Below, in pieces: positions 1-64,000 of a stretch of DNA of 64,000 bases. Under the pieces are notes generated by a model that was not told the origin of the DNA, did no database searches, and saw nothing but the letters and a program-made list of their open reading frames with translations. The stretch lies in NCBI RefSeq assembly GCF_013004105.1, contig NZ_CP053085.1:4402001-4466000 (forward strand), read 5' to 3'. A program made the position numbers and the translations under genes. Every line of letters starts with the position of its first letter. Position 1 is the first letter of the stretch. Origin of the DNA: Gemmatimonas groenlandica. GTDB lineage: Bacteria > Gemmatimonadota > Gemmatimonadetes > Gemmatimonadales > Gemmatimonadaceae.

Positions 1-154
1 AGAAGGCGCGGCCGGTGATCGGGCCCGAGGCAACCGACGCGTCGAAGCGGAGTTGCACTGTCTGTGCGGCGGCGGGTGCGGTGATCAGGGCGACGCCGGC
101 GGCTAGCCGTGCGGTAAAGCATGCGGTGAAACGGGGGAAGCGAAACATCGACAT
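1..154 (-). CDS. Secreted protein, N-terminal part only (cut by window edge)
   Basis: The minus-strand frame stays open from an ATG at 154 to the left edge, about 51 codons. It begins with a clear signal peptide: basic MSMFRFPRF, then a hydrophobic run ending in APAAAQ, with cleavage probably before QTVQLRF. The mature start contains the words FDASV and GPITGRAF. These faintly recall the N-terminal beta domain of secreted esterase-like proteins, but too little is visible to name a family. The upstream gene on the same strand stops at 160, only 5 bp before this start, so the two are probably co-transcribed. A second in-frame ATG lies at 148. Confidence 0.6.
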   Translation of the reverse strand, partial: MSMFRFPRFTACFTARLAAGVALITAPAAAQTVQLRFDASVASGPITGRAF

Positions 155-159
155 GGCGG

Positions 160-732
160 TCAGTGCTGGTGCGAAGGCGGCGGCGGTGCCGCGAAGGGAA
201 CTTCCGACGCCAGCCCCGGCGCCGTGGATTCAGGAGTGTCGGAGAGATGTTCCTGCACGATGCGCCAGCGTCCGTTCTCGCGGCGCCAGAGCATCGTCCA
301 CGCGCCGCTCACGGTGTGTGGCGTGCCTTGCGGCGTAGTGTGCGGAATGCTGTACACGAGCGTGAGCACGGCGGCGTCGCGCGTGATCACGTCGACGTAG
401 GTGGAACCCAGTACGAAGCGCGGGTTCTGCATGTTGCGACCCACGCGCTGCCAGAATCCGGCGATCTCGGCGGCCAGAGTGTCGCGCGCGGTGCTCACCC
501 GCCCGGCCACCGCGGAGATGACACGTCCGCTGTCCGGGTACAGGCTGAGCAGCCGTGCGGCGGGGTCGGGCTTCGACAAGTCGTAGGCGTCGGTCACGAG
601 GGCGCTCAGCGTGTCGGCGATCGCGCGTCGGTCAGCCGCCGAGACGCGGAGCGGGTCGGTGCACGCGGTCAGCATCGACAGGACGGCGGCGGCGGCGCCG
701 ACAGCGAACAGGCGGTGGATGAGTGGGCGCAT
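160..732 (-). CDS. Lipoprotein with NTF2/SnoaL-like domain
   Basis: About 190 residues. The ATG at 732 is preferred to an upstream GTG because it is directly followed by a lipoprotein signal (MRPLIHRLFAVG, hydrophobic core, lipobox LTAC), so the mature protein should be anchored in a membrane facing the periplasm. The rest looks like an NTF2-fold (DUF4440/SnoaL-like) domain: an N-terminal helix (RRAIADTLSALVTDAYDL), a central AEIAGFWQRVGR helix, then strands ending SGAWTMLWRRENGRWRIVQE, the typical last strands of this fold. Such domains may be enzymes or ligand binders; no catalytic residues can be assigned. The tail is Pro/Ala/His-rich. It lies 5 bp upstream of the partial secreted gene. 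Confidence 0.7.
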   Translation of the reverse strand: MRPLIHRLFAVGAAAAVLSMLTACTDPLRVSAADRRAIADTLSALVTDAYDLSKPDPAARLLSLYPDSGRVISAVAGRVSTARDTLAAEIAGFWQRVGRNMQNPRFVLGSTYVDVITRDAAVLTLVYSIPHTTPQGTPHTVSGAWTMLWRRENGRWRIVQEHLSDTPESTAPGLASEVPFAAPPPPSHQH

Positions 733-1020
733 CGTGGCGTGGGGAACGGGTGCCCGATTGGAACGGTGGACGGCTCTCCGTGAGGATAACGAGGGCGGTC
801 TCATGCCGCTCCCGCTGTTTGGGACCTGTCCACGTTCCCGCGCAGAGGACACCGGTTGTCACCGTTTGAGGACGGTTGGTCGCGCGGAAAAGCGAAGTTC
901 CCTCTGGCAGCGCGCCGACACCAACTGGCGCGGTCATTGCTGTGCACCTTGGTATCGGGATCACACGGCAGGCGCCGCGTGGATGCCCGTCTGCCATGGC
1001 CCGGCGGCCAGGAGGAGCGC
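733..1020. other. Divergent intergenic region, no gene
   Basis: This 288-bp gap separates two divergent lipoprotein genes and should hold both promoters. Frames across it exist only as shadow extensions of the flanking genes. No strong hairpin or obvious paired promoter boxes were recognised by eye. The one clear signal is a Shine-Dalgarno-like GGAGGAG at 1011-1017 in front of the rightward gene. Confidence 0.4.
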
Positions 1021-1734
1021 GTGCGGAAGACGATGAAGACGGCGGCGGTCGTATCAGGAATGGCCGCGGTGTTCGCGCTGGGGGGCTGTGGTGGAGAACG
1101 CGATCAGGCGGCCATGACGGCCGACCTCGAACGTGACTTGCAGTTGGCGACGGCCGCCGAGCGCCCACGGACGGCGGTGGTGTCGGCGCTCGAGGGCGGC
1201 CCGACTGGCGCGCCCAGCGGTGACCAGGTGGGACGTCGCGATGCCGTGCCCACGCCGCGACGCACCGCGCGCCCCACGCCGAGCGCACCGATCACGGAAA
1301 CGGTCACGCCGGACGCGGTGAGCGAAGCGCCCGCCCCGGCCGTCGTAACGACCGAGCGCGTGGAGCCCACGCCCGCGCCGAGCCCTGAGCCCGGTGTGCA
1401 GGCCCCGCCGGATTTATCGACCGAAGCTGCCGTCACCTCGGGCCCATCGGCCAGCGGCAACGAAGACGCTGGCCGCGATCGCGGCACCGGCAGCGGCAAC
1501 GTCGGTAACGGCGACAGTGGACGTCGCGGCGGAGGATGGGGCGGCATCATCGGTGTCGTGATCCGCGGCGGCGGTGCCGGCGACGATCACTGCGAAGAGC
1601 ATGACCGCCGGCGCAACGGCGGCCGCATTGGCACCCGCGTGGGCGGCAACGGCGGCATCATCGGCACCGTGATCGGTGAAGTGATCGACCGAGGACGAGC
1701 GCCGGTCGGGACGCCGCAAAGATGGCCGCGCTGA
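1021..1734 (+). CDS. Gly/Pro-rich lipoprotein of unknown function
   Basis: About 237 residues. The GTG at 1021 is chosen because GGAGGAG ends 4 bp before it; an ATG at 1033 (MKTAAVVSG) is the alternative and gives the same mature protein. The signal peptide ends with lipobox ALGGC. A short helical part (LERDLQLATAAERPR) is followed by a long Pro/Ala/Thr-rich segment that should be disordered and may cross the cell wall or periplasm. The C-terminus is Gly-rich with two similar blocks, GGIIGVVIRGGG and GGIIGTVIGEVIDRG, separated by an acidic/His cluster (DDHCEEHDRRR). The GGIIG..I.. blocks resemble glycine-zipper segments, but function is unknown. The gene is directly followed by the tandem-repeat region. 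Confidence 0.6.
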   Translation: MRKTMKTAAVVSGMAAVFALGGCGGERDQAAMTADLERDLQLATAAERPRTAVVSALEGGPTGAPSGDQVGRRDAVPTPRRTARPTPSAPITETVTPDAVSEAPAPAVVTTERVEPTPAPSPEPGVQAPPDLSTEAAVTSGPSASGNEDAGRDRGTGSGNVGNGDSGRRGGGWGGIIGVVIRGGGAGDDHCEEHDRRRNGGRIGTRVGGNGGIIGTVIGEVIDRGRAPVGTPQRWPR

Positions 1735-1751
1735 TGGTCACGGGCAGACGG

Positions 1752-1911
1752 CGCTAGGAATAGACAGCGCTAAGAGTAAACAACGCTAAGAGTAAACAAC
1801 GCTAAGAGTAAACAACGCTAAGAGTAAACAACGCTAAGAGTTAGGGGCGCTAAGAGTTAGGGGCGCTAAGAGTTAGGGGCGCTAAGAGTTAGGGGCGCTA
1901 AGAGTTAGGAG
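1752..1911 (+). repeat. 16-bp tandem repeat array, ten units in two sequence classes
   Basis: One degenerate unit (1752-1767) is followed by four perfect copies of CGCTAAGAGTAAACAA (1768-1831) and five copies of CGCTAAGAGTTAGGGG (1832-1911; the last unit ends in GGAG). The constant half is CGCTAAGAG and the variable half defines the two classes. There are no spacers between units, so this is not a CRISPR array. It forms the expanded left arm of a larger inverted-repeat element whose right arm is at 1981-2057. It lies 17 bp after the stop of the Gly-rich lipoprotein gene. Confidence 0.95.
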
Positions 1912-2057
1912 CGACGGGGAGAATACGCGTGACCGCACGGGGTGGTCGGCGCGGTTCGCCGTGTCGCTCTTTCCTTTTCGCGCCGTTTATTCTTGGCGCC
2001 CCTGATTCTTGGCGCCCCTGATTCTTGGCGCCGTTTACTCTTGGCGTTGTTTGCCGG
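1752..2057 (+). repeat. Long hairpin element, family 1, copy 1
   Basis: The left arm is the array at 1752-1911. The right arm at 1981-2057 holds 16-bp units of the inverse form (CGCCGTTTATTCTTGG, CGCCCCTGATTCTTGG twice, CGCCGTTTACTCTTGG). Unit 1832-1849 pairs with 1997-2014 over 18 of 18 positions in plus-strand RNA if three G-U pairs are allowed. The central part (1949-1980, containing GCGCGGTTCGCCG) is homologous to the centre of copy 2 at 25921-25940. The element ends 33 bp before the truncated-haemoglobin start, so it is either a terminator for the upstream gene or a structured leader for the downstream one. No gene is seen in 1735-2089. Confidence 0.9.
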
Positions 2058-2089
2058 TGACCCATCAGACGCTACTCTTCGTCACTCCC

Positions 2090-2467
2090 ATGTCTCACTA
2101 CGAAGAGCTCGGCGGCGAGACCGGCATTCGTGCGCTGGTCGATCGCTTCTACGATTTTATGGACACCGCCCCCGAAGCGGTGAACGTGCGGGCGCTTCAC
2201 GCGACCAGCCTCAAGGCGTCCCGCGAGAAGCTCTATCTGTTTCTGACCGGGTGGACCGGCGGGCCGGATCTGTACGTAGAGCAGTTCGGCCATCCGAAGC
2301 TGCGGATGCGGCATTTTCCCTTTGCCATCGGCGCGCGCGAGCGGGACGAGTGGCTGTGGTGCATGGATCAGGCGCTGACCGAGCACGCGATGTCCGAGGA
2401 GCTCCGCGGATATCTGAAGCTCAGGATGCACCAGCTGGCCGATCATATGCGCAACCAACCCGAGTAG
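2090..2467 (+). CDS. Group 2 truncated haemoglobin
   Basis: 125 residues, a normal length for a 2/2 globin. The start MSHYEELGGETGIRALVDRF is the canonical beginning of the family. Group 2 hallmarks are visible: the LRMRHFPFAIG segment carrying the proximal haem-ligand His (about residue 73), and ERDEWLWCMDQAL with the group 2 Trp at helix G8. Proteins of this type bind O2, CO or NO and are linked to NO or peroxide detoxification; the physiological role here is inferred. The ATG at 2090 is preferred to in-frame upstream starts that lie in the repeat. rsmD follows after 14 bp, so the two are probably co-transcribed. Confidence 0.9.
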   Translation: MSHYEELGGETGIRALVDRFYDFMDTAPEAVNVRALHATSLKASREKLYLFLTGWTGGPDLYVEQFGHPKLRMRHFPFAIGARERDEWLWCMDQALTEHAMSEELRGYLKLRMHQLADHMRNQPE

Positions 2468-2481
2468 CTCAGAAGACCGTT

Positions 2482-3006
2482 ATGCGCATTGTGGCCGGAA
2501 AGTTTGCAGGACGACACCTCACCTCACCCAATGATTTCCGGGTGCGCCCCACGGGGGAGACGGTGCGGGTGGCGCTCATGCGACTGCTGCGCAACGATCT
2601 CGAAGGGGCCCGCATCATCGATCTGTTCGCCGGCACCGGCGCGCTCGGCCTCGAAGCGCTGTCACGCGGCGGCAAGTACGTGGACTTCGTGGAGTTCCGC
2701 CCCTCGAGTCTGCATGCGCTGAAGGCCAACATCGCCGCGCTCGGCGTTCGCGAGAAGACACGCGTCTACAAGAAGGACGCGCTGCCGTTTGCGGGTGCCC
2801 TGCCGTCGGGGAAGTTCGATATCGCCTTCGCCGATCCCCCATACGAGTCGAAGATGCTGGACCGCCTCATCGAGAGCTGGCATCGGCAGAAGTTTTCGAC
2901 GATCCTTGCGATCGAACACGCGCGGGTGCACGTGTTGCCACCGATCGTGAAGCCGCAGCATACCCAAGTGTTCGATGACAGCGCCATCTCGGTGTACCGC
3001 CTGTAG
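2482..3006 (+). CDS. rsmD: 16S rRNA (guanine(966)-N2)-methyltransferase RsmD
   Basis: 174 residues. The start MRIVAGKFAGRHL is typical of RsmD. SAM-binding motif I reads DLFAGTGALGLEALSRG (about residues 47-63) and catalytic motif IV reads FADPPY (about 115-120), the (D/N)PP(F/Y) signature of exocyclic-amine methyltransferases. RsmD uses SAM to methylate N2 of G966 in the 30S subunit. In many genomes rsmD precedes coaD, but here it is followed after 31 bp by a penicillin-acylase homologue on the same strand. Start at ATG 2482, 14 bp after the globin gene. Confidence 0.92.
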   Translation: MRIVAGKFAGRHLTSPNDFRVRPTGETVRVALMRLLRNDLEGARIIDLFAGTGALGLEALSRGGKYVDFVEFRPSSLHALKANIAALGVREKTRVYKKDALPFAGALPSGKFDIAFADPPYESKMLDRLIESWHRQKFSTILAIEHARVHVLPPIVKPQHTQVFDDSAISVYRL

Positions 3007-3037
3007 TTCTCACCTGTCGACATCCGTAGGCCCTACC

Positions 3038-5194
3038 ATGCGCAACATGCTCCGCTCCGTCATTGCGGCGACCCTGCTGCTCGCGCCATCCATTGCGTCG
3101 GCGCAGCCGTCCTCGTGGAAGAAGCAGGCCGACCGCGTCACGATCATGCGCGACCAGTACGGCATCGCCCACGTGTACGGCAAGTCGGACGCCGATGCCG
3201 TGTTCGGCATGGTGTTCGCGCAGGCGGAAGACGACTTCAATCGCGTGGAGACGAACTACATCACAGCGATGGGTCGCACGTCGGAAGTGGAAGGCGAGGG
3301 CGCGCTGTGGCGCGACCTGCGCATGAAGCTCTTCATCGACACGCTCGACATGAAGGCGAAGTACGCGGAAAGCCCGGTGTGGCTGAAGGCGCTGATGAAC
3401 AGCTTTGCCGATGGCTTGAACTATTATCTCGCGACGCACCCGCAGGTGAAGCCGAAGTTGCTCACGAAGTTCGAGCCGTGGATGGCCCTGACGTTCACCG
3501 AAGGCAGCATCGGCGGTGATATCGCCGGCGTGAACGCCGGCAGCATCGAGCAGTTCTATGCGCCGCGCATGGGGATGGCGCCGGCCGCGCCGTCGCGTGA
3601 GGAACTCGACGCGGAGTTCGAACCGCGTGAGCCCACCGGGTCGAACGGTTTCGCGATCGCGCCGAAGAACACCGCCAATGGACATGCGCTGCTGCTGATC
3701 AATCCGCATACGGATCACTACTTCCGTCCGGAGATCCACGTAAACAGCGAGGAAGGGCTCAAGGCCTACGGCGCCGTCACGTGGGGACAGTTCTTCATCT
3801 ATCAGGGCTTCAACGACAAGAACGGCTGGATGCACACCACTGGCGGCGGCGACGTGGCCGATGAGTACCAGCTCACGGTTTCCGAGCGCGACGGCAAGGT
3901 GTTCTATCAGTACGCCGGTGGCGAGCGTGAGATGAAGTCCAAAGTCATCGTGTTGCCGTACAAGACGTCGGCCGGCATGCAGCGGAAGACGGTCACGGCG
4001 TACTTCAGCCATCACGGGCCGATCATCCGCAATGACAACGGCAAGTGGGTCGCCGTGCGGCTCATGCAGGAGCCGATCAAGGCGCTGATGCAGTCGTTTG
4101 GCCGTACCAAGACGAGCGACTTCGCGAGCTACAAGAAGGTGATGGAGCTGCGCACCAACTCGTCGAATAACACGGTGTACGCCGACGCGAGTGGCACGAT
4201 TGCCTTCGTGAACGGTGACTTCATCCCGAAGCGCAATCCGAAGTTCGACTACACCCGTCCGGTGGACGGCGGCACGCCGGACACGGAGTGGCAGGGTCTG
4301 CATTCGCTCGACGAAACGATCCTCGTGACGAATCCGGCGAACGGCTGGCTGATGAACACCAACAACTGGCCGTTCACGGTAGCGGGCCCGAATAGTCCGA
4401 AGATCGGCGACTTTCCGAAGTACATGGCGCAGTATCAGGAAGAAAACGCGCGTGGCATTCACGCGATCCGCATGCTGAATGGCCGCACCGACTTCACCGT
4501 CGACAAGTTGATCGCGGCCGCGTACGACAGCTATCTCCCGGCCTTCGAGCAGATCATTCCGCCACTCGTCGGCGCATGGGATGCGCTGCCCGGTTCCGAC
4601 ACGGTGCGTACCAAGCTCGCCGACCAGATCGCGGTGCTGCGCAGCTGGGATTATCGTTTCGGGCTCACATCGGTGGCGATGTCGCTGGCGAATGCCTACG
4701 GCGAGGAACTCGCGCGCGTCACGCGTGGCAATCGCGCGGCCGCCCGCGACAACGCCGTGATGCTGGGCGCGCTCGCGCGCAGCGCCGACAAGCTGGCCAG
4801 CGACTTCGGGACCTGGAAGACGCCATGGGGCGAGATCAACCGCTTCCAGCGTCTCGACGGCCGCATCGCCGCCGTGTACGACGATGCGAAGCCCAGCATC
4901 CCGGTGCCGTACACGACGTCGAACTGGGGCTCGCTGGCGGCGTTCTCGCAGAACGGCGTGCGGACCACGAAGCGCATCTACGGGAATCGCGGCAACAGTT
5001 TCATCGCCGCCGTGGAATTCGGCCCACGCATCGTGGCCAAGACGTCACTCGCCGGCGGAGTGAGTGGCGACCCCGCGTCGCCGTATTTCATGAACCAGGC
5101 CGAGGACTACGCGAAGGGGCAGTTCAAAGTGGTGAACTACTATCGCGAGGACGTGGAGAAGAACGCCAAGCGCACGTACCACCCGGGTCAGTGA
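3038..5194 (+). CDS. Secreted penicillin acylase family protein (Ntn-hydrolase)
   Basis: 718 residues. A signal peptide (MRNMLRSVIAATLLLAPSIASA) indicates export. The protein matches the penicillin amidase/AHL-acylase family: an N-terminal alpha domain with RDQYGIAHVYG and FAQAEDDFNRVE, then the autocleavage region TGSNGFAIAP in which Ser (about residue 205) should become the N-terminal nucleophile of the beta chain. NPHTDHYFRPEIHVNSEEG and NDKNGWMHTTGGGDVADEY follow. This layout is like aculeacin A and acyl-homoserine-lactone acylases, so an amide of a fatty or aromatic acid is the likely substrate; the exact one cannot be told. The following gene starts within or just after its stop codon. 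Confidence 0.85.
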   Translation: MRNMLRSVIAATLLLAPSIASAQPSSWKKQADRVTIMRDQYGIAHVYGKSDADAVFGMVFAQAEDDFNRVETNYITAMGRTSEVEGEGALWRDLRMKLFIDTLDMKAKYAESPVWLKALMNSFADGLNYYLATHPQVKPKLLTKFEPWMALTFTEGSIGGDIAGVNAGSIEQFYAPRMGMAPAAPSREELDAEFEPREPTGSNGFAIAPKNTANGHALLLINPHTDHYFRPEIHVNSEEGLKAYGAVTWGQFFIYQGFNDKNGWMHTTGGGDVADEYQLTVSERDGKVFYQYAGGEREMKSKVIVLPYKTSAGMQRKTVTAYFSHHGPIIRNDNGKWVAVRLMQEPIKALMQSFGRTKTSDFASYKKVMELRTNSSNNTVYADASGTIAFVNGDFIPKRNPKFDYTRPVDGGTPDTEWQGLHSLDETILVTNPANGWLMNTNNWPFTVAGPNSPKIGDFPKYMAQYQEENARGIHAIRMLNGRTDFTVDKLIAAAYDSYLPAFEQIIPPLVGAWDALPGSDTVRTKLADQIAVLRSWDYRFGLTSVAMSLANAYGEELARVTRGNRAAARDNAVMLGALARSADKLASDFGTWKTPWGEINRFQRLDGRIAAVYDDAKPSIPVPYTTSNWGSLAAFSQNGVRTTKRIYGNRGNSFIAAVEFGPRIVAKTSLAGGVSGDPASPYFMNQAEDYAKGQFKVVNYYREDVEKNAKRTYHPGQ

Positions 5195-5214
5195 GCGTGG
5201 TGACCGACGGATCG

Positions 5215-6081
5215 ATGCGCCCCGCCGCTGCGAGCTTCGCCGCTGCGAGCTTCGCCGCTGCGATCGACTTCGGGGCCAGCAACACCGATGTGGTCGTGCG
5301 CGACGGCAGCGCGACGCGGCACTGGACGCTGCCGAGCGAAGGGCAGCCCGATGAAGCGCGGGTTAGGCGCGTGCTCGACGCCGGTGGGGTGTCGCCACGC
5401 GATCTGGAGTGGATCGCCGTGACCGGTGGGAATCGCACGATGCTCCCCCAGTCGATCGACGATCGCATGCTGCATCGCGTTGATGAGGTGAAGGCGATCG
5501 GACACGGCGGTCTGGCGTTGGCCAATCTCGAGTCAGCGCTCGTGACGAGTGCCGGGTCGGGCACGGCGTGCGTCGCGGCCACCACGAACAGCGCGCATCA
5601 TGTGACGGGTACCGGCGTCGGCGGGGGCACGCTCGTCGGACTTGGGCGACTCCTGCTGGGCACCGTCGATCCGCACGAAATCGATGCGCTGGCGCAGCAG
5701 GGATCCGATACGACGCACAATCTCACGATTGCCGAAGTGCTGGGCGGCGCGATCGGCAGTCTGCCGCCGGAGACGACCGCCGTGAACTTCGGCCGCGTGG
5801 CCCGTCATCCGGTGGAGGCGTCACGCGAAGACACGGCGGCCGCACTGGTGAACATGGTGGGGCAGGTGATCGCGGTGATTGCGATCAACGCGGCGCGGGC
5901 GCAGCAGCTGCCGCACGTAGTGATCGTGGGCCACCTGGCGGATCTCAAGAGCATCCGGCGCACGTTCGGCCTCGTCGCCAAGTTCTACGGCGCCACCATT
6001 CTCACACCGCAGGCCGGTGGTTCAGCGACAGCGGTGGGTGCGCTGCTGTCCACCGAGCGCATCCTGCGAACGGGCGCGTAA
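5215..6081 (+). CDS. coaW: Type II pantothenate kinase
   Basis: 288 residues from ATG 5215. A GTG at 5191 that overlaps the upstream stop (GTGA) is an equally possible start. The family part starts at AIDFGASNTDVVVRDG, the ATP phosphate-1 motif of the acetate-kinase/hexokinase/actin fold. It continues with SAGSGTACVAA, the glycine-rich GTGVGGGTLVGLGRLLLG, and the C-terminal adenosine/phosphate motifs VVIVGHLADLKSIR and QAGGSATAVGALLS. This is the fumble/CoaW family, which phosphorylates pantothenate in the first committed step of CoA synthesis. The N-terminus contains a 15-bp tandem duplication giving ASFAAASFAA before the first strand. It ends in a strong hairpin shared with the convergent gene. 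Confidence 0.85.
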   Translation: MRPAAASFAAASFAAAIDFGASNTDVVVRDGSATRHWTLPSEGQPDEARVRRVLDAGGVSPRDLEWIAVTGGNRTMLPQSIDDRMLHRVDEVKAIGHGGLALANLESALVTSAGSGTACVAATTNSAHHVTGTGVGGGTLVGLGRLLLGTVDPHEIDALAQQGSDTTHNLTIAEVLGGAIGSLPPETTAVNFGRVARHPVEASREDTAAALVNMVGQVIAVIAINAARAQQLPHVVIVGHLADLKSIRRTFGLVAKFYGATILTPQAGGSATAVGALLSTERILRTGA

Positions 6082-6098
6082 ACTCCGCCCGTTCGCAG
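6064..6098. terminator. Bidirectional hairpin between convergent genes
   Basis: CTGCGAACGGGCG (6064-6076) is followed by its perfect complement CGCCCGTTCGCAG (6086-6098) with a 9-nt loop. The left arm covers the last codons of coaW. No long T-run follows on either side. The location between convergent genes that end at 6081 and 6108 supports a terminator role for both. Confidence 0.75.
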
Positions 6099-6107
6099 TC
6101 CGATGGC

Positions 6108-6521
6108 CTACTTGGTCTGACAGAGATGGTCGAGGGCGACCTTCGGCATGGATCCGGGCAGGGGTGTGGCGTATCCCGGGATTCCGACTTCCTTGTGCTG
6201 GGCCACTTTCGTCCCCTTGGCGTCGCTGTAATACCAGTTCTCCTTCACGGCGACGACCTGTTTGCGGCAGTCGAGCAAGAGCAGTGTGCGCGAGCTGTAC
6301 CAATTGCCGCCTGGTACCTTGGTGGGCTTGTGGAACTGCACACGCAGCGGGGCGGTGATGATGCCCCCGTCGCGCTTCACCGACTTGGACTCGAGCAGCA
6401 CCGTGCCGCCTTTGATCAGCCCGATCGGCTTGGGTGCCTGCGCTGATGCCTCGCGCGACGACAGCGCGATCACGGCGAGTGACGACAGCGCAACGAAGCG
6501 AGAGATGCGGCGCAACGACAT
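6108..6521 (-). CDS. Small secreted protein, surface-adhesin E-like
   Basis: About 137 residues. The ATG at 6521 gives a proper signal peptide (MSLRRISRFVALSSLAVIAL...ASA); in-frame ATGs at 6551 and 6563 would add a few residues. The mature part contains KPTKVPGGNWYSSRTLLLLDCRKQ and a later VKENWYYSDAKGTKVAQ followed by a C-terminal LDHLCQ. Two cysteines could form a disulfide. The pattern (DC.....V..N.YYS..G..V) resembles the surface-adhesin protein E family, but I cannot confirm membership. It faces coaW and shares a terminator hairpin with it. Confidence 0.6.
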   Translation of the reverse strand: MSLRRISRFVALSSLAVIALSSREASAQAPKPIGLIKGGTVLLESKSVKRDGGIITAPLRVQFHKPTKVPGGNWYSSRTLLLLDCRKQVVAVKENWYYSDAKGTKVAQHKEVGIPGYATPLPGSMPKVALDHLCQTK

Positions 6522-6574
6522 CCTCGGCGTGAAGTGGGTGATCGAAGTCATGCACGGGTCCATGAAGGTCGAAA

Positions 6575-8926
6575 CTACCGCGCAGCCCCGGCGACGCGAT
6601 GCTCCGCATCGAGCAAACGACGGACGGTCTGCAATAGGTCGGCCGTAGAAAACGGCTTCGCCAGAAACGGAAGCTGGTACTCGGCGACGTCACGCACCAG
6701 TTCGTCGTCGTCCGGATAACCGCTGATGAAGAGTACTTTCACGAGCGGATATCGCACGGAAATCTCGCGAGCGAGATCGCCACCGGACATCCCGGGCATC
6801 ACCACATCGGTGATCACCAGTTCGTAGGGACGAGTGGCGCTGGCGAGTGCATCGAGTCCCGCCTGTCCGTCTCCGGCGCGTGCAACCACATAGCCGGCGC
6901 GGGCGAGCATGCGCGTGGTGGCCGACGCGACGGCATCGTCGTCTTCGACGAGCAGAATGCGCTCGGCACCGGGCGTCACGGTGGCGGGCGCGATCGCCGC
7001 GGCCGCGATCAAGGGGTCAGAGTCGTTGAACGCCCCGTTCAACGACTCTGACCCCTTGATCGCGTTGATCGCAGCCGGCTCGGCAGTGGCCAGCGGGAAG
7101 TAGATGTGGAAGGTCGTCCCGCGGCCTTCGGTGCTGGCCACATGAATCGCACCGCCCGACTGCTGCACGATGCCGTACGCGAGGGCGAGACCGAGTCCGG
7201 TACCGCGTCCGCGGTCTTTCGTGGTGAAGAACGGCTCGAACATCCGCTCACGGGTGGCTGCGGAGATTCCCGTTCCCGTGTCGGATGCACTGATCTGTAT
7301 GTAGTGACCAGACGGGAGCGTCGGCGTGTGCAGTTCGTGGTCGCCCAGTTCGATCCGCGACGTGGTGATCTGAAAGCGGCCGCCACTGGGCATGGCATCG
7401 CGTGCGTTGGCCGCGAGATTCATGAGCACCTGTTCAACCTGTCCACGATCGGCGCGCATCACACCGAGCTGTGGCCCGAGCGACAACGTCAGCGTGATGG
7501 ACTCACCGAGTAGGCGCGCGATCATGCGCTCGATACCGGTGATGACGTCGTTCGGATCGAGCAACTGCGGCGCCATCGCCTGCTGACGGCTGAAGATCAG
7601 GATCTGCCGCGTGAGCTCGGCGGCGCGCTGCGCCGACGCCAGTACGCCTTCCACGTCATCGCGCACCGGCGAGGCGACGGGAAGATCAGCCAGCGCCATC
7701 TCGCTGTGGCCGATGATCGACGATAGATAGTTGTTGAAGTCGTGGGCGACGCCACCGGCGAATGAACCGAGGGCTTCGAGTTTGTGTGCCTGTCGGAGCT
7801 GCTCCTGCGATGCCGCGAGCTCCGTATTCCGCTCCACGATCGCGTCGGCCATGGTGTTGAACGTCCGGGCCAGGGTGCCGACTTCGTCGTCGCTGGCGAT
7901 GGTCGAGCGGCGTGCCATGTCGCCGGTGGAGATGGCCCGCGCATCTCGCGTGAGCGACTCGATCGGCGACACGAAGCGCGCGACGATCCAGTAGCCGAGC
8001 ACCACGACGGTGAGGCTGAAGAGCAGGCCGAGCAGGACATCCTGCGTGAATTGCGTGCGCGACGGGCCGAAGGCGTACTCGGTCGGGATGCCGACGTACA
8101 CACGCCATGGGATCTGCGTGAGGGTCTGCGCCCCGAAGAGTCGCTCCACGCTGTCGATGGAGCTGGTCACGAACGTTCCCCACGCCAGTGGCACACTCGT
8201 GACCGACGGCCGTGGCTCCTGCGGAAACACCTTGCCGATCCAGGCATCTGCATCGCGCGAGCGAAGGACGATGCGGTCGGCGGAGTCGATCACGGAGAGA
8301 ATCGAGCCAGAGGGTAGCCCGCGGGCAACATGCATGGCTTCAAGTGAGTCGAGGAGCATGCCCGCACCCACCATCGCGCGCACGCGTCCAGACGTCGAAT
8401 CAACGATCGGCGCAATGAACGGGAGAAACCATGGGGTGTTGTCGTAGAGCGTGGTGCGCACTGGCGTACCCACAGTGAACCGCTTCGTTCGGAGCGCCTC
8501 TTGAAAGTAGGCGCGCTCGCCGAGCGCTACGGCAGCACGGCCCGCGGCGGGCAGCTTGGCGGCCCCGATGCTTCGGCCGAGCGAATCGACGAGAAAAATG
8601 TTCGAGTAGCGCACCGGCGTCTCGCGATACAACGCTTGCAACAGCACGTCGTTCCGTTCCGGCGCCGCGCTCAGGTCGACCAGCCGACGGAGGCTGTTCA
8701 GCAGCGTCTCTGCGTCGCGGACGGCCCCATCGAGTGACCGCGCAACGATCGTGGCTGTTTGCTGAGACTGTTCGCTGATCCGACGCTCTTCGGCGGCGCG
8801 TCGCTCGCGGGCGCGCAAGAACGCCAGCACGGTGATTACCGAAGCCACCAGAATGGCGGCGAGCTGGAGCCGACCGCGAATGCTCAGCGGTGAGAACAAC
8901 GGTCGGCCGACTGGGGGAGGAGTCAC
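6575..8926 (-). CDS. Hybrid sensor histidine kinase with C-terminal receiver
   Basis: 783 residues. Order of parts: a TM helix (about 20-37), a periplasmic double-Cache-like sensor (about 40-310), a second TM helix near 320-340, HAMP (to about 395), HisKA with phospho-accepting His in GGVAHDFNNYLSSIIGH, HATPase_c (N box NLAANARDAMP, G boxes DTGTGI and GTGLGLALAYG), and a receiver with the acceptor Asp in VITDVVMPGMSGG. The linker between ATPase and receiver (about residues 621-641) is encoded by a near-perfect 61-bp palindrome that stays in frame. This is a hybrid two-component kinase that would pass phosphate from His to its own Asp and then to an unseen partner. The HDFNN H-box is typical of the HPK4 class. 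Confidence 0.92.
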   Translation of the reverse strand: MTPPPVGRPLFSPLSIRGRLQLAAILVASVITVLAFLRARERRAAEERRISEQSQQTATIVARSLDGAVRDAETLLNSLRRLVDLSAAPERNDVLLQALYRETPVRYSNIFLVDSLGRSIGAAKLPAAGRAAVALGERAYFQEALRTKRFTVGTPVRTTLYDNTPWFLPFIAPIVDSTSGRVRAMVGAGMLLDSLEAMHVARGLPSGSILSVIDSADRIVLRSRDADAWIGKVFPQEPRPSVTSVPLAWGTFVTSSIDSVERLFGAQTLTQIPWRVYVGIPTEYAFGPSRTQFTQDVLLGLLFSLTVVVLGYWIVARFVSPIESLTRDARAISTGDMARRSTIASDDEVGTLARTFNTMADAIVERNTELAASQEQLRQAHKLEALGSFAGGVAHDFNNYLSSIIGHSEMALADLPVASPVRDDVEGVLASAQRAAELTRQILIFSRQQAMAPQLLDPNDVITGIERMIARLLGESITLTLSLGPQLGVMRADRGQVEQVLMNLAANARDAMPSGGRFQITTSRIELGDHELHTPTLPSGHYIQISASDTGTGISAATRERMFEPFFTTKDRGRGTGLGLALAYGIVQQSGGAIHVASTEGRGTTFHIYFPLATAEPAAINAIKGSESLNGAFNDSDPLIAAAAIAPATVTPGAERILLVEDDDAVASATTRMLARAGYVVARAGDGQAGLDALASATRPYELVITDVVMPGMSGGDLAREISVRYPLVKVLFISGYPDDDELVRDVAEYQLPFLAKPFSTADLLQTVRRLLDAEHRVAGAAR
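7004..7064. repeat. Perfect 29-bp palindrome inside a kinase coding region
   Basis: The left arm 7004-7032 (contains CAAGGGGTCAGAGTCGTTGA) and the right arm 7036-7064 are perfect complements with a 3-nt loop CCC. It encodes the hydrophilic linker IKGSESLNGAFNDSDPLIA between the HATPase and receiver domains and keeps the reading frame open. It looks like an inserted REP-like palindromic element tolerated at a domain junction. No transposase lies nearby. Confidence 0.95.
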
Positions 8927-8950
8927 TAGAAAAACTTACAGAGCAAACGA

Positions 8951-8981
8951 GGCCGCTTCAATTAGTTGGCTCAAGGCGGCC
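8951..8981 (-). terminator. Hairpin after the GH18-NodB-GT2-VirJ gene
   Basis: Read on the minus strand, GGCCGCCTT is followed after about 14 nt by AAGCGGCC and then by TCGTTTGCTC. The stem is G/C-rich with one bulged base and includes the stop codon of the upstream gene. A weak T-rich stretch follows. It lies in the 44-bp gap before the kinase gene on the same strand, so it may be a terminator or attenuator. Confidence 0.4.
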
Positions 8982-11900
8982 GGGCGGCCAGGATCTGGTC
9001 GGCGATGGCGCCGTAGTCGCGGTCGAAGTGATGGTCCCCCGGGCGCTCCCTCACGGTGTAGCGATTGGTATCGAGCGAGGGACAGAGAGTACCGGCTTCA
9101 TGTTGACCGTACATGCAGAGCATGGCGGGGTGTCGGATACGATCGAGCTCGGGTCGCGCCGGCAGGTCGGTGGGGCGGCTCACGGAGCGTACGAGGTCGA
9201 TGAGGTGGAACTCGAAGCTCGCCGTCGGCTCCATGCCGAGCATGCCGACCAGCTCAACCCGGGCCTGCAGCTCGACGGGAAGGCGATTGTAGATGAACGG
9301 CGCGAAACCCGCACCGCGCGAGTATCCGAGCAGGAGCACGCGTTCGCGTCCCCACGTGGCGGTGTAGTGCCGGATCAGCGCGGCCGTGGCCACGCTGGCG
9401 TCCTGAGGCGTGCGCGTGCCAGAGGTGAGCCAACTCCGAGAGTTGATGCCGACGACGGCCACCCCACGCTGCGCGAGGTGCCTGGCGGTTTCCGACACCA
9501 GTTCCTGCCATCCGCCGTCGCCGGTCCAGAAGATGGCGAGGGTATTGCCTGAGGTCGCGGGCACCTCGGTGATTGGCAGCGACGCGATGATCTGCTGATC
9601 CGACTTCGCCGACTGCGCCGTGAGCGTGCGCGGCACGATCGAGAGGACACCAGCCGCCACCAGCGCGCCGCCAACTGCCGCCGTGAGAGAGGCGGTGAGC
9701 GTCGCGGCGCTGACCGTGGCTTTGCGCTCGAGCGTGCCCCAGCCGACCAGGCGTCCGCGAAACGCCGCGAGCACCGACCGGAGCACGACCCAGTACATCA
9801 CCTGTCGATAGGCGAATCGCTGCAGGACCACCAGCCAAGCCAGTCGACGGTCCTCGCCGCGCTCCATCAGCAGTGCGAGCATCGCGACGCCGATATCGAC
9901 GACATTGAACACAGCGTAGACCGAGAGCAGATGCTGCAGGTCCGCGCGCCCGTAGGTGGCGCCGTGTGTACGGACGATCATGCCGACCGAGAGGAGGCTG
10001 AACAGGAACAGCAGGTCGGCGAGCGGTGACAGCGCGGTCAGGCACAACTGAAAGACCCAGGTGTTCAGCATCGCGATGGTGCCAAGCGTGCCGTATCGCG
10101 GACGTAAGAGAGTGTCCCGATGCTTCCAGGCGCACTGCAGTGTGCCGAAGCACCAACGGAAACGCTGGCGGGCCAGTAAGCGCAGTGTGTCGGGCGCTTC
10201 GGTCCAGGCGATTGCATCGTCGGCAAAGGCAATGCGCCAGCCACGACGCCGCAGTGCGATCGTGAGGTCCTGATCCTCGGCCAGCGTATCCTCCGAAAAG
10301 CCGCCGGCATCGCGCACTGCAGTCGCCCTCCAGGCGCCGACCGCGCCGGGCACCACGGTAATGGCGTTCAAGGCGGCAAACGCGCGCCGCTCGAGATTCT
10401 GGCTCGTGATGTACTCGATGGCCTGCCAGCGCGTCACGAGGTTGATCCGGTTGCCGACCTTCGCATTCCCGGCCACTGCGCCGACGCGCACGTCGGCCAA
10501 CGGTGCCACCAGTCGTGCAATGGTGTCGGGCTCGAACACGGTGTCGGCGTCGAGACCCACGAGGATCTCTCCGCGGGCGCGGGTCATGCCATGATTGAGG
10601 GCGGACGCTTTGCCGCCGTTGCGCTTGGTGAGCACCAGCACGCGCTCGTCGCCGGCGAAGGTGTTGCGTGTCAGTGCATAGGTGTCGTCGAGTGACCCGT
10701 CGTCGATGACAATCACGTCGAGCAGGCCATCGTATCGTTGCGCCAGTAGGCTGCGCACGGTTTCCACCACGACGGCCTGCTCGTTGTGGGCCGGGACGAG
10801 CACGGACACCGACGGCGAGAATGACGGTGCGTATGGCGTCGCGTCTACGGCGAGTCGCCGTGCGTCCATCGTCGCATGCTTCGGCGCGAACCGTTCGCGC
10901 AGCGCGAGGAGGCAGATCAGTAGCAGGCGCGCGACGCCCAGCGTCACGGCGACTGTGAACAGCGCGCCGATGCACCATTCGACGCTACCCACCACCGCGT
11001 AGCCGGTGAACGCGATCCAACGCCGGCGGGCGGCGTCGGGCGTGAGCGGTGGCATCATCACGCTTGCCGGTGCATCGACCAAGGCGCCGATGCTGCCGAT
11101 GGTATCACCGCGGGCCCGCAGCGAATCGATCAGCGGACCGATCGCCGCGACGGTCTGCGCGCGGTCGCCACCGCCATCATGCAGCAGGATGACGTTGCCG
11201 CGCGACCGCTGCGCCAGCGTGCGCGCGACGATGGCGGCTACGCCCGGCCGTCGCCAGTCGTCGCTGTCGATATGCACCCCCGTGGTGAGGTAGCCGAGCG
11301 AGGTCGCGATCTCCACCGGAGCCAGTTCGTCGATCGTGGTCGGTTCGGCATCGCCGAAGTACGGAGGGCGGAACAGCAGACTGCGACGACCGACGACGGC
11401 TTCCAGGAGCCGTGCGGTGGCATCGAGTTCGAGGCGGGTGCCGAACGGCGAGACGCGCGAGAGATCGGGGTGCGAGAACGTGTGCGATCCGATCTCATGA
11501 CCCTCGGCCGCAATGCGCCGCGTGATTGCCAGATGAGACTGCACCTGATCACCGATCACGAAGAACGCGGCGGTGGCGTGCCGCGAGCGCAGCGTGTCGA
11601 GGATGGCCGGCGTCCAGTCTCCGTCGGGTCCATCGTCGAACGTGAGGGCCACCCGGTGGGGATGGGCGGCGCCGGTCCGCTCAACGGTCCACGGCTGCGG
11701 CATGGACAGCGTGCGGACATCTGTGATCAGCCCCGACAGGCTGTCGTGCGTGAGCGCGCGCGTCCCGGCCGTGGGATGCGACGTGACGCGCAGCAGCTCC
11801 CCGTCGCCCTGCATGTCGACGCCATAGCCCGGCGGCTGTACGCCGAGCTCCTCCCACGCCTCCTGATGCACATGCTTTCCGAAGACGCGCCAGATCGCGG

Positions 11901-13119
11901 GATCTTCGGCCCCGAGTCGCCACAAGGCCGCGCCGGCGGCGCCGAGCGACGTGGTCCGCTGCATCGCGTTCCAATTCGTCGTGGCATCGAGATACCAGAG
12001 CACGTGATCGGTGGAATCGGCGTCGGTCCAACTGATCACCGGCTCCAGTGCCTGTCGATCCCACTGTGGCCGCACGCCATGGTGTCTCGCGGCCGCCAGC
12101 GCCTCCGCGTACGTGACCGCCTCGGCGGGCTGCGCTGGCACGGCATCGTTCCAGGCGTAACCGAACGCGCCGAACGCCAGCATGACCTTCGCCGCTGGCA
12201 CCAGTGTTAGCACGCGCTCCGCGGTGGCGGTGAACCACGGCTGGCTGGCGACCGGCCCCGGATCGTCGCGGTCACTGTGCTCGTCGTACAGCATCGCGAT
12301 CACGACATCGGCATCGGCGCCGTATTGACGCAGGGTCGTCGCGTCGGCGTCCGCTGCTGCAGTGACGGCGACCACCGCGCCGGTGCGATGCAGGCGGGCG
12401 CGCAACGCGCGCAGCAGTGCACCAATCGCCGGTGTCTCACGTGACGGCACCAGCTCAAGATCGAGCACGATGCCGCCGAGGTGGTTCGTATCCACGAAGG
12501 CCACCGCGTCGTTCACGAAGCGCGTGCGCGCCGCGGCGTCGTGCAGCAGGTGTGAGACACGCTGCCCTGAGAAGGCGCGTCCCCCACTGTCGACGTTGGT
12601 GATCATGGCGAGCACGCGCGGTTGCTGCGCCGCTGGTAGGCGGCGCACCAGCGGGAGCACGCGTGGGTCGGTACGCCATTGCAGCGCCAGATCATTGGTG
12701 CGGAGAAAGCCCCATTCGGTGATCACCCAATCGAGGTCGCCTGCGTGATGGGAGAGCGACTGGTAGGCATCGTCGTCCCAATTCACGAAGAACGCGGCGC
12801 GCAGCGGTGTCGCGCGGGCGGTGGATTTCAGCAGCGCGGTCGCGACGTCGCGTCGAGTGCCCGTCGCCGCATCGGTGCGACTGAGGCGACTGAACAGGCG
12901 ACGCCGCGCCCGCGCATCGACCGCGTGGGGTTTGACCAGCGCTCGCGGTGCGACCCAGCCGGGTAAGAGCGGCGGCGCCAGAATCCCCACCAATAGATAG
13001 CCAACGAGCAGCGTGGTGACGACGCCACTGAGGGCGATGACGCCGCGTACGCGACGCCAGCGACGTCCCGTTGGATCGAGGAAGACCGGGCGACGGACGG
13101 TAGTATCGAGTCTGGACAT
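8971..13119 (-). CDS. Membrane-bound GH18-like / NodB deacetylase / GT2 / VirJ fusion protein
   Basis: 1382 residues. After a TM helix (about 27-50) comes a GH18-like hydrolase domain (about 105-420; LGGIVLDLEL holds the catalytic D-x-E). A polysaccharide deacetylase follows (about 488-680; metal Asp in ALTFDDGPDG, HTFSHPD, and FRPPYFGD). After a TM segment near 705-742 there is a family 2 glycosyltransferase (about 770-1000; LVPAHNE, GLDADT, AEDQD, QRFRW), then more TM helices. The end (about 1175-1382) is a VirJ/AcvB-type alpha/beta hydrolase (GYSRGAGF with nucleophile Ser about 1267, and PGDHHFD). The first three parts resemble fused PgaB/PgaC poly-GlcNAc enzymes. VirJ/AcvB domains hydrolyse lysyl-phosphatidylglycerol in Agrobacterium. 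Divergent mprF makes that role plausible here; the fusion itself is unusual. Confidence 0.88.
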   Translation of the reverse strand: MSRLDTTVRRPVFLDPTGRRWRRVRGVIALSGVVTTLLVGYLLVGILAPPLLPGWVAPRALVKPHAVDARARRRLFSRLSRTDAATGTRRDVATALLKSTARATPLRAAFFVNWDDDAYQSLSHHAGDLDWVITEWGFLRTNDLALQWRTDPRVLPLVRRLPAAQQPRVLAMITNVDSGGRAFSGQRVSHLLHDAAARTRFVNDAVAFVDTNHLGGIVLDLELVPSRETPAIGALLRALRARLHRTGAVVAVTAAADADATTLRQYGADADVVIAMLYDEHSDRDDPGPVASQPWFTATAERVLTLVPAAKVMLAFGAFGYAWNDAVPAQPAEAVTYAEALAAARHHGVRPQWDRQALEPVISWTDADSTDHVLWYLDATTNWNAMQRTTSLGAAGAALWRLGAEDPAIWRVFGKHVHQEAWEELGVQPPGYGVDMQGDGELLRVTSHPTAGTRALTHDSLSGLITDVRTLSMPQPWTVERTGAAHPHRVALTFDDGPDGDWTPAILDTLRSRHATAAFFVIGDQVQSHLAITRRIAAEGHEIGSHTFSHPDLSRVSPFGTRLELDATARLLEAVVGRRSLLFRPPYFGDAEPTTIDELAPVEIATSLGYLTTGVHIDSDDWRRPGVAAIVARTLAQRSRGNVILLHDGGGDRAQTVAAIGPLIDSLRARGDTIGSIGALVDAPASVMMPPLTPDAARRRWIAFTGYAVVGSVEWCIGALFTVAVTLGVARLLLICLLALRERFAPKHATMDARRLAVDATPYAPSFSPSVSVLVPAHNEQAVVVETVRSLLAQRYDGLLDVIVIDDGSLDDTYALTRNTFAGDERVLVLTKRNGGKASALNHGMTRARGEILVGLDADTVFEPDTIARLVAPLADVRVGAVAGNAKVGNRINLVTRWQAIEYITSQNLERRAFAALNAITVVPGAVGAWRATAVRDAGGFSEDTLAEDQDLTIALRRRGWRIAFADDAIAWTEAPDTLRLLARQRFRWCFGTLQCAWKHRDTLLRPRYGTLGTIAMLNTWVFQLCLTALSPLADLLFLFSLLSVGMIVRTHGATYGRADLQHLLSVYAVFNVVDIGVAMLALLMERGEDRRLAWLVVLQRFAYRQVMYWVVLRSVLAAFRGRLVGWGTLERKATVSAATLTASLTAAVGGALVAAGVLSIVPRTLTAQSAKSDQQIIASLPITEVPATSGNTLAIFWTGDGGWQELVSETARHLAQRGVAVVGINSRSWLTSGTRTPQDASVATAALIRHYTATWGRERVLLLGYSRGAGFAPFIYNRLPVELQARVELVGMLGMEPTASFEFHLIDLVRSVSRPTDLPARPELDRIRHPAMLCMYGQHEAGTLCPSLDTNRYTVRERPGDHHFDRDYGAIADQILAARPP

Positions 13120-13216
13120 GTGTGTATGGAAACCGCCGGATACTGACGCCAGGATAACGCGCCAGCGTGCGCGACCTGTTATCTGCAGTTCAGGCAGCCG
13201 CTTTCAGCTTTCGCGC
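13120..13216. promoter_or_regulatory. Divergent promoter region between the fusion gene and mprF
   Basis: This 97-bp gap separates the start codons of the GH18-NodB-GT2-VirJ fusion (leftward, 13119) and mprF (rightward, 13217). Both promoters must lie here or just inside the genes, so shared control of the two is likely. I do not recognise definite -10/-35 boxes. Confidence 0.4.
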
Positions 13217-15877
13217 ATGTCGATCACTCCTGCTGCGATGCGTCCTTCGTCTTCTCGCGGATGGCTCGCGCCATCGGTCATGCTGCTGTTGCTGGTGGCG
13301 TCGATCGTCATGCTGCACCGCGAACTCGCCGGTGTGGGTACCCTGCGCATCCGCGAGTCGCTGACGGCGATCCCGTCGTCAGCGCTTCTACTCGCCGTCG
13401 GGCTGACCGTGTTGGCCTATCTGCTGCTGAGCGGATACGACCTCTTGGCGTTGCGTTACGTCGATGCGGGGATCGGTCTCACACGAACGGTTCTCACGTC
13501 ATTGATCGCATACGCGCTCAGTCAAACACTCGGCTTCCCGTTATTCACCGGCGGTGCCGTGCGCGTGCGCTACTGGAGCATGTGGGGACTGTCCGGGCCC
13601 GAGATCGCGCGCGCCACGAGTTTCGTGAGTGCGACATTCGCCGTGGGTGTGGCCGCGGTGTGCGGGTTGGCGCTGTTGTTGGAGCCGACGCCCTTGCTGG
13701 CGCTCTGGCACGTACCGGCGCTCCCCGCTCGCGCGGTCGGCGCGCTCCTGTTGCTGAGCGTGATCGGCTATGCGCTCTGGACTGTGGAACGGGGAGGTGG
13801 CGTGCTCTCGTGGCGTCGCTGGGATATTCCCATTCCCCCGCCGACACTCGCGCTCGCGCAGATTGCGCTCGGTCTGCTCGACTGGAGCGTGGCCGGCCTG
13901 GTCGCCTATGTGCTGCTGCCCGCTGGGCACGCACTTACGCCGCTGGCCTTTCTGGGCGTGTTCGCCCTGGCGCAGTTCGTCGGGGTGATGAGTCACGTTC
14001 CCGGCGGGATCGGTGTGTTCGAAACCGTGATGCTGCTGGCGCTTCGCGGAAGCGCACCGCCGGCGCAGTTGCTGGGCGCGCTCCTCGCCTATCGCGCGAT
14101 CTACTATCTGTTGCCGTTTGCGGCGGGACTGCTCACACTCACGGCGATCGAGATGTACCAATATCGATCGCGCGTGCCCGCATTCGTGGGCGCCGCAACG
14201 ACATCGGCCACAGCGGCCCTTGGTCTCGCGCAGCGGGTAGCCATCGTGCTGCAGCCATTGCTGCCGAGTACGATCGCCATCAGCACGTTCATCGGCGGTG
14301 CACTGCTGTTGTTCTCCGGCGCCACTCCGGCAGCGCACGGACGGGTGCACGCGCTCACGGCGGTCCTGCCGCTCGGACTCGTCGAGCTCAGTCACTTTGC
14401 CGGGAGTCTCGCCGGCGTCGGGCTGCTGGTGCTCGCCGCTGCGCTGCGGCGACGTCTCGATGCGGCATGGGGGGCGACGGTGGTGCTGCTGAGCCTGGGC
14501 ATCGCGGCGTCGCTGCTCAAGGGTCTCGATTGGGAGGAGGCCTCAGTGCTCGCGGTGGTGCTCGTGGCGGTGGTGATGTCGCGGCGGGCGTTCTACCGTC
14601 CGACGACCCTCACCGCCGACGTGCTCACACCGGGATGGATGATCGCAGTGATCGGCGTCGTCACGACCAGCGTGTGGCTGGGGATGCTGACGTATCGACA
14701 CGTCGACTACTCGCACGCCATGTGGTGGGAGTTTGCGGCACACGGCAACGCGCCACGCTTTCTACGCGCGAGCGCCGGCGCGATCGTGGCGGTGTTCGCG
14801 GCCGGCCTCTGGTTGCTGTTCCGTCCGGCCGCACTCGAGCCGGTGCTGCCCTCGGCCGACGAGCTGTCACGGGCGGAGGCGATCATCCATCGCGTACCGG
14901 AATCCACGCCGGCGCTCGCCTTGCTCGGCGACAAGGCACTGCTCTTCAGCGATCGCGGCGATGCGTTCGTGATGTACGGCGTGTCCGGTCGCAGCTGGAT
15001 CGCCATGGGAGATCCGGTGGGTGTACCGGCACGGTTTCCCGACGTGGCATGGCGATTTAAGGAGGAAGCGGACGCGCATGGTGCGATCCCGGTGTTCTAT
15101 CAGGTGACGCCGAGTCGGCTGCCGCTCTACGTCGATCTGGGCATGACGCTGCTCAAGCTGGGCGAGGAAGCGGTGGTGCCACTCGACACGTTTTCGGTGG
15201 ACGGCGCAGACCATCGCTGGATGCGGCGTGTGCTGAAGGAAAGCGAGAAGCACCAGCTATGCTTCGAGATCGTACCACCCGACCAGGTGCCGGCGCTTTT
15301 ACCCGTGCTACGCGCGATTTCTGATGCGTGGCTGCGCGGGAAGACCACGCGCGAGAAGGGATTCTCGCTCGGGCGCTTCGACGACGCGTATCTGCGACAC
15401 TTTCCCATGGCGCTGGTCCATGCGCCGAGCGCGAACGGCGCGCCAGGTTCGCAGATCGTGGCGTTCGCCAACCTCTGGGCCGGTCAGGACGGTGGTGAGC
15501 TGTCGCCCGACTTGATGCGCCGTTCCGCCGACGCGCCGAAGGGCACGATGGACTTCCTGTTCGTGCAGCTGATGCTGTGGGGCAAGGCGCATGGGTACCG
15601 CTCGTGCAACATCGGCATGGCGCCGCTGGCCGGCCTGCGCGACACGGCGTTGGCACGGCCGGAGTTGGCGCCACTCTGGGCCCGCGCCGGCGCGTTTCTG
15701 TATGGCCGCGGCGATTCGTTCTACAACTTCCAGGGGCTGCGCGCCTTCAAGGAGAAGTTCTCGCCGGTCTGGGAGCCGCGCTATCTCGCGTCGCCGGGTG
15801 GGATTGCATTGCCGCGCGTGCTGACGAACGTGGCGTCACTGATTGCCGGCGGCGTCGGTGGAATCGTACGGAAATAG
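13217..15877 (+). CDS. mprF: Bifunctional lysylphosphatidylglycerol flippase/synthetase MprF
   Basis: 886 residues, about the usual MprF length. The N-terminal half is highly hydrophobic (flippase domain, UPF0104 type) and includes the conserved FVGVMSHVPGGIGVFE segment; further TM helices continue to about residue 545. The C-terminal DUF2156 domain starts near ESTPALALLGDKALLFS and contains RSWIAMGDPVG, MRRVLKESEK, KGFSLGRFDDAYL, GTMDFLFVQLMLWGKAHGY and the final FKEKFSPVWEPRYL. MprF transfers Lys from Lys-tRNA to phosphatidylglycerol and flips the product outward, lowering surface charge and giving resistance to cationic peptides. It is divergent from the fusion carrying a VirJ/AcvB lipase domain and ends at a terminator hairpin. 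Confidence 0.93.
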   Translation: MSITPAAMRPSSSRGWLAPSVMLLLLVASIVMLHRELAGVGTLRIRESLTAIPSSALLLAVGLTVLAYLLLSGYDLLALRYVDAGIGLTRTVLTSLIAYALSQTLGFPLFTGGAVRVRYWSMWGLSGPEIARATSFVSATFAVGVAAVCGLALLLEPTPLLALWHVPALPARAVGALLLLSVIGYALWTVERGGGVLSWRRWDIPIPPPTLALAQIALGLLDWSVAGLVAYVLLPAGHALTPLAFLGVFALAQFVGVMSHVPGGIGVFETVMLLALRGSAPPAQLLGALLAYRAIYYLLPFAAGLLTLTAIEMYQYRSRVPAFVGAATTSATAALGLAQRVAIVLQPLLPSTIAISTFIGGALLLFSGATPAAHGRVHALTAVLPLGLVELSHFAGSLAGVGLLVLAAALRRRLDAAWGATVVLLSLGIAASLLKGLDWEEASVLAVVLVAVVMSRRAFYRPTTLTADVLTPGWMIAVIGVVTTSVWLGMLTYRHVDYSHAMWWEFAAHGNAPRFLRASAGAIVAVFAAGLWLLFRPAALEPVLPSADELSRAEAIIHRVPESTPALALLGDKALLFSDRGDAFVMYGVSGRSWIAMGDPVGVPARFPDVAWRFKEEADAHGAIPVFYQVTPSRLPLYVDLGMTLLKLGEEAVVPLDTFSVDGADHRWMRRVLKESEKHQLCFEIVPPDQVPALLPVLRAISDAWLRGKTTREKGFSLGRFDDAYLRHFPMALVHAPSANGAPGSQIVAFANLWAGQDGGELSPDLMRRSADAPKGTMDFLFVQLMLWGKAHGYRSCNIGMAPLAGLRDTALARPELAPLWARAGAFLYGRGDSFYNFQGLRAFKEKFSPVWEPRYLASPGGIALPRVLTNVASLIAGGVGGIVRK

Positions 15878-15916
15878 CAACGCGGGGAATGGCTGACATG
15901 CCATCCCCCGCGTTGC
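15877..15916. terminator. Terminator hairpin between convergent mprF and small secreted gene
   Basis: GCAACGCGGGGAATGGC (15877-15893) pairs with GCCATCCCCCGCGTTGC (15900-15916), 16 of 17 positions, with a 6-nt loop. It begins at the last base of the mprF stop codon and serves both converging genes. No T-run follows. Confidence 0.7.
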
Positions 15917-15935
15917 GCCGTGCAGGTGGTCGGAG

Positions 15936-16172
15936 CTAGTGCTTCTTGGCCGCGTGCGTAGCCTTGCCGCTGTCTTTGGCGGCCGCGGCAGGCTTGGCCA
16001 TGGCTGCACCCTTCGCCGAGGCGGCGGAGGCCGCAGCGGGGGCGGTGGCGGTCGCTGCGTGTTTTGTGCTGTCGTGCGCGGCCTTCGCGGCCGGCTTGGC
16101 CGGCTGCGCGCCGGCGACCGAGGCGGCGATCAGCAATGCGAACACGGAACCCGTTGCGCGTGCGATGGACAT
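15936..16172 (-). CDS. Small secreted Ala/Lys/His-rich protein
   Basis: 78 residues. The ATG at 16172 is preceded by a GGAGAC Shine-Dalgarno (9 bp upstream) and gives a signal peptide MSIARATGSVFALLIAASVAGA, with cleavage before QPAKPAAK. The mature part of about 55 residues is almost only Ala, Lys, Ser, Thr, Pro and His (for example KDSGKATHAAKKH at the end). It is therefore strongly basic and probably disordered. Composition resembles histone-H1-like or polyanion-binding tails, but a signal peptide puts it outside the cytoplasm, where it might bind cell-wall polymers or extracellular DNA. This is inference; no family was recognised. It converges on mprF. Confidence 0.6.
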   Translation of the reverse strand: MSIARATGSVFALLIAASVAGAQPAKPAAKAAHDSTKHAATATAPAAASAASAKGAAMAKPAAAAKDSGKATHAAKKH

Positions 16173-16288
16173 GGTGTCTCCTTGTGCAGTAGCCTCTCCA
16201 TGTCGGTCCCCAGCCAACCGGCCGGGCACCCCCGGAGGGAGCGACGGTAAGTTGGCATTGGCTACCTGAACGCTACCTAACGGCGCCC

Positions 16289-16330
16289 CGCCTCACGCCG
16301 CACCGCCTCACGGCTCACGGCCCCACGGCT
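16289..16330. repeat. Short degenerate repeats before the response-regulator gene
   Basis: CGCCTCACG occurs at 16289-16297 and again at 16304-16312, followed by the related GGCTCACGG and CCCCACGGC. The word CTACCT also occurs twice just upstream. This lies in the leader immediately before the ATG at 16337 and could be repeat decay or a binding site; it is too degenerate to say. Confidence 0.4.
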
Positions 16331-16336
16331 CATCGC

Positions 16337-17035
16337 ATGCGGATTCTGCTCGCGGAAGACGATCCACGGCTGAACGACCTCCTCGCCCGCGCGTTGCGGG
16401 AGCGCGCCTATGCCGTGGACGTCGTGACCGACGGCGAGTCGGCGTTGATCGAAGCGGCGGTGAACGAGTACGATGCGATCGTGCTCGACGTGATGCTCCC
16501 GCGGCGTACCGGCCTCGAGGTGTGTGCCGAACTGCGGCGTCGTGGCCGGCAAACGCCGATCCTCATGCTGACCGCGCGCGACGCGCTACGCGATCGGGTC
16601 GCAGGACTGGACAGCGGCGCCGACGACTACGTCGTGAAGCCGTTCGAACTCGATGAGCTCCTGGCACGGTTGCGCGCGATCATGCGCCGCGGGCCGGCGC
16701 TGCAGGATGAACAGATCGTGGTCGGCGACCTCGTGGTCGATACACGTGCGCAGCAGGCATCGCGGGCCGGCGTGCCGCTGGGCCTGACCACCCGGGAGTA
16801 CGCGCTGCTGGAATATCTGGCGCGACATGCCGGACGCGTGGTGGGTCGTGCCGAGCTCACGGAGCACGTGTGGGACGCCAACCACGATCCGATGTCGAAC
16901 GCCCTCGAGGTGTACATCGGACGCGTGCGCAAGAAACTCGAGGCGCCGAATCCGGTGGGCATGCTGCACACCCGCCGCGGTTCCGGCTATCTGCTCAGCG
17001 ACGTGACGGACGACGGACGCGCCGCCGCCACATGA
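16337..17035 (+). CDS. OmpR-family response regulator
   Basis: 232 residues. The receiver (1-115) has acidic pocket EDD near residue 8, phospho-acceptor Asp in VLDVMLPRRTG (about 51), Thr in MLTARD and Lys in VVKPFEL. A winged-helix Trans_reg_C DNA-binding domain follows (about 130-222) with LTTREYALLEYLARHAGRVV and the recognition helix NALEVYIGRVRKKL, ending in TRRGSGYLL. Its stop overlaps the start of the downstream kinase gene by 4 bp (ATGA), so the pair is translationally coupled. The input signal is unknown. Confidence 0.93.
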   Translation: MRILLAEDDPRLNDLLARALRERAYAVDVVTDGESALIEAAVNEYDAIVLDVMLPRRTGLEVCAELRRRGRQTPILMLTARDALRDRVAGLDSGADDYVVKPFELDELLARLRAIMRRGPALQDEQIVVGDLVVDTRAQQASRAGVPLGLTTREYALLEYLARHAGRVVGRAELTEHVWDANHDPMSNALEVYIGRVRKKLEAPNPVGMLHTRRGSGYLLSDVTDDGRAAAT

Positions 17036-18546
17036 AGCGAGCCGTCGGGCCTCCCTGGACGCTATCGATTCGGGCGCGCCTAACGCTGTGGTATACCGCG
17101 GCGCTGGCCGTGCTGCTGGTGGTAATGACGCTCGCCACGTACGGTATGCTCACGCGTACCACGCAAGCCGACGCCGACGGATATCTCACGGAAGCCGCCG
17201 ATGAAGTCGCGGCGTCGCTCCAGTTGGCGCTGTCTACGGTGCCGCGCACGATCGCGAGCGACACGGCGGCGGCACGGTGGGCCGCCGGACGGACACTCGA
17301 TAATCATCGCTTTCGCGACATCGGCGTGGCCCTGTTCAGAGCACGCACTGCGACTCCCGACGACGCCAGCCGACTCCTCCTGCTAGCGGTCGACACCACG
17401 TCGACGGCGACCCGCGAATTCGGCGGCGCGGCCGGCTGGTTGCTGGCCAGCAAGTCGCCCACACGTGCCCTCACGTTAATGGACACCGATGTGACGACCC
17501 TCGGTCCGCACCGCGAGCGGGTGGTCTCGATGCCGGTCACCACCCGTCGCGGCACCTTCGTCGTGGCACTCAGTCAGTCGACCGAGCGGCACGAGGCCAC
17601 GTTGCAGCGCGTGCGCGAGGCCATGTACATCGGCGTGCCGCTGGCGCTGCTGCTTGCCATGCTGGGGGGCCTGCTTCTGGCTGCGGCGAGTCTGCGGCCA
17701 GTCGAGGCCATGCGCCTGACGGCTGAACGCATCGGGGCGCGTACGCTGCACGAACGGTTGCCGGTCTCGCCGGCCGCCGACGAGCTCTCTCGATTATCGC
17801 AGACCTTCAATGCGCTGCTGGATCGCGTGGAGGACGCCTTCGAGCAGCGCCGGCGCTTCATCGCCGATGCCTCGCACGAGCTGCGCACACCCGTGTCGAT
17901 CGTCATCGGCGAGAGCGAACTGGCCCTCACCACCGATCGTTCGCCCGACGCGTATCGAACGGCGCTTGGCGTCATTCACGGCGAGGCTCGCCGGCTTGCG
18001 CTCATCGTGGGCGACCTGTTCCTGTTGGCGCGCAGCGACGCCGCCGAACAGACGCTCGTACCGACCAACCTCTTCCTCGAAGAACTGGTGGGCGATTGTA
18101 TCGACGCCATGGGCACCATCGCCTTGGCCAAGCAGATCACGCTGTGCTTCTCACCCGAGAGTGAAGTGCCGTACACGGGCGACGAGGCCATGCTGCGGCG
18201 CGTGGTGGTGAACCTGCTCGACAACGCTATCAAGTACACACCGTCCGGTGGGACGGTCACGGCGCAGGCCGAGCCGCAGTCGGGCGGCGGTGCGGTGATC
18301 CGGGTGAGCGATAGCGGAGCCGGCATCGCGCCCGAGCACCAGATGCGCATCTTCGAGCGCTTCTACCGCGTCCAACACACGACGCCCCGCACCGGGTTGC
18401 CTGATGCAACTGGTGCGGGGCTCGGATTGCCGATCGCCGCGTGGGTGGCGAAGGCGCATGGTGGCTCCCTCGTGCTCGCACACAGCGATGCACAAGGAAG
18501 TGTGTTCGAACTGCGCTTACCGCCCTACCGGTTGCAGCTCGGGTAG
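17032..18546 (+). CDS. Two-component sensor histidine kinase, EnvZ/CusS type
   Basis: 504 residues. TM1 (about 18-38) and TM2 (about 200-220) bracket a roughly 160-residue periplasmic region without a recognised sensor fold. HAMP follows (LRPVEAMRLTAERIG), then HisKA with the active His in FIADASHELRTPVSIVIGE, and HATPase_c with N box RRVVVNLLDNAIKYTP, DSGAGI, and GAGLGLPIAAW. It phosphorylates the upstream OmpR-type regulator, with which it overlaps (ATGA). The 3' end overlaps by 22 bp the 3' end of the convergent M28 peptidase gene, so the two transcripts are complementary at their ends. Confidence 0.93.
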   Translation: MKRAVGPPWTLSIRARLTLWYTAALAVLLVVMTLATYGMLTRTTQADADGYLTEAADEVAASLQLALSTVPRTIASDTAAARWAAGRTLDNHRFRDIGVALFRARTATPDDASRLLLLAVDTTSTATREFGGAAGWLLASKSPTRALTLMDTDVTTLGPHRERVVSMPVTTRRGTFVVALSQSTERHEATLQRVREAMYIGVPLALLLAMLGGLLLAAASLRPVEAMRLTAERIGARTLHERLPVSPAADELSRLSQTFNALLDRVEDAFEQRRRFIADASHELRTPVSIVIGESELALTTDRSPDAYRTALGVIHGEARRLALIVGDLFLLARSDAAEQTLVPTNLFLEELVGDCIDAMGTIALAKQITLCFSPESEVPYTGDEAMLRRVVVNLLDNAIKYTPSGGTVTAQAEPQSGGGAVIRVSDSGAGIAPEHQMRIFERFYRVQHTTPRTGLPDATGAGLGLPIAAWVAKAHGGSLVLAHSDAQGSVFELRLPPYRLQLG

Positions 18547-20408
18547 GTCGGGTCGGCCCCGCCGATCTCCGGCTTCTCCTTCCGGTTCGCCACGGCCGTC
18601 ATCACATCATGCACAAAGCGTCCCAGTCGCGCGGCGTGATCGTAGTCGATGTACTGCGGCTCGTCCGACTGCATGTGGTAGTCGGGGCCGTAGCCGAGCG
18701 ACATATACACGACCGGAATGTTCTTGCGAACGTAGTTCACCTGATCGCTGCGGCAGAAGCGGTTGAGCGGGTTCGCGGGAATGTCCCAACTCTTGTCGAT
18801 CGCCATCGGCTCCGGGCTGTTGGCGTTCACCGAGTCGATGATGTCGCCGAAGTCACGCGACAAGCGACGCGCGCCCAGCATCTGCACGGAATTCGGTCCG
18901 CCGAACTTCACCTGATCAACGCGGCCCTTGCCGACCATGTCCATGTTGTGCGCGGCGACGACCTTCTCGATCGGGATCGTCGGGTTGTCGACGAACCACC
19001 GCGAGCCGAGCAGACCGCCCTCTTCACCCTGGTGCGACACGAAGATCACCGAACGCGCCGGCTTCTCCTTGGCGAACCTCTCGGCCAGCTCCAGCAGCAC
19101 CATCGAGCCCGATCCATCGTCGTCGGCGCCATTCATGATCGAGTCCTTGCGAGCCGGACGCGATGCACGAGCCTTCGCGATCAGGGCGTTGATCTTCACC
19201 TGCTGTTCCGCCGTCGGGATGCACGTGGGATCGTTGCTGCCCTGACGACGCGTCACGAAGTTCGTGGCGCGCAGCGAGTCGTGGTCGACGACGGTGGTGT
19301 TGATGCCCACGTGGTCGTTGTGTGCGCCCACCAACACGTACTCTTCCTTGAGCGTCGGATCGGAGCCGGGGAGGACGGCGATCACGTTGCGCGCGGCATA
19401 GGCCGCCGGACGCCACGTCTGGTTCCACGACGCCGTGATCGGCTGACCGACGGTCCCGACGGTCACCTGATCGATCGGCTTGCCGAACAGCTGCTCGGCC
19501 GTCTTGCGCGAGATCGTCGCGCCGGCGGGTGCGTCAGCGTTGAGTGCCGTAGTGGGACGCATGCCGTTGCGGCCTTCGAAGGCCGCGTTCACGGTGGCCG
19601 GCGTCATTTCTTCTAGGCCGATCACGAGCACCGCCACCGCCCCCGCCCGTCGGGCGCGTGGATCGCGGGCGCCCGCCGCCGCCGCGGGTGCCGCCGGACG
19701 GGCCGGCGTCGCCGCCGCAACCTTGTCGGCGGCAAGAATCGCGTTCACGCCGAACTTGTTTGGCACATCGGCACAGCTCACGAACGACGCCGGTCCGCGC
19801 ACGCCACCTGAGGCACCGGCACCCGGCGCGGCGAGAAACACCGCCACCTTCCCCTTAAAGGCTTCGGGGTCGAGCATCACGGCGGTGTCGCCCCACGTGC
19901 CGGCGAACACGGCGGGTACGCCATTGAGCTCGGCCTTGCCACCGAATCCGTTCTGCGCGCTCGGCGCGGTCGGAATCCAATCCCGCTTCGCCGACAGCGC
20001 CGTAGCTCCAATCATGAGGGAGGAGCCGCTGCTATCGAACTGCGTGGGGCCGAAGGGGAGCGTCTGGAAGTACGTCCCGCTATCGCCGGCCGGCTTGAGG
20101 CCGAAGCGCTTGAACTCGCCGGCGATGTACTCGGTGCCCTTGAAGTTGCCCTTCTCGCCGATACGACGGCCCTGCATGGAGTCGTCGGCGAACTGGTAGA
20201 GACGGGTGCGAAGGTCGTTGGCCGTGATCGACGCCACGGTCGGACGCGGTGCCCACGTGCGCGGACCCTCGTCGGGCCACACCGGACGTTCCGGTCGCGC
20301 CACCTTCGTGGCGTTGGGGCGATTCTGCGCGGAGAGCGCGACGGAGGCACCGGTAAGCAGGGCCATGGCCGTGGCAGCAAGACGTGCGGGTCGGAACACG
20401 AGACGCAT
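18525..20408 (-). CDS. Secreted M28-family metallopeptidase
   Basis: 627 residues from ATG 20408, with a signal peptide ending ASVALSAQ. Order: N-terminal helical part, a protease-associated (PA) insert (about 150-310) containing an Ala/Pro/Arg-rich low-complexity stretch, and the M28 zinc peptidase core. Zinc-ligand and catalytic motifs are LVGAHNDHVG, GADDDGSGS, SHQGEEGG (catalytic Glu pair), MDMVG, and a late His in YHMQSDEPQY. M28 enzymes are aminopeptidases or carboxypeptidases using two zinc ions; here it should act in the periplasm or outside. The gene converges on and overlaps the sensor-kinase gene. Confidence 0.88.
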   Translation of the reverse strand: MRLVFRPARLAATAMALLTGASVALSAQNRPNATKVARPERPVWPDEGPRTWAPRPTVASITANDLRTRLYQFADDSMQGRRIGEKGNFKGTEYIAGEFKRFGLKPAGDSGTYFQTLPFGPTQFDSSGSSLMIGATALSAKRDWIPTAPSAQNGFGGKAELNGVPAVFAGTWGDTAVMLDPEAFKGKVAVFLAAPGAGASGGVRGPASFVSCADVPNKFGVNAILAADKVAAATPARPAAPAAAAGARDPRARRAGAVAVLVIGLEEMTPATVNAAFEGRNGMRPTTALNADAPAGATISRKTAEQLFGKPIDQVTVGTVGQPITASWNQTWRPAAYAARNVIAVLPGSDPTLKEEYVLVGAHNDHVGINTTVVDHDSLRATNFVTRRQGSNDPTCIPTAEQQVKINALIAKARASRPARKDSIMNGADDDGSGSMVLLELAERFAKEKPARSVIFVSHQGEEGGLLGSRWFVDNPTIPIEKVVAAHNMDMVGKGRVDQVKFGGPNSVQMLGARRLSRDFGDIIDSVNANSPEPMAIDKSWDIPANPLNRFCRSDQVNYVRKNIPVVYMSLGYGPDYHMQSDEPQYIDYDHAARLGRFVHDVMTAVANRKEKPEIGGADPTYPSCNR

Positions 20409-20521
20409 CCTTGGTCGGGTGAAGCGGTGAGCCGGGCGCGAAGCTGAATGCCGAGCGATCCCCAACAATACGCCGCATATTGCTCGGGCGTTCACCTGTC
20501 TCCCGCCGACCCCGCTGCCTT

Positions 20522-23521
20522 ATGCGCGTCCGTCCCTTCCGTATGCTCGTTCCGGCCCTGCTGTGGGCCCTTCCCGCCGCCCTGTCCGCCCAGGCGGCGC
20601 CGTTAGCGTCGGCGGATCTCGGTGCGCTCCGCCTGCGCAATATCGGTCCCGCCTCCATGAGCGGCCGCGTGGTCGACATGGATGTCGTCGAGTCGAACCC
20701 GAGCATCTGGTATGTGGCGGGTGCCACCGGCGGGCTCTGGCGCACCAACGACAACGGCGTGACGTGGAGCTCCACCTTCGACGCGCCGGTGCACTCGATT
20801 GGCGACGTGGCCGTGTTTCAGCCCAACCCGCAGATCATCTGGGTGGGCACCGGCGAACGCGCCAGTCGGCAGAGTGTGGGATGGGGCGACGGCGTGTACA
20901 AGAGCACCGACGGCGGCGTGTCGTGGCAGAATATGGGATTGGCCACCAGCATGCACATCGGCCGCATTCAACTGCACCCGCGCGATCCGAACATCGCGTA
21001 CGTGGCAGCGCAGGGATCGGTCTGGGGCGCCGGCGGCGATCGCGGGCTCTTTCGTACGACCGACGGCGGACGCAGCTGGACGCGCACGCTGTTCGTGGAC
21101 GACGAGACGGGGGCCACCGACGTCGCGATGGACTGGAACGATCCGAATGTGCTCTACGCGAGTACGTATCAGCGTCGTCGCAGCGCGTACGGATTTGATG
21201 GCGGTGGTCCCGGCAGCGCGCTCTGGAAGAGCACCGACGCCGGCGTGACGTGGACCAAGATCACGGGACACGGCTTGCCCGAGGGCGAGTACGGCCGCAT
21301 CGGCATCGGCGTATATCGCAAGAATCCGAAGATCCTCACCGTGAGTATCGAGCAGGGCGCGCGCTACAACGCGAGCACGGCGTACATCGTGCGCAAGGCA
21401 GGCGTATACCGCAGCGAAGACGCCGGCGCCACGTGGACGTTCATGAGCGACTGGAATCCGCGTCCGATGTATGCGAGTCAGGTGATCATCGACCCGAACG
21501 ACGACCAGCGCATCTACATGCTGAACGCGTATTCGTTCAGCGACAACGGCGGCAAGACGTTCACCGCGCCGCGCACCACCACGCATGGCGACGACCGCTT
21601 TGTGTGGGTGAATCCGAACAACAGCCGTCACGTGGTGAAGCTGGACGACGGCGGTATCGGCATCAGCTACGATCGCGGCAACAAGTTCCTGTACGTCACG
21701 TCGCTCCCGCTGTCGCAGTTCTATCGCGTGACGACCGACAATGCGGTGCCGTTCAACATCTACGGCGGCCTGCAGGACAACGGCTGCTGGATGGGACCGA
21801 GCGCCAGCTGGACGACGGGTGGCGTGCTGAACGATCACTTCTCGCGCCTCTGCGGCGGCGACGGCTTTCACGTGACGCCCAATCCGCTCAATTCGCGCAC
21901 CGTGTACTCGGCCTCGCAGTTCCTGGGGCTGCAGCGCAACGACACGAAGACGTGGGAAGTGCAGGACATTCGCCCGGGCGATTCCACCGGACACATCGCT
22001 GGTCGTCGCAACTGGGAAACGTGGGGCAAGCCGGGCGCCGAACAGGTGCTCGGCAACGCGATGCATCCGGCCAACTGGGATGCGCCGTTCATCATCTCGC
22101 CGCACGACACGGCCACGGTCTACGCCGGCGGGCAGCATCTGTTCAAGTCGGTGAACAGCGGACGCACCTGGAAGGACCTGGGTGACATGAGCACGGGCGT
22201 CGATCGTTCGCGGTTGCCGCTGATGGGCCGCCTGCCGGGCGAGAATACGTTGTCGCTCGACGACGGCGTGCCGTACTTCCCTGGCGTGACGGCGTTGGCC
22301 GAGTCGCCGCGCGTGAAGGGCCTGTTGTACGTCGGCACCGATGACGGTCGCTTCCGCGTGTCGCGCGACGGCGGCGCGACGTTCACGGATGTGCAGAGCC
22401 GTTTCCCGGGCCTGCCGAAGGACTCGTGGTTTGCCGGCGTGGAAGCGTCGCGACATGCCGCAGGCACAGCGTATGTGGTAGTCGACAACCATCGCAGCAA
22501 CGACTTCACGAACTACGTCTACGCCACGAGCGACTTCGGCGCCACCTGGCGCCGTATCGACGCCGGACTGCCGGCCAATCGGGTCACGCGCACGGTACGT
22601 GAGGATCCGCGCAACCCGACGCTGCTCTATCTCGCCACCGAGTTCGGGGTCTTCATCTCGCCCGATGCCGGCGGCCAGTGGCTGACGCTGCGCAACAACA
22701 TGCCGATGATGCCGTTCAACGACATCACGATTCAGGCGCGCGACAACACGCTGGTGTTGGGTTCACACGCGCGCGGCTTGTGGATTCTCGACCAGCTGAA
22801 CGCGCTGCAGGAGCTTACCCCTGCGGTGGCGGCCAGCAGCGCGCATCTGTTCACGATGCAGCCGGCGATGCAGATCCGCACCACGAATCTTCGTCCGCAC
22901 ACGGGCGACATGATCTTCCGCGGCGAGAACCCGGCCAACGGCGCATTGATCGACTACTGGGTGCGCGACGCGGGAACCGCAGTGACGCTCACGGTGCTCG
23001 ACAGCGCCGGTCGCACGGTACAAACGCTCACGCCCACGAGCCGTCGCGGTGTGAATCGCGTGGTGTGGAATCTGCGCTATGCCGACCTGCCGATCCGAAG
23101 TGGAGGCGGCGAAGACGATGACGCCGGCCCGAGTCCGACGTCGCCGGGCCCGCTGGTGCTGCCAGGTACGTACACGGTGCGACTGTCGTACGGCGCGACG
23201 GCACAGCAGCAGCGCGTGGTGGTGAAGGACGACCCGCGCATTACCGTGTCGCGCGCCGAACGTGCGGCGTGGACGGCGTTCCATCGCGAGATCGGCGCGC
23301 TGATCACGTCATTCGTGCCGGTCGCCGAACGGTGGCGCGCGCAGCCCGGCACCGATGCGGCGACGCGCGACGGTAAGCGTCAGGCCGCCGAGTTGAGTGC
23401 GCGCCTGTCGGGGCTGTATGGGGCTGTGGCGCGCTACACCGGTGCGCCCACGTCGGATCAGCGGTCGGAGCTGCGCTTCTACACGCGCATGGCGGCGGAG
23501 CTGGAGAAGGCGGGACGGTGA
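20522..23521 (+). CDS. Secreted VPS10/sortilin-like BNR-repeat protein
   Basis: 999 residues from ATG 20522; the signal peptide ends PAALSAQ. The body is a long beta-propeller made of BNR/Asp-box repeats, for example TGGLWRTNDNGVTW, DGVYKSTDGGVSW, DRGLFRTTDGGRSW and KSVNSGRTWKDLG. A C-terminal region with YWVRDAGTAVTLTVLDSAG and LVLPGTYTVRLSY looks like Ig-like sandwich folds. Proteins of this layout are often annotated as glycosyl hydrolases, but no sialidase catalytic residues were identified, so binding or scaffolding is as likely. A paralogue lies at 44143-47358. A strong terminator follows. Confidence 0.85.
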   Translation: MRVRPFRMLVPALLWALPAALSAQAAPLASADLGALRLRNIGPASMSGRVVDMDVVESNPSIWYVAGATGGLWRTNDNGVTWSSTFDAPVHSIGDVAVFQPNPQIIWVGTGERASRQSVGWGDGVYKSTDGGVSWQNMGLATSMHIGRIQLHPRDPNIAYVAAQGSVWGAGGDRGLFRTTDGGRSWTRTLFVDDETGATDVAMDWNDPNVLYASTYQRRRSAYGFDGGGPGSALWKSTDAGVTWTKITGHGLPEGEYGRIGIGVYRKNPKILTVSIEQGARYNASTAYIVRKAGVYRSEDAGATWTFMSDWNPRPMYASQVIIDPNDDQRIYMLNAYSFSDNGGKTFTAPRTTTHGDDRFVWVNPNNSRHVVKLDDGGIGISYDRGNKFLYVTSLPLSQFYRVTTDNAVPFNIYGGLQDNGCWMGPSASWTTGGVLNDHFSRLCGGDGFHVTPNPLNSRTVYSASQFLGLQRNDTKTWEVQDIRPGDSTGHIAGRRNWETWGKPGAEQVLGNAMHPANWDAPFIISPHDTATVYAGGQHLFKSVNSGRTWKDLGDMSTGVDRSRLPLMGRLPGENTLSLDDGVPYFPGVTALAESPRVKGLLYVGTDDGRFRVSRDGGATFTDVQSRFPGLPKDSWFAGVEASRHAAGTAYVVVDNHRSNDFTNYVYATSDFGATWRRIDAGLPANRVTRTVREDPRNPTLLYLATEFGVFISPDAGGQWLTLRNNMPMMPFNDITIQARDNTLVLGSHARGLWILDQLNALQELTPAVAASSAHLFTMQPAMQIRTTNLRPHTGDMIFRGENPANGALIDYWVRDAGTAVTLTVLDSAGRTVQTLTPTSRRGVNRVVWNLRYADLPIRSGGGEDDDAGPSPTSPGPLVLPGTYTVRLSYGATAQQQRVVVKDDPRITVSRAERAAWTAFHREIGALITSFVPVAERWRAQPGTDAATRDGKRQAAELSARLSGLYGAVARYTGAPTSDQRSELRFYTRMAAELEKAGR

Positions 23522-23552
23522 GGTTCGTGCGCGGTTGATGGTTCGTTGAACT

Positions 23553-23681
23553 GATCACGCAGAGGGGCAGAGGGCGCAGAGAACGCAGAGGCGTGCTACG
23601 GAACGGTCGTGGCACGCTTTTGTGTTTTTCATGAAAGGCATTTCTCTGCGAGCTCTGCGTTCTCTGCGCCTCCGCGTGATC
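23553..23681. repeat. Inverted-repeat element built on CGCAGAG (family 3)
   Basis: The left arm starts GATCACGCAGAGGGGCAGAG and continues with GCGCAGAGAACGCAGAG. The right arm is the imperfect inverse, containing CTCTGCGTTCTCTGCG and ending CGCGTGATC. The arms consist of a 7-10 bp word repeated several times and enclose an intrinsic terminator at 23591-23629. It occupies most of the gap between the BNR gene and the deacetylase gene. Confidence 0.85.
23591..23629 (+). terminator. Intrinsic terminator after the BNR gene
   Basis: The stem GCGTGCTACG / CGTGGCACGC pairs at 10 of 10 positions with one G-U, around a 7-nt loop. It is followed directly by TTTTGTGTTTTT. This is a classical rho-independent terminator for plus-strand transcription, nested inside the family 3 inverted repeat. 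Confidence 0.85.
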
Positions 23682-23710
23682 TGTTCCAGCGAAGCGAGTA
23701 GAATTCACCC

Positions 23711-24616
23711 ATGCTCCACCTCTGGTCGTCATCCAAGTACGCCATCGAGCTCCCCGACGGGCATCGGTTTCCGATGTCCAAGTATCAGCTGTTGCGCGAA
23801 GGGGTGTTGGCCGAGGGGCTGGTGCCACCGGAGCGGCTGCATGATCCGCAGCGGGTGCTCGTGGACGATCTGTTGCTCGTGCACACGCGCGAGTACGTGG
23901 ATCACATCACCAACGGCACGTTGCCGACGGCGGAGCAGCGGCGGATCGGGTTGCCGTGGTCGGAGTCGTTCGTGGAGCGCGCGTACCGGGTGGTGCAGGG
24001 CACGTGCGAGGCGGCCGAGTCGGCGTTGCAGCACGGCGTGGCGATGAATCTCGCGGGAGGGACGCATCACGCGTTTCCTGATCGCGGCGAGGGGTTCTGT
24101 ACCTTCAACGACGTGGCCGTGGCGATCCGACGGTTGCAGCGTGACGGGCGCGTGCGGCGGGTGGCGATCGTCGATCTCGATGTGCATCAGGGCAACGGCA
24201 CGCACGGCTGTTTTGCCGGCGACGCGCAGGTGTACACGTTCAGCATGCACGGCGCGAAGAACTTTCCGTTCCACAAGGTGCCGGGCACGCGCGATGTCGA
24301 ACTCGACGACGGTACGGGCGACGCCGAGTATCTCGCCCTACTCGAGATGCATCTGCCGACCGTGCTGCGCGACGCGCGCCCCGATCTGGTGGTGTATCTG
24401 GCCGGCGCCGACCCTCATGAAGGCGACAAACTGGGGCGGCTCAAGCTCACCTTCGAGGGACTGCACCGCCGCGACGCCTTCGTGCTGGAGATGTGCCGGG
24501 AGATCGGGGTGCCGGTGTGCGCCACCATGTCGGGCGGGTATGGGCGGGACGTGCGGGACACGGTGCAGGTGCACCTGAACACGGTTCGGGTGCTGCAGAG
24601 CTTCGCCGGGCGCTAA
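23711..24616 (+). CDS. Histone-deacetylase-family zinc deacetylase
   Basis: 301 residues. Class II/IV-like arginase-deacetylase fold: GTHHAFPDRGEGFCTFNDVAVAI gives the catalytic His pair and the glycine-rich loop; VAIVDLDVHQGNGT supplies zinc ligands Asp and His; YLAGADPHEGDKLG supplies the third zinc ligand Asp; MSGGYG near the end is followed by C-terminal helices. Bacterial members deacetylate acetyl-lysine, acetylpolyamines or small amides in the cytoplasm; the substrate is unknown. The N-terminus YAIELPDGHRFPMSKY is the standard family beginning. It is separated by 41 bp from the following PQQ-type dehydrogenase. Confidence 0.9.
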   Translation: MLHLWSSSKYAIELPDGHRFPMSKYQLLREGVLAEGLVPPERLHDPQRVLVDDLLLVHTREYVDHITNGTLPTAEQRRIGLPWSESFVERAYRVVQGTCEAAESALQHGVAMNLAGGTHHAFPDRGEGFCTFNDVAVAIRRLQRDGRVRRVAIVDLDVHQGNGTHGCFAGDAQVYTFSMHGAKNFPFHKVPGTRDVELDDGTGDAEYLALLEMHLPTVLRDARPDLVVYLAGADPHEGDKLGRLKLTFEGLHRRDAFVLEMCREIGVPVCATMSGGYGRDVRDTVQVHLNTVRVLQSFAGR

Positions 24617-24657
24617 ATTACCAAGGTTGCCCCTTTCCGTTACCAGGAGATCTCCGG

Positions 24658-25818
24658 ATGGTTCGTCGTACGTTTCTGCTCGCCGCCGCGGCGAGCGCGC
24701 TGTTCGCGGTGCCCGCGATCGCGCAGTCGCCCGTCTACAAGTCGTCGGCGCACGACTACCGTCTGGTGACCGTGGCCGACGGCCTCGTGCAACCGTGGTC
24801 GATGGCGTTCCTTCCGGGCGGCGACATGCTCGTGACCGAGCGTCCCGGCCGTCTCCGCATCGTGCGCGGAGGCAAGCTCCTGCCCACGCCCGTGACGGGC
24901 GTTCCGGAAGTGGTCTACCGCGGTCAGGGTGGACTGCTCGACGTGGTGGCGCATCCGAACTTCGCCACCAACAAACTGGTCTATCTCAGCTTCTCCAAGC
25001 CTACCGGCGGCGGGGCGGCGACGACGGCCGTCGTGCGCGGGCGTTTCGAGAACAACGCGCTGGTCGACGTGAAGGAGATCTTCGTGGCCGACACGAAGGG
25101 TGCGCCAGGCCACTTCGGCTCCCGCATCGCCTTCGACAAGAGCGGCATGATGTTCATCACCGTTGGCGAGCGCCAGGCGCCGCCCAGTGGTGATCTCGAG
25201 AAGCATCCGGCGCAGGATCTGTCGAATCACCATGGCAAGGTCATTCGCCTGTTCGACGACGGCCGCGTGCCGCCTGACAATCCGTTCGTGGGCAAAGCTG
25301 GCGCGAAGCCGGAGATCTGGAGCTATGGCCATCGCAATCCGCAGGGCCTCGCGATTCACCCCACCACGGGCGACGTCTGGGCCACCGAGCACGGCCCGCA
25401 GGGCGGCGATGAGCTCAACCTGATTCAGAAGGGGCTCAACTACGGCTGGCCCGTGGTCGGCTTCGGTGTGAACTACGGCCCCGGCCAGGCGATTCACGCG
25501 GCGACGATGCGCCCAGGCATGGAGCAGCCCAAGAACGTGTGGGTGCCCTCGATCGCCACGTCGAGCCTCATGATTTACACCGGCGACAAGTTCCCGGCGT
25601 GGAAGGGCAGCTTCTTCGTCGGCGGACTCGCCGGCCAGCGCATCGTGCGTCTCACGTACGACGGCAAGGTGTTCAACGTCGAGGACAACCTGGTGCGCAC
25701 GCAAGGACGCATCCGCGACGTGCGACAGGGGCCGGACGGATTCATCTACTTCTCGATCGACGATCAGCAAGCGAAGCCGACCGCGGTCATGCGCATGGAA
25801 CCAGTGGCGCGGCGGTGA
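24658..25818 (+). CDS. Secreted PQQ-dependent aldose sugar dehydrogenase-like protein
   Basis: 386 residues. AGGAGA lies about 10 bp before the ATG at 24658. The signal peptide MVRRTFLLAAAASALFAVPAIA is cleaved before QSPVYKS. The beta-propeller of the soluble glucose dehydrogenase/YliI family is visible in GLVQPWSMAFLPGGDMLVTERPGRLR, YRGQGGLLDVVAHPNF, SYGHRNPQGLAIHP, WATEHGPQGGDELN and GLNYGWPVV. These proteins oxidise aldoses in the periplasm with calcium and PQQ. Whether PQQ is made by this organism cannot be seen here. The family 1 hairpin element begins 12 bp after the stop. Confidence 0.88.
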   Translation: MVRRTFLLAAAASALFAVPAIAQSPVYKSSAHDYRLVTVADGLVQPWSMAFLPGGDMLVTERPGRLRIVRGGKLLPTPVTGVPEVVYRGQGGLLDVVAHPNFATNKLVYLSFSKPTGGGAATTAVVRGRFENNALVDVKEIFVADTKGAPGHFGSRIAFDKSGMMFITVGERQAPPSGDLEKHPAQDLSNHHGKVIRLFDDGRVPPDNPFVGKAGAKPEIWSYGHRNPQGLAIHPTTGDVWATEHGPQGGDELNLIQKGLNYGWPVVGFGVNYGPGQAIHAATMRPGMEQPKNVWVPSIATSSLMIYTGDKFPAWKGSFFVGGLAGQRIVRLTYDGKVFNVEDNLVRTQGRIRDVRQGPDGFIYFSIDDQQAKPTAVMRMEPVARR

Positions 25819-25830
25819 ACTGCTGTTTCA

Positions 25831-26013
25831 ACTGCGAACCGCGCTAAGAATCAACCGCGCTAACAGTGAACGGCGCTAAGGTAAAAAGCGCGAAGAGTAA
25901 ACGGCGAACCAGTGCTTAGCGCGCGGTTCGCCGTTTTCGCGTTTAATTCTTAGCGCCCCTTACTTTAGCGCTGTTCATTCATAGCGCAGTTGATTCTTAG
26001 CGCTGTTCGCAGT
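25831..26013. repeat. Long hairpin element, family 1, copy 2
   Basis: The left arm 25831-25910 and the right arm 25925-26013 are imperfect inverse copies along roughly 80 positions. Internal units of about 16 bp each contain GCGCTAA (left) or TTAGCGC (right): GCGCTAAGAATCAAC, GCGCTAACAGTGAAC, GCGCTAAGGTAAAAA. The centre GCGCGGTTCGCCG and the first right-arm units match those of copy 1 at 1949-2012. It fills the gap between two convergent genes (stops at 25818 and 26017), so it can act as a terminator for both. Confidence 0.92.
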
Positions 26014-26016
26014 CCG

Positions 26017-26517
26017 TCACTCCGGCGCTGGTACGCCCATCGCGCTCCATTCTTCTTTCGCCGGCCCGTACATACCCGGGATGATCAGTCCCGCTTGTCG
26101 CATGCCGATCGTGAGCTGACCGCGGTGATGCGTCTGATGCTTGATCAGCACATCGAGCGTCATGCCGCGCGGCCAGGTCTCGCCGTACATGTCGTCGCGT
26201 GCGGACAACGTCGCGTCGGTCCACCGCTCGGTGAGCTGTTCGCTCAGCGAGGCGGCGGCGGTGCGGTACGCCGCCACGATGGCGGCGGCGTGCGCGGGCA
26301 CGGCGTCGTGTTCACCGGCGCCGATGACGGCGAGCCCCGTGCGATTCAGCATTTCGGGAATCGACTGGGCGATGTGCCAGGCCAGGCGGCCGACGGTGCG
26401 GCCACCCGGGAAGAGTTCGTGTGACAGCGAGGCGTCGGTGAGGCAGTCGAGTAGCTTCTGCGTGCTCTCGGATTCGTATCGCCAGGAGGCGTGAAACGCG
26501 GCGAGGGAGGCGTACAT
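26017..26517 (-). CDS. DinB-family protein
   Basis: 166 residues. Starts MYASLAAFHASWRYESESTQKLLDCLTD and shows the four-helix DinB/YfiT pattern: three dispersed His positions likely to bind a metal, in RLAWHIAQSIPEML and later in LIKHQTHHRGQLTIGMRQAG. DinB-like proteins include bacillithiol or mycothiol S-transferases and uncharacterised metal-binding enzymes. It is convergent with the sugar dehydrogenase and divergent from the RidA lipoprotein. Its stop codon lies 3 bp from the edge of the family 1 hairpin. Confidence 0.85.
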   Translation of the reverse strand: MYASLAAFHASWRYESESTQKLLDCLTDASLSHELFPGGRTVGRLAWHIAQSIPEMLNRTGLAVIGAGEHDAVPAHAAAIVAAYRTAAASLSEQLTERWTDATLSARDDMYGETWPRGMTLDVLIKHQTHHRGQLTIGMRQAGLIIPGMYGPAKEEWSAMGVPAPE

Positions 26518-26640
26518 GGGAAATCTCGGTGCATGGTGGTGGGAGGACTGGTGGCCCAATGCTATGCCATGGTCACGGGTCTTGCGATGCAGATATGGCG
26601 GGACACTTGACGCGCCGCGTGAGCGGGGGGAAGATGCCGG

Positions 26641-27117
26641 ATGACGTCTATTCTCTCCGCCGCGTTCCGACGAGTCTCGTCGCTGGTGCTGCTGGCCGCG
26701 GTGCCGCTTGTGTCTGCCTGTCGTGCGTCGGTGCGCACCAGTGCCGAGCCGCAGTTCATTCATCCCGACGGCCCGCCGGCCAATCCGTTCTCGCCGGCGG
26801 TGCGTGTCGGCAACATCATTTTTGTCTCGGGCACGCTCGGTACCAAGCCCGACGGTACGCTGGTGCCCGGCGGCATCCAGCCGGAAACGCGACAGCTGCT
26901 CGAGAACGTCAAGCGCACGCTCGCCGCGGCCGGCGTGGGCATGGATCGCGTGGTGAAATGCACCGTGTTTCTGGCCGACCTGAAGGAGTGGCCGGCTATG
27001 AACGAGGTGTATCGCGGGTACTTCAGCAACGGGAACTATCCGGCGCGTACGGCGGTGCAGGCCACGTTGCTGTTCGGTGCGCGTGTGGAGATGGAGTGCG
27101 CCGCTGCCGCGACCTAG
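26641..27117 (+). CDS. Lipid-anchored RidA-family protein
   Basis: 158 residues. The first 27 residues form a lipoprotein signal peptide (hydrophobic LVLLAAVPLVSAC, lipobox VSAC). The rest is a RidA/YjgF domain: NPFSPAVRVGNIIFVSGTLG, QPETRQLLENVKRTLAAAGVGMDRVVKCTVFLADL, the substrate-binding Arg in YPARTAV and the late Glu in VEMEC. Cytoplasmic RidA hydrolyses reactive enamines and imines to ketoacids. A lipobox moves this copy to the cell envelope, where its substrate is unknown. It lies 27 bp upstream of the bestrophin gene on the same strand. Confidence 0.85.
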   Translation: MTSILSAAFRRVSSLVLLAAVPLVSACRASVRTSAEPQFIHPDGPPANPFSPAVRVGNIIFVSGTLGTKPDGTLVPGGIQPETRQLLENVKRTLAAAGVGMDRVVKCTVFLADLKEWPAMNEVYRGYFSNGNYPARTAVQATLLFGARVEMECAAAAT

Positions 27118-27144
27118 CGCCGGTGTGACCAACGGGCCTCGCTC

Positions 27145-28002
27145 ATGATCACGTACGATCCCAAGAACTGGATCGCCGTCCTCATCGACTTCCCACGCAG
27201 CCCCGTCTTTCGCACGCTGGCGATCGACGTGGTGGCGGCCGGGGTGTACGCGGCGCTGGTGGTCTGGATCGAGACCGACGTCGTGAAAGTGGCCGTGCCC
27301 TTGGGGCCGAGCTTTCTGTCGATCCTCGGCATCATCCTCGGTTTGCTGCTCGTGTTCCGCACCAACACGTCGTACGACCGATGGTGGGAAGGTCGGAAGC
27401 TCTGGGGACAGCTGGTCAACGTGTCGCGCGGTCTCGCGCACCAACTCGACGCGCAACTGCCGGCGTCGGCACCACAGCGTGCGCAGTATGCCCGCGTACT
27501 TGGCGCATTTCCCGTGGCGTTGGCCGAACACTTACGGCGTCCGCGCGGTGAGCCTGGTCCGCACGTCCCCAATCAGCTCGTGCAGTCACTCAGTCACGCG
27601 GTGTATGCCGACATTCGCGACGGTGTGCTGCCGCGTGAGATGCTGGTGGCGCTGACGCCCGTGCTGCTCGCCTTCGACGACATCACCGGCGCGTGTGAGC
27701 GCGTTCGCAATACACCGATTCCGTTCTCGTACAGCTCGTACGTCAAGCAGTTCGTCTTGCTCTATGCGCTGGTCATGCCGTTCGGTCTCGTCCGCGAGTT
27801 CGGATACGGCACCGTGATCGCCAGCATGTTCACGTTCTTCGCGACCATGGGACTCGAGCTGCTCGCGACGGAGATCGAAGAGCCGTTCGGTACCGACCGC
27901 AACGACCTTCCGCTCGACGAGATGGCCGACCGCATTGCGCGCGACACCCGCGAGCTGTTGACGGGTGCCTACTCCTCCGACGCCAATCCGTCGAGGTTGT
28001 AA
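27145..28002 (+). CDS. Bestrophin-family anion channel
   Basis: 285 residues. Starts MITYDPKNWIAVL; hydrophobic helices occur near 25-45, 55-72 and around 200-235. Family signatures are LGLLLVFRTNTSYDRWWEGRKLWG, the basic CERVRNTPIPFSYSSYVKQF and EIEEPFGTDRNDLPLDEM. Bacterial bestrophins (UPF0187) form pentameric chloride- or cation-conducting channels of the inner membrane. Its 3' end overlaps the convergent PilT-like gene by 34 bp. Confidence 0.9.
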   Translation: MITYDPKNWIAVLIDFPRSPVFRTLAIDVVAAGVYAALVVWIETDVVKVAVPLGPSFLSILGIILGLLLVFRTNTSYDRWWEGRKLWGQLVNVSRGLAHQLDAQLPASAPQRAQYARVLGAFPVALAEHLRRPRGEPGPHVPNQLVQSLSHAVYADIRDGVLPREMLVALTPVLLAFDDITGACERVRNTPIPFSYSSYVKQFVLLYALVMPFGLVREFGYGTVIASMFTFFATMGLELLATEIEEPFGTDRNDLPLDEMADRIARDTRELLTGAYSSDANPSRL

Positions 28003-29561
28003 CCCAGGGCGCGCAGCTTCGAGGCCATGTCCTTCTTTTCGGCCGACTTTACGTACGCCTCTTCGGCTTCGACCGTCTTGCTCTTCACGAGGTTCATCAG
28101 CGCGTCGTTCAACGTCTCCATGCCCAACTTCTTCTGGGTCTGAATGATGTTGTTAATCTGCACCGTCTTGCCTTCACGGATCATCGAGCTCACGGCCTTG
28201 TTCACGAGCAGTATCTCGCGCGCGGCCACGCGTCCGCCGCCGATCTTCTTGCAGAGCGTCTGCGACACGACGCCCTTGAGCGATTCGGCCAGCATGACGC
28301 GGATCTGCTCTTGCCGGTCGGCGGGGAACTGATCGACGATGCGATTGATCGTGGACGCGGCTGTGGAGGTGTGCAGCGTGCCGAACACGAGATGCCCCGT
28401 TTCGGCCGTCTCGAGCGCGATGGCGATCGTTTCCAGATCGCGCAGCTCACCCACGAGAATGATGTCCGGGTCCTCGCGTAGCGCGGCGCGGAGCGCGCTT
28501 TTGAACGACTGCGTGTGTACGCCGACCTGACGCTGCGTGATGAGGCACTTCTTGCTCTGGTGCACGAATTCGATCGGATCTTCGATCGTGATGATATGAT
28601 CGTGCCGAGAACGGTTGATCAGATCGACCAGTGCGCAGAGCGTCGTCGATTTACCTGAGCCGGTGGGTCCGGTCACAAGCACGAGTCCCTTGGTGAGCGC
28701 GCACAGCTGCTGCACTTCGGGCGTTATGCCCATCTGCTCCACCGTGACCGTGCCGCTGGAAATGGTCCGGATCACTGCGGCCGCACCGTTCCGGTCGCGG
28801 AGCACGTTGACGCGGAAGCGGGACAGGCCGGTGATCTCGTAGGCGAAGTCGGTGTCCCAATTTTCGGCGAACTCCGCCTTGTTCTTGGCGGGCATGATCG
28901 CGTGCACCATGTTCGTGATCAATCGGTCGTCGAGCGACGGGTGGTCCTCGATGCGCACGAGGTCGCCGCCCAGGCGCAGGATCGGACGTTCACCAACGCG
29001 CAGGTGCAAATCGGCGGCGCCACGCTGGACCTGCGTGCGAAGGAGCGCCTCGAGCGCGTCGCGTGACGACGCCTCGTCGGTAGCGCCGAAGGGGCCGTCG
29101 GTCTCCCGATAGCGGCGGACAGGCTCCTCTGCCGGTACCGATGCCGATACCGAACTCGGTCGAGGATCGGAGGCCTTAGCGGGTGCCGGATCAGCCGCCG
29201 AGTTGTGGCTGTTGCCGGACGCGCGGCTGGCGACCGGCTCCGGGCGCGCGTCGGCGGCCGGGTCGTACTTGCGCACGATCAAGCGAGTAAACGTCGAGGC
29301 GACGTCTTGCTCCACCAGCCATTGCTTGCCATTCCACGTGTACACGAAGCGAATGTCGCGGCCCGTCGCGACGGCATCCTTGGCCCCGACATCGGCCAGT
29401 TCCGTCACCAGAGCGATCACCTGCTTGCTGGTGAGCACCTGCTGGCTGACTTCCTGAAGGCCAGTCGCGGTGAGGCAACAGATGGGGGCGTCGGCCTCGA
29501 GAATGATCTGACTAGCGGCGCCTGATTCAAGGCGTGCCAATACGCGGTCTAATTGGGGCAC
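27969..29561 (-). CDS. PilT-like type IV pilus retraction ATPase with extra N-terminal domain
   Basis: About 530 residues from GTG 29561. A longer frame reaches 29801, but its first 80 residues look non-coding; no good Shine-Dalgarno marks either start. Residues about 170-530 are a complete PilT: N-domain (RGAADLHLRVGERPILRLGG), Walker A GPTGSGKST, Asp box ITIEDPIEFVH, Walker B DPDIILVGELRD, His box TGHLVFGTLHT and the C-terminal LGMETLNDALMNLV. The first 110 residues look like a second, degenerate copy of the PilT N-domain (GAASQIILEADAPICCLT), joined by a Pro/Ala/Ser-rich linker. PilT powers pilus retraction at the inner membrane; no other pilus gene is in this window. It overlaps bestrophin tail-to-tail. 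Confidence 0.85.
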   Translation of the reverse strand: MPQLDRVLARLESGAASQIILEADAPICCLTATGLQEVSQQVLTSKQVIALVTELADVGAKDAVATGRDIRFVYTWNGKQWLVEQDVASTFTRLIVRKYDPAADARPEPVASRASGNSHNSAADPAPAKASDPRPSSVSASVPAEEPVRRYRETDGPFGATDEASSRDALEALLRTQVQRGAADLHLRVGERPILRLGGDLVRIEDHPSLDDRLITNMVHAIMPAKNKAEFAENWDTDFAYEITGLSRFRVNVLRDRNGAAAVIRTISSGTVTVEQMGITPEVQQLCALTKGLVLVTGPTGSGKSTTLCALVDLINRSRHDHIITIEDPIEFVHQSKKCLITQRQVGVHTQSFKSALRAALREDPDIILVGELRDLETIAIALETAETGHLVFGTLHTSTAASTINRIVDQFPADRQEQIRVMLAESLKGVVSQTLCKKIGGGRVAAREILLVNKAVSSMIREGKTVQINNIIQTQKKLGMETLNDALMNLVKSKTVEAEEAYVKSAEKKDMASKLRALGYNLDGLASEE

Positions 29562-29815
29562 GGTGTCACGGCACTGGAAAACGTGTGGGATCTGCAGCCA
29601 TGGCCTCGTTTTGACTCCGGCATGCCTGCGCTCTGCGGCATGGACGATTGGGCCCCCCTGCCGGACACATGATCCCCCGCCTTCGGTTGGCGTTGCATAG
29701 CTGTCGTGCGACCGACACCGAGCCGAGACGGGATCGTCGGAAGACCGTTGGGAAGCCGGGCGAGACTGCTGTACGACGCCGCACCACGCCGACATCGTCA
29801 CGACACTGGAGCGCT

Positions 29816-30643
29816 ATGCCCGCCACACTGCTGTCTCACCAAGCCCTCGTCCTGCCGCTCAAGCTGCGTTGGCCCGCGCGATTCTCGGGGATCGCCCTTT
29901 GTATCGGCAGTATGGCCCCCGACTTGGAGTTCATCGGGCGGATGCACGACGACTGGCTGCTCAGCCACACGGTGGCAGCGCAGGGCTGGTTCACGGTTCC
30001 CTTGACCATGCTACTGGTTTGGGTGACGAGCGCGCTGCTGATTCCCGCACTCCTCCCGTACGTTCCCGACCACGCATGGTGGCGCCCCCACGATCTGGCG
30101 GCCATTCGCCCACCGCGCACCGGTCGGGACTGGGTGCGGGTGGCCTACTCGGCGTGGCTGGGCGGCATGTCGCATGTGCTGTTGGACGGCGTCACACACG
30201 GTAACCATTCCGGATGGCTGGTCCCTTGGCTGCCGTTCCTGCGAACGCCCGTGCCGCATTTCGGTGGACGCGTTCCGCTGTACGACGCGCTCCAGCTGTG
30301 GTGCACGGTCATCTTCGCGGTCGTGACGCTGCTGCTCTGGCGCCACATGGTTCGCCGGCGCGCGCTGTGGCAGTGGCGCGAAGGCTATCTCGCCCTCGGC
30401 GCGCACCACGCCGAACGCCGCCTCCCCCGCATGCCCCGGCGGCATGGCGTGATGATCGCCCGTCTGATCGGCGTCGTGGCGATGCTCGGCGCGGCCACCG
30501 GCCACACGCTACGGGAGCGCGAGCGCGCCAAGACGGTGGTCGCCGGCACGGCGTTCGGGGCGATCACGTTTTCGGTCGGCGGCGCGGTGCTTCTCGCGCT
30601 CGGGCTCCGACAAGGTCGGGTACGCCCGCATGCGACCGGGTGA
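29816..30643 (+). CDS. DUF4184 family integral membrane protein
   Basis: 275 residues from ATG 29816. The family start is clear: MPATLLSHQALVLPLK then IALCIGSMAPDLEFIGRMHDD, in which His, Asp and Glu could bind a metal. LGGMSHVLLDGVTHGNHSGW is a second His/Asp cluster. At least five hydrophobic helices are present, the last near 245-265. DUF4184 proteins resemble membrane-bound metal-dependent hydrolases of the YdjM type, but no activity is established. It is divergent from the PilT-like gene and convergent with the TPR gene. Confidence 0.85.
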   Translation: MPATLLSHQALVLPLKLRWPARFSGIALCIGSMAPDLEFIGRMHDDWLLSHTVAAQGWFTVPLTMLLVWVTSALLIPALLPYVPDHAWWRPHDLAAIRPPRTGRDWVRVAYSAWLGGMSHVLLDGVTHGNHSGWLVPWLPFLRTPVPHFGGRVPLYDALQLWCTVIFAVVTLLLWRHMVRRRALWQWREGYLALGAHHAERRLPRMPRRHGVMIARLIGVVAMLGAATGHTLRERERAKTVVAGTAFGAITFSVGGAVLLALGLRQGRVRPHATG

Positions 30644-30658
30644 GGACACGGTGTCGCG

Positions 30659-31399
30659 CTAGCGGCAGTTCTTGGCGACCGTCGCGGCCGCGGCCTTGTC
30701 GCCCAGCTTGGCCGCTTCGGCGAGATCGGCGCAAGCGCCGGACGTGTTCCCCAACGCGACCCGCGCCATCGCCCGCAGCGAAAACACCTCCGGTCCCGCC
30801 ATCCGCCGGTCTATCGCGGCGGTGAAATCCTTCTCGGCGTCCGCCTCACGTCCGGCCATGCCCGCGGCGCGACCGCGCAGAAACCAGCCCTGGGCGGCAT
30901 CGGGGACGGCGCGCACGTACTTGTCGAATCGCGCCCAGGCTTTGGCGCCGTCGTCGTTCATCATGTAGCCGATCCCTTCGACCAGATCGAGTTGCGGGTC
31001 GTTCATGCCGAGGGCCCGGGCGCTGTCGATGTCGGCGAAGGCGGCGTTCCCGTTGCCCATGCGCTGCTGCACGATCGCGCGCCCCCCGTAGGCAGCGGCG
31101 AAGCGCCGGTCTACGGCGATCGCCTGCGTGTAGTCGGCCAGGGCTTTGGGGAACTCCTCGAGCTCGCGGTGGGCGCGACCGCGTTGCTGCAGTCGGGTGG
31201 CGTCGCGCGGCGTCACGGCAAGGGCGCCGTCGAGCAAGCGCACCGCCTCGCGCCACTGACTGGCGGCGAGCGCACGATCGATCGCGGTTGCGGCTGGCGA
31301 CGCCTGCGTCATGGCCGCTCGCGGCGCGACAGAGACCAGCGCCCCCACGAGGATCGCGGCCCACATACCACGTCCCGCCATCTGCTTTCGCATCGACAT
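30659..31399 (-). CDS. Secreted TPR-repeat protein
   Basis: 246 residues. A signal peptide (MSMRKQMAGRGMWAAILVGALVSVAPRAAM) precedes about five tetratricopeptide repeats, for example ATRLQQRGRAHRELEEFPKA, AYGGRAIVQQRMGNGNAAFA and AQGWFLRGRAAGMAGREADA. Two cysteines lie near the C-terminus. It is probably a periplasmic protein-protein interaction module; its partner is unknown. It starts 2 bp after the MFS gene stop and is therefore the last gene of the DUF3429-NAT-MFS-TPR operon. Confidence 0.8.
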   Translation of the reverse strand: MSMRKQMAGRGMWAAILVGALVSVAPRAAMTQASPAATAIDRALAASQWREAVRLLDGALAVTPRDATRLQQRGRAHRELEEFPKALADYTQAIAVDRRFAAAYGGRAIVQQRMGNGNAAFADIDSARALGMNDPQLDLVEGIGYMMNDDGAKAWARFDKYVRAVPDAAQGWFLRGRAAGMAGREADAEKDFTAAIDRRMAGPEVFSLRAMARVALGNTSGACADLAEAAKLGDKAAAATVAKNCR

Positions 31400-31401
31400 C
31401 G

Positions 31402-32790
31402 TCAGGCTTCCTGTATCGTCATGATTCGCTCGCGTGCACCCGTACCGAAGAGTGTGAGCAGTGCCCCTGCCACCGCCAGCGCCGCCAGAAACAGAAAGGC
31501 ATAGTTCGCGCTGCCCGTCGCCGTGCGAATGCGGCCAATGATATCAGGGCCGAAGTGTCCGCCGAGATTGCCGACGGCGTTGATCCACGCGATGCCAGCC
31601 GCGGCCGCCGTCTGTCGGAGAAATGCCGTGGGCAGCGACCAGAACGTGGCGAGAAACGACAGCACACCGGCGGTCACGAAACAGAGTGCAATCAGTGCCG
31701 GCACCACGTTAGCGCCCACCAGCACCAGGGCCACGAGTCCCGTGGCGGCTACGAACAGCGAGCCGGCCACATGTTGACGACGCTTGCCCGTGCGGTCGCT
31801 GCTGGCGCCGGCCCACACCATGGCTACACCGGCGGTGCCCCACGGAATCATGCTGAGCAGTCCGATCTCGAGGTACTCGGTCTTCCCGATGCCCAGCTCC
31901 TGCACGATGGTGGGCATCCAGAAGCTCACGCCGTACAGCGAGAAGGTGCCGGCCAGGTAGACGAGCGCCAACACCCACACACGACCACTGCGCAGCGCCT
32001 GCGTCGCACTGTGTGCACCGCCATGCGCGGATCCGACGGCCGCCCCGTGCGCGTCGCTGTCCTCATGCGCGAGTTGCGCCGTGATCGCGCTGCGCTGTTC
32101 GGGCGAGAGCCACGTGGCGTGCGTCGGACGATCGGGCAGCAGCAACCAGATCGCCACGCCCGCGACGACCGACGGGATCGCTTCCAGCACGAACAGCCAA
32201 CGCCAGCCGCTCAAGCCACCCATGCCGTCGGCGTATTGCATGATCGCGCCGGACACCGGTGCGCCGATCACGTTGGCGGCGGCCACGGCGGTCATGAACA
32301 GCGCCACGGTACGCGCACGTCGCGCTGCCGGAAACCAATACGTGAGATAGAGAATGATGCCGGGGAAGAATCCCGCCTCGGCAATGCCGAGGAGAAAGCG
32401 CAGCGCGTAGAATCCGAACTCGATCGGCGCGACACCAAAGAGCGCGGGCAGCGGTCCCCACGGAATCCGGTCCACGAACGCAAAGGCGCCGGACACGATG
32501 GCCCAGGTGAACATGATGCGCGCAATCCATCGACGAGCCCCGAACTTCTCGAGCAGCAGATTGCTGGGCACTTCAAACAGGAAGTAGCCGAGAAAGAAGA
32601 TGCCGGCGCCGAATCCGTACACGGCGTCGGAGTAGCCGAGGTCCGACGCCATCTGCAATTTCGCGAAGCCGACATTCACGCGGTCGAGAAACGCCACGAT
32701 GTAGCTCACGAACAGCAGTGGCAGCAGACGGCGCGCGGCGATCGCAAATCCCGACTCGGCGGCGCTCGTCGATCCGGTGGCGGTCGTCAT
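31402..32790 (-). CDS. MFS transporter, anion:cation symporter (ACS) family
   Basis: 462 residues, about 12 TM helices. Family-specific sequences are FLDRVNVGFAKLQMASDLG in TM1, GFGAGIFFLGYFLFEVPSNLL in TM2 and GARRWIARIMFTWAIVSG in TM3-4. This is the ACS group (phthalate, glucarate, tartrate and galactonate permeases), so an organic anion is the likely substrate. The ATG at 32790 overlaps the stop codon of the NAT gene (ATGA), showing translational coupling. Transport of an aromatic or conjugated acid would fit the NAT partner but is inferred. Confidence 0.88.
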   Translation of the reverse strand: MTTATGSTSAAESGFAIAARRLLPLLFVSYIVAFLDRVNVGFAKLQMASDLGYSDAVYGFGAGIFFLGYFLFEVPSNLLLEKFGARRWIARIMFTWAIVSGAFAFVDRIPWGPLPALFGVAPIEFGFYALRFLLGIAEAGFFPGIILYLTYWFPAARRARTVALFMTAVAAANVIGAPVSGAIMQYADGMGGLSGWRWLFVLEAIPSVVAGVAIWLLLPDRPTHATWLSPEQRSAITAQLAHEDSDAHGAAVGSAHGGAHSATQALRSGRVWVLALVYLAGTFSLYGVSFWMPTIVQELGIGKTEYLEIGLLSMIPWGTAGVAMVWAGASSDRTGKRRQHVAGSLFVAATGLVALVLVGANVVPALIALCFVTAGVLSFLATFWSLPTAFLRQTAAAAGIAWINAVGNLGGHFGPDIIGRIRTATGSANYAFLFLAALAVAGALLTLFGTGARERIMTIQEA

Positions 32791-33620
32791 TCCGGCAGCG
32801 GCAGGAAGTTCAGATCGAGCGCGCCGCATGCTTCGTAGCGCTGGAGCATGGCGGGGGAGATGCCGATATCGTGCGCGAGTACGTGAAGAATGCCATCGCG
32901 GTCGAGCGGGCGTGATGCCATGCCCTGCGCCGTGCGGTGGTAACGCACCGGTCCGCGTAACACCACGAATCCGTCGCGGACACTGCGGCGCGCATACGTG
33001 AAATGATTGAACGGCCCGAAGGTGCGCGAGAGTTCGTAGCGGTGCTGTACGTATGCCGAATCCGTGGGATCCACCAGAAACCGACAGGGGGTGAGTTCGG
33101 GCCCCGGCGCACCGGCGAATCGCAGCACGTGCGTGTCACCCTCACGTTGCCACTCGGTGGCGAACACGGGATCGGTATCGCGATACGCGCCGGTCGACAT
33201 CGGGACGGGTCGGCTCGTGAGCGCGGAGGAGTCGACGAGCCACTCCTGTTGGTCGATCGTCACGATGACGCTGCCGTGCGTGACGATCCCGGTGTCGCGC
33301 ATGGAGCCAGCGATGCGTCGCGCGCGGAAGCCGAGTGCCGTGAGCAGTGACCACAGCGCGTGGCTCGACGACCAACAAGTGCCGCCGGTTCCGTCGGACA
33401 GCCAGTGCGTGAAGAAGTCAGCGGCCTGTGCTCCCGGGAGTGGTGGCGCGTGTGCTTCGCGAAGCGCGATCAATTTGCGTACGTTGTCGAACGGGACGTG
33501 CAGACACCACGCGTCGTAGACGCGCGTCAGTTGCGACGTGGTCGGTGCCTCGAGCGCTACGCCGAGTCGCGCACACAGCTCGTCGCGCAGGGGGGCTGGC
33601 AGCGTGTCCGGCATCGTCAT
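32787..33620 (-). CDS. nat: Arylamine N-acetyltransferase
   Basis: 277 residues, the usual NAT length. The catalytic triad Cys-His-Asp is visible: GTGGTCWSSSHALW (Cys about 82), THGSVIVTI (His about 115) and WLVDSSALTSRP (Asp about 130). The start has HVPFDNVRKL, the family equivalent of HVPFEN. NAT transfers acetyl groups from acetyl-CoA to arylamines and hydrazines by a ping-pong mechanism in the cytoplasm. The start codon overlaps the DUF3429 stop (ATGA) and its stop overlaps the MFS start, so the three are one translation-coupled operon. Confidence 0.9.
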   Translation of the reverse strand: MTMPDTLPAPLRDELCARLGVALEAPTTSQLTRVYDAWCLHVPFDNVRKLIALREAHAPPLPGAQAADFFTHWLSDGTGGTCWSSSHALWSLLTALGFRARRIAGSMRDTGIVTHGSVIVTIDQQEWLVDSSALTSRPVPMSTGAYRDTDPVFATEWQREGDTHVLRFAGAPGPELTPCRFLVDPTDSAYVQHRYELSRTFGPFNHFTYARRSVRDGFVVLRGPVRYHRTAQGMASRPLDRDGILHVLAHDIGISPAMLQRYEACGALDLNFLPLPE

Positions 33621-34060
33621 GCGATCGCGGGCCAGAGCGCGAGACTACACAGCGTGCCGGCGACGGTCATCACGGTGCGTACGCGGGCATTCCACGGCGG
33701 CAGGAGCCCCGCGCGCGACGCCGCGACATCCCAGGCGAGCTGGATACCACCACTGAGCATGAGCAGGCCGAGTGCGGCCTTGAGCGGTGCTTGCGGCAAC
33801 AAGGCGGCGAGACCGACCACGGACGGCGCTGCGGCCGCGGCCATGCGCCACAGGTTCGGCGCATCCGGCGCGCGGGCGAGTTCCGCGCCCCAGCGCGCCC
33901 CGCCGAGAAAGCTGAGCGTGAGCGCGGCGTACACGAGAAAGGTCCGGACAGCGGCGTCGTGCAACGCGCTGACATCGGGCGTGCCATAAGCAATCACGAG
34001 GCACACGATGAAGGGGGCGAGCCCCGATCCGCTGATCAGCCAGAAGGTGCGGGTAGGCAT
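33617..34060 (-). CDS. DUF3429 membrane protein
   Basis: 147 residues, five predicted TM helices (the first at about 5-27, then near 38-53 and 68-90, with two more after residue 90). The core TFLVYAALTLSFLGGARWGAEL matches the conserved region of DUF3429 proteins. Function is unknown. It is the first gene of the leftward operon with NAT, MFS and TPR genes; its promoter should lie in the 47-bp gap to the divergent aminotransferase. Confidence 0.8.
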   Translation of the reverse strand: MPTRTFWLISGSGLAPFIVCLVIAYGTPDVSALHDAAVRTFLVYAALTLSFLGGARWGAELARAPDAPNLWRMAAAAAPSVVGLAALLPQAPLKAALGLLMLSGGIQLAWDVAASRAGLLPPWNARVRTVMTVAGTLCSLALWPAIA

Positions 34061-34107
34061 CGCGCGAAGGTAGCGCCGACCTGCACCGCGCGGTATATGT
34101 CGAGGCC

Positions 34108-35277
34108 ATGCCTACGACAGCCCAGCGCCTCTCCGTCTTCAGCGAATCCGTGATTCGCGGGACCACCCGCCTCGCGAATCAGCACGGCGCCATCAATTTG
34201 TCGCAAGGCTTCCCGGACTTCGATCCGCCGGAAGTGCTGCTCGAGGGGCTGGAGCGCGCCACGCGCGGGCCGTTTCATCAGTATGCCGTGACGTGGGGCG
34301 CGCCGCGCTTCCGCACCGCGCTGGCGAAGAAGATCTCGCACTTCAGTGGCATCGAGGTCGATCCCGACTCCGAACTCGTGGTCACCTGCGGCAGCACGGA
34401 AGCGATGATGGTGGCCATGATGACCGCCTGCAATCCAGGCGACAAGGTGATCGTCTTCTCGCCGTTTTACGAGAACTACGCGGCCGACGCGATTCTCTCG
34501 GGCGCCGAGCCGATCTATGTGCCGCTGCATCCGCCGCATTTCAACTTCGACGAAGACGTGCTGGCCGCCGCGTTCGCGCAGCGTCCCAAGGCGATCGTGG
34601 TGTGCAATCCGTCGAATCCGAGCGGCAAGGTATTCACGCGCGAGGAGCTGCTGATCATTCTCAAGTACGCGCAGCAGTATGACACCTGGGTGATCATGGA
34701 TGAGCCGTATGAGCACATCATCTACGCACCGCACACGCACACGTACTTCAATACGCTGCCTGGCGCCTTCGAGCGCACGATCACCTGCAATTCGCTGTCG
34801 AAGACGTACTCGATCACCGGCTGGCGCCTGGGGTACGTGCACGCGCCGGCCAGTGTCATCGCGCAGGCGAAGAAGGTGCACGACTTCCTCACGGTCGGTG
34901 CCGCGGCGCCGCTCATGGAGGCGGCGGTGGGCGCCCTCGAACTCCCCGATTCGTACTATCACGGGCTCACCGAGCTGTATAGCGCCAAGCGCGAGATCTT
35001 CCTCGACATCCTGCGCAGCACCGGCTTGCCGTTCACCGAGCCGCAGGGCGCCTACTACGTGATGGTCGACATCACCGCGCTCGGCTTTGCCAACGACACG
35101 CTGGCCTCTGAATGGCTGATCAAGGAGATCGGGGTGGCCGGTGTACCGGGCTCGAGCTTTTTCCGGGAGCCGGTCAATCATCTCATCCGTTTCCACTTCG
35201 CCAAACGTGAAGAAACCCTCATGGCGGCCGGCGAACGGCTGGCCGGGCTTTCGGCACGGGTGAACGCGGGACGGTAA
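34108..35277 (+). CDS. Class I/II PLP-dependent aminotransferase
   Basis: 389 residues. Fold type I aminotransferase: INLSQGFPDFDPPE at the N-terminus, TCGSTEAMMVAMM, CNPSNPSGKVF, the PLP-binding DEPYEH, the Schiff-base Lys in NSLSKTYSITGWRLGY, and the substrate-carboxylate Arg in HLIRFHFAK. It is closest in pattern to methionine/kynurenine/glutamine aminotransferases (YbdL or KAT-like); the exact amino acid cannot be told. Divergent from the DUF3429-NAT-MFS-TPR operon. Confidence 0.88.
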   Translation: MPTTAQRLSVFSESVIRGTTRLANQHGAINLSQGFPDFDPPEVLLEGLERATRGPFHQYAVTWGAPRFRTALAKKISHFSGIEVDPDSELVVTCGSTEAMMVAMMTACNPGDKVIVFSPFYENYAADAILSGAEPIYVPLHPPHFNFDEDVLAAAFAQRPKAIVVCNPSNPSGKVFTREELLIILKYAQQYDTWVIMDEPYEHIIYAPHTHTYFNTLPGAFERTITCNSLSKTYSITGWRLGYVHAPASVIAQAKKVHDFLTVGAAAPLMEAAVGALELPDSYYHGLTELYSAKREIFLDILRSTGLPFTEPQGAYYVMVDITALGFANDTLASEWLIKEIGVAGVPGSSFFREPVNHLIRFHFAKREETLMAAGERLAGLSARVNAGR

Positions 35278-35340
35278 GAAGCGCGCGAGCACAGCAATTG
35301 CATAAGAGACTTCGGGACTCACTCAATCCTGGAGCCTCTT

Positions 35341-35514
35341 ATGAATTTTGGACTCTACCTCGTCGGCTTCTTCGTCTTCATCGGCGGCGTCGCCTGGGGA
35401 CTCTCCGTGATGGGCGTCGCGTCGACGTACATCATCATCGCCTGTCTCGTGTTGCTCGGCATCGGTATCATGACGGGCGTAACCCGTACGCGCATGAAGG
35501 ACCCGCCAAGCTGA
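35341..35514 (+). CDS. 57-residue membrane protein
   Basis: This short frame encodes MNFGLYLVGFFVFIGGVAWG followed by LSVMGVASTYIIIACLVLLG and a basic tail ending RTRMKDPPS. Two hydrophobic helices (about 4-24 and 29-46) with a short turn form a helical hairpin, with the positive C-terminus expected inside. A GGAG lies 9 bp before the ATG. The codon pattern (third positions mostly G or C) is like neighbouring genes, supporting a real gene. Function unknown; it may be a small subunit or stress membrane peptide. A hairpin element with a T-run follows. Confidence 0.75.
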   Translation: MNFGLYLVGFFVFIGGVAWGLSVMGVASTYIIIACLVLLGIGIMTGVTRTRMKDPPS

Positions 35515-35574
35515 TACGGCCACTACGTTGCTTCGGCGCTTCGGAGGGGCCGTGCAATGGGCTACCCCTGACAT

Positions 35575-35676
35575 TTCACGCGAAGCTCGCGAAGAACGCG
35601 AAGGCACGCGAAGAACAGCGATTCAATTTTGGCTTTTCTTCGCGAACCTTCGCGCTCTTCGCGAGCTTCGCGTGAA
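35575..35676 (+). repeat. Inverted-repeat element built on CGCGAAG (family 4), acts as terminator
   Basis: Arms 35575-35615 and 35636-35676 are complementary at about 38 of 41 positions. The left arm repeats the word CGCGAAG (TTCACGCGAAGCTCGCGAAG, then AACGCGAAGG and ACGCGAAG), and the right arm is the inverse. The right arm is followed by CCCTTTTTAG, making it a strong intrinsic terminator for the plus-strand small gene. It lies 7 bp from the end of the convergent hydrolase gene. Confidence 0.9.
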
Positions 35677-35682
35677 CCCTTT

Positions 35683-36645
35683 TTAGCGACCTGAAGGACA
35701 CGCGACGCACTCGAGAAACGCGCGCGCCGCGGCGGCCGTCCGCACGGGATCTTCCTCGTGCGGCACGTGCCCGAGCTCTGGAAAGAGTTGAATGCGGCTG
35801 CCGGGAATGTCGCGCGCGAAGCGACCGGCGTGATCGGGCGGAATGAGTCCGTCGCGCCCACCCCACATGATCAACGTGGGCACGCGTAGCGTCGCAATGG
35901 TCGCCGAATCTGCGCCGTCGCGACTTTGTGCGAAGCGGCGCGGGAGTGACGCGCGATTCCCTTCGCGCAACGTGAGCTCGAAGTAGCGCGTGACGAGCGA
36001 ATCGGTCACGCGTGACGGATCGCCATAGACGCTGCGCACGCTCGACTCGACCACACCGCGCGGCAGGATACGCGTGAAGAGCCATGCCAGACCTTGCGTG
36101 CGCGCCAGGCGAAAGCCGATCGGCACCTGCTGCGACACGATCGGATAGCCCACGGCGTCCACCAGGATCAGCGCGGCCACGCGATCCGGTGCGGCGGAGG
36201 CGACATGCCACGCCACTTCGCCGCCGAGTGAATTACCCGCGACGGCAAAGCGTGCCACCCCGAGCGAGTCGAGCAACCGCAGGGTGAGGCGGGTGTACGC
36301 GTCGAGCGTATAGTCCTCCTCGGGCGACGGCCCGGTGAGGCCGAAGCCGGGCAGATCGAAGCGAATTACGCGGCGCGAGCCGCGCAGCGACGCGGCCCAG
36401 CCATCCCACGTGTGCAAGCTGGCCGACGTGCCGTGCACGAGCACAATCGGTATCGAATCGGAGCGCGGTCCTTCATCACGCACGTGGACCCGCATGCCGC
36501 TCAGTGCCAGAAAGCGAGAGGGCGGCGGCGCCCAGCGAGCGGCCAGCATCGCGACCGGCTTGTCGGGCGCCCAGACGGAGGCGAGTCCAAGCAGGAGCAG
36601 GACCGCCAACACGAATGCCCCCATCAGCCAACGCGCCAACTTCAT
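35683..36645 (-). CDS. Membrane-anchored alpha/beta hydrolase
   Basis: 320 residues. An uncleaved TM anchor or signal (about 5-27) is followed by an alpha/beta-hydrolase fold: oxyanion strand IVLVHGTSASLHTWDGW, nucleophile elbow VAGNSLGGEVAW (Ser about 138), acid Asp in MWGGRDGLIP, and catalytic His in PELGHVPHEEDP. A lid region lies around 175-245. Such proteins are esterases, lipases or dehalogenase-like enzymes; the substrate cannot be deduced. The ATG overlaps the stop of the upstream GXWXG gene (ATGA), so they are coupled. Confidence 0.85.
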   Translation of the reverse strand: MKLARWLMGAFVLAVLLLLGLASVWAPDKPVAMLAARWAPPPSRFLALSGMRVHVRDEGPRSDSIPIVLVHGTSASLHTWDGWAASLRGSRRVIRFDLPGFGLTGPSPEEDYTLDAYTRLTLRLLDSLGVARFAVAGNSLGGEVAWHVASAAPDRVAALILVDAVGYPIVSQQVPIGFRLARTQGLAWLFTRILPRGVVESSVRSVYGDPSRVTDSLVTRYFELTLREGNRASLPRRFAQSRDGADSATIATLRVPTLIMWGGRDGLIPPDHAGRFARDIPGSRIQLFPELGHVPHEEDPVRTAAAARAFLECVACPSGR

Positions 36646-37130
36646 ACGTCCCGCTCCAACTGAAAAAAGAAGGGTGCTGCACCGCGGATATCCATGACGC
36701 CGAGCATGGTATGCTCGTCGATCCGCCGGAAGCAGTCGATGATCGGCAGATGATCGTACACCATGGCCGCCGTGGTCGCGCCCCGGTAGGTCACGGCGCG
36801 CAACCGCGCCTTTGGTGAGCGCGTACGCAGCAGCGGCGTCGCCAACTTAAAGAGCGCGCGCGCGATGATGTTCCGGCTGAGCGCGTGGTATCGCGACAGC
36901 GACAGCGGGATCAGGCGCGGATCGATGGCGTACTTCTCGCCGGTGCGCGTCCGGAATACTAGCGGATGCACGGCCTCTTCGGTCACGAACGACTTGCCAT
37001 ACCACGCATACGTCTCGAGCAACCCGTCCATGTAGTGACCAGTCGGCACGCCGGTGCCACGCCACTCACCCAGCATCTCCGCCGTCGTCACCGCCGGCAA
37101 CGCGTCGAAACGCGCCAGCGCCTCACTCAC
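36642..37130 (-). CDS. GXWXG/DUF4334 domain protein
   Basis: 162 residues from GTG 37130, which lies 5 bp after the stop of the phosphodiesterase gene; longer in-frame starts lie inside that gene and are unlikely. The N-terminal GXWXG domain shows LGEWRGTGVPTGHYMDGL and the C-terminal DUF4334 domain shows RLRAVTYRGATTAAMVYDHLPIIDCFRRID and GAAPFFFQLER. No enzymatic activity is known for this pair. It is located between a secreted phosphodiesterase and an alpha/beta hydrolase in one leftward operon. Confidence 0.8.
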   Translation of the reverse strand: MSEALARFDALPAVTTAEMLGEWRGTGVPTGHYMDGLLETYAWYGKSFVTEEAVHPLVFRTRTGEKYAIDPRLIPLSLSRYHALSRNIIARALFKLATPLLRTRSPKARLRAVTYRGATTAAMVYDHLPIIDCFRRIDEHTMLGVMDIRGAAPFFFQLERDV

Positions 37131-37135
37131 CGCAG

Positions 37136-38749
37136 TCAGCGCGGCCAAAGCAGCGCGTCTTTCAGAGAAACCCCGTCGAGGCGCTCCGACGGTTTGACGC
37201 CAAGCAGTTCCGCCAGTGTCGGCGCGAGGTCGACGGTGCGCACGAATTGCGCGTGCGTACCCGGTTTGATACCGGCACCGGCGAAGATCAGCGGGACGTG
37301 CGTATCGTATTCCCGCGGAGACCCGTGCGACGCCACGTTGCCGCCCCACGTGCTGTACGGTGTGAGCGTCACCACCAGTTCGATCGGCGCGGTCGCGGGA
37401 AACTGATGCGCCCAGCGTCGTGCGATGTCGTCGCCAAGTGTGTCGGCCACCAGCGTCGCGAAGCGGTCGACCCGTGCGACCCCCGGTACCTTGCGGGCGT
37501 CTTCGGCGAAGGCGTTCACGATCTCGTCGAGGTCGGACTGCTTCCGGAACGCCCCGCGATTGGCGAGCAGGATCTGCACGTCGAGATCGATCGCGAACGT
37601 GTCGAGCTTCTTCGCTTGCAAGCGGGCGACGGTCGCCGGCATCAAGTCATACAGTGAGACACGGAGCGGGCGCGGTTGAATCGACGCCGGCGCGATCTCG
37701 GGAATGCTGCCCACGCCGTGATCCGCGGTCACGACGATCGTGATCTTCGTGGAGTCGCGCAGCTTGTAGAGCGAGTCGAGGAACAGGCCGATGGTGCGAT
37801 CCACCCGGAGCACCTGGTCATGCATCTCGCGCGAGTCGGGGCCGTAGTTGTGGCCGATCACATCGGTGGCCGACAAGGACATCGCCAGCAAGTCGGTTTG
37901 CGGTCCCTTGCCGAGCTCCATGGCGTTCACGCCGTGCAGCGCGAACTGCACGGTGAGGTCGTCCATGTAGGGCGTAATGCGGATCTCGCTGCCGGCGTCG
38001 ATCAGGTCGTCGGTGAGTTTGTGCGGAAAGACGAAATTGCGCCCGCCCATCTCCACGCTGACGCTGTCCGCTTCGTGATAGGCGCTGTCGGCGAGCAACA
38101 ACGACCACGTGCGGCCGGCATACGCCTTCACCGGAACGCGCTCGTTGAACTCACGCACCCACGCCGGCACATCCTTGCGGTAGTACGTGCTGGTGAGAAA
38201 GCGTCCGTCGATCGAATACCAATACACGTCGCTCTTCGACTTGCCGATCGGCAGAATCGCGCCGCGATCCTTCATCGAGACCGACAGCGTTTTCGTCTTA
38301 CCGTTGGCGCTCTTCAGCCAGTCGGCGAGCGTCGTGCCGACGAAGCGCGCCGGCGAGGCGCCGGTGCCGTAGCCGCCGGCCACCAGCGGAAACGCTTTGT
38401 CCTCGACGCCGACGCGGTTGAGCATGATCCCCGTCGACCGCGGGAAGCGGCCCGAGAGCAGCGTGGCATGCCCCGGGGCGGTTTCCGTGATGGCGTGATC
38501 ATGATGCGCGTTGTCGAATCGTGCGCCACTCCGCGCCAGGCGTGCCAGTCCACCGGTAAGCTGACCGGGATAGCGGTCGAGATAGTCGGCGCGGAACTGG
38601 TCGATCGTGATCAGTACGACCAGCGACGGCGTGACTACTTGCGGCACGACCGGCGTGATCGCTTGCGGGACCGTCGCCGCGGACGGCGTCGGTCCGGAGA
38701 GGCAGGCCAGCGCGAGCGCTGCGGGCACCACGAGAGACAGTCGCATCAT
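37136..38749 (-). CDS. Secreted alkaline-phosphatase-superfamily phosphodiesterase
   Basis: About 537 residues. The start is one of two adjacent ATGs at 38749 and 38746. A signal peptide (MMRLSLVVPAALALACLSG) precedes ITIDQFRADYLDRYPGQ (metal Asp), then the nucleophile Thr in ITETAPGHATLLSGRFP. Further metal sites are seen in SLSATDVIGHNYGPDSREMHD and VTADHGVGSIPE, and a last His in ASHGSPREYDTHVPLIF. This is the type I phosphodiesterase/PafA-like group, which hydrolyses phosphate monoesters or diesters outside the cytoplasm. First gene of a leftward operon with the GXWXG protein and the alpha/beta hydrolase. Confidence 0.87.
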   Translation of the reverse strand: MMRLSLVVPAALALACLSGPTPSAATVPQAITPVVPQVVTPSLVVLITIDQFRADYLDRYPGQLTGGLARLARSGARFDNAHHDHAITETAPGHATLLSGRFPRSTGIMLNRVGVEDKAFPLVAGGYGTGASPARFVGTTLADWLKSANGKTKTLSVSMKDRGAILPIGKSKSDVYWYSIDGRFLTSTYYRKDVPAWVREFNERVPVKAYAGRTWSLLLADSAYHEADSVSVEMGGRNFVFPHKLTDDLIDAGSEIRITPYMDDLTVQFALHGVNAMELGKGPQTDLLAMSLSATDVIGHNYGPDSREMHDQVLRVDRTIGLFLDSLYKLRDSTKITIVVTADHGVGSIPEIAPASIQPRPLRVSLYDLMPATVARLQAKKLDTFAIDLDVQILLANRGAFRKQSDLDEIVNAFAEDARKVPGVARVDRFATLVADTLGDDIARRWAHQFPATAPIELVVTLTPYSTWGGNVASHGSPREYDTHVPLIFAGAGIKPGTHAQFVRTVDLAPTLAELLGVKPSERLDGVSLKDALLWPR

Positions 38750-38956
38750 GGGGGCGAATGTGGAGCAGCGAGTGGGACAGGGCAAGCCGCGGAGCCCTCC
38801 AGACGTCCCATGGCGCGAACGCACGGCTCGCACGATACTGGTGCGAGCCTGGAGCAGTGCCCATCCGCTGAACGGGCGGCGCGGGCCCGAGCCGGGCCAC
38901 TGTCGACCGATACCCCTGACGAGCAACCGAGTGCCTCTCCCGACGATGGAACCAGC

Positions 38957-39970
38957 GTGACGACCACGGTGAAGCGGGCCGACGCCGGTACGCGCGTAGT
39001 CGTGCGCGCCGTCGTGTACTACATCGTCCTCATCGGCGGTGCGACGCTGCTGTGGCGCTTTCTGCCGCACGGGTCGGCCGCGATCCCGGCGTCACTCGAA
39101 GCGTTGCTGGGCACCGGCACCGAGCCGGATCCGCGCGTCGCGACGCCGCTCGACGAAGTCACGCTGGCCCTGACGGTCGCGGTGGCGATGGCGGCGGCCG
39201 TGCTGCTGTCGCTGCCGGTGGCGTGGGTGTACCTGCTCACGCGGGCCAAGCGCGGCTATCAGCAGTCGGTGGTGCAACTGCTGGTCATTCTGCCCACGGT
39301 GGTAGCGGGCATCGTGTTGCTCGTGAAGTACTCGCTGGCGCTGGCCTTCAGCCTCGCCGGCATCGTGGCGGCGGTCCGCTTTCGCAACACACTCGACGAC
39401 AGCAAAGACGCCGTCTACGTGTTTCTCGCCACCGCGATCGGCCTGTCGTCGGCGGTGAACCTGCCGGTGGCGGCCGTGCTGTCGATCGGCTTCAATGCGG
39501 TCACGTTGATTCTGTGGTACACCGACTTCGGCAGCGCGCCGGTCGAGATGGATGGGCGCATCGCGGAGCAGCGGCTCCGTCGCGCCAAGAACCTGTCGCG
39601 CACCGGCACGTTCGTGGCGCGCGTGGACGACGAGGTGCTCAAGAACATGACCCGCGAGCAACTCGAGGGCATCGCCGAGCGGGCCTGGAAGCGTGCGCAG
39701 GCCAACAATCATACGGGCGAGATGCAGGCGGTCGTCGAAGAGCGCATTCTCCGGGTGCAGACCGAGAATGCCACGGCGCTGCGACGGGTGCTCGAGCCAC
39801 GTTTGCAGGAGTTCACCAAGTCGTGGCGCTTCGGCAGCATGGAATCGACCGATGGCGTGTCGGTGCTCGAGTATCGGATTCAGCTGCGCAAGAAAACCGG
39901 ACCCGAGGAACTGCTCGCGCTCGTGCGCGCGGCGGGGTCCACGCAGGTCGCCAGCGCGGAAGTGGTATGA
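38957..39970 (+). CDS. DUF4956 membrane protein
   Basis: About 337 residues from GTG 38957 (GGA about 7 bp upstream); an ATG at 38809 would add 49 low-complexity residues. Four TM helices (near 20-35, 68-90, 102-130, 145-175), with AVRFRNTLDDSKDAVYVFLATAIGLSSA being the conserved DUF4956 core. The long cytoplasmic tail (about 195-337) is charged and ends in a domain with RFGSMESTDGVSVLEYRIQL, similar to MgtC C-terminal or ACT-like folds. In many bacteria DUF4956 genes sit with VTC polyphosphate polymerase and CotH genes. Here a CotH-like gene follows with ATGA overlap or close spacing. Confidence 0.8.
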   Translation: MTTTVKRADAGTRVVVRAVVYYIVLIGGATLLWRFLPHGSAAIPASLEALLGTGTEPDPRVATPLDEVTLALTVAVAMAAAVLLSLPVAWVYLLTRAKRGYQQSVVQLLVILPTVVAGIVLLVKYSLALAFSLAGIVAAVRFRNTLDDSKDAVYVFLATAIGLSSAVNLPVAAVLSIGFNAVTLILWYTDFGSAPVEMDGRIAEQRLRRAKNLSRTGTFVARVDDEVLKNMTREQLEGIAERAWKRAQANNHTGEMQAVVEERILRVQTENATALRRVLEPRLQEFTKSWRFGSMESTDGVSVLEYRIQLRKKTGPEELLALVRAAGSTQVASAEVV

Positions 39971-39996
39971 CCACCTTGTCAGGGAGCCAGGCACTC

Positions 39997-41136
39997 ATGA
40001 TTCGCACGACGCTTCGTTTCACGTCTCGCCTGATGCGCGTCGCCGCCACGCTGATGCTGGTGGCCGGTGCTTCCGCGGCACAGGCGCAGGACGCCGGCAA
40101 GAAGCCCAAGAAGCCCAAGGAGCCGAAGACGGCTGCTGACAGTCTCAAGGTGGCCGGACCGCCCAAGCCCAAGAAGATGCCGGCGCCGCCGATGTTCGCG
40201 AGCGAGAAGCCGCTCGAACTCACGCTGACGACGAACATCAAGCAGATCAAGAAGGACAAGTCGGCTGACGCGCCATGGCGCACGGCGACGATCGCCTACA
40301 CGGGCGAGGACGGCAAGGCGGTCACGGTGCCGGTGCGCGTGAAGACACGCGGCATCTGGCGTCTCAAGCATTGCGATTATCCGCCCATTCGCATCAAAGT
40401 GGCGGACAAGGCGGGCAAGGGTACGCTGCTGGAGGATCTCGACGAGCCGAAGCTGGTCACGTACTGCCGCAATCTCGACACGTACGAGCAGTACGTGGTG
40501 CAGGAGGCGCAGCTGTATCGCATCAACCGGCTCGTCACCGACGTGAGTCACAAGGTACGGCTCGTGCGCCTGTCGTACGCCGACAGCGCCAGCGGTAAGG
40601 TGGAGGTCACGCGGTACTCGTTCCTCATCGAGGATCCGGCGCATGTAGCGCGTCGGATGAACGGGGTCATCCTCGATCGGAAGGGCGCCACCGCCGACGA
40701 TCTCGACCCCGACATCTCCGCGCTCGCGTTCACCTTTCAGTACTTCATCGGCAATACCGATTTCTCCTTTGGTGGACTCCACAACGGCGAAGTGATCGCG
40801 CTGGCCGATGGCCGCAACCTCCCGGTGTCGTATGACTTCGACTTCGCCGGCGCGATCGATGCGACCTACGCCGGGGTCGATCCGCAAATGAAAGTGACGC
40901 GCGTGCGTGACCGGCAGTTCCGCGGCTACTGCGCGCATCAGGCGGCGTATCCGAAAGCGTTCGAGCAGTTCGTCGCCAAGAAGGACGCGATCTATGCGCT
41001 GTATCGTGATGAGATCGGCCTGCTGATTTCGCCCAATAAGGTAAAGAGCGCGCTGGGCTACTACGACGATTTCTACGAGAGCATCAAGACGCCGAAAGAC
41101 GCGCAGCGCGACCTGTTCGCCACCTGCGTCAAGTAG
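39997..41136 (+). CDS. Secreted CotH-like (atypical kinase fold) protein
   Basis: 379 residues from ATG 39997 (AGGGAG 10 bp upstream); an ATG at 39967 overlapping the DUF4956 stop is possible. The signal peptide ends ASAAQAQ, then a Lys/Pro-rich stretch KKPKKPKEPK. The body has VRVKTRGIWRLKHCDYPPIR, DEPKLVTYCRNLDTYEQYVV, a YRINRLVTDVSHKVRLVRLS segment, YSFLIEDPAHVARRMNG and LPVSYDFDFAGAIDATYAG. The DFD resembles the metal-binding Asp motif of CotH-type spore-coat kinases. I infer a CotH-like fold; kinase activity is not shown. Its 3' end overlaps the convergent kinase gene by 8 bp. Confidence 0.7.
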   Translation: MIRTTLRFTSRLMRVAATLMLVAGASAAQAQDAGKKPKKPKEPKTAADSLKVAGPPKPKKMPAPPMFASEKPLELTLTTNIKQIKKDKSADAPWRTATIAYTGEDGKAVTVPVRVKTRGIWRLKHCDYPPIRIKVADKAGKGTLLEDLDEPKLVTYCRNLDTYEQYVVQEAQLYRINRLVTDVSHKVRLVRLSYADSASGKVEVTRYSFLIEDPAHVARRMNGVILDRKGATADDLDPDISALAFTFQYFIGNTDFSFGGLHNGEVIALADGRNLPVSYDFDFAGAIDATYAGVDPQMKVTRVRDRQFRGYCAHQAAYPKAFEQFVAKKDAIYALYRDEIGLLISPNKVKSALGYYDDFYESIKTPKDAQRDLFATCVK

Positions 41137-42235
41137 CGTCGGAATCGGTCGCAGTCGCGAGCACGAGCACGAATTCCGCCCCTCCGCCCTCGCGTGCGCG
41201 ATATCGCACGTCGCCGCGCTGGGCCCGGGCGAATGTGCGCGCGATCGACAGCCCCACTCCCATACGCTCCTGCTGCGGATCGAGCGGCGATGCCCGTCGG
41301 TTGAGCGGAGCGAAGATCCGCTCCACGTCGGCGTCGTTCAGGCCGGGGCCGCGGTCAGCCACGACGATCTCCGTGAGATGCGTACCCGGCCGCACGGTCA
41401 CCTCGATTGGCGTTCCCGGCGGGGAATAGCGCGCGGCATTCTGCAGCAGATTGCCGAGCACTTGCAGCGCCAGCGTGAAATCGCAGCGCACGGCGAACGG
41501 CCCGTCGGCAGACAGGGTCACGCGCACGTCGCGCGACACCAGCAAGGCTTCCGAGGATCGCAGTGCGGTCTGCACCAGCGCATCGGCCTCATGGCGCGCC
41601 ATCTCGAGCGGGGATCCAGCGCCGGAATTGGCGAACCGCTGCAGTGTCTGAATGAACTCGCCCAGACGCTCGGCCTGATCGCGGACCCGCGGCATCGCCG
41701 CCTCTGGCGTGAACGCGGACTCGGGGTCCGACAGCAGCGCGAGCGTGGCCACCGGTGAGCGTAGGTCGTGCGAGAGTGACAACAGCAGCGCGTTCTTGAG
41801 ACGATCGGCGTCACGCAGTACCCGCGCCGCCGACACTTCCCGCTCCAGCTGTACGCGGGCATCGCTCAGGCGCGCCACCTCCTCCGATCGCTCGTTCGCC
41901 ACTCGCACCGCGCGCTGGAGGCCGGCGAAGAGCTGCGAAATCATGACGCCCGTGATCAGAAACCCGATCAGGATCAACACGTCGAGGTGACGCTCGGTCC
42001 CGAATCCGAAGCGCGGCGGCACAAACAGCACGTCGACGGCGATGTAGCCTAGCGCGACCATAGCGAGAGAGAGCCAGCGACCGCCCTGCCGGCTCGCCCC
42101 GATAATGAGGAGCAGATACACCAGCACGCCGTGCGACGTGCGGAGCTCCGGCAGCTCGTCGAGACGGATGAAGAACAGGGTGACGACGGCGTAGAGGCCT
42201 AGCCAGGTCACCCACGCACGTACCGTCGACGGCAT
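41129..42235 (-). CDS. KdpD-like sensor histidine kinase (DUF4118 type), N-terminally short
   Basis: 368 residues. Four TM helices at the N-terminus (MPSTVRAWVTWLGLYAVVTLFF onward, ending FLITGVMISQLFAGL) match the DUF4118 membrane part of KdpD. A coiled linker, HisKA with active His in LLLSLSHDLRSPVATLALLS, and HATPase_c (GNLLQNAARYSPPG, VVADRGPGL, GVGLSIARTFA) follow. The cytoplasmic KdpD and Usp domains of full-length KdpD (about 900 residues) are missing. No kdpFABC genes are nearby, so the target is unknown. It starts 10 bp after the regulator gene. Confidence 0.88.
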   Translation of the reverse strand: MPSTVRAWVTWLGLYAVVTLFFIRLDELPELRTSHGVLVYLLLIIGASRQGGRWLSLAMVALGYIAVDVLFVPPRFGFGTERHLDVLILIGFLITGVMISQLFAGLQRAVRVANERSEEVARLSDARVQLEREVSAARVLRDADRLKNALLLSLSHDLRSPVATLALLSDPESAFTPEAAMPRVRDQAERLGEFIQTLQRFANSGAGSPLEMARHEADALVQTALRSSEALLVSRDVRVTLSADGPFAVRCDFTLALQVLGNLLQNAARYSPPGTPIEVTVRPGTHLTEIVVADRGPGLNDADVERIFAPLNRRASPLDPQQERMGVGLSIARTFARAQRGDVRYRAREGGGAEFVLVLATATDSDAT

Positions 42236-42245
42236 GACGGTTCGC

Positions 42246-42968
42246 CTAGCCGGGGCCGACGAACCGATAGCCTACGCCCGGCTCGGTAATGATCAGGCGC
42301 GGCACCGACGGATCGGGTTCGACCTTTCGTCGCAAGTGCGTCATGTGCACGCGCACGTGGGTGGCGAAGTCGCCGAACTCGCGATCCCATACCAGATCCC
42401 ACAGCTCACGCGGCGAGAGGGCGCGCCCGGGATGCAGGACCAGCGCGCGCAGCAGCGCCCATTCGGTTGGCGTGAGTCGCTGCGGCACCCCGTGCCGGAC
42501 CACGCGCTGAGCGACCAAGTCGATCTCCACGCCGTCCGTGGTAATGCGCGCCCACGAGCGAACCGCCAATGACGTCGCGGAACGCCGAATCTGTCCGCGC
42601 ACACGGGCCAGGAGCTCGCTGGCACCGCAAGGCTTGATGATGAAATCGTCGGCGCCGGCGTCGAGGAGCGCCACCTTTTCCTCCTCCTCCGCCCGACCGG
42701 ACAGCACGATGATCGGGACGTCGGTGATGCCGCGCAGCCGGAGGAGCAAGTCGGCACCGTCTCCATCCGGCAGCCCGAGATCCAACAACACCAGATCCGG
42801 CGCCTTGAGAGTGCACTCGCGCACGGCGTCGGAGAGCGTCGACGCCGTGCGCACCGAACGGCAGATCGTGCCGAGGGTATGGACAAGCACGTCCCGGAGA
42901 TCCACGTCATCTTCGACGACGAGGATCGACTCCGGGTCCGGCCCTTCCGTGAAAAGTACGGGCGACAT
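42246..42968 (-). CDS. OmpR-family response regulator, KdpE-like
   Basis: 240 residues. The receiver shows ILVVEDDVDLRD, the phospho-acceptor Asp in LVLLDLGLPDGDG, VLSGRAEEEEK and Lys in FIIKPCGASELLARV. The C-terminal winged helix has LTPTEWALLRALVLHPGRALS, TAHVRVHMTHLRRKVEPD-like order (FATHVRVHMTHLRRKV) and TEPGVGYRF. SRAEEEEKV and LTPTEW are typical of KdpE relatives. It is the first gene of a regulator-kinase pair and phosphate should come from the DUF4118 kinase. Confidence 0.9.
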   Translation of the reverse strand: MSPVLFTEGPDPESILVVEDDVDLRDVLVHTLGTICRSVRTASTLSDAVRECTLKAPDLVLLDLGLPDGDGADLLLRLRGITDVPIIVLSGRAEEEEKVALLDAGADDFIIKPCGASELLARVRGQIRRSATSLAVRSWARITTDGVEIDLVAQRVVRHGVPQRLTPTEWALLRALVLHPGRALSPRELWDLVWDREFGDFATHVRVHMTHLRRKVEPDPSVPRLIITEPGVGYRFVGPG

Positions 42969-43018
42969 GTCCGAATGCTAACGCGAGATTTCGGACACCG
43001 TCAGCACCCGGCCTTCAA

Positions 43019-44071
43019 TCAGGCTTCGAGCGTGCTGATATCGATGACGAAGCGATACTTCACATCCGACTTGAGCATGCGCTCGTAGGCCTCATTGATG
43101 GCCGACGCGGCGACGACTTCGATGTCGGCCACGATGTTGTGCGCGGCGCAGAAATCGAGCATCTCCTGCGTTTCCGGAATGCCCCCGATGAGCGAACCGG
43201 CCAGCTTCTTCCGCTTCATGATGAACGAGAACGCGCCAGGGTAGTGGTGCGGCTGGGGCGAGCCACCCAGCAGGCAGAGCGCGCCGTCGCGACGGAGCAG
43301 GGCGAACTCGGGCTCGAGGTCATGCGAGGTGCCGACGGTATCGATGATCAGGTCGAGCGAATTGGCAATTGCCTTCATCGCCGCCGGATCATTCGAGATC
43401 ACCACTTCGTGAGCGCCGAGGCGCTTGGCGTCGTCGATCTTGGAGGGGGAGGTCGTGAGCACGACGACGTGCGCACCCATCGCCGCGGCCAGCTTCACGG
43501 CCATGTGGCCAAGGCCACCGATGCCGACGACGCCGACCCGGCTGCCCGGGCCGACCTTCCAGTGGCGGAGCGGCGAGAAGGTGGTAATGCCGGCGCAGAG
43601 CAACGGCGCGGCACCGGCCGGGTCCATGCCCTCGGGAATGCGCAGCACGTAGCGGTCGTCGACCACGATCGCGTTCGAGTATCCACCCTGGGTGGGCAGG
43701 CCCGTCTGCTTCTCAACGCCACCGTACGTGCCCGTCATGCCGACTTCGCAATACTGCTCCAGCCCTTCCTCGCAGGACGGGCAGGTGCGGCAGCTGTCCA
43801 CCATGCAGCCCACGCCCACCATATCGCCCGCCTTCCAACGCGTGACTTCAGCGCCGGTCGAAACGACCCGCCCCACGATTTCGTGCCCCGGCACCTGCGG
43901 GTACGCGATCGGGCCCCATTCGCCACGGACCGTATGGAGATCAGAGTGACAGATCCCGCAGAACAGGATCTGGATCTGCACATCACGCGGGCCGGGCGTG
44001 CGGCGTTCGAAGCTCCACGGACCGAGTGGAGCGACCGCGCTGAACGCGGCAAAACCGAGAGTTTGAGTCAT
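43019..44071 (-). CDS. Zinc-dependent NAD(P) alcohol dehydrogenase, YahK/cinnamyl type
   Basis: 350 residues. The catalytic zinc site is FCGICHSDLHTVRGEWG and PGHEIVG, and the structural zinc site is CMVDSCRTCPSCEEGLEQYC (four Cys). The Rossmann motif is VGVVGIGGLGHMAVKLA. The pattern matches the NADP-preferring aldehyde reductases YahK/AdhC, which reduce aromatic and aliphatic aldehydes. Separated by 50 bp from the regulator gene; divergent from the second BNR gene across 71 bp. Confidence 0.92.
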   Translation of the reverse strand: MTQTLGFAAFSAVAPLGPWSFERRTPGPRDVQIQILFCGICHSDLHTVRGEWGPIAYPQVPGHEIVGRVVSTGAEVTRWKAGDMVGVGCMVDSCRTCPSCEEGLEQYCEVGMTGTYGGVEKQTGLPTQGGYSNAIVVDDRYVLRIPEGMDPAGAAPLLCAGITTFSPLRHWKVGPGSRVGVVGIGGLGHMAVKLAAAMGAHVVVLTTSPSKIDDAKRLGAHEVVISNDPAAMKAIANSLDLIIDTVGTSHDLEPEFALLRRDGALCLLGGSPQPHHYPGAFSFIMKRKKLAGSLIGGIPETQEMLDFCAAHNIVADIEVVAASAINEAYERMLKSDVKYRFVIDISTLEA

Positions 44072-44142
44072 TCGCTAAACGTGTAGGGGGAGTCGTACGT
44101 TTTCAAAGGTGAACTTGCAGCATTCCCTCCACCGTTCCCTTC

Positions 44143-47100
44143 ATGTCCCGAATTCGTTCCCTTTCCTGGTTGGCTGGAAGCGTGCTCATGGGTGCCCAGA
44201 CGCTGGGAGCTCAGGCGCTCGATTCCGCCGCCGTTGCCGGTATGCGCTGGCGTACGGTTGGCCCCGCCAACTTCATGGGCCGCATGTCCGACGTGGTCGG
44301 TATTCCCGGCCCCTCCAAAACTCTTTTCGCCGCGGCGGCCGGTGGTGGTATCTGGAAGACCACCAACAACGGCACCACGTGGCGCCCGGTATTCGACGAC
44401 AAGCGCGTGATTTCGATGGGCATGCTCGCCATCGCGCCGTCGGATACCCAGCAGGTCTGGGCCGGCACGGGTGAGCCGAACTCTCGTAACTCGATCGAGC
44501 CGGGCGGCGGCATCTTCAAGTCCACCGACGGCGGCGTGACCTGGTCGGCCAAGGGACTCGAGAAGACCGAGCACATCGGCCGCATCGCCGTGCACCCGAG
44601 CAACCCGAACGTCGTGTTCGTGGCCGCCCTCGGCGCCGCGTGGCGTTCCAACCCGGAGCGTGGTCTGTACAAGACCACCGACGGCGGCACGTCGTGGCAG
44701 CTCGTGAAGTTCGTGAGCGACAAGGCCGGCATGATCGATGTCGCGATCAACCCGAAGGATCCGAACGTCGTGTTCGCCACCAGCTGGGAGCGGCGTCGCA
44801 CGCCATACTCGCTGTTCAGCGGCGGTCCCGGTTCGGCGCTCTGGAAGAGCACCGATGGCGGCACCACCTGGGCCGAAGTGAAGGGCGGCGGATTCCCCGC
44901 CGGTCAGAAGGGGCGCATGACCATCGACATCAACGCAGCAAACCCGAGCGTGATGTACATGATGATCGAAGCGGCCGCCAACGCGACCGGCCCGATCGTC
45001 GGTGAGCGCAGCCCGAAGAACAACGGGCTCTGGAAGAGCACCGATGGCGGCGCCACGTGGACGCAGATGAACAACTACAACGTGCGTCCGTTCTACTACT
45101 CGCAGGTGCGCAGCGATCCGAAGAATCCGGACCGCGTGTACTTCTCGAGCACCGACCTGCAGCTGTCGGAAGACGGCGGCAAGACGAACCGCACCACGGC
45201 CAATGGCGTGCATATCGATACGCACGGCATCTGGATCGACCCGACCGATCCGGAGCGCTGGGCCGTAGCGAACGACGGCGGCATCGCCATCACGTTCGAT
45301 AAGGGCGGCAACTTCGTGCAGGGACAGAACATTCCCGTCGCGCAGTTCTACGAAGTGGCCTACGACATGGCCGTGCCGTACAACATCTGCGGCGGCGCGC
45401 AGGACAACGGCACCTGGTGTGGCCCGAGCAAGCGTCGCACGCCTACCACGAGCCTCGGTTACTGGTTCACGATCGCCGGCGGCGACGGCTTCTACGCCGC
45501 GATGGACCCGACCGATCCGAACGTCGTGTACGGCGAGTCGCAGGGCGGCAATGTGTCGCGCGTGAACCTGAAGAGCGGTGAGCGCGTGGCCTTCGCCAAG
45601 CCCACCTGGCAGGCGCGCTACAAGCAGTGGGAAGATTCGATCGCGACCATTCGTGGTAACCCGCTGGCGGCGGCCACCAAGGCGCAGAACACGGCGATCG
45701 CGGCACTTCGCGGGCAGCAGGTGAAGGATTCCAGCGAGCTCACGATCCGCTACAACTGGAACGCGCCGTTCTTCATCTCGCCGCACAATCCGTCGGTGAT
45801 CTACTTCGCCGGCAACAAGGTGCTGAAGTCGACGAAGCGTGGTGAAGATCTGCGCATCATCTCGCCCGACCTCTCGAAGAACCTCACCGCCAAGCTCGAC
45901 ACCGCGTTGCGTCTCACGGGCGGTATCACGCTCGACGCGACCGGCGCCGAGACCTACGGCACGATCGTGGCGCTCGAAGAGAGCCCGGCCAAGCCCGGCC
46001 TGCTCTACGCCGGCACCGACGACGGCAACGTGTGGAAGTCGTCGAACGACGGCGCCACGTGGGAGAATCTGTCGTCGCGCATTCAGGGACTGCCGAACGG
46101 CGGCGAAGTGTACGTCACACGGATCGAAGCGTCGAAGTTCGACACCAACGTCGTGTACGTGGCGTTCGACAATCACCGCTGGGGGGATTTCCGCCCGCAT
46201 CTGTTCATGTCGAAGGACGGTGGCAAGTCGTTCTCGTCGATCGTGAACAACCTGCCCACCGGCGGCCCGGGTGACTTCCTGCACGTCGTGCGTGAAGATC
46301 CCATCAATCGCGACCTGTTGTACGTGGGCACGTCCATCGGCGTGTACGCGTCGATCGATCGCGGCGCCACCTGGTCGCGCTTCATGGCGAATCTGCCCAG
46401 CGTGCCGGTGTACGACCTGCAGATTCATCCGCGTGACCGCGAGCTGATCGCCGCCACGCATGGTCGCGGCTTCTGGATCGTGGACGTGGCCCCGCTGCAG
46501 GAGATGACGGCGGCCGTCGCGGCCAAGCCGGTGCATCTGTTCACGCCGAAGACCGGCTTCCAGTGGGGCGAGGAACCGCTGCGCGGCGCGAGCGGCAACG
46601 GCAACGCGCAGAATTTCTTCGTGACGCAGAACCCGGCCTACGGCGCCTCGATCTCGTATCGCATCACGACGCCGGGCTCCACGTCGGCGCGCATCAGCAT
46701 CGTGGACGCCGGCGGTGACACGCTCACCACGCTCACCGGCCCGGGCGCACCCGGTTTGCACACGGTCACGTGGGCGTATGCCATCACGCCGCGCCCGGCC
46801 GGTCGCGCACCGCTGTCGGCCAGCGAGAAGCGTGATAGCATCCTGCGCGCGGTGCGTGCCCCGCAGGTGCTCGATTCGCTCACCAAGGCCAAGTACGACA
46901 GCGCGGCGATCGCGCAGGCGCGTGCCCTGATCAATCCGCCGGGACTCGGCAACGTGCCGTTCGGCGGCCGCGGTGGTGGTGGTGGTGGTGGACGTGGCGG
47001 TGCCGGTAGCTGCGAGCGTCCGCTCACGCAGTGGGAACCGTTCTGCGCCCGTCCGGCGGAAGCGGCGCCGCCGCGTGCCGGCGCCGCGCAGGCACCGGTC

Positions 47101-47358
47101 GTGAATCAGCCGGCTGCACCGAGCGAAGCCGTGAACAAGATCTTCTCGCTGATCGGTCTGCCCGCGCCGGCCCAGGGTGGTCGTGGCGGTGGTGGATTCG
47201 GCGGTTTCGGTGGTGGCGGCACCGCTGACACCGGTGACTACGGCATCGTGCTGCAGGTCGGCACGACGATCGTGAAGGGCAAGCTCCACGTCGAGAACAA
47301 GGGGGCGATGGGCGGTGGTTCGCCGTTCGGCCCGCAGGATGACGAAGACCGTAAGTAA
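44143..47358 (+). CDS. Secreted VPS10/sortilin-like BNR-repeat protein with Gly-rich insertions
   Basis: 1071 residues. Signal peptide MSRIRSLSWLAGSVLMGAQTLGAQ. The propeller starts MRWRTVGPANFMGRMSDVVG and contains many Asp-box units, such as GGGIWKTTNNGTTW, GGIFKSTDGGVTW, RGLYKTTDGGTSW, LWKSTDGGTTW and GNVWKSSNDGATW. It is clearly paralogous to the protein at 20522-23521. The C-terminus differs: two glycine-rich stretches (FGGRGGGGGGGRGGAG and GGRGGGGFGGFGGGG) flank a Pro/Ala-rich piece before a last beta-rich segment. These Gly-rich parts are probably flexible linkers. Function unknown, likely carbohydrate or protein binding at the cell surface. Confidence 0.85.
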   Translation: MSRIRSLSWLAGSVLMGAQTLGAQALDSAAVAGMRWRTVGPANFMGRMSDVVGIPGPSKTLFAAAAGGGIWKTTNNGTTWRPVFDDKRVISMGMLAIAPSDTQQVWAGTGEPNSRNSIEPGGGIFKSTDGGVTWSAKGLEKTEHIGRIAVHPSNPNVVFVAALGAAWRSNPERGLYKTTDGGTSWQLVKFVSDKAGMIDVAINPKDPNVVFATSWERRRTPYSLFSGGPGSALWKSTDGGTTWAEVKGGGFPAGQKGRMTIDINAANPSVMYMMIEAAANATGPIVGERSPKNNGLWKSTDGGATWTQMNNYNVRPFYYSQVRSDPKNPDRVYFSSTDLQLSEDGGKTNRTTANGVHIDTHGIWIDPTDPERWAVANDGGIAITFDKGGNFVQGQNIPVAQFYEVAYDMAVPYNICGGAQDNGTWCGPSKRRTPTTSLGYWFTIAGGDGFYAAMDPTDPNVVYGESQGGNVSRVNLKSGERVAFAKPTWQARYKQWEDSIATIRGNPLAAATKAQNTAIAALRGQQVKDSSELTIRYNWNAPFFISPHNPSVIYFAGNKVLKSTKRGEDLRIISPDLSKNLTAKLDTALRLTGGITLDATGAETYGTIVALEESPAKPGLLYAGTDDGNVWKSSNDGATWENLSSRIQGLPNGGEVYVTRIEASKFDTNVVYVAFDNHRWGDFRPHLFMSKDGGKSFSSIVNNLPTGGPGDFLHVVREDPINRDLLYVGTSIGVYASIDRGATWSRFMANLPSVPVYDLQIHPRDRELIAATHGRGFWIVDVAPLQEMTAAVAAKPVHLFTPKTGFQWGEEPLRGASGNGNAQNFFVTQNPAYGASISYRITTPGSTSARISIVDAGGDTLTTLTGPGAPGLHTVTWAYAITPRPAGRAPLSASEKRDSILRAVRAPQVLDSLTKAKYDSAAIAQARALINPPGLGNVPFGGRGGGGGGGRGGAGSCERPLTQWEPFCARPAEAAPPRAGAAQAPVVNQPAAPSEAVNKIFSLIGLPAPAQGGRGGGGFGGFGGGGTADTGDYGIVLQVGTTIVKGKLHVENKGAMGGGSPFGPQDDEDRK

Positions 47359-47362
47359 CGGC

Positions 47363-47438
47363 GAAGTAGGGAGTACGAAGTACGAAGTAGGGAGTACGGA
47401 GTACGGGGTGGGGCGTGTCCTTCGGGACGCGTCCCACC
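47363..47438 (+). repeat. GTACGAAGTA-type tandem words followed by a UUCG hairpin
   Basis: 47363-47406 contains AGTAGGGAGTACGAAGTACG followed by AAGTAGGGAGTACGGAGTACG, a 7-8 bp word repeated about six times with small changes. Next, 47407-47420 and 47425-47438 form a 14-bp stem (two G-U pairs) closed by the extra-stable loop C(UUCG)G. There is no T-run after it. Position right after the BNR stop suggests a 3' end stabiliser or terminator. Confidence 0.8.
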
Positions 47439-47517
47439 CGTTCGCGCAGGGTTGGAACCCTCTGGCGTGTTCACGGTGTCTAACTGCTGCTGCCCCCTCC
47501 TCGCCGTCCCGACCGTC

Positions 47518-48084
47518 ATGCCTTCGCGTCTTCGCACACTCTGCTCAGTCATGATGACCGCCTTGGCGGTCGCGCTGCTGCACGCCTGTGTGCGACCGAC
47601 ACCGACATCGAATGCGCCGGCGCGTGATCTGCTGTACGTCAACTTCGTCGGCACCTGGAAGGGCACACTCGAGGTCGCGGACGGCCTCGGCACGGGCACG
47701 CGGGTGACGAGACCGGCTGCGCTGCAGGTGTTGCCGGCGCCCGATCAGGATGGACTCGAGTTGCGCTACAGCTCCGACGGCGCCGTGACCTCGATGCCGC
47801 ACGTCGACCATCTCCATTTCGATCGTGCCATGACCGACGCGGTCTGGGGCGATGCGGGGGCGCCAGCGCCACAGGCCTTCGCCGTGCGCAGCCGTGAAGG
47901 AGGGCGCAACGGTGAAGTGCTCCGGCTCGTACTCGAAGGCGAAGATCACAACGGCGACGAGCCCACGATGATTCGCGAGACGCTCGAGCTCTCGCCAGCC
48001 GAGATCCGGCTCGTACAGGAAGCCCGGCCGATCGGGGGCGATTTCGCCTTCCGCCGCGCCTATGTGCTGCAGCGCGCCCAATAG
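47518..48084 (+). CDS. Lipoprotein of unknown function
   Basis: 188 residues. The start MPSRLRTLCSVMMTALAVAL and the lipobox LLHAC give a lipoprotein signal. Upstream in-frame starts (47452) only add unlikely residues. The mature part begins with VNFVGTWKGTLEVADGLG and continues as beta-rich sequence (LELRYSSDGAVTS, VLRLVLEGEDHNG, MIRETLELSPAEIRLVQEARP). The alternating pattern suggests a lipocalin-like or small beta-barrel fold (a GTWKG start is common in such domains), but no family was recognised. It is followed 35 bp later by another hypothetical gene. Confidence 0.65.
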   Translation: MPSRLRTLCSVMMTALAVALLHACVRPTPTSNAPARDLLYVNFVGTWKGTLEVADGLGTGTRVTRPAALQVLPAPDQDGLELRYSSDGAVTSMPHVDHLHFDRAMTDAVWGDAGAPAPQAFAVRSREGGRNGEVLRLVLEGEDHNGDEPTMIRETLELSPAEIRLVQEARPIGGDFAFRRAYVLQRAQ

Positions 48085-48119
48085 CGAGATTGCAGGGTCG
48101 ATTCCACCCTGAGGATTTT

Positions 48120-48653
48120 GTGCGCGAGTATCGTTTTCAAGCCACTCCCGAGACCGTCGAGGCGCTCCGCCAGTTACGTGGCGCATGGCGCGGCATGATG
48201 GTGGCCGAGCATTCCGTCACCGTGGTGCTGCAGGATCAGCGGGCGGTGCGCATTCAATGCGACACGGCCGAAATCGAATCGTTGTTCGACGCCTACCGGC
48301 TGCAGGCCGACATCGAAGATGCCGAAGGGATGTACGGCGTGCCGGTCGAAGCGTTCGCCAACGGCAACAACGACATCGTGCTGTTTTCCGGTGTCACGTG
48401 GAGCGAGCCGCAGGGCACGGTGCGCGCCGAGGGCATGACGGAAGGCTCCGTGATGCACTTCTCCGGGCATCCGGGGCAGCTCACGGAGACCGCCGAAGTG
48501 GCGTGCGTGACCACTGATGCCTTCGTGATTGCGGCTAGTGATGGCAGCGGGGTGCTCATTCGCACCGGCCTGCGTCCGGGCTCCGTGGAAGTGGAACGGA
48601 ACCCGGAGAAGGTGCGCGCGTTTCTCGTCGATCGCGGTTACAGCGCCGCGTAG
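48120..48653 (+). CDS. Hypothetical cytoplasmic protein
   Basis: 177 residues from GTG 48120, chosen because GAGGA lies 5 bp before it; a TTG at 48090 would give ten more residues. No signal peptide. It contains RQLRGAWRGMMVAEHSVTVVLQDQRAVRIQ, then EGMYGVPVEAFANGNNDIVLF, SEPQGTVRAEGMTEGSVMHFSG and a C-terminal VERNPEKVRAFLVDRGYSAA. Alternating strands suggest a beta-rich fold. No family recognised. It runs toward the ChaN gene, with a 14-bp palindrome GCGACGCGCGTCGC at 48656-48669 in the 18-bp gap. Confidence 0.6.
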   Translation: MREYRFQATPETVEALRQLRGAWRGMMVAEHSVTVVLQDQRAVRIQCDTAEIESLFDAYRLQADIEDAEGMYGVPVEAFANGNNDIVLFSGVTWSEPQGTVRAEGMTEGSVMHFSGHPGQLTETAEVACVTTDAFVIAASDGSGVLIRTGLRPGSVEVERNPEKVRAFLVDRGYSAA

Positions 48654-48671
48654 CAGCGACGCGCGTCGCGT

Positions 48672-49622
48672 CTACTTCGGGGCGCGCGTGAACAGGATGT
48701 AGTCGCCCTTGTCGGCGTGCTCCTTGCCGTTCGCCTTCGACAGATCGGCAATCGGCACGGCGCTCAGCACGATCGTCTTGGCTTCCGGCGCACGACGACG
48801 CGCCCGTTCGGCGGTGCCAAGACCGGCATCGCTGTGAAACGCGCCGTCCACCTGAAAGACGATCGCGCCCTTGGGTGCCGCACGCCACGCGTTCACGATG
48901 GCCTCGCCCATCGCCTCATCCTTCACGCACTGCGCTTCGTAGAACGTGTCGGTCAGTTTTGCCATCGCCGCCGCATCGCCGGCCGTCGGCGGTCCGCCGC
49001 CGGCGCTGTGCCCGGTCATGGTCTGCGCGAACTTCGTGTAGTAGGCGTCCTTCGGGCAGATGTTCTCTTTCGCGATGAAGCGACGATCCGCGGCGTTCAA
49101 CGTGTCGAGCAACGCCAGTCCGCGACGACCAACGGCACTGGCCAGGCGACGAGGCACATTGGCCGCGACCACCGGCCAGCCACGCACGCGCGCTAATTCC
49201 ACCAGCGCGCGGTAGTCGGTGGTGTAGCGATCCCACGGGCGCGAACCCGCCAGGAAATTCGCTTCCGAAATCGTCCCCGCGAGATACTGATCGACGAGCG
49301 GCTGCACATCGCGTTCGAACATCTCAAGCGTGACCACGACATTCGGCCGACGCTCACCAAGCGCTGCCAGCACCGCCAGTTCACTGGCGTGCGTGGCCGG
49401 ATCGTCGTGCTGCTCGCCGAAGAAGACGAAGTCGGCCCTGGCCGCGGCGTCGGCCAACTGCGTAAAGGGAATGAAGCGGTTGGCCTTGCTGTCGTACACG
49501 CGCAGTGCCGCCGCGGCGGCCCCGATGGGCACGGCGCCACGGGCGCCTCCGGAGGCGCAGGCGGTGGAGAGCAACGAGGCGCCACCGAGCAGCGCCAGGA
49601 GGAATCGGCGGGAAGAAGTCAT
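48672..49622 (-). CDS. ChaN/DUF399 family lipoprotein
   Basis: 316 residues. The signal MTSSRRFLLALLGGASLLST with lipobox STAC anchors it to a membrane. The ChaN domain has FVFFGEQHDDPATHASELAVLAAL, VVVTLEMFERDVQPLVDQYL, the ARVRGWPVVAANVPRRLAS segment and a late IVFQVDGAFHSDAGLGT. Campylobacter ChaN binds two haems between two monomers and is tied to iron uptake. The GEQHDDPAT and EMFER motifs are the conserved acidic/His positions. A helical insertion around 200-240 carries GHSAGGGPPTAGDAAAM. Divergent from the following histidine kinase. Confidence 0.85.
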   Translation of the reverse strand: MTSSRRFLLALLGGASLLSTACASGGARGAVPIGAAAAALRVYDSKANRFIPFTQLADAAARADFVFFGEQHDDPATHASELAVLAALGERRPNVVVTLEMFERDVQPLVDQYLAGTISEANFLAGSRPWDRYTTDYRALVELARVRGWPVVAANVPRRLASAVGRRGLALLDTLNAADRRFIAKENICPKDAYYTKFAQTMTGHSAGGGPPTAGDAAAMAKLTDTFYEAQCVKDEAMGEAIVNAWRAAPKGAIVFQVDGAFHSDAGLGTAERARRRAPEAKTIVLSAVPIADLSKANGKEHADKGDYILFTRAPK

Positions 49623-49686
49623 GACCGGAATTTACACATCCGGCGCCTGCTGGACGACGGAAAGCCACCGCGGGTACATTCTCGTC

Positions 49687-51156
49687 ATGACCGTGATGCC
49701 AATGGACGCGCTGCTCGCGTCATTTTTCATGCAGTCGGCGCTGGCAGCGGTCTTTCTGGTCGCGCTCTGGGGCATCGCGTTCGTGTATCGGCGCCCCCTC
49801 CATCGAGCGCTCGCTACGGGTTGGTCAATTTACCTGCTGCACACGCTGGCCTCGTTCGCCTCGGCGTGGTACGGGCGCGAAGCGCCGCTGTCGTCACTGC
49901 GCTGGCATACGGCCACCTTGCAGCTACTCGCCGTAGCGGGCTCTGCGGCGTTCTGGTACGCGTCCCTGCGCATTCTTGCGGGGCGTCAGGAGGGCAGCCG
50001 TCCGCCGGCGCGAGGCGTCGTCTGGGCCACGATCGTGGTCGTGGCGATGCTGACGCTGAGCGTCGCGTCCGGACGCGTCATGCACCAGCCGGGTTCAGGT
50101 CCCTTGGGCATCCTCTATCCGATGCTGTATCTCGCCCTCGCGGCCTTTTCGTGGTGGGAGTCGCGTCACACGACGGCGCACACACGCGAGTTGTTCTGGA
50201 TGGGCACGGCGTTCGCGATGTTCAGCGCGCGCATGCTGCTCGTGACGCAGGTCATTCTGCCGGAAGACCAATTCGCGGAGTCCACGCTCACCCAGTTACT
50301 GGCGGTAGCGACCGTGCAGTTGCTGCAGATGGTGGCCGTCGGTGTGATTTCCATCGGTGTGGCGGTCACCTACGAGCGCAGCGCGGTGCTCCTCATGACG
50401 GAGCGCTTGCACCTCGCGGAGTTGACGGCGAAAAAAAGCCGACGTCTCGAGTCACTGGGACGGATGGCCGCCAGCGTGGCCCATGACTTCAACAACGTGC
50501 TGATGATTATCGGCAGTTGCGCCGAGCTCGCCGACGAGGCGGCCGCGCGTCCGGATGACGTACGGCGGGAATTGCGCGACATCCGGCTGGCGGCGACGCA
50601 AGGCGGAGGATTGGTGACGAAGTTGTTGGAATTCTCGCAGCCTTCGACGTACGACGCCGCGCCCGCCCAACACGCGCGGGTCGATGCCGTGGTGCAGGAG
50701 AACGCCCCGCTGCTGGAAAAATGCATCGGGCCCGAACGGAGGCTCGAACTTGACACGGCGGCGGGTGATCTGCCGTGCGTGCTCGATCGCACGCAGTTGG
50801 AGCAGCTGCTCCTCAACATGGTGGTGAACGCCCGCGACGCCACACCTGTCGGCGGTGTGATCCGGCTGCGCACCGGCGAGGAGCGACTGCTGGTGCCGCG
50901 ACGCATGCACGACGGGACGCTGGGCGCGGGCCGCTACATTCGCGTGTCAGTGGAGGACAACGGCGTCGGCATCGCCCCCGACGTGCTGCCTCACATTCTT
51001 GAGCCGTTCTTCACCACGAAGCGCGAGCGTGGCGGCACGGGTATCGGTTTGGCGACGGTGCACCAGATCGTCGTGGGCGTTGGCGGCGAGCTGGCGATTG
51101 AATCGGTGCTCGGCGTCGGCACCTGCATCGATCTGTACTTGCCGGTTCCGGCCTGA
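49687..51156 (+). CDS. Membrane histidine kinase
   Basis: 489 residues from ATG 49687. Seven or eight TM helices (about 5-235; first MDALLASFFMQSALAAVFLV) form a membrane sensor similar to 7TM-type modules, not a recognised family. A coiled linker leads to HisKA with active His in MAASVAHDFNNVLMIIGSC, then HATPase_c with LLLNMVVNARDATP, EDNGVGI, and GGTGIGLATVH. The HDFNN motif is HPK4-like, as in the kinase at 6575-8926. It has no receiver domain and no adjacent regulator, so its partner is elsewhere. Confidence 0.85.
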   Translation: MTVMPMDALLASFFMQSALAAVFLVALWGIAFVYRRPLHRALATGWSIYLLHTLASFASAWYGREAPLSSLRWHTATLQLLAVAGSAAFWYASLRILAGRQEGSRPPARGVVWATIVVVAMLTLSVASGRVMHQPGSGPLGILYPMLYLALAAFSWWESRHTTAHTRELFWMGTAFAMFSARMLLVTQVILPEDQFAESTLTQLLAVATVQLLQMVAVGVISIGVAVTYERSAVLLMTERLHLAELTAKKSRRLESLGRMAASVAHDFNNVLMIIGSCAELADEAAARPDDVRRELRDIRLAATQGGGLVTKLLEFSQPSTYDAAPAQHARVDAVVQENAPLLEKCIGPERRLELDTAAGDLPCVLDRTQLEQLLLNMVVNARDATPVGGVIRLRTGEERLLVPRRMHDGTLGAGRYIRVSVEDNGVGIAPDVLPHILEPFFTTKRERGGTGIGLATVHQIVVGVGGELAIESVLGVGTCIDLYLPVPA

Positions 51157-51171
51157 GTTTTCGAGCAGCCC

Positions 51172-51202
51172 TTGCACCTCACGTAACGTGAGGACGTAGG
51201 CT
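51172..51202 (+). promoter_or_regulatory. MerR-type promoter and operator
   Basis: TTGCAC (51172-51177) and TAGGCT (51197-51202) are placed as -35 and -10 with a 19-bp spacer. The spacer is almost filled by the perfect palindrome CCTCACGTAACGTGAGG (51177-51193). Over-long spacers carrying a dyad are the hallmark of MerR-family controlled promoters, in which the regulator untwists the DNA. The MerR gene starts 82 bp downstream, so autoregulation is likely. Confidence 0.7.
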
Positions 51203-51283
51203 GTCTTCGTGTTCGCCACCACCGGGCCGGCGGGCACCCAGCGGAACTCTCCGTACCCCGTTCGTTCGTCTACCGATGCTGCG

Positions 51284-52030
51284 ATGACAATCCCCCTGAA
51301 GGTCGGAACGCTTGCCCGTCACACCGGGCTCTCGGTCCGCACGCTGCATCACTACGACGAGATCGGACTGCTGCATCCGTCCGCGCGCACGCCGACTGGC
51401 CATCGGTTGTACGACGCGAACGATGTGCAGCGGTTGCAGCAGATCCAGTCGCTGCGGGCCACGGGTTTTCCACTGGACGAGATTCGGCGGCTGCTCGACA
51501 GCGCGCAGATCTCGGCCCAACGCGTCATCGAGCTGCATCTGGAGCGGTTGCAGATGCAGATCGTGGAACAGCAGCGGCTGGCCGTGCGGCTGCAGAACCT
51601 GTCGCGACTCATACACAGCGAGACGACAGCGCCCCTTTCGGAGCTCTGTCGCATTATCGAGGCGACGATCATGATGGAAAAATTCTTTACGTCCGAGCAG
51701 CTCCAGGTCATGCAGCAACAGGGCGAGGCTCTGGGGCCAGACCGGATCCGCGAGGTCGAGCAGGCGTGGGCCGAAGTGATCCCCGCCGTGCGCGAGCATA
51801 TGGCGAAGGGCACGAGCCCGAACGACCCCGCGCTGCAGGCGCTCGGCGTGCGCTGGCGCGAGTTGGTGAACGCCTTCACCGGCGGTAACCGCGAGATCGC
51901 GGCCAACGCCCGCGCCATGTATCAGGAAGAGCATGCCACGATCAACGCGGCGAACCCGAACACGCCCAACCCCGAGATGTTTGCCTTTATGGGGAAGGTC
52001 TTCGCCACGATCGGCGGCGGACCGGGCTGA
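51284..52030 (+). CDS. MerR-family transcriptional regulator with TipAS-like domain
   Basis: 248 residues from ATG 51284. The N-terminal MerR winged helix is classic: VGTLARHTGLSVRTLHHYDEIGLLHPSARTPTGHRLYD, then a coiled dimerisation helix (ISAQRVIELHLERLQMQIVEQQ). The C-terminal half (about 130-235) has FFTSEQLQVMQQQGEALGPDRI, REHMAKGTSPNDPALQALGVRW and MYQEEHATINAANP, the helical TipAS antibiotic-recognition fold. TipA-type regulators bind drugs and activate efflux or sequestration genes. It lies 41 bp before the antiporter gene, which it may control. Confidence 0.9.
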   Translation: MTIPLKVGTLARHTGLSVRTLHHYDEIGLLHPSARTPTGHRLYDANDVQRLQQIQSLRATGFPLDEIRRLLDSAQISAQRVIELHLERLQMQIVEQQRLAVRLQNLSRLIHSETTAPLSELCRIIEATIMMEKFFTSEQLQVMQQQGEALGPDRIREVEQAWAEVIPAVREHMAKGTSPNDPALQALGVRWRELVNAFTGGNREIAANARAMYQEEHATINAANPNTPNPEMFAFMGKVFATIGGGPG

Positions 52031-52071
52031 GTAGATTCGCGCAGGCCCCGGGGAGACTAACTTCTCGGGGC

Positions 52072-53865
52072 ATGCATCCTGAAACCGCCCTCCTCTTCAC
52101 GATCGCCGGAGCCTTCGGTGCGGCTTTTCTTTTCGGATTCGCCGCGTCGAAGCTGAAGATGCCGCCGCTCGTCGGCTATCTCCTGGCCGGCATCGCGCTC
52201 GGCCCCCATTCACCGGGGTTCGTGGGCAACGTGGAGCTGGCCAGCCAGCTGGCCGAGATCGGCGTGATCCTGCTGATGTTCGGCGTGGGACTGCACTTCT
52301 CGCCCGGCGACTTGCTCAAGGTACGTCGCATCGCGCTGCCGGGCGCGACGCTGCAGATGTTCACGGCGATCGGGCTGGGGTATTGGCTGGCCAGCTCGTG
52401 GGGATGGACGCCGGCGGCGTCGCTGGTGTTCGGGCTGTCGCTGTCGGTGGCCAGTACGGTCGTGGTGCTGCGTGTCCTCGAAGATCGCGGACTGATGGAC
52501 TCGATCGACGGGCGCGTGGCCGTGGGTTGGCTGGTCGTCGAGGACTTGTTGGTGGTGCTCGCCCTCGTGTTGTTGCCGGCGATTCTGAGCGCATTGGGCG
52601 CTGGAGCCGCCGGCGCATCGCCGATGGGGCGTACCGAGCTGATTACGTCGGTCGCGCTCACGCTGGTGAAGATGGTCGCGTTCATCGTGCTGATGGGCGT
52701 GGTGGGTCGTCGCGCGGTGCCGTGGCTGCTCACGCACGTGGCGCGCAGCGGCTCGCGCGAGCTGTTCACGTTGGCCGTGTTGGCCGTGTCGCTCGGGGTG
52801 GCTGTCGGTGCCGCCACCTTGTTCGGCGTGTCATTCGCGCTCGGCGCGTTCGTGGCCGGTGTCGTGATCAGCGAATCGGACCTCAGTCATCGTGCCGGTG
52901 CCGACGCGCTGCCGATGCAAGACGCGTTCGCCGTGCTCTTCTTCGTGTCGGTCGGCATGTTGCTCGATCCGGGGGTGTTGCTCACGCAACCCATGAAGGT
53001 GCTGGCCACCGTCGCGATCGTGTTGCTCGGCAACACCGTGGTGGCCACGGTGCTGATGGTGCTGCTGCGCCATCCGCTCGGTGCCTCGCTCCGCATCGGC
53101 GCCAGCTTCGGACAGATCGGCGAGTTTTCGTTCATTCTCGCAGGGCTCGGCGTGTCGCTGGGCGTGCTGTCGGAAGAGGGACGCAGTCTGATCCTGGCGG
53201 CGGCGCTCTGCACGATCGTCCTCAATCCCATGCTCTTCGCGACGCTGGACCGCCTGTCCACGTGGATCGCGCGACATCCGCGACTGCTCGACCGCATGGA
53301 GCGGCAGAAGGCGCCGCGCATGGCGCATACGGATCTGTTCGAGACGATCACCGTGGGGCACGCGATTCTGATCGGGTATGGTCGCGTGGGACGCACGATC
53401 GGTGACGCGCTGCAGCGCCAAGGCGTGCCGTTCGTGGCGATCGAGCAGGATCGTCGCGTCGTAGACGCCATGCGTACCATCGGCGTCTCCTCGATCTACG
53501 GCGATGCGACGCGTCCGGGCATCCTGGAGCACGCGTATCCGGGCACGGCCCGGCTGCTGGTGATCGCGGCCCCCGATCCGTATCACGCGCGACACATCAT
53601 CGACATGGTGCGCGCGAAGAATCCGACGATCGATATCGTCGTGCGCACGCACAGCGATCAGGAACAGGCGATGTTCGAACAGCTGGGCGTCAGCAAGGCG
53701 CTCATGGGTGAACGCGAACTGGCCTTCGGCATGGCGTACCACAGCCTGCGCTCGCTCGGCGTCGACGATGACCAGGCGGACGGGATCGTCGAGGAATTGC
53801 GCGGCGGAGGGCGGATGCAGACGCGAGAATTCAGCGCGCTGATGCCGACGGATCTGCGGATGTAA
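52072..53865 (+). CDS. CPA2-family monovalent cation:proton antiporter, YbaL/KefB type
   Basis: 597 residues. The first 400 residues form the 12-13 TM Na/H exchanger domain with GFAASKLKMPPLVGYLLAGIALGPHSPGF, IGVILLMFGVGLHFSPGDL, the GWLVVEDLLVV ion-site motif and FGVSFALGAFVAGVVISES. A TrkA-N (RCK) Rossmann domain follows (about 425-545; ILIGYGRVGRTIGDALQRQGVPFVAIEQD). This layout is that of YbaL/KefB-type K+/H+ antiporters of the inner membrane. Expression may be linked to the MerR/TipA gene 41 bp upstream. A family 2 long hairpin starts 15 bp after the stop. Confidence 0.92.
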   Translation: MHPETALLFTIAGAFGAAFLFGFAASKLKMPPLVGYLLAGIALGPHSPGFVGNVELASQLAEIGVILLMFGVGLHFSPGDLLKVRRIALPGATLQMFTAIGLGYWLASSWGWTPAASLVFGLSLSVASTVVVLRVLEDRGLMDSIDGRVAVGWLVVEDLLVVLALVLLPAILSALGAGAAGASPMGRTELITSVALTLVKMVAFIVLMGVVGRRAVPWLLTHVARSGSRELFTLAVLAVSLGVAVGAATLFGVSFALGAFVAGVVISESDLSHRAGADALPMQDAFAVLFFVSVGMLLDPGVLLTQPMKVLATVAIVLLGNTVVATVLMVLLRHPLGASLRIGASFGQIGEFSFILAGLGVSLGVLSEEGRSLILAAALCTIVLNPMLFATLDRLSTWIARHPRLLDRMERQKAPRMAHTDLFETITVGHAILIGYGRVGRTIGDALQRQGVPFVAIEQDRRVVDAMRTIGVSSIYGDATRPGILEHAYPGTARLLVIAAPDPYHARHIIDMVRAKNPTIDIVVRTHSDQEQAMFEQLGVSKALMGERELAFGMAYHSLRSLGVDDDQADGIVEELRGGGRMQTREFSALMPTDLRM

Positions 53866-53880
53866 AAACTGAAAACTGAT

Positions 53881-54114
53881 CAGTAGTCAGAGTTCTGACG
53901 GTCAGGCTCAGGGATCAGACTGGGTATAGTGGTCAGAGTTGAGCAACGACAGTCCGCAGACGCTCAGCATTTGATGATGCGGGCCGCACGGGAAGTGGTG
54001 CTCCACGATCAACCGTGCCAAGGCGCCATCATATTCTCGGCACTGAGCACTGTCGTTCGCTGAACTCTGACCACGATAAGCAGTCAGACGCCAGAATTCC
54101 GACCACTGACTACT
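53881..54114. repeat. Long hairpin element, family 2, copy 1
   Basis: The left arm (53881-53953) reads CAGTAGTCAGAGTTCTGACG onward and includes CAGACTGGGTATAGTGGTCA. The right arm (54049-54114) is the inverse, with CTGTCGTTCGCTGAACTCTG and ends CTGACTACTG. The word TCAGA recurs every 8-18 bp. An inner imperfect hairpin (GATGATGCGGGCCGCACGG with CCGTGCCAAGGCGCCATCAT) lies at 53972-54030. GGGTTTTTTG-like T-run follows on the plus strand, and the element overlaps the stop codon of phoD by a few bases. It separates two convergent genes. Confidence 0.9.
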
Positions 54115-55651
54115 GGGTTTTTGTAATCCCCGGGCGCCCGTGCTCCACCTTCCATCCGCTCGCCGTGTGCACCGGCGCTCCCGGTTTCGTCACGAACGGC
54201 ACGCTGCGGTACTCGGCGGTCCAATCCGCCTCCGTCACGCGACACCGCACATAGCCACGGCGATTCTCGAACCACTTGAGGTGCGGATTGTCGCCTTGCA
54301 TGGTGGACAGGCGCTGCGCCGGCACGTCGTTGCCGTCGCCGCCGCTCGAAATACTCGTGCAGACGAACTCGGCGCCGATAGTGGGCTTGTCGGGGCGTGA
54401 GAAATCGGTGTGCAGTTCGTTCACCCAATTCGTGTGAATGTCGCCGGTGATGGTGACCGTGCGATTCGGGGCGCGCTTGGCGACCTCGTTCAGCAGCCGA
54501 TCACGCGCCACCGGGTATCCGCTCCACTGATCCATCGACGTGCGCACTTCGTCGCCCGGCGCCGAGTCATAGGGGGCCATCATGACCTGATTGGCGAGCA
54601 CCTGCCAGTGTGATTTCGAGGCGCCGAGTCCGTCCACCAGCCATTTCTCCTGGGCGGTGCCCAGCAGTCCGCGTTTCGGATCGGTCCACGGCGCGCACTC
54701 CTTGAGCGGCACGTCGGCGCACACCTGAGGGTCGCGATACTGTCGCGTGTCGAGCATCCAGAAGCGCGCCATCGCGCCCCAGTTGATCGTGCGCGTGATC
54801 GTGAGGTCCGCCCACGACTGCGCGCGCGGTACGCGCACCGGCTGGTGCTCCCACCACGCCTGATAGGCCGCGGCCCGACGCGTGCGCATCTGCTCTGTCG
54901 ACTCCATTACGTTCTCGCCGGTGAGCCCAGCGTAGTTGTTGTCGACTTCGTGATCATCCCACGTGACCAGCCACGGGCAGCGGGCGTGTGCGGCCTGAAG
55001 GTCGAGATCGGACTTGTACTGCGCGTAGCGTCGGCGATAGTCATCGAGCGTGCGGATCTCGAGACCCTGGTGCTTTCGCACCGCGGTGGACGGACTGGCG
55101 TACTCGTAGATGTAGTCGCCGAGATGCACGGCGAGGTCGATCTCTTCCTGCGCCAGGTGTCCGAGGGCGGTGAAGTAGCCCTGATCCCAGCGCTGGCACG
55201 ATGCGAATGCAAACGCGAGTGGCGTCGTGGCACCGTCGGCCGGTGTCGTACGGAAGCGGCCGGTCTTGCTCACGGCGTCGCCGGTCGTGAAGCGATAGAA
55301 GTACCAGCGGTCTGCCTCGAGTCCGTCCACGTCGATGTGGACGCTGAACGACAGCTCCGGCGCGGCGGTGGCGCGTCCCTTCTTCACGACCGTTTTGAAC
55401 TGGTCGTCGTTGGCGACTTCCCAGTTCACGGCGGTGCGCATGCCGTCCATCCCGCCGTCGGGTTCGAACGGCCGCGGCGCGAGGCGCGTCCAGAGCACAC
55501 CGCCGGTGGATGTCGGATCGCCCGACGCGACGCCGAGTTGAAACGGATCTTCGGCGAAGCGAGGCCGGCTGGTGACGCGCCAGACGTTGGGAACGACGGC
55601 GGCGAGCGCCGCGTAGCGCGAGAGGTCGGTCAGAAAAAGTCGACGGTCCAT
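54110..55651 (-). CDS. phoD: PhoD-like alkaline phosphatase
   Basis: 513 residues. The N-terminus MDRRLFLTDLSRYAALAAVV has the twin-Arg RRLFL of a Tat signal, so a folded, metal-loaded enzyme is exported. The N-terminal PhoD_N beta domain has FQLGVASGDPTSTGGVLWTRLAP. The metallophosphoesterase core follows, with FAFASCQRWDQGYF (Cys is a PhoD metal-site residue), LAVHLGDYIYEY, LVTWDDHEVDNNYAGL, and ITGDIHTNWVNEL. PhoD uses Ca and Fe to release phosphate from mono- and diesters. Its stop is inside the edge of the family 2 hairpin. Confidence 0.9.
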   Translation of the reverse strand: MDRRLFLTDLSRYAALAAVVPNVWRVTSRPRFAEDPFQLGVASGDPTSTGGVLWTRLAPRPFEPDGGMDGMRTAVNWEVANDDQFKTVVKKGRATAAPELSFSVHIDVDGLEADRWYFYRFTTGDAVSKTGRFRTTPADGATTPLAFAFASCQRWDQGYFTALGHLAQEEIDLAVHLGDYIYEYASPSTAVRKHQGLEIRTLDDYRRRYAQYKSDLDLQAAHARCPWLVTWDDHEVDNNYAGLTGENVMESTEQMRTRRAAAYQAWWEHQPVRVPRAQSWADLTITRTINWGAMARFWMLDTRQYRDPQVCADVPLKECAPWTDPKRGLLGTAQEKWLVDGLGASKSHWQVLANQVMMAPYDSAPGDEVRTSMDQWSGYPVARDRLLNEVAKRAPNRTVTITGDIHTNWVNELHTDFSRPDKPTIGAEFVCTSISSGGDGNDVPAQRLSTMQGDNPHLKWFENRRGYVRCRVTEADWTAEYRSVPFVTKPGAPVHTASGWKVEHGRPGITKTQ

Positions 55652-55761
55652 ACTAGTACGCTATGACCGGAGGTCGATCTCGGCTACACGCCCGTGTCAC
55701 GATGTCGGTACGGTTGAAAAGCCGCGGCAACCCGGACGTGCCATCGGTGCGTTGTGTCGGT

Positions 55762-56940
55762 ATGACGATCTCGGCTCTACCTCTCGACACGCTGCCCCGC
55801 GGGCTTACTTACGCTCGAGCGCGGCTCTATCTCGGTATCACGGGCGTCGGGAGCGCGGTTCTGCTCTCGGCGGCGATGCTGTATTTCCGTATTCCATCAC
55901 AGGGGCTCTCGCTGTCCAGCGCCCAGCCGGTGCCGGCGGCGCTCTTTCGCGTCGGTCTGATTTTCGCGTTTGCGCCGATGGCTTTTCTGATGTTCGACCT
56001 GATTGGCGGCGCGTGGCTGGTGCGACGTCGCGAGTGGGCTTCGACGTGGCTGACGCGATGGCTGCGCGGGGTAGCCGTGCAGTGGGTGGTGTGGATGCTG
56101 TCGGCCGCCGCGCTGATGCTGGCGTCGCGGGCGGGCGGGACCCCCGCCGCCGTCGCGGTGTTCGTGGTGGTGCAATTGCTCTTGGCCGCGGGGCGGGGTC
56201 GCATGTCGCGGGTGATTGCGAACCTTCCGGTCGTGCCCACACCCGATCGCATCGCGCGTGCGGCGACGCAGGCCGGTCTCGATGTGTCGCGGTTGGAGGT
56301 GGTCGAGAGCCCCGATGAAAGCTTTGTAGGCGGCTGGTCCGGGCTCACCGCCCACACCCTCGTCGTGCCCGCGCGCTGGGCGCAGCTCTCTGACGCGGCG
56401 CTGACCGCGATGCTGCGACGTCGCCACATCATTGGAACGAGCGGGGCGCATATGCGCGGCGTTTTCGGCGCCATTGGCTGGAACACGATCGGCTTCGTGG
56501 TCGCACTCCTGCTGACTGGTGTGTCACCCTCCTCGGCGGGCGGTGTGGTCACCCTTGCCGCCGCGATGACGCTCTGGGCATTCGTGGGCGTGCTGCTGCT
56601 GCCCACACCGTCGCGCGCGGCGGTGTACGCCATCGACGCGGCCGCCACGGCCTCGACCGATATCGCGTCGATGACGGCGGGCATCGAACAGCTCGACAAA
56701 TGGCAGGACGACGAGCCCGTTCGGCGCGCTGGAGTGGAGACGGTGTTTCACCCCGTGCCCGGTCGCCGCGGTCGGATTACCCGCCTGGTAGCCAACGCTG
56801 GCGCGGTGAAGGCGTGGCATGCCCATCATCTGGCGCGCCACGCGCTGTGGCTGAGCTGGGGGGCGTGCACGCCGCTGTCGCGCGCGGTGCACTGCAACGT
56901 GGGCCGAACGGCACTCTGGGCGATGCTGCCGGGGGATTGA
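55762..56940 (+). CDS. M48-like membrane protein without the catalytic HEXXH
   Basis: 392 residues from ATG 55762; further starts exist at 55702 and 55663. TM helices lie near 20-40, 55-82, 95-115 and 120-135. A soluble part follows with SRLEVVESPDESFVGGWSGLTAHTLVVPARWAQLSDAAL. This aligns by pattern with M48/Ste24-type peptidases (N-A-F-x-x-G..., then I-V-V-T, then D-E-L-x-A-V-L-A-H-E-x-x-H). The site of the zinc motif reads MLRRRHIIG, so the catalytic residues are lost. Two more TM helices follow. It is probably a non-catalytic relative with a structural or regulatory role; this is inferred by eye. Divergent from phoD. Confidence 0.6.
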   Translation: MTISALPLDTLPRGLTYARARLYLGITGVGSAVLLSAAMLYFRIPSQGLSLSSAQPVPAALFRVGLIFAFAPMAFLMFDLIGGAWLVRRREWASTWLTRWLRGVAVQWVVWMLSAAALMLASRAGGTPAAVAVFVVVQLLLAAGRGRMSRVIANLPVVPTPDRIARAATQAGLDVSRLEVVESPDESFVGGWSGLTAHTLVVPARWAQLSDAALTAMLRRRHIIGTSGAHMRGVFGAIGWNTIGFVVALLLTGVSPSSAGGVVTLAAAMTLWAFVGVLLLPTPSRAAVYAIDAAATASTDIASMTAGIEQLDKWQDDEPVRRAGVETVFHPVPGRRGRITRLVANAGAVKAWHAHHLARHALWLSWGACTPLSRAVHCNVGRTALWAMLPGD

Positions 56941-56942
56941 AC

Positions 56943-57153
56943 GGATTCAGACGCTCAGAACTCTGGCTTCAGACTGGGTATAGTGTTCAGAATTCAGCAA
57001 CGACAGTCCGCAGTGCCGAGCATCGGACTGGCGGCGCTTCGATGAGTCTTTCGTCGCACCCCGATCAAGGGAAATGCTCGAAACTGAGCACTGTCGTTGC
57101 TCGACTCTGAACACTATACCCAGTCTGATCGCCGAGTTCTGAGCGTCTGATCC
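56943..57153. repeat. Long hairpin element, family 2, copy 2
   Basis: The left arm starts GGATTCAGACGCTCAGAACT and continues through CAGACTGGGTATAGTGTTCA to CAACGACAGTCCGCAG. The right arm starts CTGAGCACTGTCGTTGCTCG and ends CGTCTGATCC. About 65 bp at each end are near-complementary. The shared CAGACTGGGTATAGTG and CAACGACAGTCCGCAG blocks tie it to copy 1 at 53881-54114. It follows the M48-like gene directly (3 bp after the stop) and precedes the methyltransferase gene on the same strand; no gene lies inside. Confidence 0.9.
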
Positions 57154-57192
57154 GCGGTTCTGCGGCGGTAGCCACCCGCACCGATTCGATGC

Positions 57193-57699
57193 ATGCTTGT
57201 CCGCATGCCAACATCCGCGAACCCATCGCCGCCGACCGACCGCGGTCCTGGCGTATCGTTTCCGCCGCCGCTGCTGTTCGTGGGTGGCCTCGCGATTGGT
57301 GTATTACTCGATCTCGTGCTGCCGCTTCCCGCCGTCATCCCTGATGCGCGCTGGGTCGTGATCCTGGGCTTCGCACTGGTGGCCATCGGGATGGCGTGCA
57401 CGTTCGCCGGCATGATCACCTTCCGTAGGTTTCGCACGGCGGTGTATCCGAATCGGCCGGCCACACTGGTGGTGGACACGGGCGTCTACGCGTACACGCG
57501 CAATCCCATGTACACGGGTCTCACCATCGCCTATCTGGGAGGCGTGCTCCTGACCGGTGTGCTGTGGGTGCTCATCCTGCTGCCGGCCGTGCTCACGCTG
57601 CTCGTCACGCAGGTCATCCGCCGGGAAGAGCGCCATTTGCGCGAACGCTTCCCCGAGGCCTACGCGGCATACTGCGCGCGAGTGGGGCGATGGTTCTGA
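57193..57699 (+). CDS. Isoprenylcysteine carboxyl methyltransferase-family membrane protein
   Basis: 168 residues (ATG 57193; another in-frame ATG at 57208). TM helices near 28-45, 52-75 and 118-138. The SAM-binding signature of the ICMT/PEMT family is present: TLVVDTGVYAYTRNPMYTGL and a C-terminal IRREERHLRERFPEAYAAYCARVGRWF, with the conserved RNPMY, E and RY/R positions. Bacterial members methylate small hydrophobic acids or lipids; substrates are generally unknown. The stop overlaps the next gene's start by one base (TGATG). Confidence 0.85.
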   Translation: MLVRMPTSANPSPPTDRGPGVSFPPPLLFVGGLAIGVLLDLVLPLPAVIPDARWVVILGFALVAIGMACTFAGMITFRRFRTAVYPNRPATLVVDTGVYAYTRNPMYTGLTIAYLGGVLLTGVLWVLILLPAVLTLLVTQVIRREERHLRERFPEAYAAYCARVGRWF

Positions 57700-59882
57700 T
57701 GCGCGTGCGTTGCCGGCGCGCCGCCAGCCTCGCCGCCACTGTCGCCGTGCTTGCGGCCGCACCCTCGATCAGCCGTGCGCAGCCCGTGCCACTGATCACC
57801 CCACGCGCCGGGCTCGTGATCACGCAGTCGGTGAAAGTACGTCCCGGTGTGTATCGACTGCGCGCGTCCGCCGCCCTCGACTCGGCGCTGCTCACCATTC
57901 GCGGCAACCACATCACCGTCGATCTGCGCGGCGTCACGTTTATCGGCTCGCCGGCCGACAGCGCGCCAGACGCCAGGCAGGGCACCGCCATTCGCATTGA
58001 CGGCGGTGAACAGATTCGCGTGCGTGGCCTCACGGCGCGCGGCTACCGCGTGGGCATTCTCGCACGGGGCACGCGCGCGTTGACGCTCGATAGCAACGAC
58101 CTCAGTCATAGCTGGAAGCCGCGCCTGTTCAGCCTCGTGGAGCACGAGAGCCTGAACGACTGGCTGTCGTATCACAAGAACGAGCAGGACGAGTGGCTGC
58201 GCTTCGGCGCCGGCATCTACCTCTCGCGCGTGACCGGCGGCGCGCTGCACGGCAACACCGTGCGACAAAGCATGAATGGTGTGCTGCTCACGCGCACCGA
58301 CTCGCTCGATATCCGCGACAACGACCTCTCGTACAACTCCGGACTCGGCATCGGTCTGTACCGGTCGAGCTGGAACCGCATCGTGAACAATCGCGCCGAC
58401 TACAACGTACGCGGCTATTCCCACGGGTTCTTCGCCCGCGGACAGGACTCAGCCGCATTGCTCATGTTCGAGCAGTGCACGCACAACGTCGTGGCCTACA
58501 ACTCCATGACGCATTCCGGCGACGGCTTGTTCCTCTGGGCCGGGCAGGCAACGATGGATACGGGCCAAGGCGGGTCGAACGACAACGTCTTTCTCGTGAA
58601 CGACTTCAGCTTCGCCCCCACCAACGGCATGGAGGCCACCTTCAGCCGCAATCAGTTCATCGGCAATCGCGTGGAGGGCAACACGCACGGACTTTGGGGC
58701 GGTTACAGCTACGAGTCGTCGGTGATCGGCAACTGCTTCGTGAACAATCGCATCGGTATCGCCGTCGAACACGGCCAGCAGAACACGGTGGGTGCCAACC
58801 GATTCGTCGGCGATACGCTCGCCATCCGCCTGTGGGCCGATTCCATCGAGCCGGGCGATTGGGGCTACCCCAAGCATCGCGATACCCGGAGTCGCGCATG
58901 GCGCTTCGTCGACAACCGCTTCACGCGGGTGAAAGAACCGTGGCGCATCGCGAACACCGGCGACATCGATAGCGTGCGCAGCGTGGTCGACGACACGGCA
59001 TCGCAGGCGTGTGATCCCACACGACTCGTGCCCACGACCACGTGGTGGCGCATGCCCAACATCGACCACGCGCCGCTGCGCTGGCCGGTCGCGGCCAATG
59101 CGCTGCGCGATCGCGGCGCCATCGTGGTCGATGAGTGGGGGCCGTACGACTGGCAGTCGCCCAAGCTGTGGCCGCTCGACAGCACACATGGCGTGTCGGT
59201 GCGGCTGCGCGTGCTCGGCCTCGCGGGGCGTTGGCGTGTGCTGTCCCGTCGCGGCGTCGCCACGCTGTCGGCGACGTCCGGAAACACCGGTGACACGATC
59301 GTGGTCACACCGACCGAGTTGCGGCGCGGCGACTGGGAGCTCACGCTCGAGTATCGCGGCGCTGCCACCGTGTCGCCGCGTGGCGTACGCACCGCGCGCA
59401 ACGTGCCGCAGCGGTTTCGCTACGAGCAGTTCGAACCGCGCACCACGTTCACGCAGCGCGTGTTCGCGTGGAGCGACAGCACCGATCCCGTGAAGCAGCC
59501 GGCGGCGTTTGCCGCACTGCTGGCCGGTACGCCGCTCACCACACGCACCGCGTCGCGCATGGACTGGTTCTGGTCGCGTTCGCGCGACGCGCAGATCCCC
59601 ACGCGACGGATGGCGATGGAGGCCACGGCGACGTACGATCTACCGCCGGGCGCGTACACGCTGCGCGCCCTCAGCGACGACGCTGTTCGTGTGTGGGTGG
59701 ACGACCGGCTCGTGATCGATCAGTTCACGCTGCACGAAACGATGCCGGGCTACGCGCCGCTCACGGGCGGCGTGCATCGCGTGCGGGCGCAGTACGTACA
59801 AAGCGAAGGGTGGACCGAGTTCCGACTTGATGTGGTGCGAGGTGCGGTGCGGCCGAGCTCAGGGTCAGCAGGGCCGCACTGA
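57699..59882 (+). CDS. Secreted right-handed beta-helix protein with C-terminal PA14 domain
   Basis: 727 residues from ATG 57699 (57690 is an alternative). Signal peptide MRVRCRRAASLAATVAVLAA ending ISRAQP. Residues about 50-400 are a NosD/pectate-lyase-type beta-helix: repeated LTLDSNDLSHS, SLDIRDNDLSYNSGLGIGLY, NRIVNNRADYNVRGYSHGFF and SVIGNCFVNNRIGIAVEHG turns. A beta-sandwich region follows. The last about 130 residues form a PA14-like carbohydrate-binding domain (TYDLPPGAYTLRALSDDAVRVWVDDRLVIDQ). It may be a lyase or surface polysaccharide binder; no catalytic residues were assigned. Coupled to the methyltransferase gene. Confidence 0.82.
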   Translation: MRVRCRRAASLAATVAVLAAAPSISRAQPVPLITPRAGLVITQSVKVRPGVYRLRASAALDSALLTIRGNHITVDLRGVTFIGSPADSAPDARQGTAIRIDGGEQIRVRGLTARGYRVGILARGTRALTLDSNDLSHSWKPRLFSLVEHESLNDWLSYHKNEQDEWLRFGAGIYLSRVTGGALHGNTVRQSMNGVLLTRTDSLDIRDNDLSYNSGLGIGLYRSSWNRIVNNRADYNVRGYSHGFFARGQDSAALLMFEQCTHNVVAYNSMTHSGDGLFLWAGQATMDTGQGGSNDNVFLVNDFSFAPTNGMEATFSRNQFIGNRVEGNTHGLWGGYSYESSVIGNCFVNNRIGIAVEHGQQNTVGANRFVGDTLAIRLWADSIEPGDWGYPKHRDTRSRAWRFVDNRFTRVKEPWRIANTGDIDSVRSVVDDTASQACDPTRLVPTTTWWRMPNIDHAPLRWPVAANALRDRGAIVVDEWGPYDWQSPKLWPLDSTHGVSVRLRVLGLAGRWRVLSRRGVATLSATSGNTGDTIVVTPTELRRGDWELTLEYRGAATVSPRGVRTARNVPQRFRYEQFEPRTTFTQRVFAWSDSTDPVKQPAAFAALLAGTPLTTRTASRMDWFWSRSRDAQIPTRRMAMEATATYDLPPGAYTLRALSDDAVRVWVDDRLVIDQFTLHETMPGYAPLTGGVHRVRAQYVQSEGWTEFRLDVVRGAVRPSSGSAGPH

Positions 59883-59883
59883 C

Positions 59884-59902
59884 GGGGAAGCGCTACTTCC
59901 CC
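59884..59902. terminator. Small hairpin between convergent genes
   Basis: GGGGAAG (59884-59890), loop CGCTA, CTTCCCC (59896-59902). Perfect 7-bp stem in the 10-bp gap between the beta-helix gene and the amidase gene, overlapping the amidase stop codon. On the plus strand it is followed by TTGG only, so a weak bidirectional terminator. Confidence 0.5.
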
Positions 59903-60915
59903 TTGGTGAAGATCGCCTTGGGGATCATGACGTGCGCCCCCACGTTGCCGTCTACCAGCTGCGTGATGCGCACGTCGCACGCGACGCTCGTGAGCATGTA
60001 GGCGTCGTCCTTCGAGAGCCCCTTGGTTTGCAGGAACTCGATCGCCTGACGCAGCGCCGTCTTGGTGGCGACCACGAGGTCCTTGTCGGCGCCCATCGTG
60101 ATCCAATGCGTGGGCGTTTCGCCGCGCGGCCAGGTGAGCTTCAGGTCCTTCCGCACGATCACTTCGAGAACCCCGGTCAGCGACGTTTCGAGCGCGGTGA
60201 TGTCCACTTCACCGTCGCCCTGTCCGGCGTGACCGTCGCCCACTTCCAGCAGCGCCCCCGGTACGTGCACGGGGATGAACAACGTCGTGCCGGCCACCAG
60301 CTCCTTGTTGTCCAGATTGCCGGCGTGAATATCGGGCGGCGCGCTGCTCACGCGACCTCGTGACGGTGGCGGGGCCACACCGATGCTGCCGAAGAACGGA
60401 CGCAGGGGGATGTCGATGCCCGGCGCGAAGCGGGCCATCATCTTCTTCGCGTCGAGCGGGATTATGCGCATCTTCGCGTACGGAAAGTCTTCCGGAATGA
60501 AGCCGCTGGTACGCCCGAAGGCGTTGTAGGCGTACGGAATCGCCAGGTCGACCTTCTTGATGCGCACCTCGAGCACGTCGCCCGGCTCGGCCCCTTCCAC
60601 GAAAATCGGGCCGGTCAGAATGTGTCCGCCAGGACCGCGATCCTTCACCTGATCGGTGATCGCGCGCAGGGCCGGTTCCACGTCTTCCGGCTTCACGCCG
60701 GCGCCCTCCAATCGCGTGGGATTGGACGTGATCAGCGTGCCGATCGTGACCTCGTCGCCCGACTTGATGCGCAGCACCGGCTTGGTTTCTGACCAATAGT
60801 GCCCGACGGCCACCGTTTCCGGTGTGGGCATGAGGCGGTGCTTCGTCTGCGCGCCGAGCGCGGTGGACAACAGGCCGCTGCCAAGGCAGAGGAGAAAAAT
60901 CGGGCGAACGGTCAT
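59893..60915 (-). CDS. Secreted acetamidase/formamidase-family protein
   Basis: 340 residues from ATG 60915. A signal peptide (MTVRPIFLLCLGSGLLSTALGAQ) is present, unusual for a family whose studied members are cytoplasmic. Family motifs are GDEVTIGTLITSN, GHILTGPIFVEGAEPGDVLEVRIKKVDL, FGSIGVAPPPSRGRVSSAPPDIHAGNLDNKEL, GDGHAGQGDGEVDITALET and DAYMLTSVACDVRITQLVDG. The His and Asp in GDGHAGQGDGEVD and PDIHAGN are likely metal ligands. The enzyme should hydrolyse small amides in the periplasm. Convergent with the beta-helix gene. Confidence 0.87.
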   Translation of the reverse strand: MTVRPIFLLCLGSGLLSTALGAQTKHRLMPTPETVAVGHYWSETKPVLRIKSGDEVTIGTLITSNPTRLEGAGVKPEDVEPALRAITDQVKDRGPGGHILTGPIFVEGAEPGDVLEVRIKKVDLAIPYAYNAFGRTSGFIPEDFPYAKMRIIPLDAKKMMARFAPGIDIPLRPFFGSIGVAPPPSRGRVSSAPPDIHAGNLDNKELVAGTTLFIPVHVPGALLEVGDGHAGQGDGEVDITALETSLTGVLEVIVRKDLKLTWPRGETPTHWITMGADKDLVVATKTALRQAIEFLQTKGLSKDDAYMLTSVACDVRITQLVDGNVGAHVMIPKAIFTKGK

Positions 60916-60935
60916 GCGGCGGCTCCGAGGGGAGG

Positions 60936-60983
60936 CAAAAACGAAAAAGGCACGGGCACCACGCAATGTGGTGGCTCCGTGCC
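60936..60983 (-). terminator. Intrinsic terminator for the PYP-like gene
   Basis: Read on the minus strand: a stem of GGCACGG...CCACCAC with GTGGTGC...CCGTGCC (14 pairs, small asymmetry of two bases) around a 5-nt loop, followed by TTTTTCGTTTTT. It lies 27 bp after the stop of the PYP-like gene and 21 bp before the amidase start, so it isolates the two. Confidence 0.85.
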
Positions 60984-61009
60984 CATTCCGTCGACCCGCG
61001 TTGCCCGAC

Positions 61010-61480
61010 TCAGGCCACGCGATCGGCGATCTGTGCGTTGCCGTAGGCTGGTGTCTCCCGGATGGCCGACATGCCGTGTGACGCGGTGTTCCGCATGAAC
61101 GGGGAGCCGTCGGGCTGACCCACGAACAGCCACATGGTTCTGGTGCGCATCGAGAAATACTGCCGGACCATCACGCGTCGCGGCATCAGGCTGCACGAGA
61201 AGGTGAAGCTGAACGTGTCGTCGAGCTGGCATTCCGCCACGCCGTCCAGAAACCGTCCGTAGAACTCGGGGACGTTGGCGCTGGGCGCGACTTCGAAGAA
61301 ATAGTGCTGGCCGAGCGGGCGTGGCAGCATGTCCGCGTTTTCGGCCTCGGCGCGGTTGTACGACAGAATCCGACCGTCGACGTCCAGTTGGACGACGCCG
61401 TAGGGGATAGCATCAAGTTCCTCGACCGTGAGACGATCGAGGAACGGCGCGAGCATTCGTGATGTCGTGTCGAGCGGCAT
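61010..61480 (-). CDS. Photoactive-yellow-protein-like PAS protein lacking the chromophore cysteine
   Basis: 156 residues. Residues 21-125 follow the PYP (PAS-fold) sequence closely: ELDAIPYGVVQLDVDGRILS then YNRAEAENAD, YFFEVAPSANVPEFYGRF and FTFSCSLMPRRVMVRQYF. In Halorhodospira PYP the coumaric acid is bound to Cys69 in VAPC and contacts Tyr42 and Glu46. Here Tyr41 and Glu45 are kept, but the Cys position reads Ser67 (VAPS). The protein therefore should not carry a covalent chromophore of the PYP kind. It has an extra 30-residue tail (MRNTASHGMSAIRETPAYG). No kinase domain is attached, so it is a stand-alone sensor or binding domain. Followed by a strong terminator. Confidence 0.8.
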   Translation of the reverse strand: MPLDTTSRMLAPFLDRLTVEELDAIPYGVVQLDVDGRILSYNRAEAENADMLPRPLGQHYFFEVAPSANVPEFYGRFLDGVAECQLDDTFSFTFSCSLMPRRVMVRQYFSMRTRTMWLFVGQPDGSPFMRNTASHGMSAIRETPAYGNAQIADRVA

Positions 61481-61672
61481 TCAACTACCCAGACGAGTCG
61501 GCATGTCCAAGGCCGTCATCGACCGTGCAACACCCGCTACCCTTCCCAATCTCGGGACGGGGCCTCTCCGACTTGAGGAGTTTGGTCCCTGATTCCGAGA
61601 ATGGTCTGTCACCATGACGGCTTAGCCTGTCACGCGTTGCCGACCTGCTCCCCTAGCGCGAGATTCCCGCCC

Positions 61673-63592
61673 ATGAACATCTCCTGGATCGATTGGGTCA
61701 TCGCGGCGGCCTCCATTCTGGTGTGCTTCGTCCCTGCGCTCTTCCTGGCGAAGCGCTCGGGGGCCAGCACCTCGGAATTCTTTGCCTCGGGTCGCTCGGT
61801 ACCCTGGTGGCTGGCCGGCTTGTCGATGGTGGCCACGACCTTCTCGTCGGATACGCCGAACTGGGTCACCGAGCAGGTACGCCGCTACGGCGTGGCCGGT
61901 AACTGGCAGTGGTGGGCGTTCGTGCTCACCGGCGTGGCCACGGTGTTCTTCTTTGCGCGGTTGTGGCGTCGCTCGGGCGTGATGACCGACCTCGAGTTCT
62001 ACGAGCTCCGCTACTCGGGGAAGTCGGCGTCGGTGGTGCGCGGCTTTCGCGCGGTGTACCTGGGTCTGTTCTTCAATTGCTTCATCATGGGCATGGTGAC
62101 GTTGGCGGCGTGCAAGATCGCCAACATCCTGTTTGGCCTCGCGCCGTGGCAGACGATCGTGATCTGCGGCGTGCTCAACGTGGCGTTCGCGGCGCACTCC
62201 GGGCTCTGGGGTGTGCTGGTGATCGACATGATCCAGTTCTTCATCAAGATGACGGCGGTGTTCGCGGCCGCGTGGTTCTCGCTGGTGGAAGTCGGTCGCC
62301 GTCTGGCCGGTGAGCCCAGTGGCTGGCTCGGTCTCAAGCTCCTCACGGAGCGGTTGTCCACGTTGCAGGTAGTGCAGAGCACGACCGCGAACGCGCAGCC
62401 GGTGATGTCGGTGAAGGACGGCACCGGGCAGCCCATTCTCGACATGCTGCCCAACTTCAGCATGTCGGAGTTGGCGCTCATGATCTTCATTCTGCCGATC
62501 GCGGTGAGCTGGTGGGCCAACTGGTATCCGGGGGCCGAGCCGGGTGGTGGGTCGTATATCGCGCAGCGGATGTTGGCGTCGAAGTCGGAGAAGGATTCGC
62601 TGGGCGGCACGTTGTTCTTCAACATCGCGCACTACGTGCTGCGTCCGTGGCCGTGGATCATCACCGCGCTCTGTTCGATCATCGTGTATCCCGATCTGGC
62701 GTCGATCCAGGCCGCGTTTCCGAATGCCGACGCGTCGTTGATCGGTCACGATTCGGCCTTCCCGGCCATGCTCAAATTCCTGCCGGTGGGTTTTGTCGGG
62801 CTGATGATCGGTGGATTGTTGGCGGCCAATTCGTCGACGATTCTCACGCACTTGAACTGGGGCTCGTCGTATCTCGTGCACGACTTCTACCGTCGCTTCA
62901 TCAAGAAGGACGGCAGTGAAGCGCATTACGTGAACGCGGGCCGTCTGTCCACCATCGTGTTGTACATCGTGGCGGCGCTGCTGAGTCTCACGATGAGCTC
63001 CGCGCAGCAGGCATTTCAGGTGTTGTTGTCGATTGGTGCGGGCACGGGGCTGCTGTACATCGCGCGCTGGTTCTGGTGGCGCGTGTCGGCGTGGTGTGAG
63101 ATCGTGGCGATGGTGATGTCGCTGATCACCTCACTCGCCGTACCCTACTTCATGCCCGGCGCCGGCTTCGCCACGACGACAATCGTGCAGGTGGGCATCA
63201 CCACTGTGGCGTGGTTGATCACGGCGTTCGTGGGTCCCACGACCGATCGCGCCACGCTGATCGCGTTCGTGCAGAAGGTGAAGCCGGTGGGTGGCGGGTG
63301 GAGCGAATTGCGTGCGGCGGCGGGTGTTTCCGACGCCGACGTGGCGCAGGAGAATCGCATCGGCGCCGCGTTCGCGGGGTGGATCTCGGGGTGCGTCGTG
63401 ATCTGGTCGTCGCTGTTCGCGATCGGCAACTTCCTGTACGCGTCGGGCGATCCGTCACGGTTGAAGACCGCGTGGATCCTGACTGCGGTGCTGGCCGTGA
63501 GCGGGTTCGTGCTGTTGCGGGTGACGCAGCAATTGTGGACCGACAGTACGGCGTCGCAGGCGCGGGAAGACGCGCGGGTGGCGCGGGGGTAG
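61673..63592 (+). CDS. Sodium:solute symporter (SSS) family transporter
   Basis: 639 residues, 13-15 TM helices. Starts MNISWIDWVIAAASILVCFV. SSS-family patterns: SEFFASGRSVPWWLAGLSMVATTFSSDTPNWV, YGVAGNWQWW, MGMVTLAACKIANILFG and LKFLPVGFVGLMIGGLLAANSSTILTHLNWGSSYLVHDFYRRF. These carriers use a sodium gradient to import sugars, amino acids or organic acids; the solute is unknown. The loop between TM7 and TM8 has a DGTGQPILDMLPNFS stretch. A terminator hairpin follows at 63612. Confidence 0.9.
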   Translation: MNISWIDWVIAAASILVCFVPALFLAKRSGASTSEFFASGRSVPWWLAGLSMVATTFSSDTPNWVTEQVRRYGVAGNWQWWAFVLTGVATVFFFARLWRRSGVMTDLEFYELRYSGKSASVVRGFRAVYLGLFFNCFIMGMVTLAACKIANILFGLAPWQTIVICGVLNVAFAAHSGLWGVLVIDMIQFFIKMTAVFAAAWFSLVEVGRRLAGEPSGWLGLKLLTERLSTLQVVQSTTANAQPVMSVKDGTGQPILDMLPNFSMSELALMIFILPIAVSWWANWYPGAEPGGGSYIAQRMLASKSEKDSLGGTLFFNIAHYVLRPWPWIITALCSIIVYPDLASIQAAFPNADASLIGHDSAFPAMLKFLPVGFVGLMIGGLLAANSSTILTHLNWGSSYLVHDFYRRFIKKDGSEAHYVNAGRLSTIVLYIVAALLSLTMSSAQQAFQVLLSIGAGTGLLYIARWFWWRVSAWCEIVAMVMSLITSLAVPYFMPGAGFATTTIVQVGITTVAWLITAFVGPTTDRATLIAFVQKVKPVGGGWSELRAAAGVSDADVAQENRIGAAFAGWISGCVVIWSSLFAIGNFLYASGDPSRLKTAWILTAVLAVSGFVLLRVTQQLWTDSTASQAREDARVARG

Positions 63593-63611
63593 ATGCGAGT
63601 GGCCAGCAGGA

Positions 63612-63652
63612 AACGCGCGTGTCGTGACCATCGCGGTCGCGGCACGCGCGTT
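63612..63652 (+). terminator. Hairpin after the symporter gene
   Basis: AACGCGCGTGTCGTGAC (63612-63628) pairs with GTCGCGGCACGCGCGTT (63636-63652) at all 17 positions with two G-U pairs, around a 7-nt loop. The ATGCG that follows has no T-run. It starts 20 bp after the stop of the symporter gene, so terminator or 3' stabiliser. Confidence 0.75.
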
Positions 63653-63875
63653 ATGCGTCATAGCCCATGATGTCGGCGATGCCGCGTGTCGCGTTAGCTC
63701 GGTCGATCGAATATCTCGAGCGGAATACGCGCGGGGACGAGGCGCATGGATGCCGTGAACTGGCGGGGTTGCGATGTGGCGGGCCGAGTGGGATCGTGAT
63801 GTGTGCGCCGGAACTCGACGGCTGTCGCGCTGTTATGTCGGTCGAGTGAACAGGCGTTAGCAACTGTCTTGAAAG
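63653..63875. other. Non-coding stretch between symporter and IS110 transposase end
   Basis: No convincing gene is present; the two short frames here lack family similarity. A possible stem GAACTCGAC / GTCGAGTG occurs near 63811-63847. Because the transposase reads leftwards and stops at 63876, this stretch should contain the right-hand (3') end of an IS110/IS1111-type element, whose exact border is not visible. Confidence 0.4.
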
Positions 63876-64000
63876 TCAAGCGACTACGAGTATCGCTGTC
63901 GCGGCTTTCGCGCTCCACGTGGTTTTGGTTCGCATCATCGTATTGAGGATGGTGAGCAGTTTCCGCATACACGCGACGAGCGCGAGCTTCTTGGGCTTTC
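63876..64000 (-). mobile_element. IS110-family transposase, C-terminal fragment (cut by window edge)
   Basis: Reading leftwards from the right edge, the frame gives KPKKLALVACMRKLLTILNT then MMRTKTTWSAKAATAILVVA and a TGA at 63876-63878. KK.AL.A.MRKLL.ILN.M....W is the standard C-terminal end of IS110/IS1111 transposases (Transposase_20 domain). The rest of the gene, including the DEDD catalytic domain, lies beyond the window, so completeness cannot be judged. IS110 elements use a bridge RNA encoded in a flanking non-coding end. Confidence 0.85.

Follow-up and report, generated by a model that had tools for sequence, protein, structure and literature searches.

An uninterrupted GH18-NodB-GT2-VirJ gene divergent from mprF in Gemmatimonas groenlandica and its possible role in setting envelope charge

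Lipid aminoacylation and polysaccharide deacetylation each raise the positive charge of the bacterial surface; to our knowledge the two have not been directly connected. On the polysaccharide side, the closest described systems are proteins that carry GH18, NodB and GT2 domains in one chain, which we take to be the GH18_trifunctional group of CDD (cd06549), and PgaC/IcaA with PgaB, where a processive GT2, a CE4 deacetylase and a GH18-like domain reside in separate proteins. On the lipid side, AcvB and VirJ of Agrobacterium are lysyl-phosphatidylglycerol (lysyl-PG) hydrolases, members of a family of aminoacyl-PG esterases and not lipases (PMC13197417, PMC13135905). The PA0919-type enzymes of Pseudomonas are alanyl-PG hydrolases, and Asp340 is retained in PA0919 (PMC13197417).

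Within a 64-kb stretch of the G. groenlandica genome (the window), one ORF joins domains of both kinds (Table 1). As read in a preliminary description of the sequence, it holds four domains, all scoring above the Pfam gathering cut-offs: Glyco_hydro_18 (PF00704, residues 179-404, 49.7 bits), Polysacc_deac_1 (PF01522, residues 485-595, 102.3 bits), Glyco_tranf_2_3 (PF13641, residues 769-992, 119.4 bits) and VirJ (PF06057, residues 1193-1378, 153.7 bits against a gathering score of 22). The fused gene is the only PF06057 match in this single-contig genome. The first 1136 residues have the domain order and motifs expected of GH18-NodB-GT2 proteins, from which the fused protein differs by a VirJ domain added after a predicted signal peptide. 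Every catalytic motif checked was intact, including D, D, ED and QxxRW of GT2; in GH18 the DxxDxDxE motif is degraded to GxxVxDxE and just DxE, the last Asp and Glu, remains, so that the earlier wording 'GH18-like' was apt. The domain set resembles that of PgaC/IcaA with PgaB, here in one chain. However, the GT2 domain scores 179 bits against the equivalog cut-off of 422.3 for TIGR03937, and we rejected a PgaC/IcaA poly-beta-1,6-GlcNAc synthase label; synthesis of a 'poly-GlcNAc type' polymer, as first proposed, is not established.

Table 1. Features of the locus in window positions; residues are those of the fused protein.
Feature	Position	Strand	Remarks
Fused gene GH18-NodB-GT2-VirJ	8971..13119	-	Single 1382-codon ORF (13119 to 8971), 1382 aa
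VirJ/AcvB-type alpha/beta hydrolase domain	8974..9573	-	Residues 1183-1382; PF06057
Joint, predicted retained VirJ signal peptide	9574..9711	-	Residues 1137-1182; hydrophobic 1144-1162, then LTA/Q
GT2 processive synthase domain	9730..10815	-	Residues ~769-1130; PF13641, motifs
TM3, TM4 inside GT2 domain			Residues 1025-1043, 1067-1085; hydropathy
TM2	10906..10962	-	Residues 720-738, out to in; hydropathy, helix also in structure model
NodB/CE4 deacetylase domain	11077..11667	-	Residues 485-681; five catalytic motifs intact; PF01522
GH18 domain	11845..12807	-	Residues ~105-425, predicted periplasmic; DxE kept; PF00704, motif
TM1	12982..13038	-	Residues 28-46, N-terminus inside; hydropathy and positive-inside count
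Divergent promoter region, fused gene and mprF	13120..13216		97 bp
CTGAM-N7-TAAC site 1, putative response-regulator site	13143..13158	+	Shared promoter
CTGAM-N7-TAAC site 2, putative	13178..13193	-	Inverted relative to site 1
MprF/LpiA bifunctional aminoacyl-PG synthase and flippase	13217..15877	+	Divergent to fused gene; ATG 13217 inferred
CTGAM-N7-TAAC site 3, putative	16266..16281	+	Upstream of response-regulator gene
OmpR-family response regulator	16337..17035	+	PF00072 and PF00486; syntenic in relatives
Sensor histidine kinase	16870..18546	+	HAMP, HisKA, HATPase_c; open frame, true start further in; synteny

The same uninterrupted four-domain chain is present in three more genomes (G001, G011 and G336; 63-67% identity), two from the same genus and one from another. 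Four independent assemblies, G. groenlandica and G001 as single contigs among them, thus show the chain intact. A frameshift or assembly joint uniting two genes, one doubt attached to the preliminary description, the other being a lack of such fusions in relatives, therefore has a negligible probability, and the four-domain chain is genuine and carried by a few Gemmatimonadaceae. Just four of the 394 sampled genomes of the class carry the fusion, all in one clade, and the GH18-NodB-GT2 parts of the fused proteins likewise form one clade (support 100). They belong to the MprF-linked subset of such proteins, not with the genus's unlinked paralogue (45% identity). A standalone VirJ (G019) is nested inside the fused-VirJ clade, suggesting that the join may be reversible. 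This nesting and the narrow distribution would also fit a neutral joining accident in one lineage, with coupling no greater than between unfused genes, but across two genera and a divergence to ~63% identity the chain has persisted and lost none of its catalytic motifs, and we regard an accident as rather unlikely. Among the plasmid matches listed, only unfused GH18-NodB-GT2 proteins were found, aligning to about residue 1133 and all below 60% identity. This architecture did not turn up in searches of the open literature on the fusion, on VirJ combined with MprF and a deacetylase, or on lysyl-PG in Gemmatimonas. The component families are all known; within the open papers covered, the fusion and its gene cluster seem not to have been described.

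The VirJ domain was aligned and modelled separately from the GT2 part. The AcvB crystal sequence 9XHM matches it (E 1e-26), and its model is an alpha/beta-hydrolase (pLDDT 87) for which Foldseek found, among other structures, domain 1 of Brucella VirJ. The GYSRG and GDHHFD motifs named earlier lie at residues 1265-1269 and 1361-1366 and provide the catalytic Ser1267 and His1363 or His1364. Like AcvB and VirJ, the domain has the PF06057 fold, and it conserves the equivalents of Ser336, His433 and Asp271 as well as the hydrophobic pair of the membrane loop (L-V or L-I); the Ser269 position is Thr in G. groenlandica and Ser in the other three fusions. The term 'lipase' used previously should give way to aminoacyl-PG esterase, the activity reported for the family (PMC13197417, PMC13135905). 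Unlike AcvB, the domain lacks the AcvB N-terminal domain and forms the C-terminus of a four-domain membrane protein. The lysine-recognition Asp trio also differs: Asp271 is retained, but Asp340 is replaced by Gly and Asp370 by Ser, which makes lysine specificity doubtful. The PA0919 type likewise carries Ser or Thr at position 370, whereas Gly at 340 sets the fused VirJ apart from PA0919. Judged from the alignment, these replacements weaken the case for lysyl-PG specificity, not that for an aminoacyl-PG hydrolase; the domain may hydrolyse lysyl-PG poorly or act on a different substrate, and alanyl-PG or another neutral aminoacyl-PG is plausibly the likelier one.

The divergent neighbour supports a lipid connection. 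It scores 872 bits with NF033480 (equivalog cut-off 600) and matches PDB LpiA/MprF chains, the closest catalytic-domain chains including Lys and Ala kinds. MprF/LpiA is likewise the partner of AcvB/VirJ, though here the genes are divergent and not co-directional. Across the 394 genomes, 47 have both VirJ and MprF, 2 only VirJ and 27 only MprF (Fisher p 5e-39, shared ancestry ignored). The link to membrane-lipid charge is therefore better supported than when first proposed, since the gene facing the fusion encodes MprF, whose occurrence VirJ follows throughout the class. That first reading included neither MprF nor the common putative regulatory site, nor the clusters of unfused genes in other genomes. 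Could the VirJ domain instead act on the polysaccharide, either nascent or deacetylated, perhaps by stripping off ester groups? Its fusion and clustering with a polysaccharide synthase would fit this, as would the residue at the Asp340 position: almost every VirJ linked to GH18-NodB-GT2 has Gly there, but most of those that neighbour MprF alone retain Asp. However, VirJ tracks MprF (47 of 49 genomes) much more closely than it does the polysaccharide gene (27 of 49), its best structural relative, AcvB, works on lipid, and the membrane-loop pair is retained, and we consider a polysaccharide substrate improbable.

Clustering also occurs without fusion. Unfused GH18-NodB-GT2 genes occur with MprF and VirJ elsewhere in Gemmatimonadota (L063, L066, L080 and L105) and, outside the phylum, in the Sphingomonadales Novosphingobium (L101) and Sphingomonas (L102), and unfused relatives of the three-domain protein extend to Gemmatimonadota, Acidobacteriota, Sphingomonadales, Myxococcales and one Deinococcus plasmid. 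Fourteen of 70 GH18-NodB-GT2 loci lie within 8 kb of MprF, 13 of them also near VirJ; since the other 56 are away from MprF, the polysaccharide and lipid pathways are separable.

The sequence of the joint suggests how the two parts are arranged. 'AQ' follows the hydrophobic stretch in 4/4 fusion joints and 21/35 standalone VirJ proteins (background 3.3%), and on this basis we read the joint as a signal peptide kept from a formerly separate VirJ. Because this signal peptide comes after a GT2 C-terminus predicted by hydropathy to be cytoplasmic in unfused relatives, the VirJ domain should face the periplasm, either tethered or freed by signal peptidase, as predicted from the signal peptide and TM count. 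With pLDDT below 50 at the joint in the larger structure model, the predicted topology rests on hydropathy. Separate internal translation of VirJ was rejected, the joint containing no ATG and GTG/TTG only at chance level, with no case for a start. We give about an even chance to a polyprotein, in which one ORF serves co-expression only and signal peptidase cuts between LTA and Q to release soluble periplasmic VirJ, such that the two activities would not operate as a single molecule. The resemblance to VirJ signal peptides, the cytoplasmic GT2 C-terminus and the low identity of the joint (14-36%, compared with 74-80% for GT2) agree with cleavage, for which the cytochrome b/c1 precursor FbcH of Bradyrhizobium is a precedent; yet an internal hydrophobic segment can stay as an anchor, and that of G. 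groenlandica is long (19 residues). The four-domain reading of the preliminary description is right, and its 'one polypeptide' may be true only until signal peptidase acts.

Both divergent genes probably are controlled by the adjacent OmpR-type two-component system through the candidate CTGAM-N7-TAAC sites. The three matches in the window all fall within the two promoters of the locus, and 0/100 shuffles reach three. Inverted pairs of the motif also are found at L002/L043, L041, L042 and L046.

Taken as a whole, the fused gene likely encodes a membrane-embedded three-domain polysaccharide enzyme and a periplasmic aminoacyl-PG hydrolase, co-regulated with mprF, that set polymer and lipid charge together. 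GT2 would assemble a polymer of N-acetyl-hexosamine in the cytoplasm and export it, NodB would de-N-acetylate it outside to give a cationic polymer, and GH18 would trim or cleave it. VirJ, reaching the periplasm through the signal peptide kept at the joint, would hydrolyse aminoacyl-PG made and flipped by the divergent MprF, reversing lipid aminoacylation. With the two-component system acting on both genes through the CTGAM-N7-TAAC sites, polymer and lipid charge would therefore be set jointly under envelope stress. More tentatively, the locus could represent an undescribed envelope-charge module in which the synthesis and deacetylation of a cationic amino-sugar polymer are coupled to PG de-aminoacylation, physically by a single chain and transcriptionally by a divergent promoter shared with MprF and a single two-component regulator. 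Its VirJ would then be a subtype whose aminoacyl specificity has changed, and which signal peptidase may release from a bacterial polyprotein.

The fusion, the recurrent cluster in two phyla and the common putative site make a connection between the two modifications testable in cultivable Gemmatimonadota, and the Asp340 and Asp370 changes offer a handle on the amino acid recognised by these lipid hydrolases. The bacteria that carry the fusion may adjust their membrane charge jointly with their surface sugar.

The preliminary description had proposed a GH18-NodB-GT2-VirJ fusion, and the chain held up as one uninterrupted reading frame with four Pfam domains scoring over their cut-offs. Catalytic motifs are intact in the fusions (the NodB set; D, D, ED and QxxRW of GT2; DxE of GH18; Ser/His of VirJ), and the GT2 of the fused protein has processive-synthase motifs, with a profile score that does not reach the cut-off for the poly-GlcNAc synthase PgaC. 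All of the domains are of known kinds, and the fused gene gives the only VirJ match in this single-contig genome. A hybrid sensor kinase gene with a receiver domain is located 44 bp downstream on the same strand (6575-8926, -); in the relative G008 (locus L042), its nearest homologue is located elsewhere. Two large Sortilin/VPS10-like BNR-repeat proteins also are encoded in the window (20480-23521, + and 44143-47358, +).

Features of the fused gene, its protein and the neighbouring promoters (window positions unless residues are indicated)
Feature	Position	Strand	Remarks
Fused ORF	13119-8971	-	1382 aa, uninterrupted
Glyco_hydro_18	residues 179-404		Pfam, above curated cut-off
Polysacc_deac_1	residues 485-595		Pfam, above curated cut-off
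Glyco_tranf_2_3	residues 769-992		Pfam, above curated cut-off
VirJ	residues 1193-1378		Pfam, above curated cut-off
TM1	residues 28-46		hydropathy
TM2	residues 720-738		hydropathy
TM3	residues 1025-1043		hydropathy, in GT2
TM4	residues 1067-1085		hydropathy, in GT2
Joint TM	residues 1144-1162		hydropathy
CTGAM-N7-TAAC	13143-13158	+	fused gene/mprF promoter
CTGAM-N7-TAAC	13178-13193	-	fused gene/mprF promoter
MprF/LpiA gene	13217-15877		divergent to fused gene
CTGAM-N7-TAAC	16266-16281		upstream of response regulator
OmpR-family response regulator gene	16337-17035		

A frameshift artefact is contradicted by the same architecture in other genomes, including the single-contig G001, and the GT2-VirJ fusion is present in the related genomes G001, G011 and G336. 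Among 30 sampled Gemmatimonas genomes, three (the window genome, G001 and G011) encode VirJ together with the other three domains in frames of 1379-1410 aa. The fourth fused copy is in a Gemmatimonadaceae MAG of a different genus (G336; locus L065, JAIETI010000109.1), and a denser family search (179 genomes) gave no further VirJ frames of the four-domain architecture. A NodB-GT2 tree groups all four fusions in a single clade (support 100) adjoining Gemmatimonadota relatives, MprF-linked or unlinked. We conclude from this fully supported clade that the fusion had a single origin and has persisted, motifs intact, despite divergence to ~63% identity.

Unfused GT2 proteins terminate in '...LERKATV' plus a few residues; in the fusions, the GT2 end leads into a hydrophobic stretch, after which come 'AQ' and VirJ. 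The N-terminal signal peptides of standalone VirJ have this same ending: 'AQ' after a hydrophobic core is found in 21/35 of them and in 4/4 fusions, compared to 3.3% of random stretches. Identity is 14-36% in this joint compared to 50-82% in NodB, GT2, GH18 and VirJ. With the N-terminus inside, hydropathy predicts that GT2 is inside and that the other three domains (GH18, NodB and VirJ) are outside; the joint may be retained as an anchor or cut by signal peptidase after LTA in LTAQ. The AlphaFold model of VirJ alone (pLDDT 87) is an alpha/beta hydrolase, with Foldseek matches including Brucella VirJ domain 1; in a larger model of GT2-VirJ, confidence is low across the joint (pLDDT under 50).

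The preliminary description had recognized the fusion itself but missed its divergent neighbour, an MprF/LpiA gene (872 bits, cut-off 600). MprF/LpiA synthesizes and flips aminoacyl-phosphatidylglycerol (aminoacyl-PG). Agrobacterium AcvB and VirJ hydrolyse lysyl-PG in the periplasm, and AcvB binds LpiA via its catalytic domain (PMC13197417, PMC13135905). Standalone VirJ is head-to-head with MprF in G008 (L042) and another relative, G019 (L043); in G008, synteny with the window extends to the flanking genes and to the regulator and kinase downstream. The simplest account of the origin is that GH18-NodB-GT2 became positioned between mprF and virJ and read through into VirJ; alternatively, loss may have occurred in G008 and G019. 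Another standalone VirJ of G019 (L044, 9125-10039) falls within the clade of fused VirJ and therefore likely reflects later separation or copying. It has a lipobox-like LAAC signal and an adjacent regulator gene, with no MprF between them. A second, unlinked GH18-NodB-GT2 paralogue (~45% identity) is common in the genus; the window genome has the fused copy only, without this paralogue.

The 97 bp separating the fused gene and mprF contain two inverted copies of CTGAM-N7-TAAC. With the copy before the regulator, the window has three copies in total, a number that 0/100 shuffles had; this window count is not blind since the motif was spotted by eye in these same promoters. A pair or single copy is found in the corresponding divergent promoter of G001, G011, G008, G019 and G336, and the motif precedes the regulator in G001, G011, G008, G336 and at the second VirJ locus of G019; the regulator was not seen on G019's MprF contig. 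Loci with sites include L040, L041, L042, L043, L044 and L046, and the motif is absent from most other fetched loci (124/138). We infer that it is a putative direct site of the regulator.

Aligned to the AcvB lysine-recognition residues, the fusions keep Asp271 and have Gly for Asp340 and Ser or Asn for Asp370. In Pseudomonas, an alanyl-PG maker, position 370 is Ser or Thr and Asp340 is conserved, according to the AcvB authors (PMC13197417). Almost every VirJ that is linked to GH18-NodB-GT2 has Gly at 340; other VirJ rarely do (exceptions L014, L045) and mostly keep Asp. Shared ancestry partly accounts for this pattern, and the Gly may mark a changed aminoacyl specificity. As for the function we infer for the fused gene, the VirJ domain would be expected to hydrolyse aminoacyl-PG and, given the replaced Asp340 and Asp370, alanyl-PG or another neutral form is a likelier substrate than lysyl-PG.

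VirJ (matches at E about 1e-20 or better) was detected in 49/394 genomes of the class, 47 of which also have MprF (Fisher p 5e-39, genomes treated as independent of ancestry). GH18-NodB-GT2 is within 8 kb of MprF at 14 of 70 loci, with VirJ also nearby in 13 of these. MprF lacks an adjacent full VirJ at L134 (G029) and L133 (G018); in G018, unfused GH18-NodB-GT2, 66% identical to the window, leads directly into mprF. Neither the fusion, the recurrent MprF cluster nor the shared putative control site was found in the open literature searched, which leaves most subscription journals outside. Unfused GH18-NodB-GT2, MprF and VirJ cluster in Gemmatimonadota (L045, L051, L063, L066, L080, L105), in Novosphingobium (L101, MprF-VirJ-GH18/NodB/GT2) and in Sphingomonas (L102, GH18/NodB/GT2-VirJ-MprF), spanning two phyla with differing gene orders. 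The presence of these unfused clusters in both Gemmatimonadota and Sphingomonadales indicates that the functional link is older and wider than the fusion.
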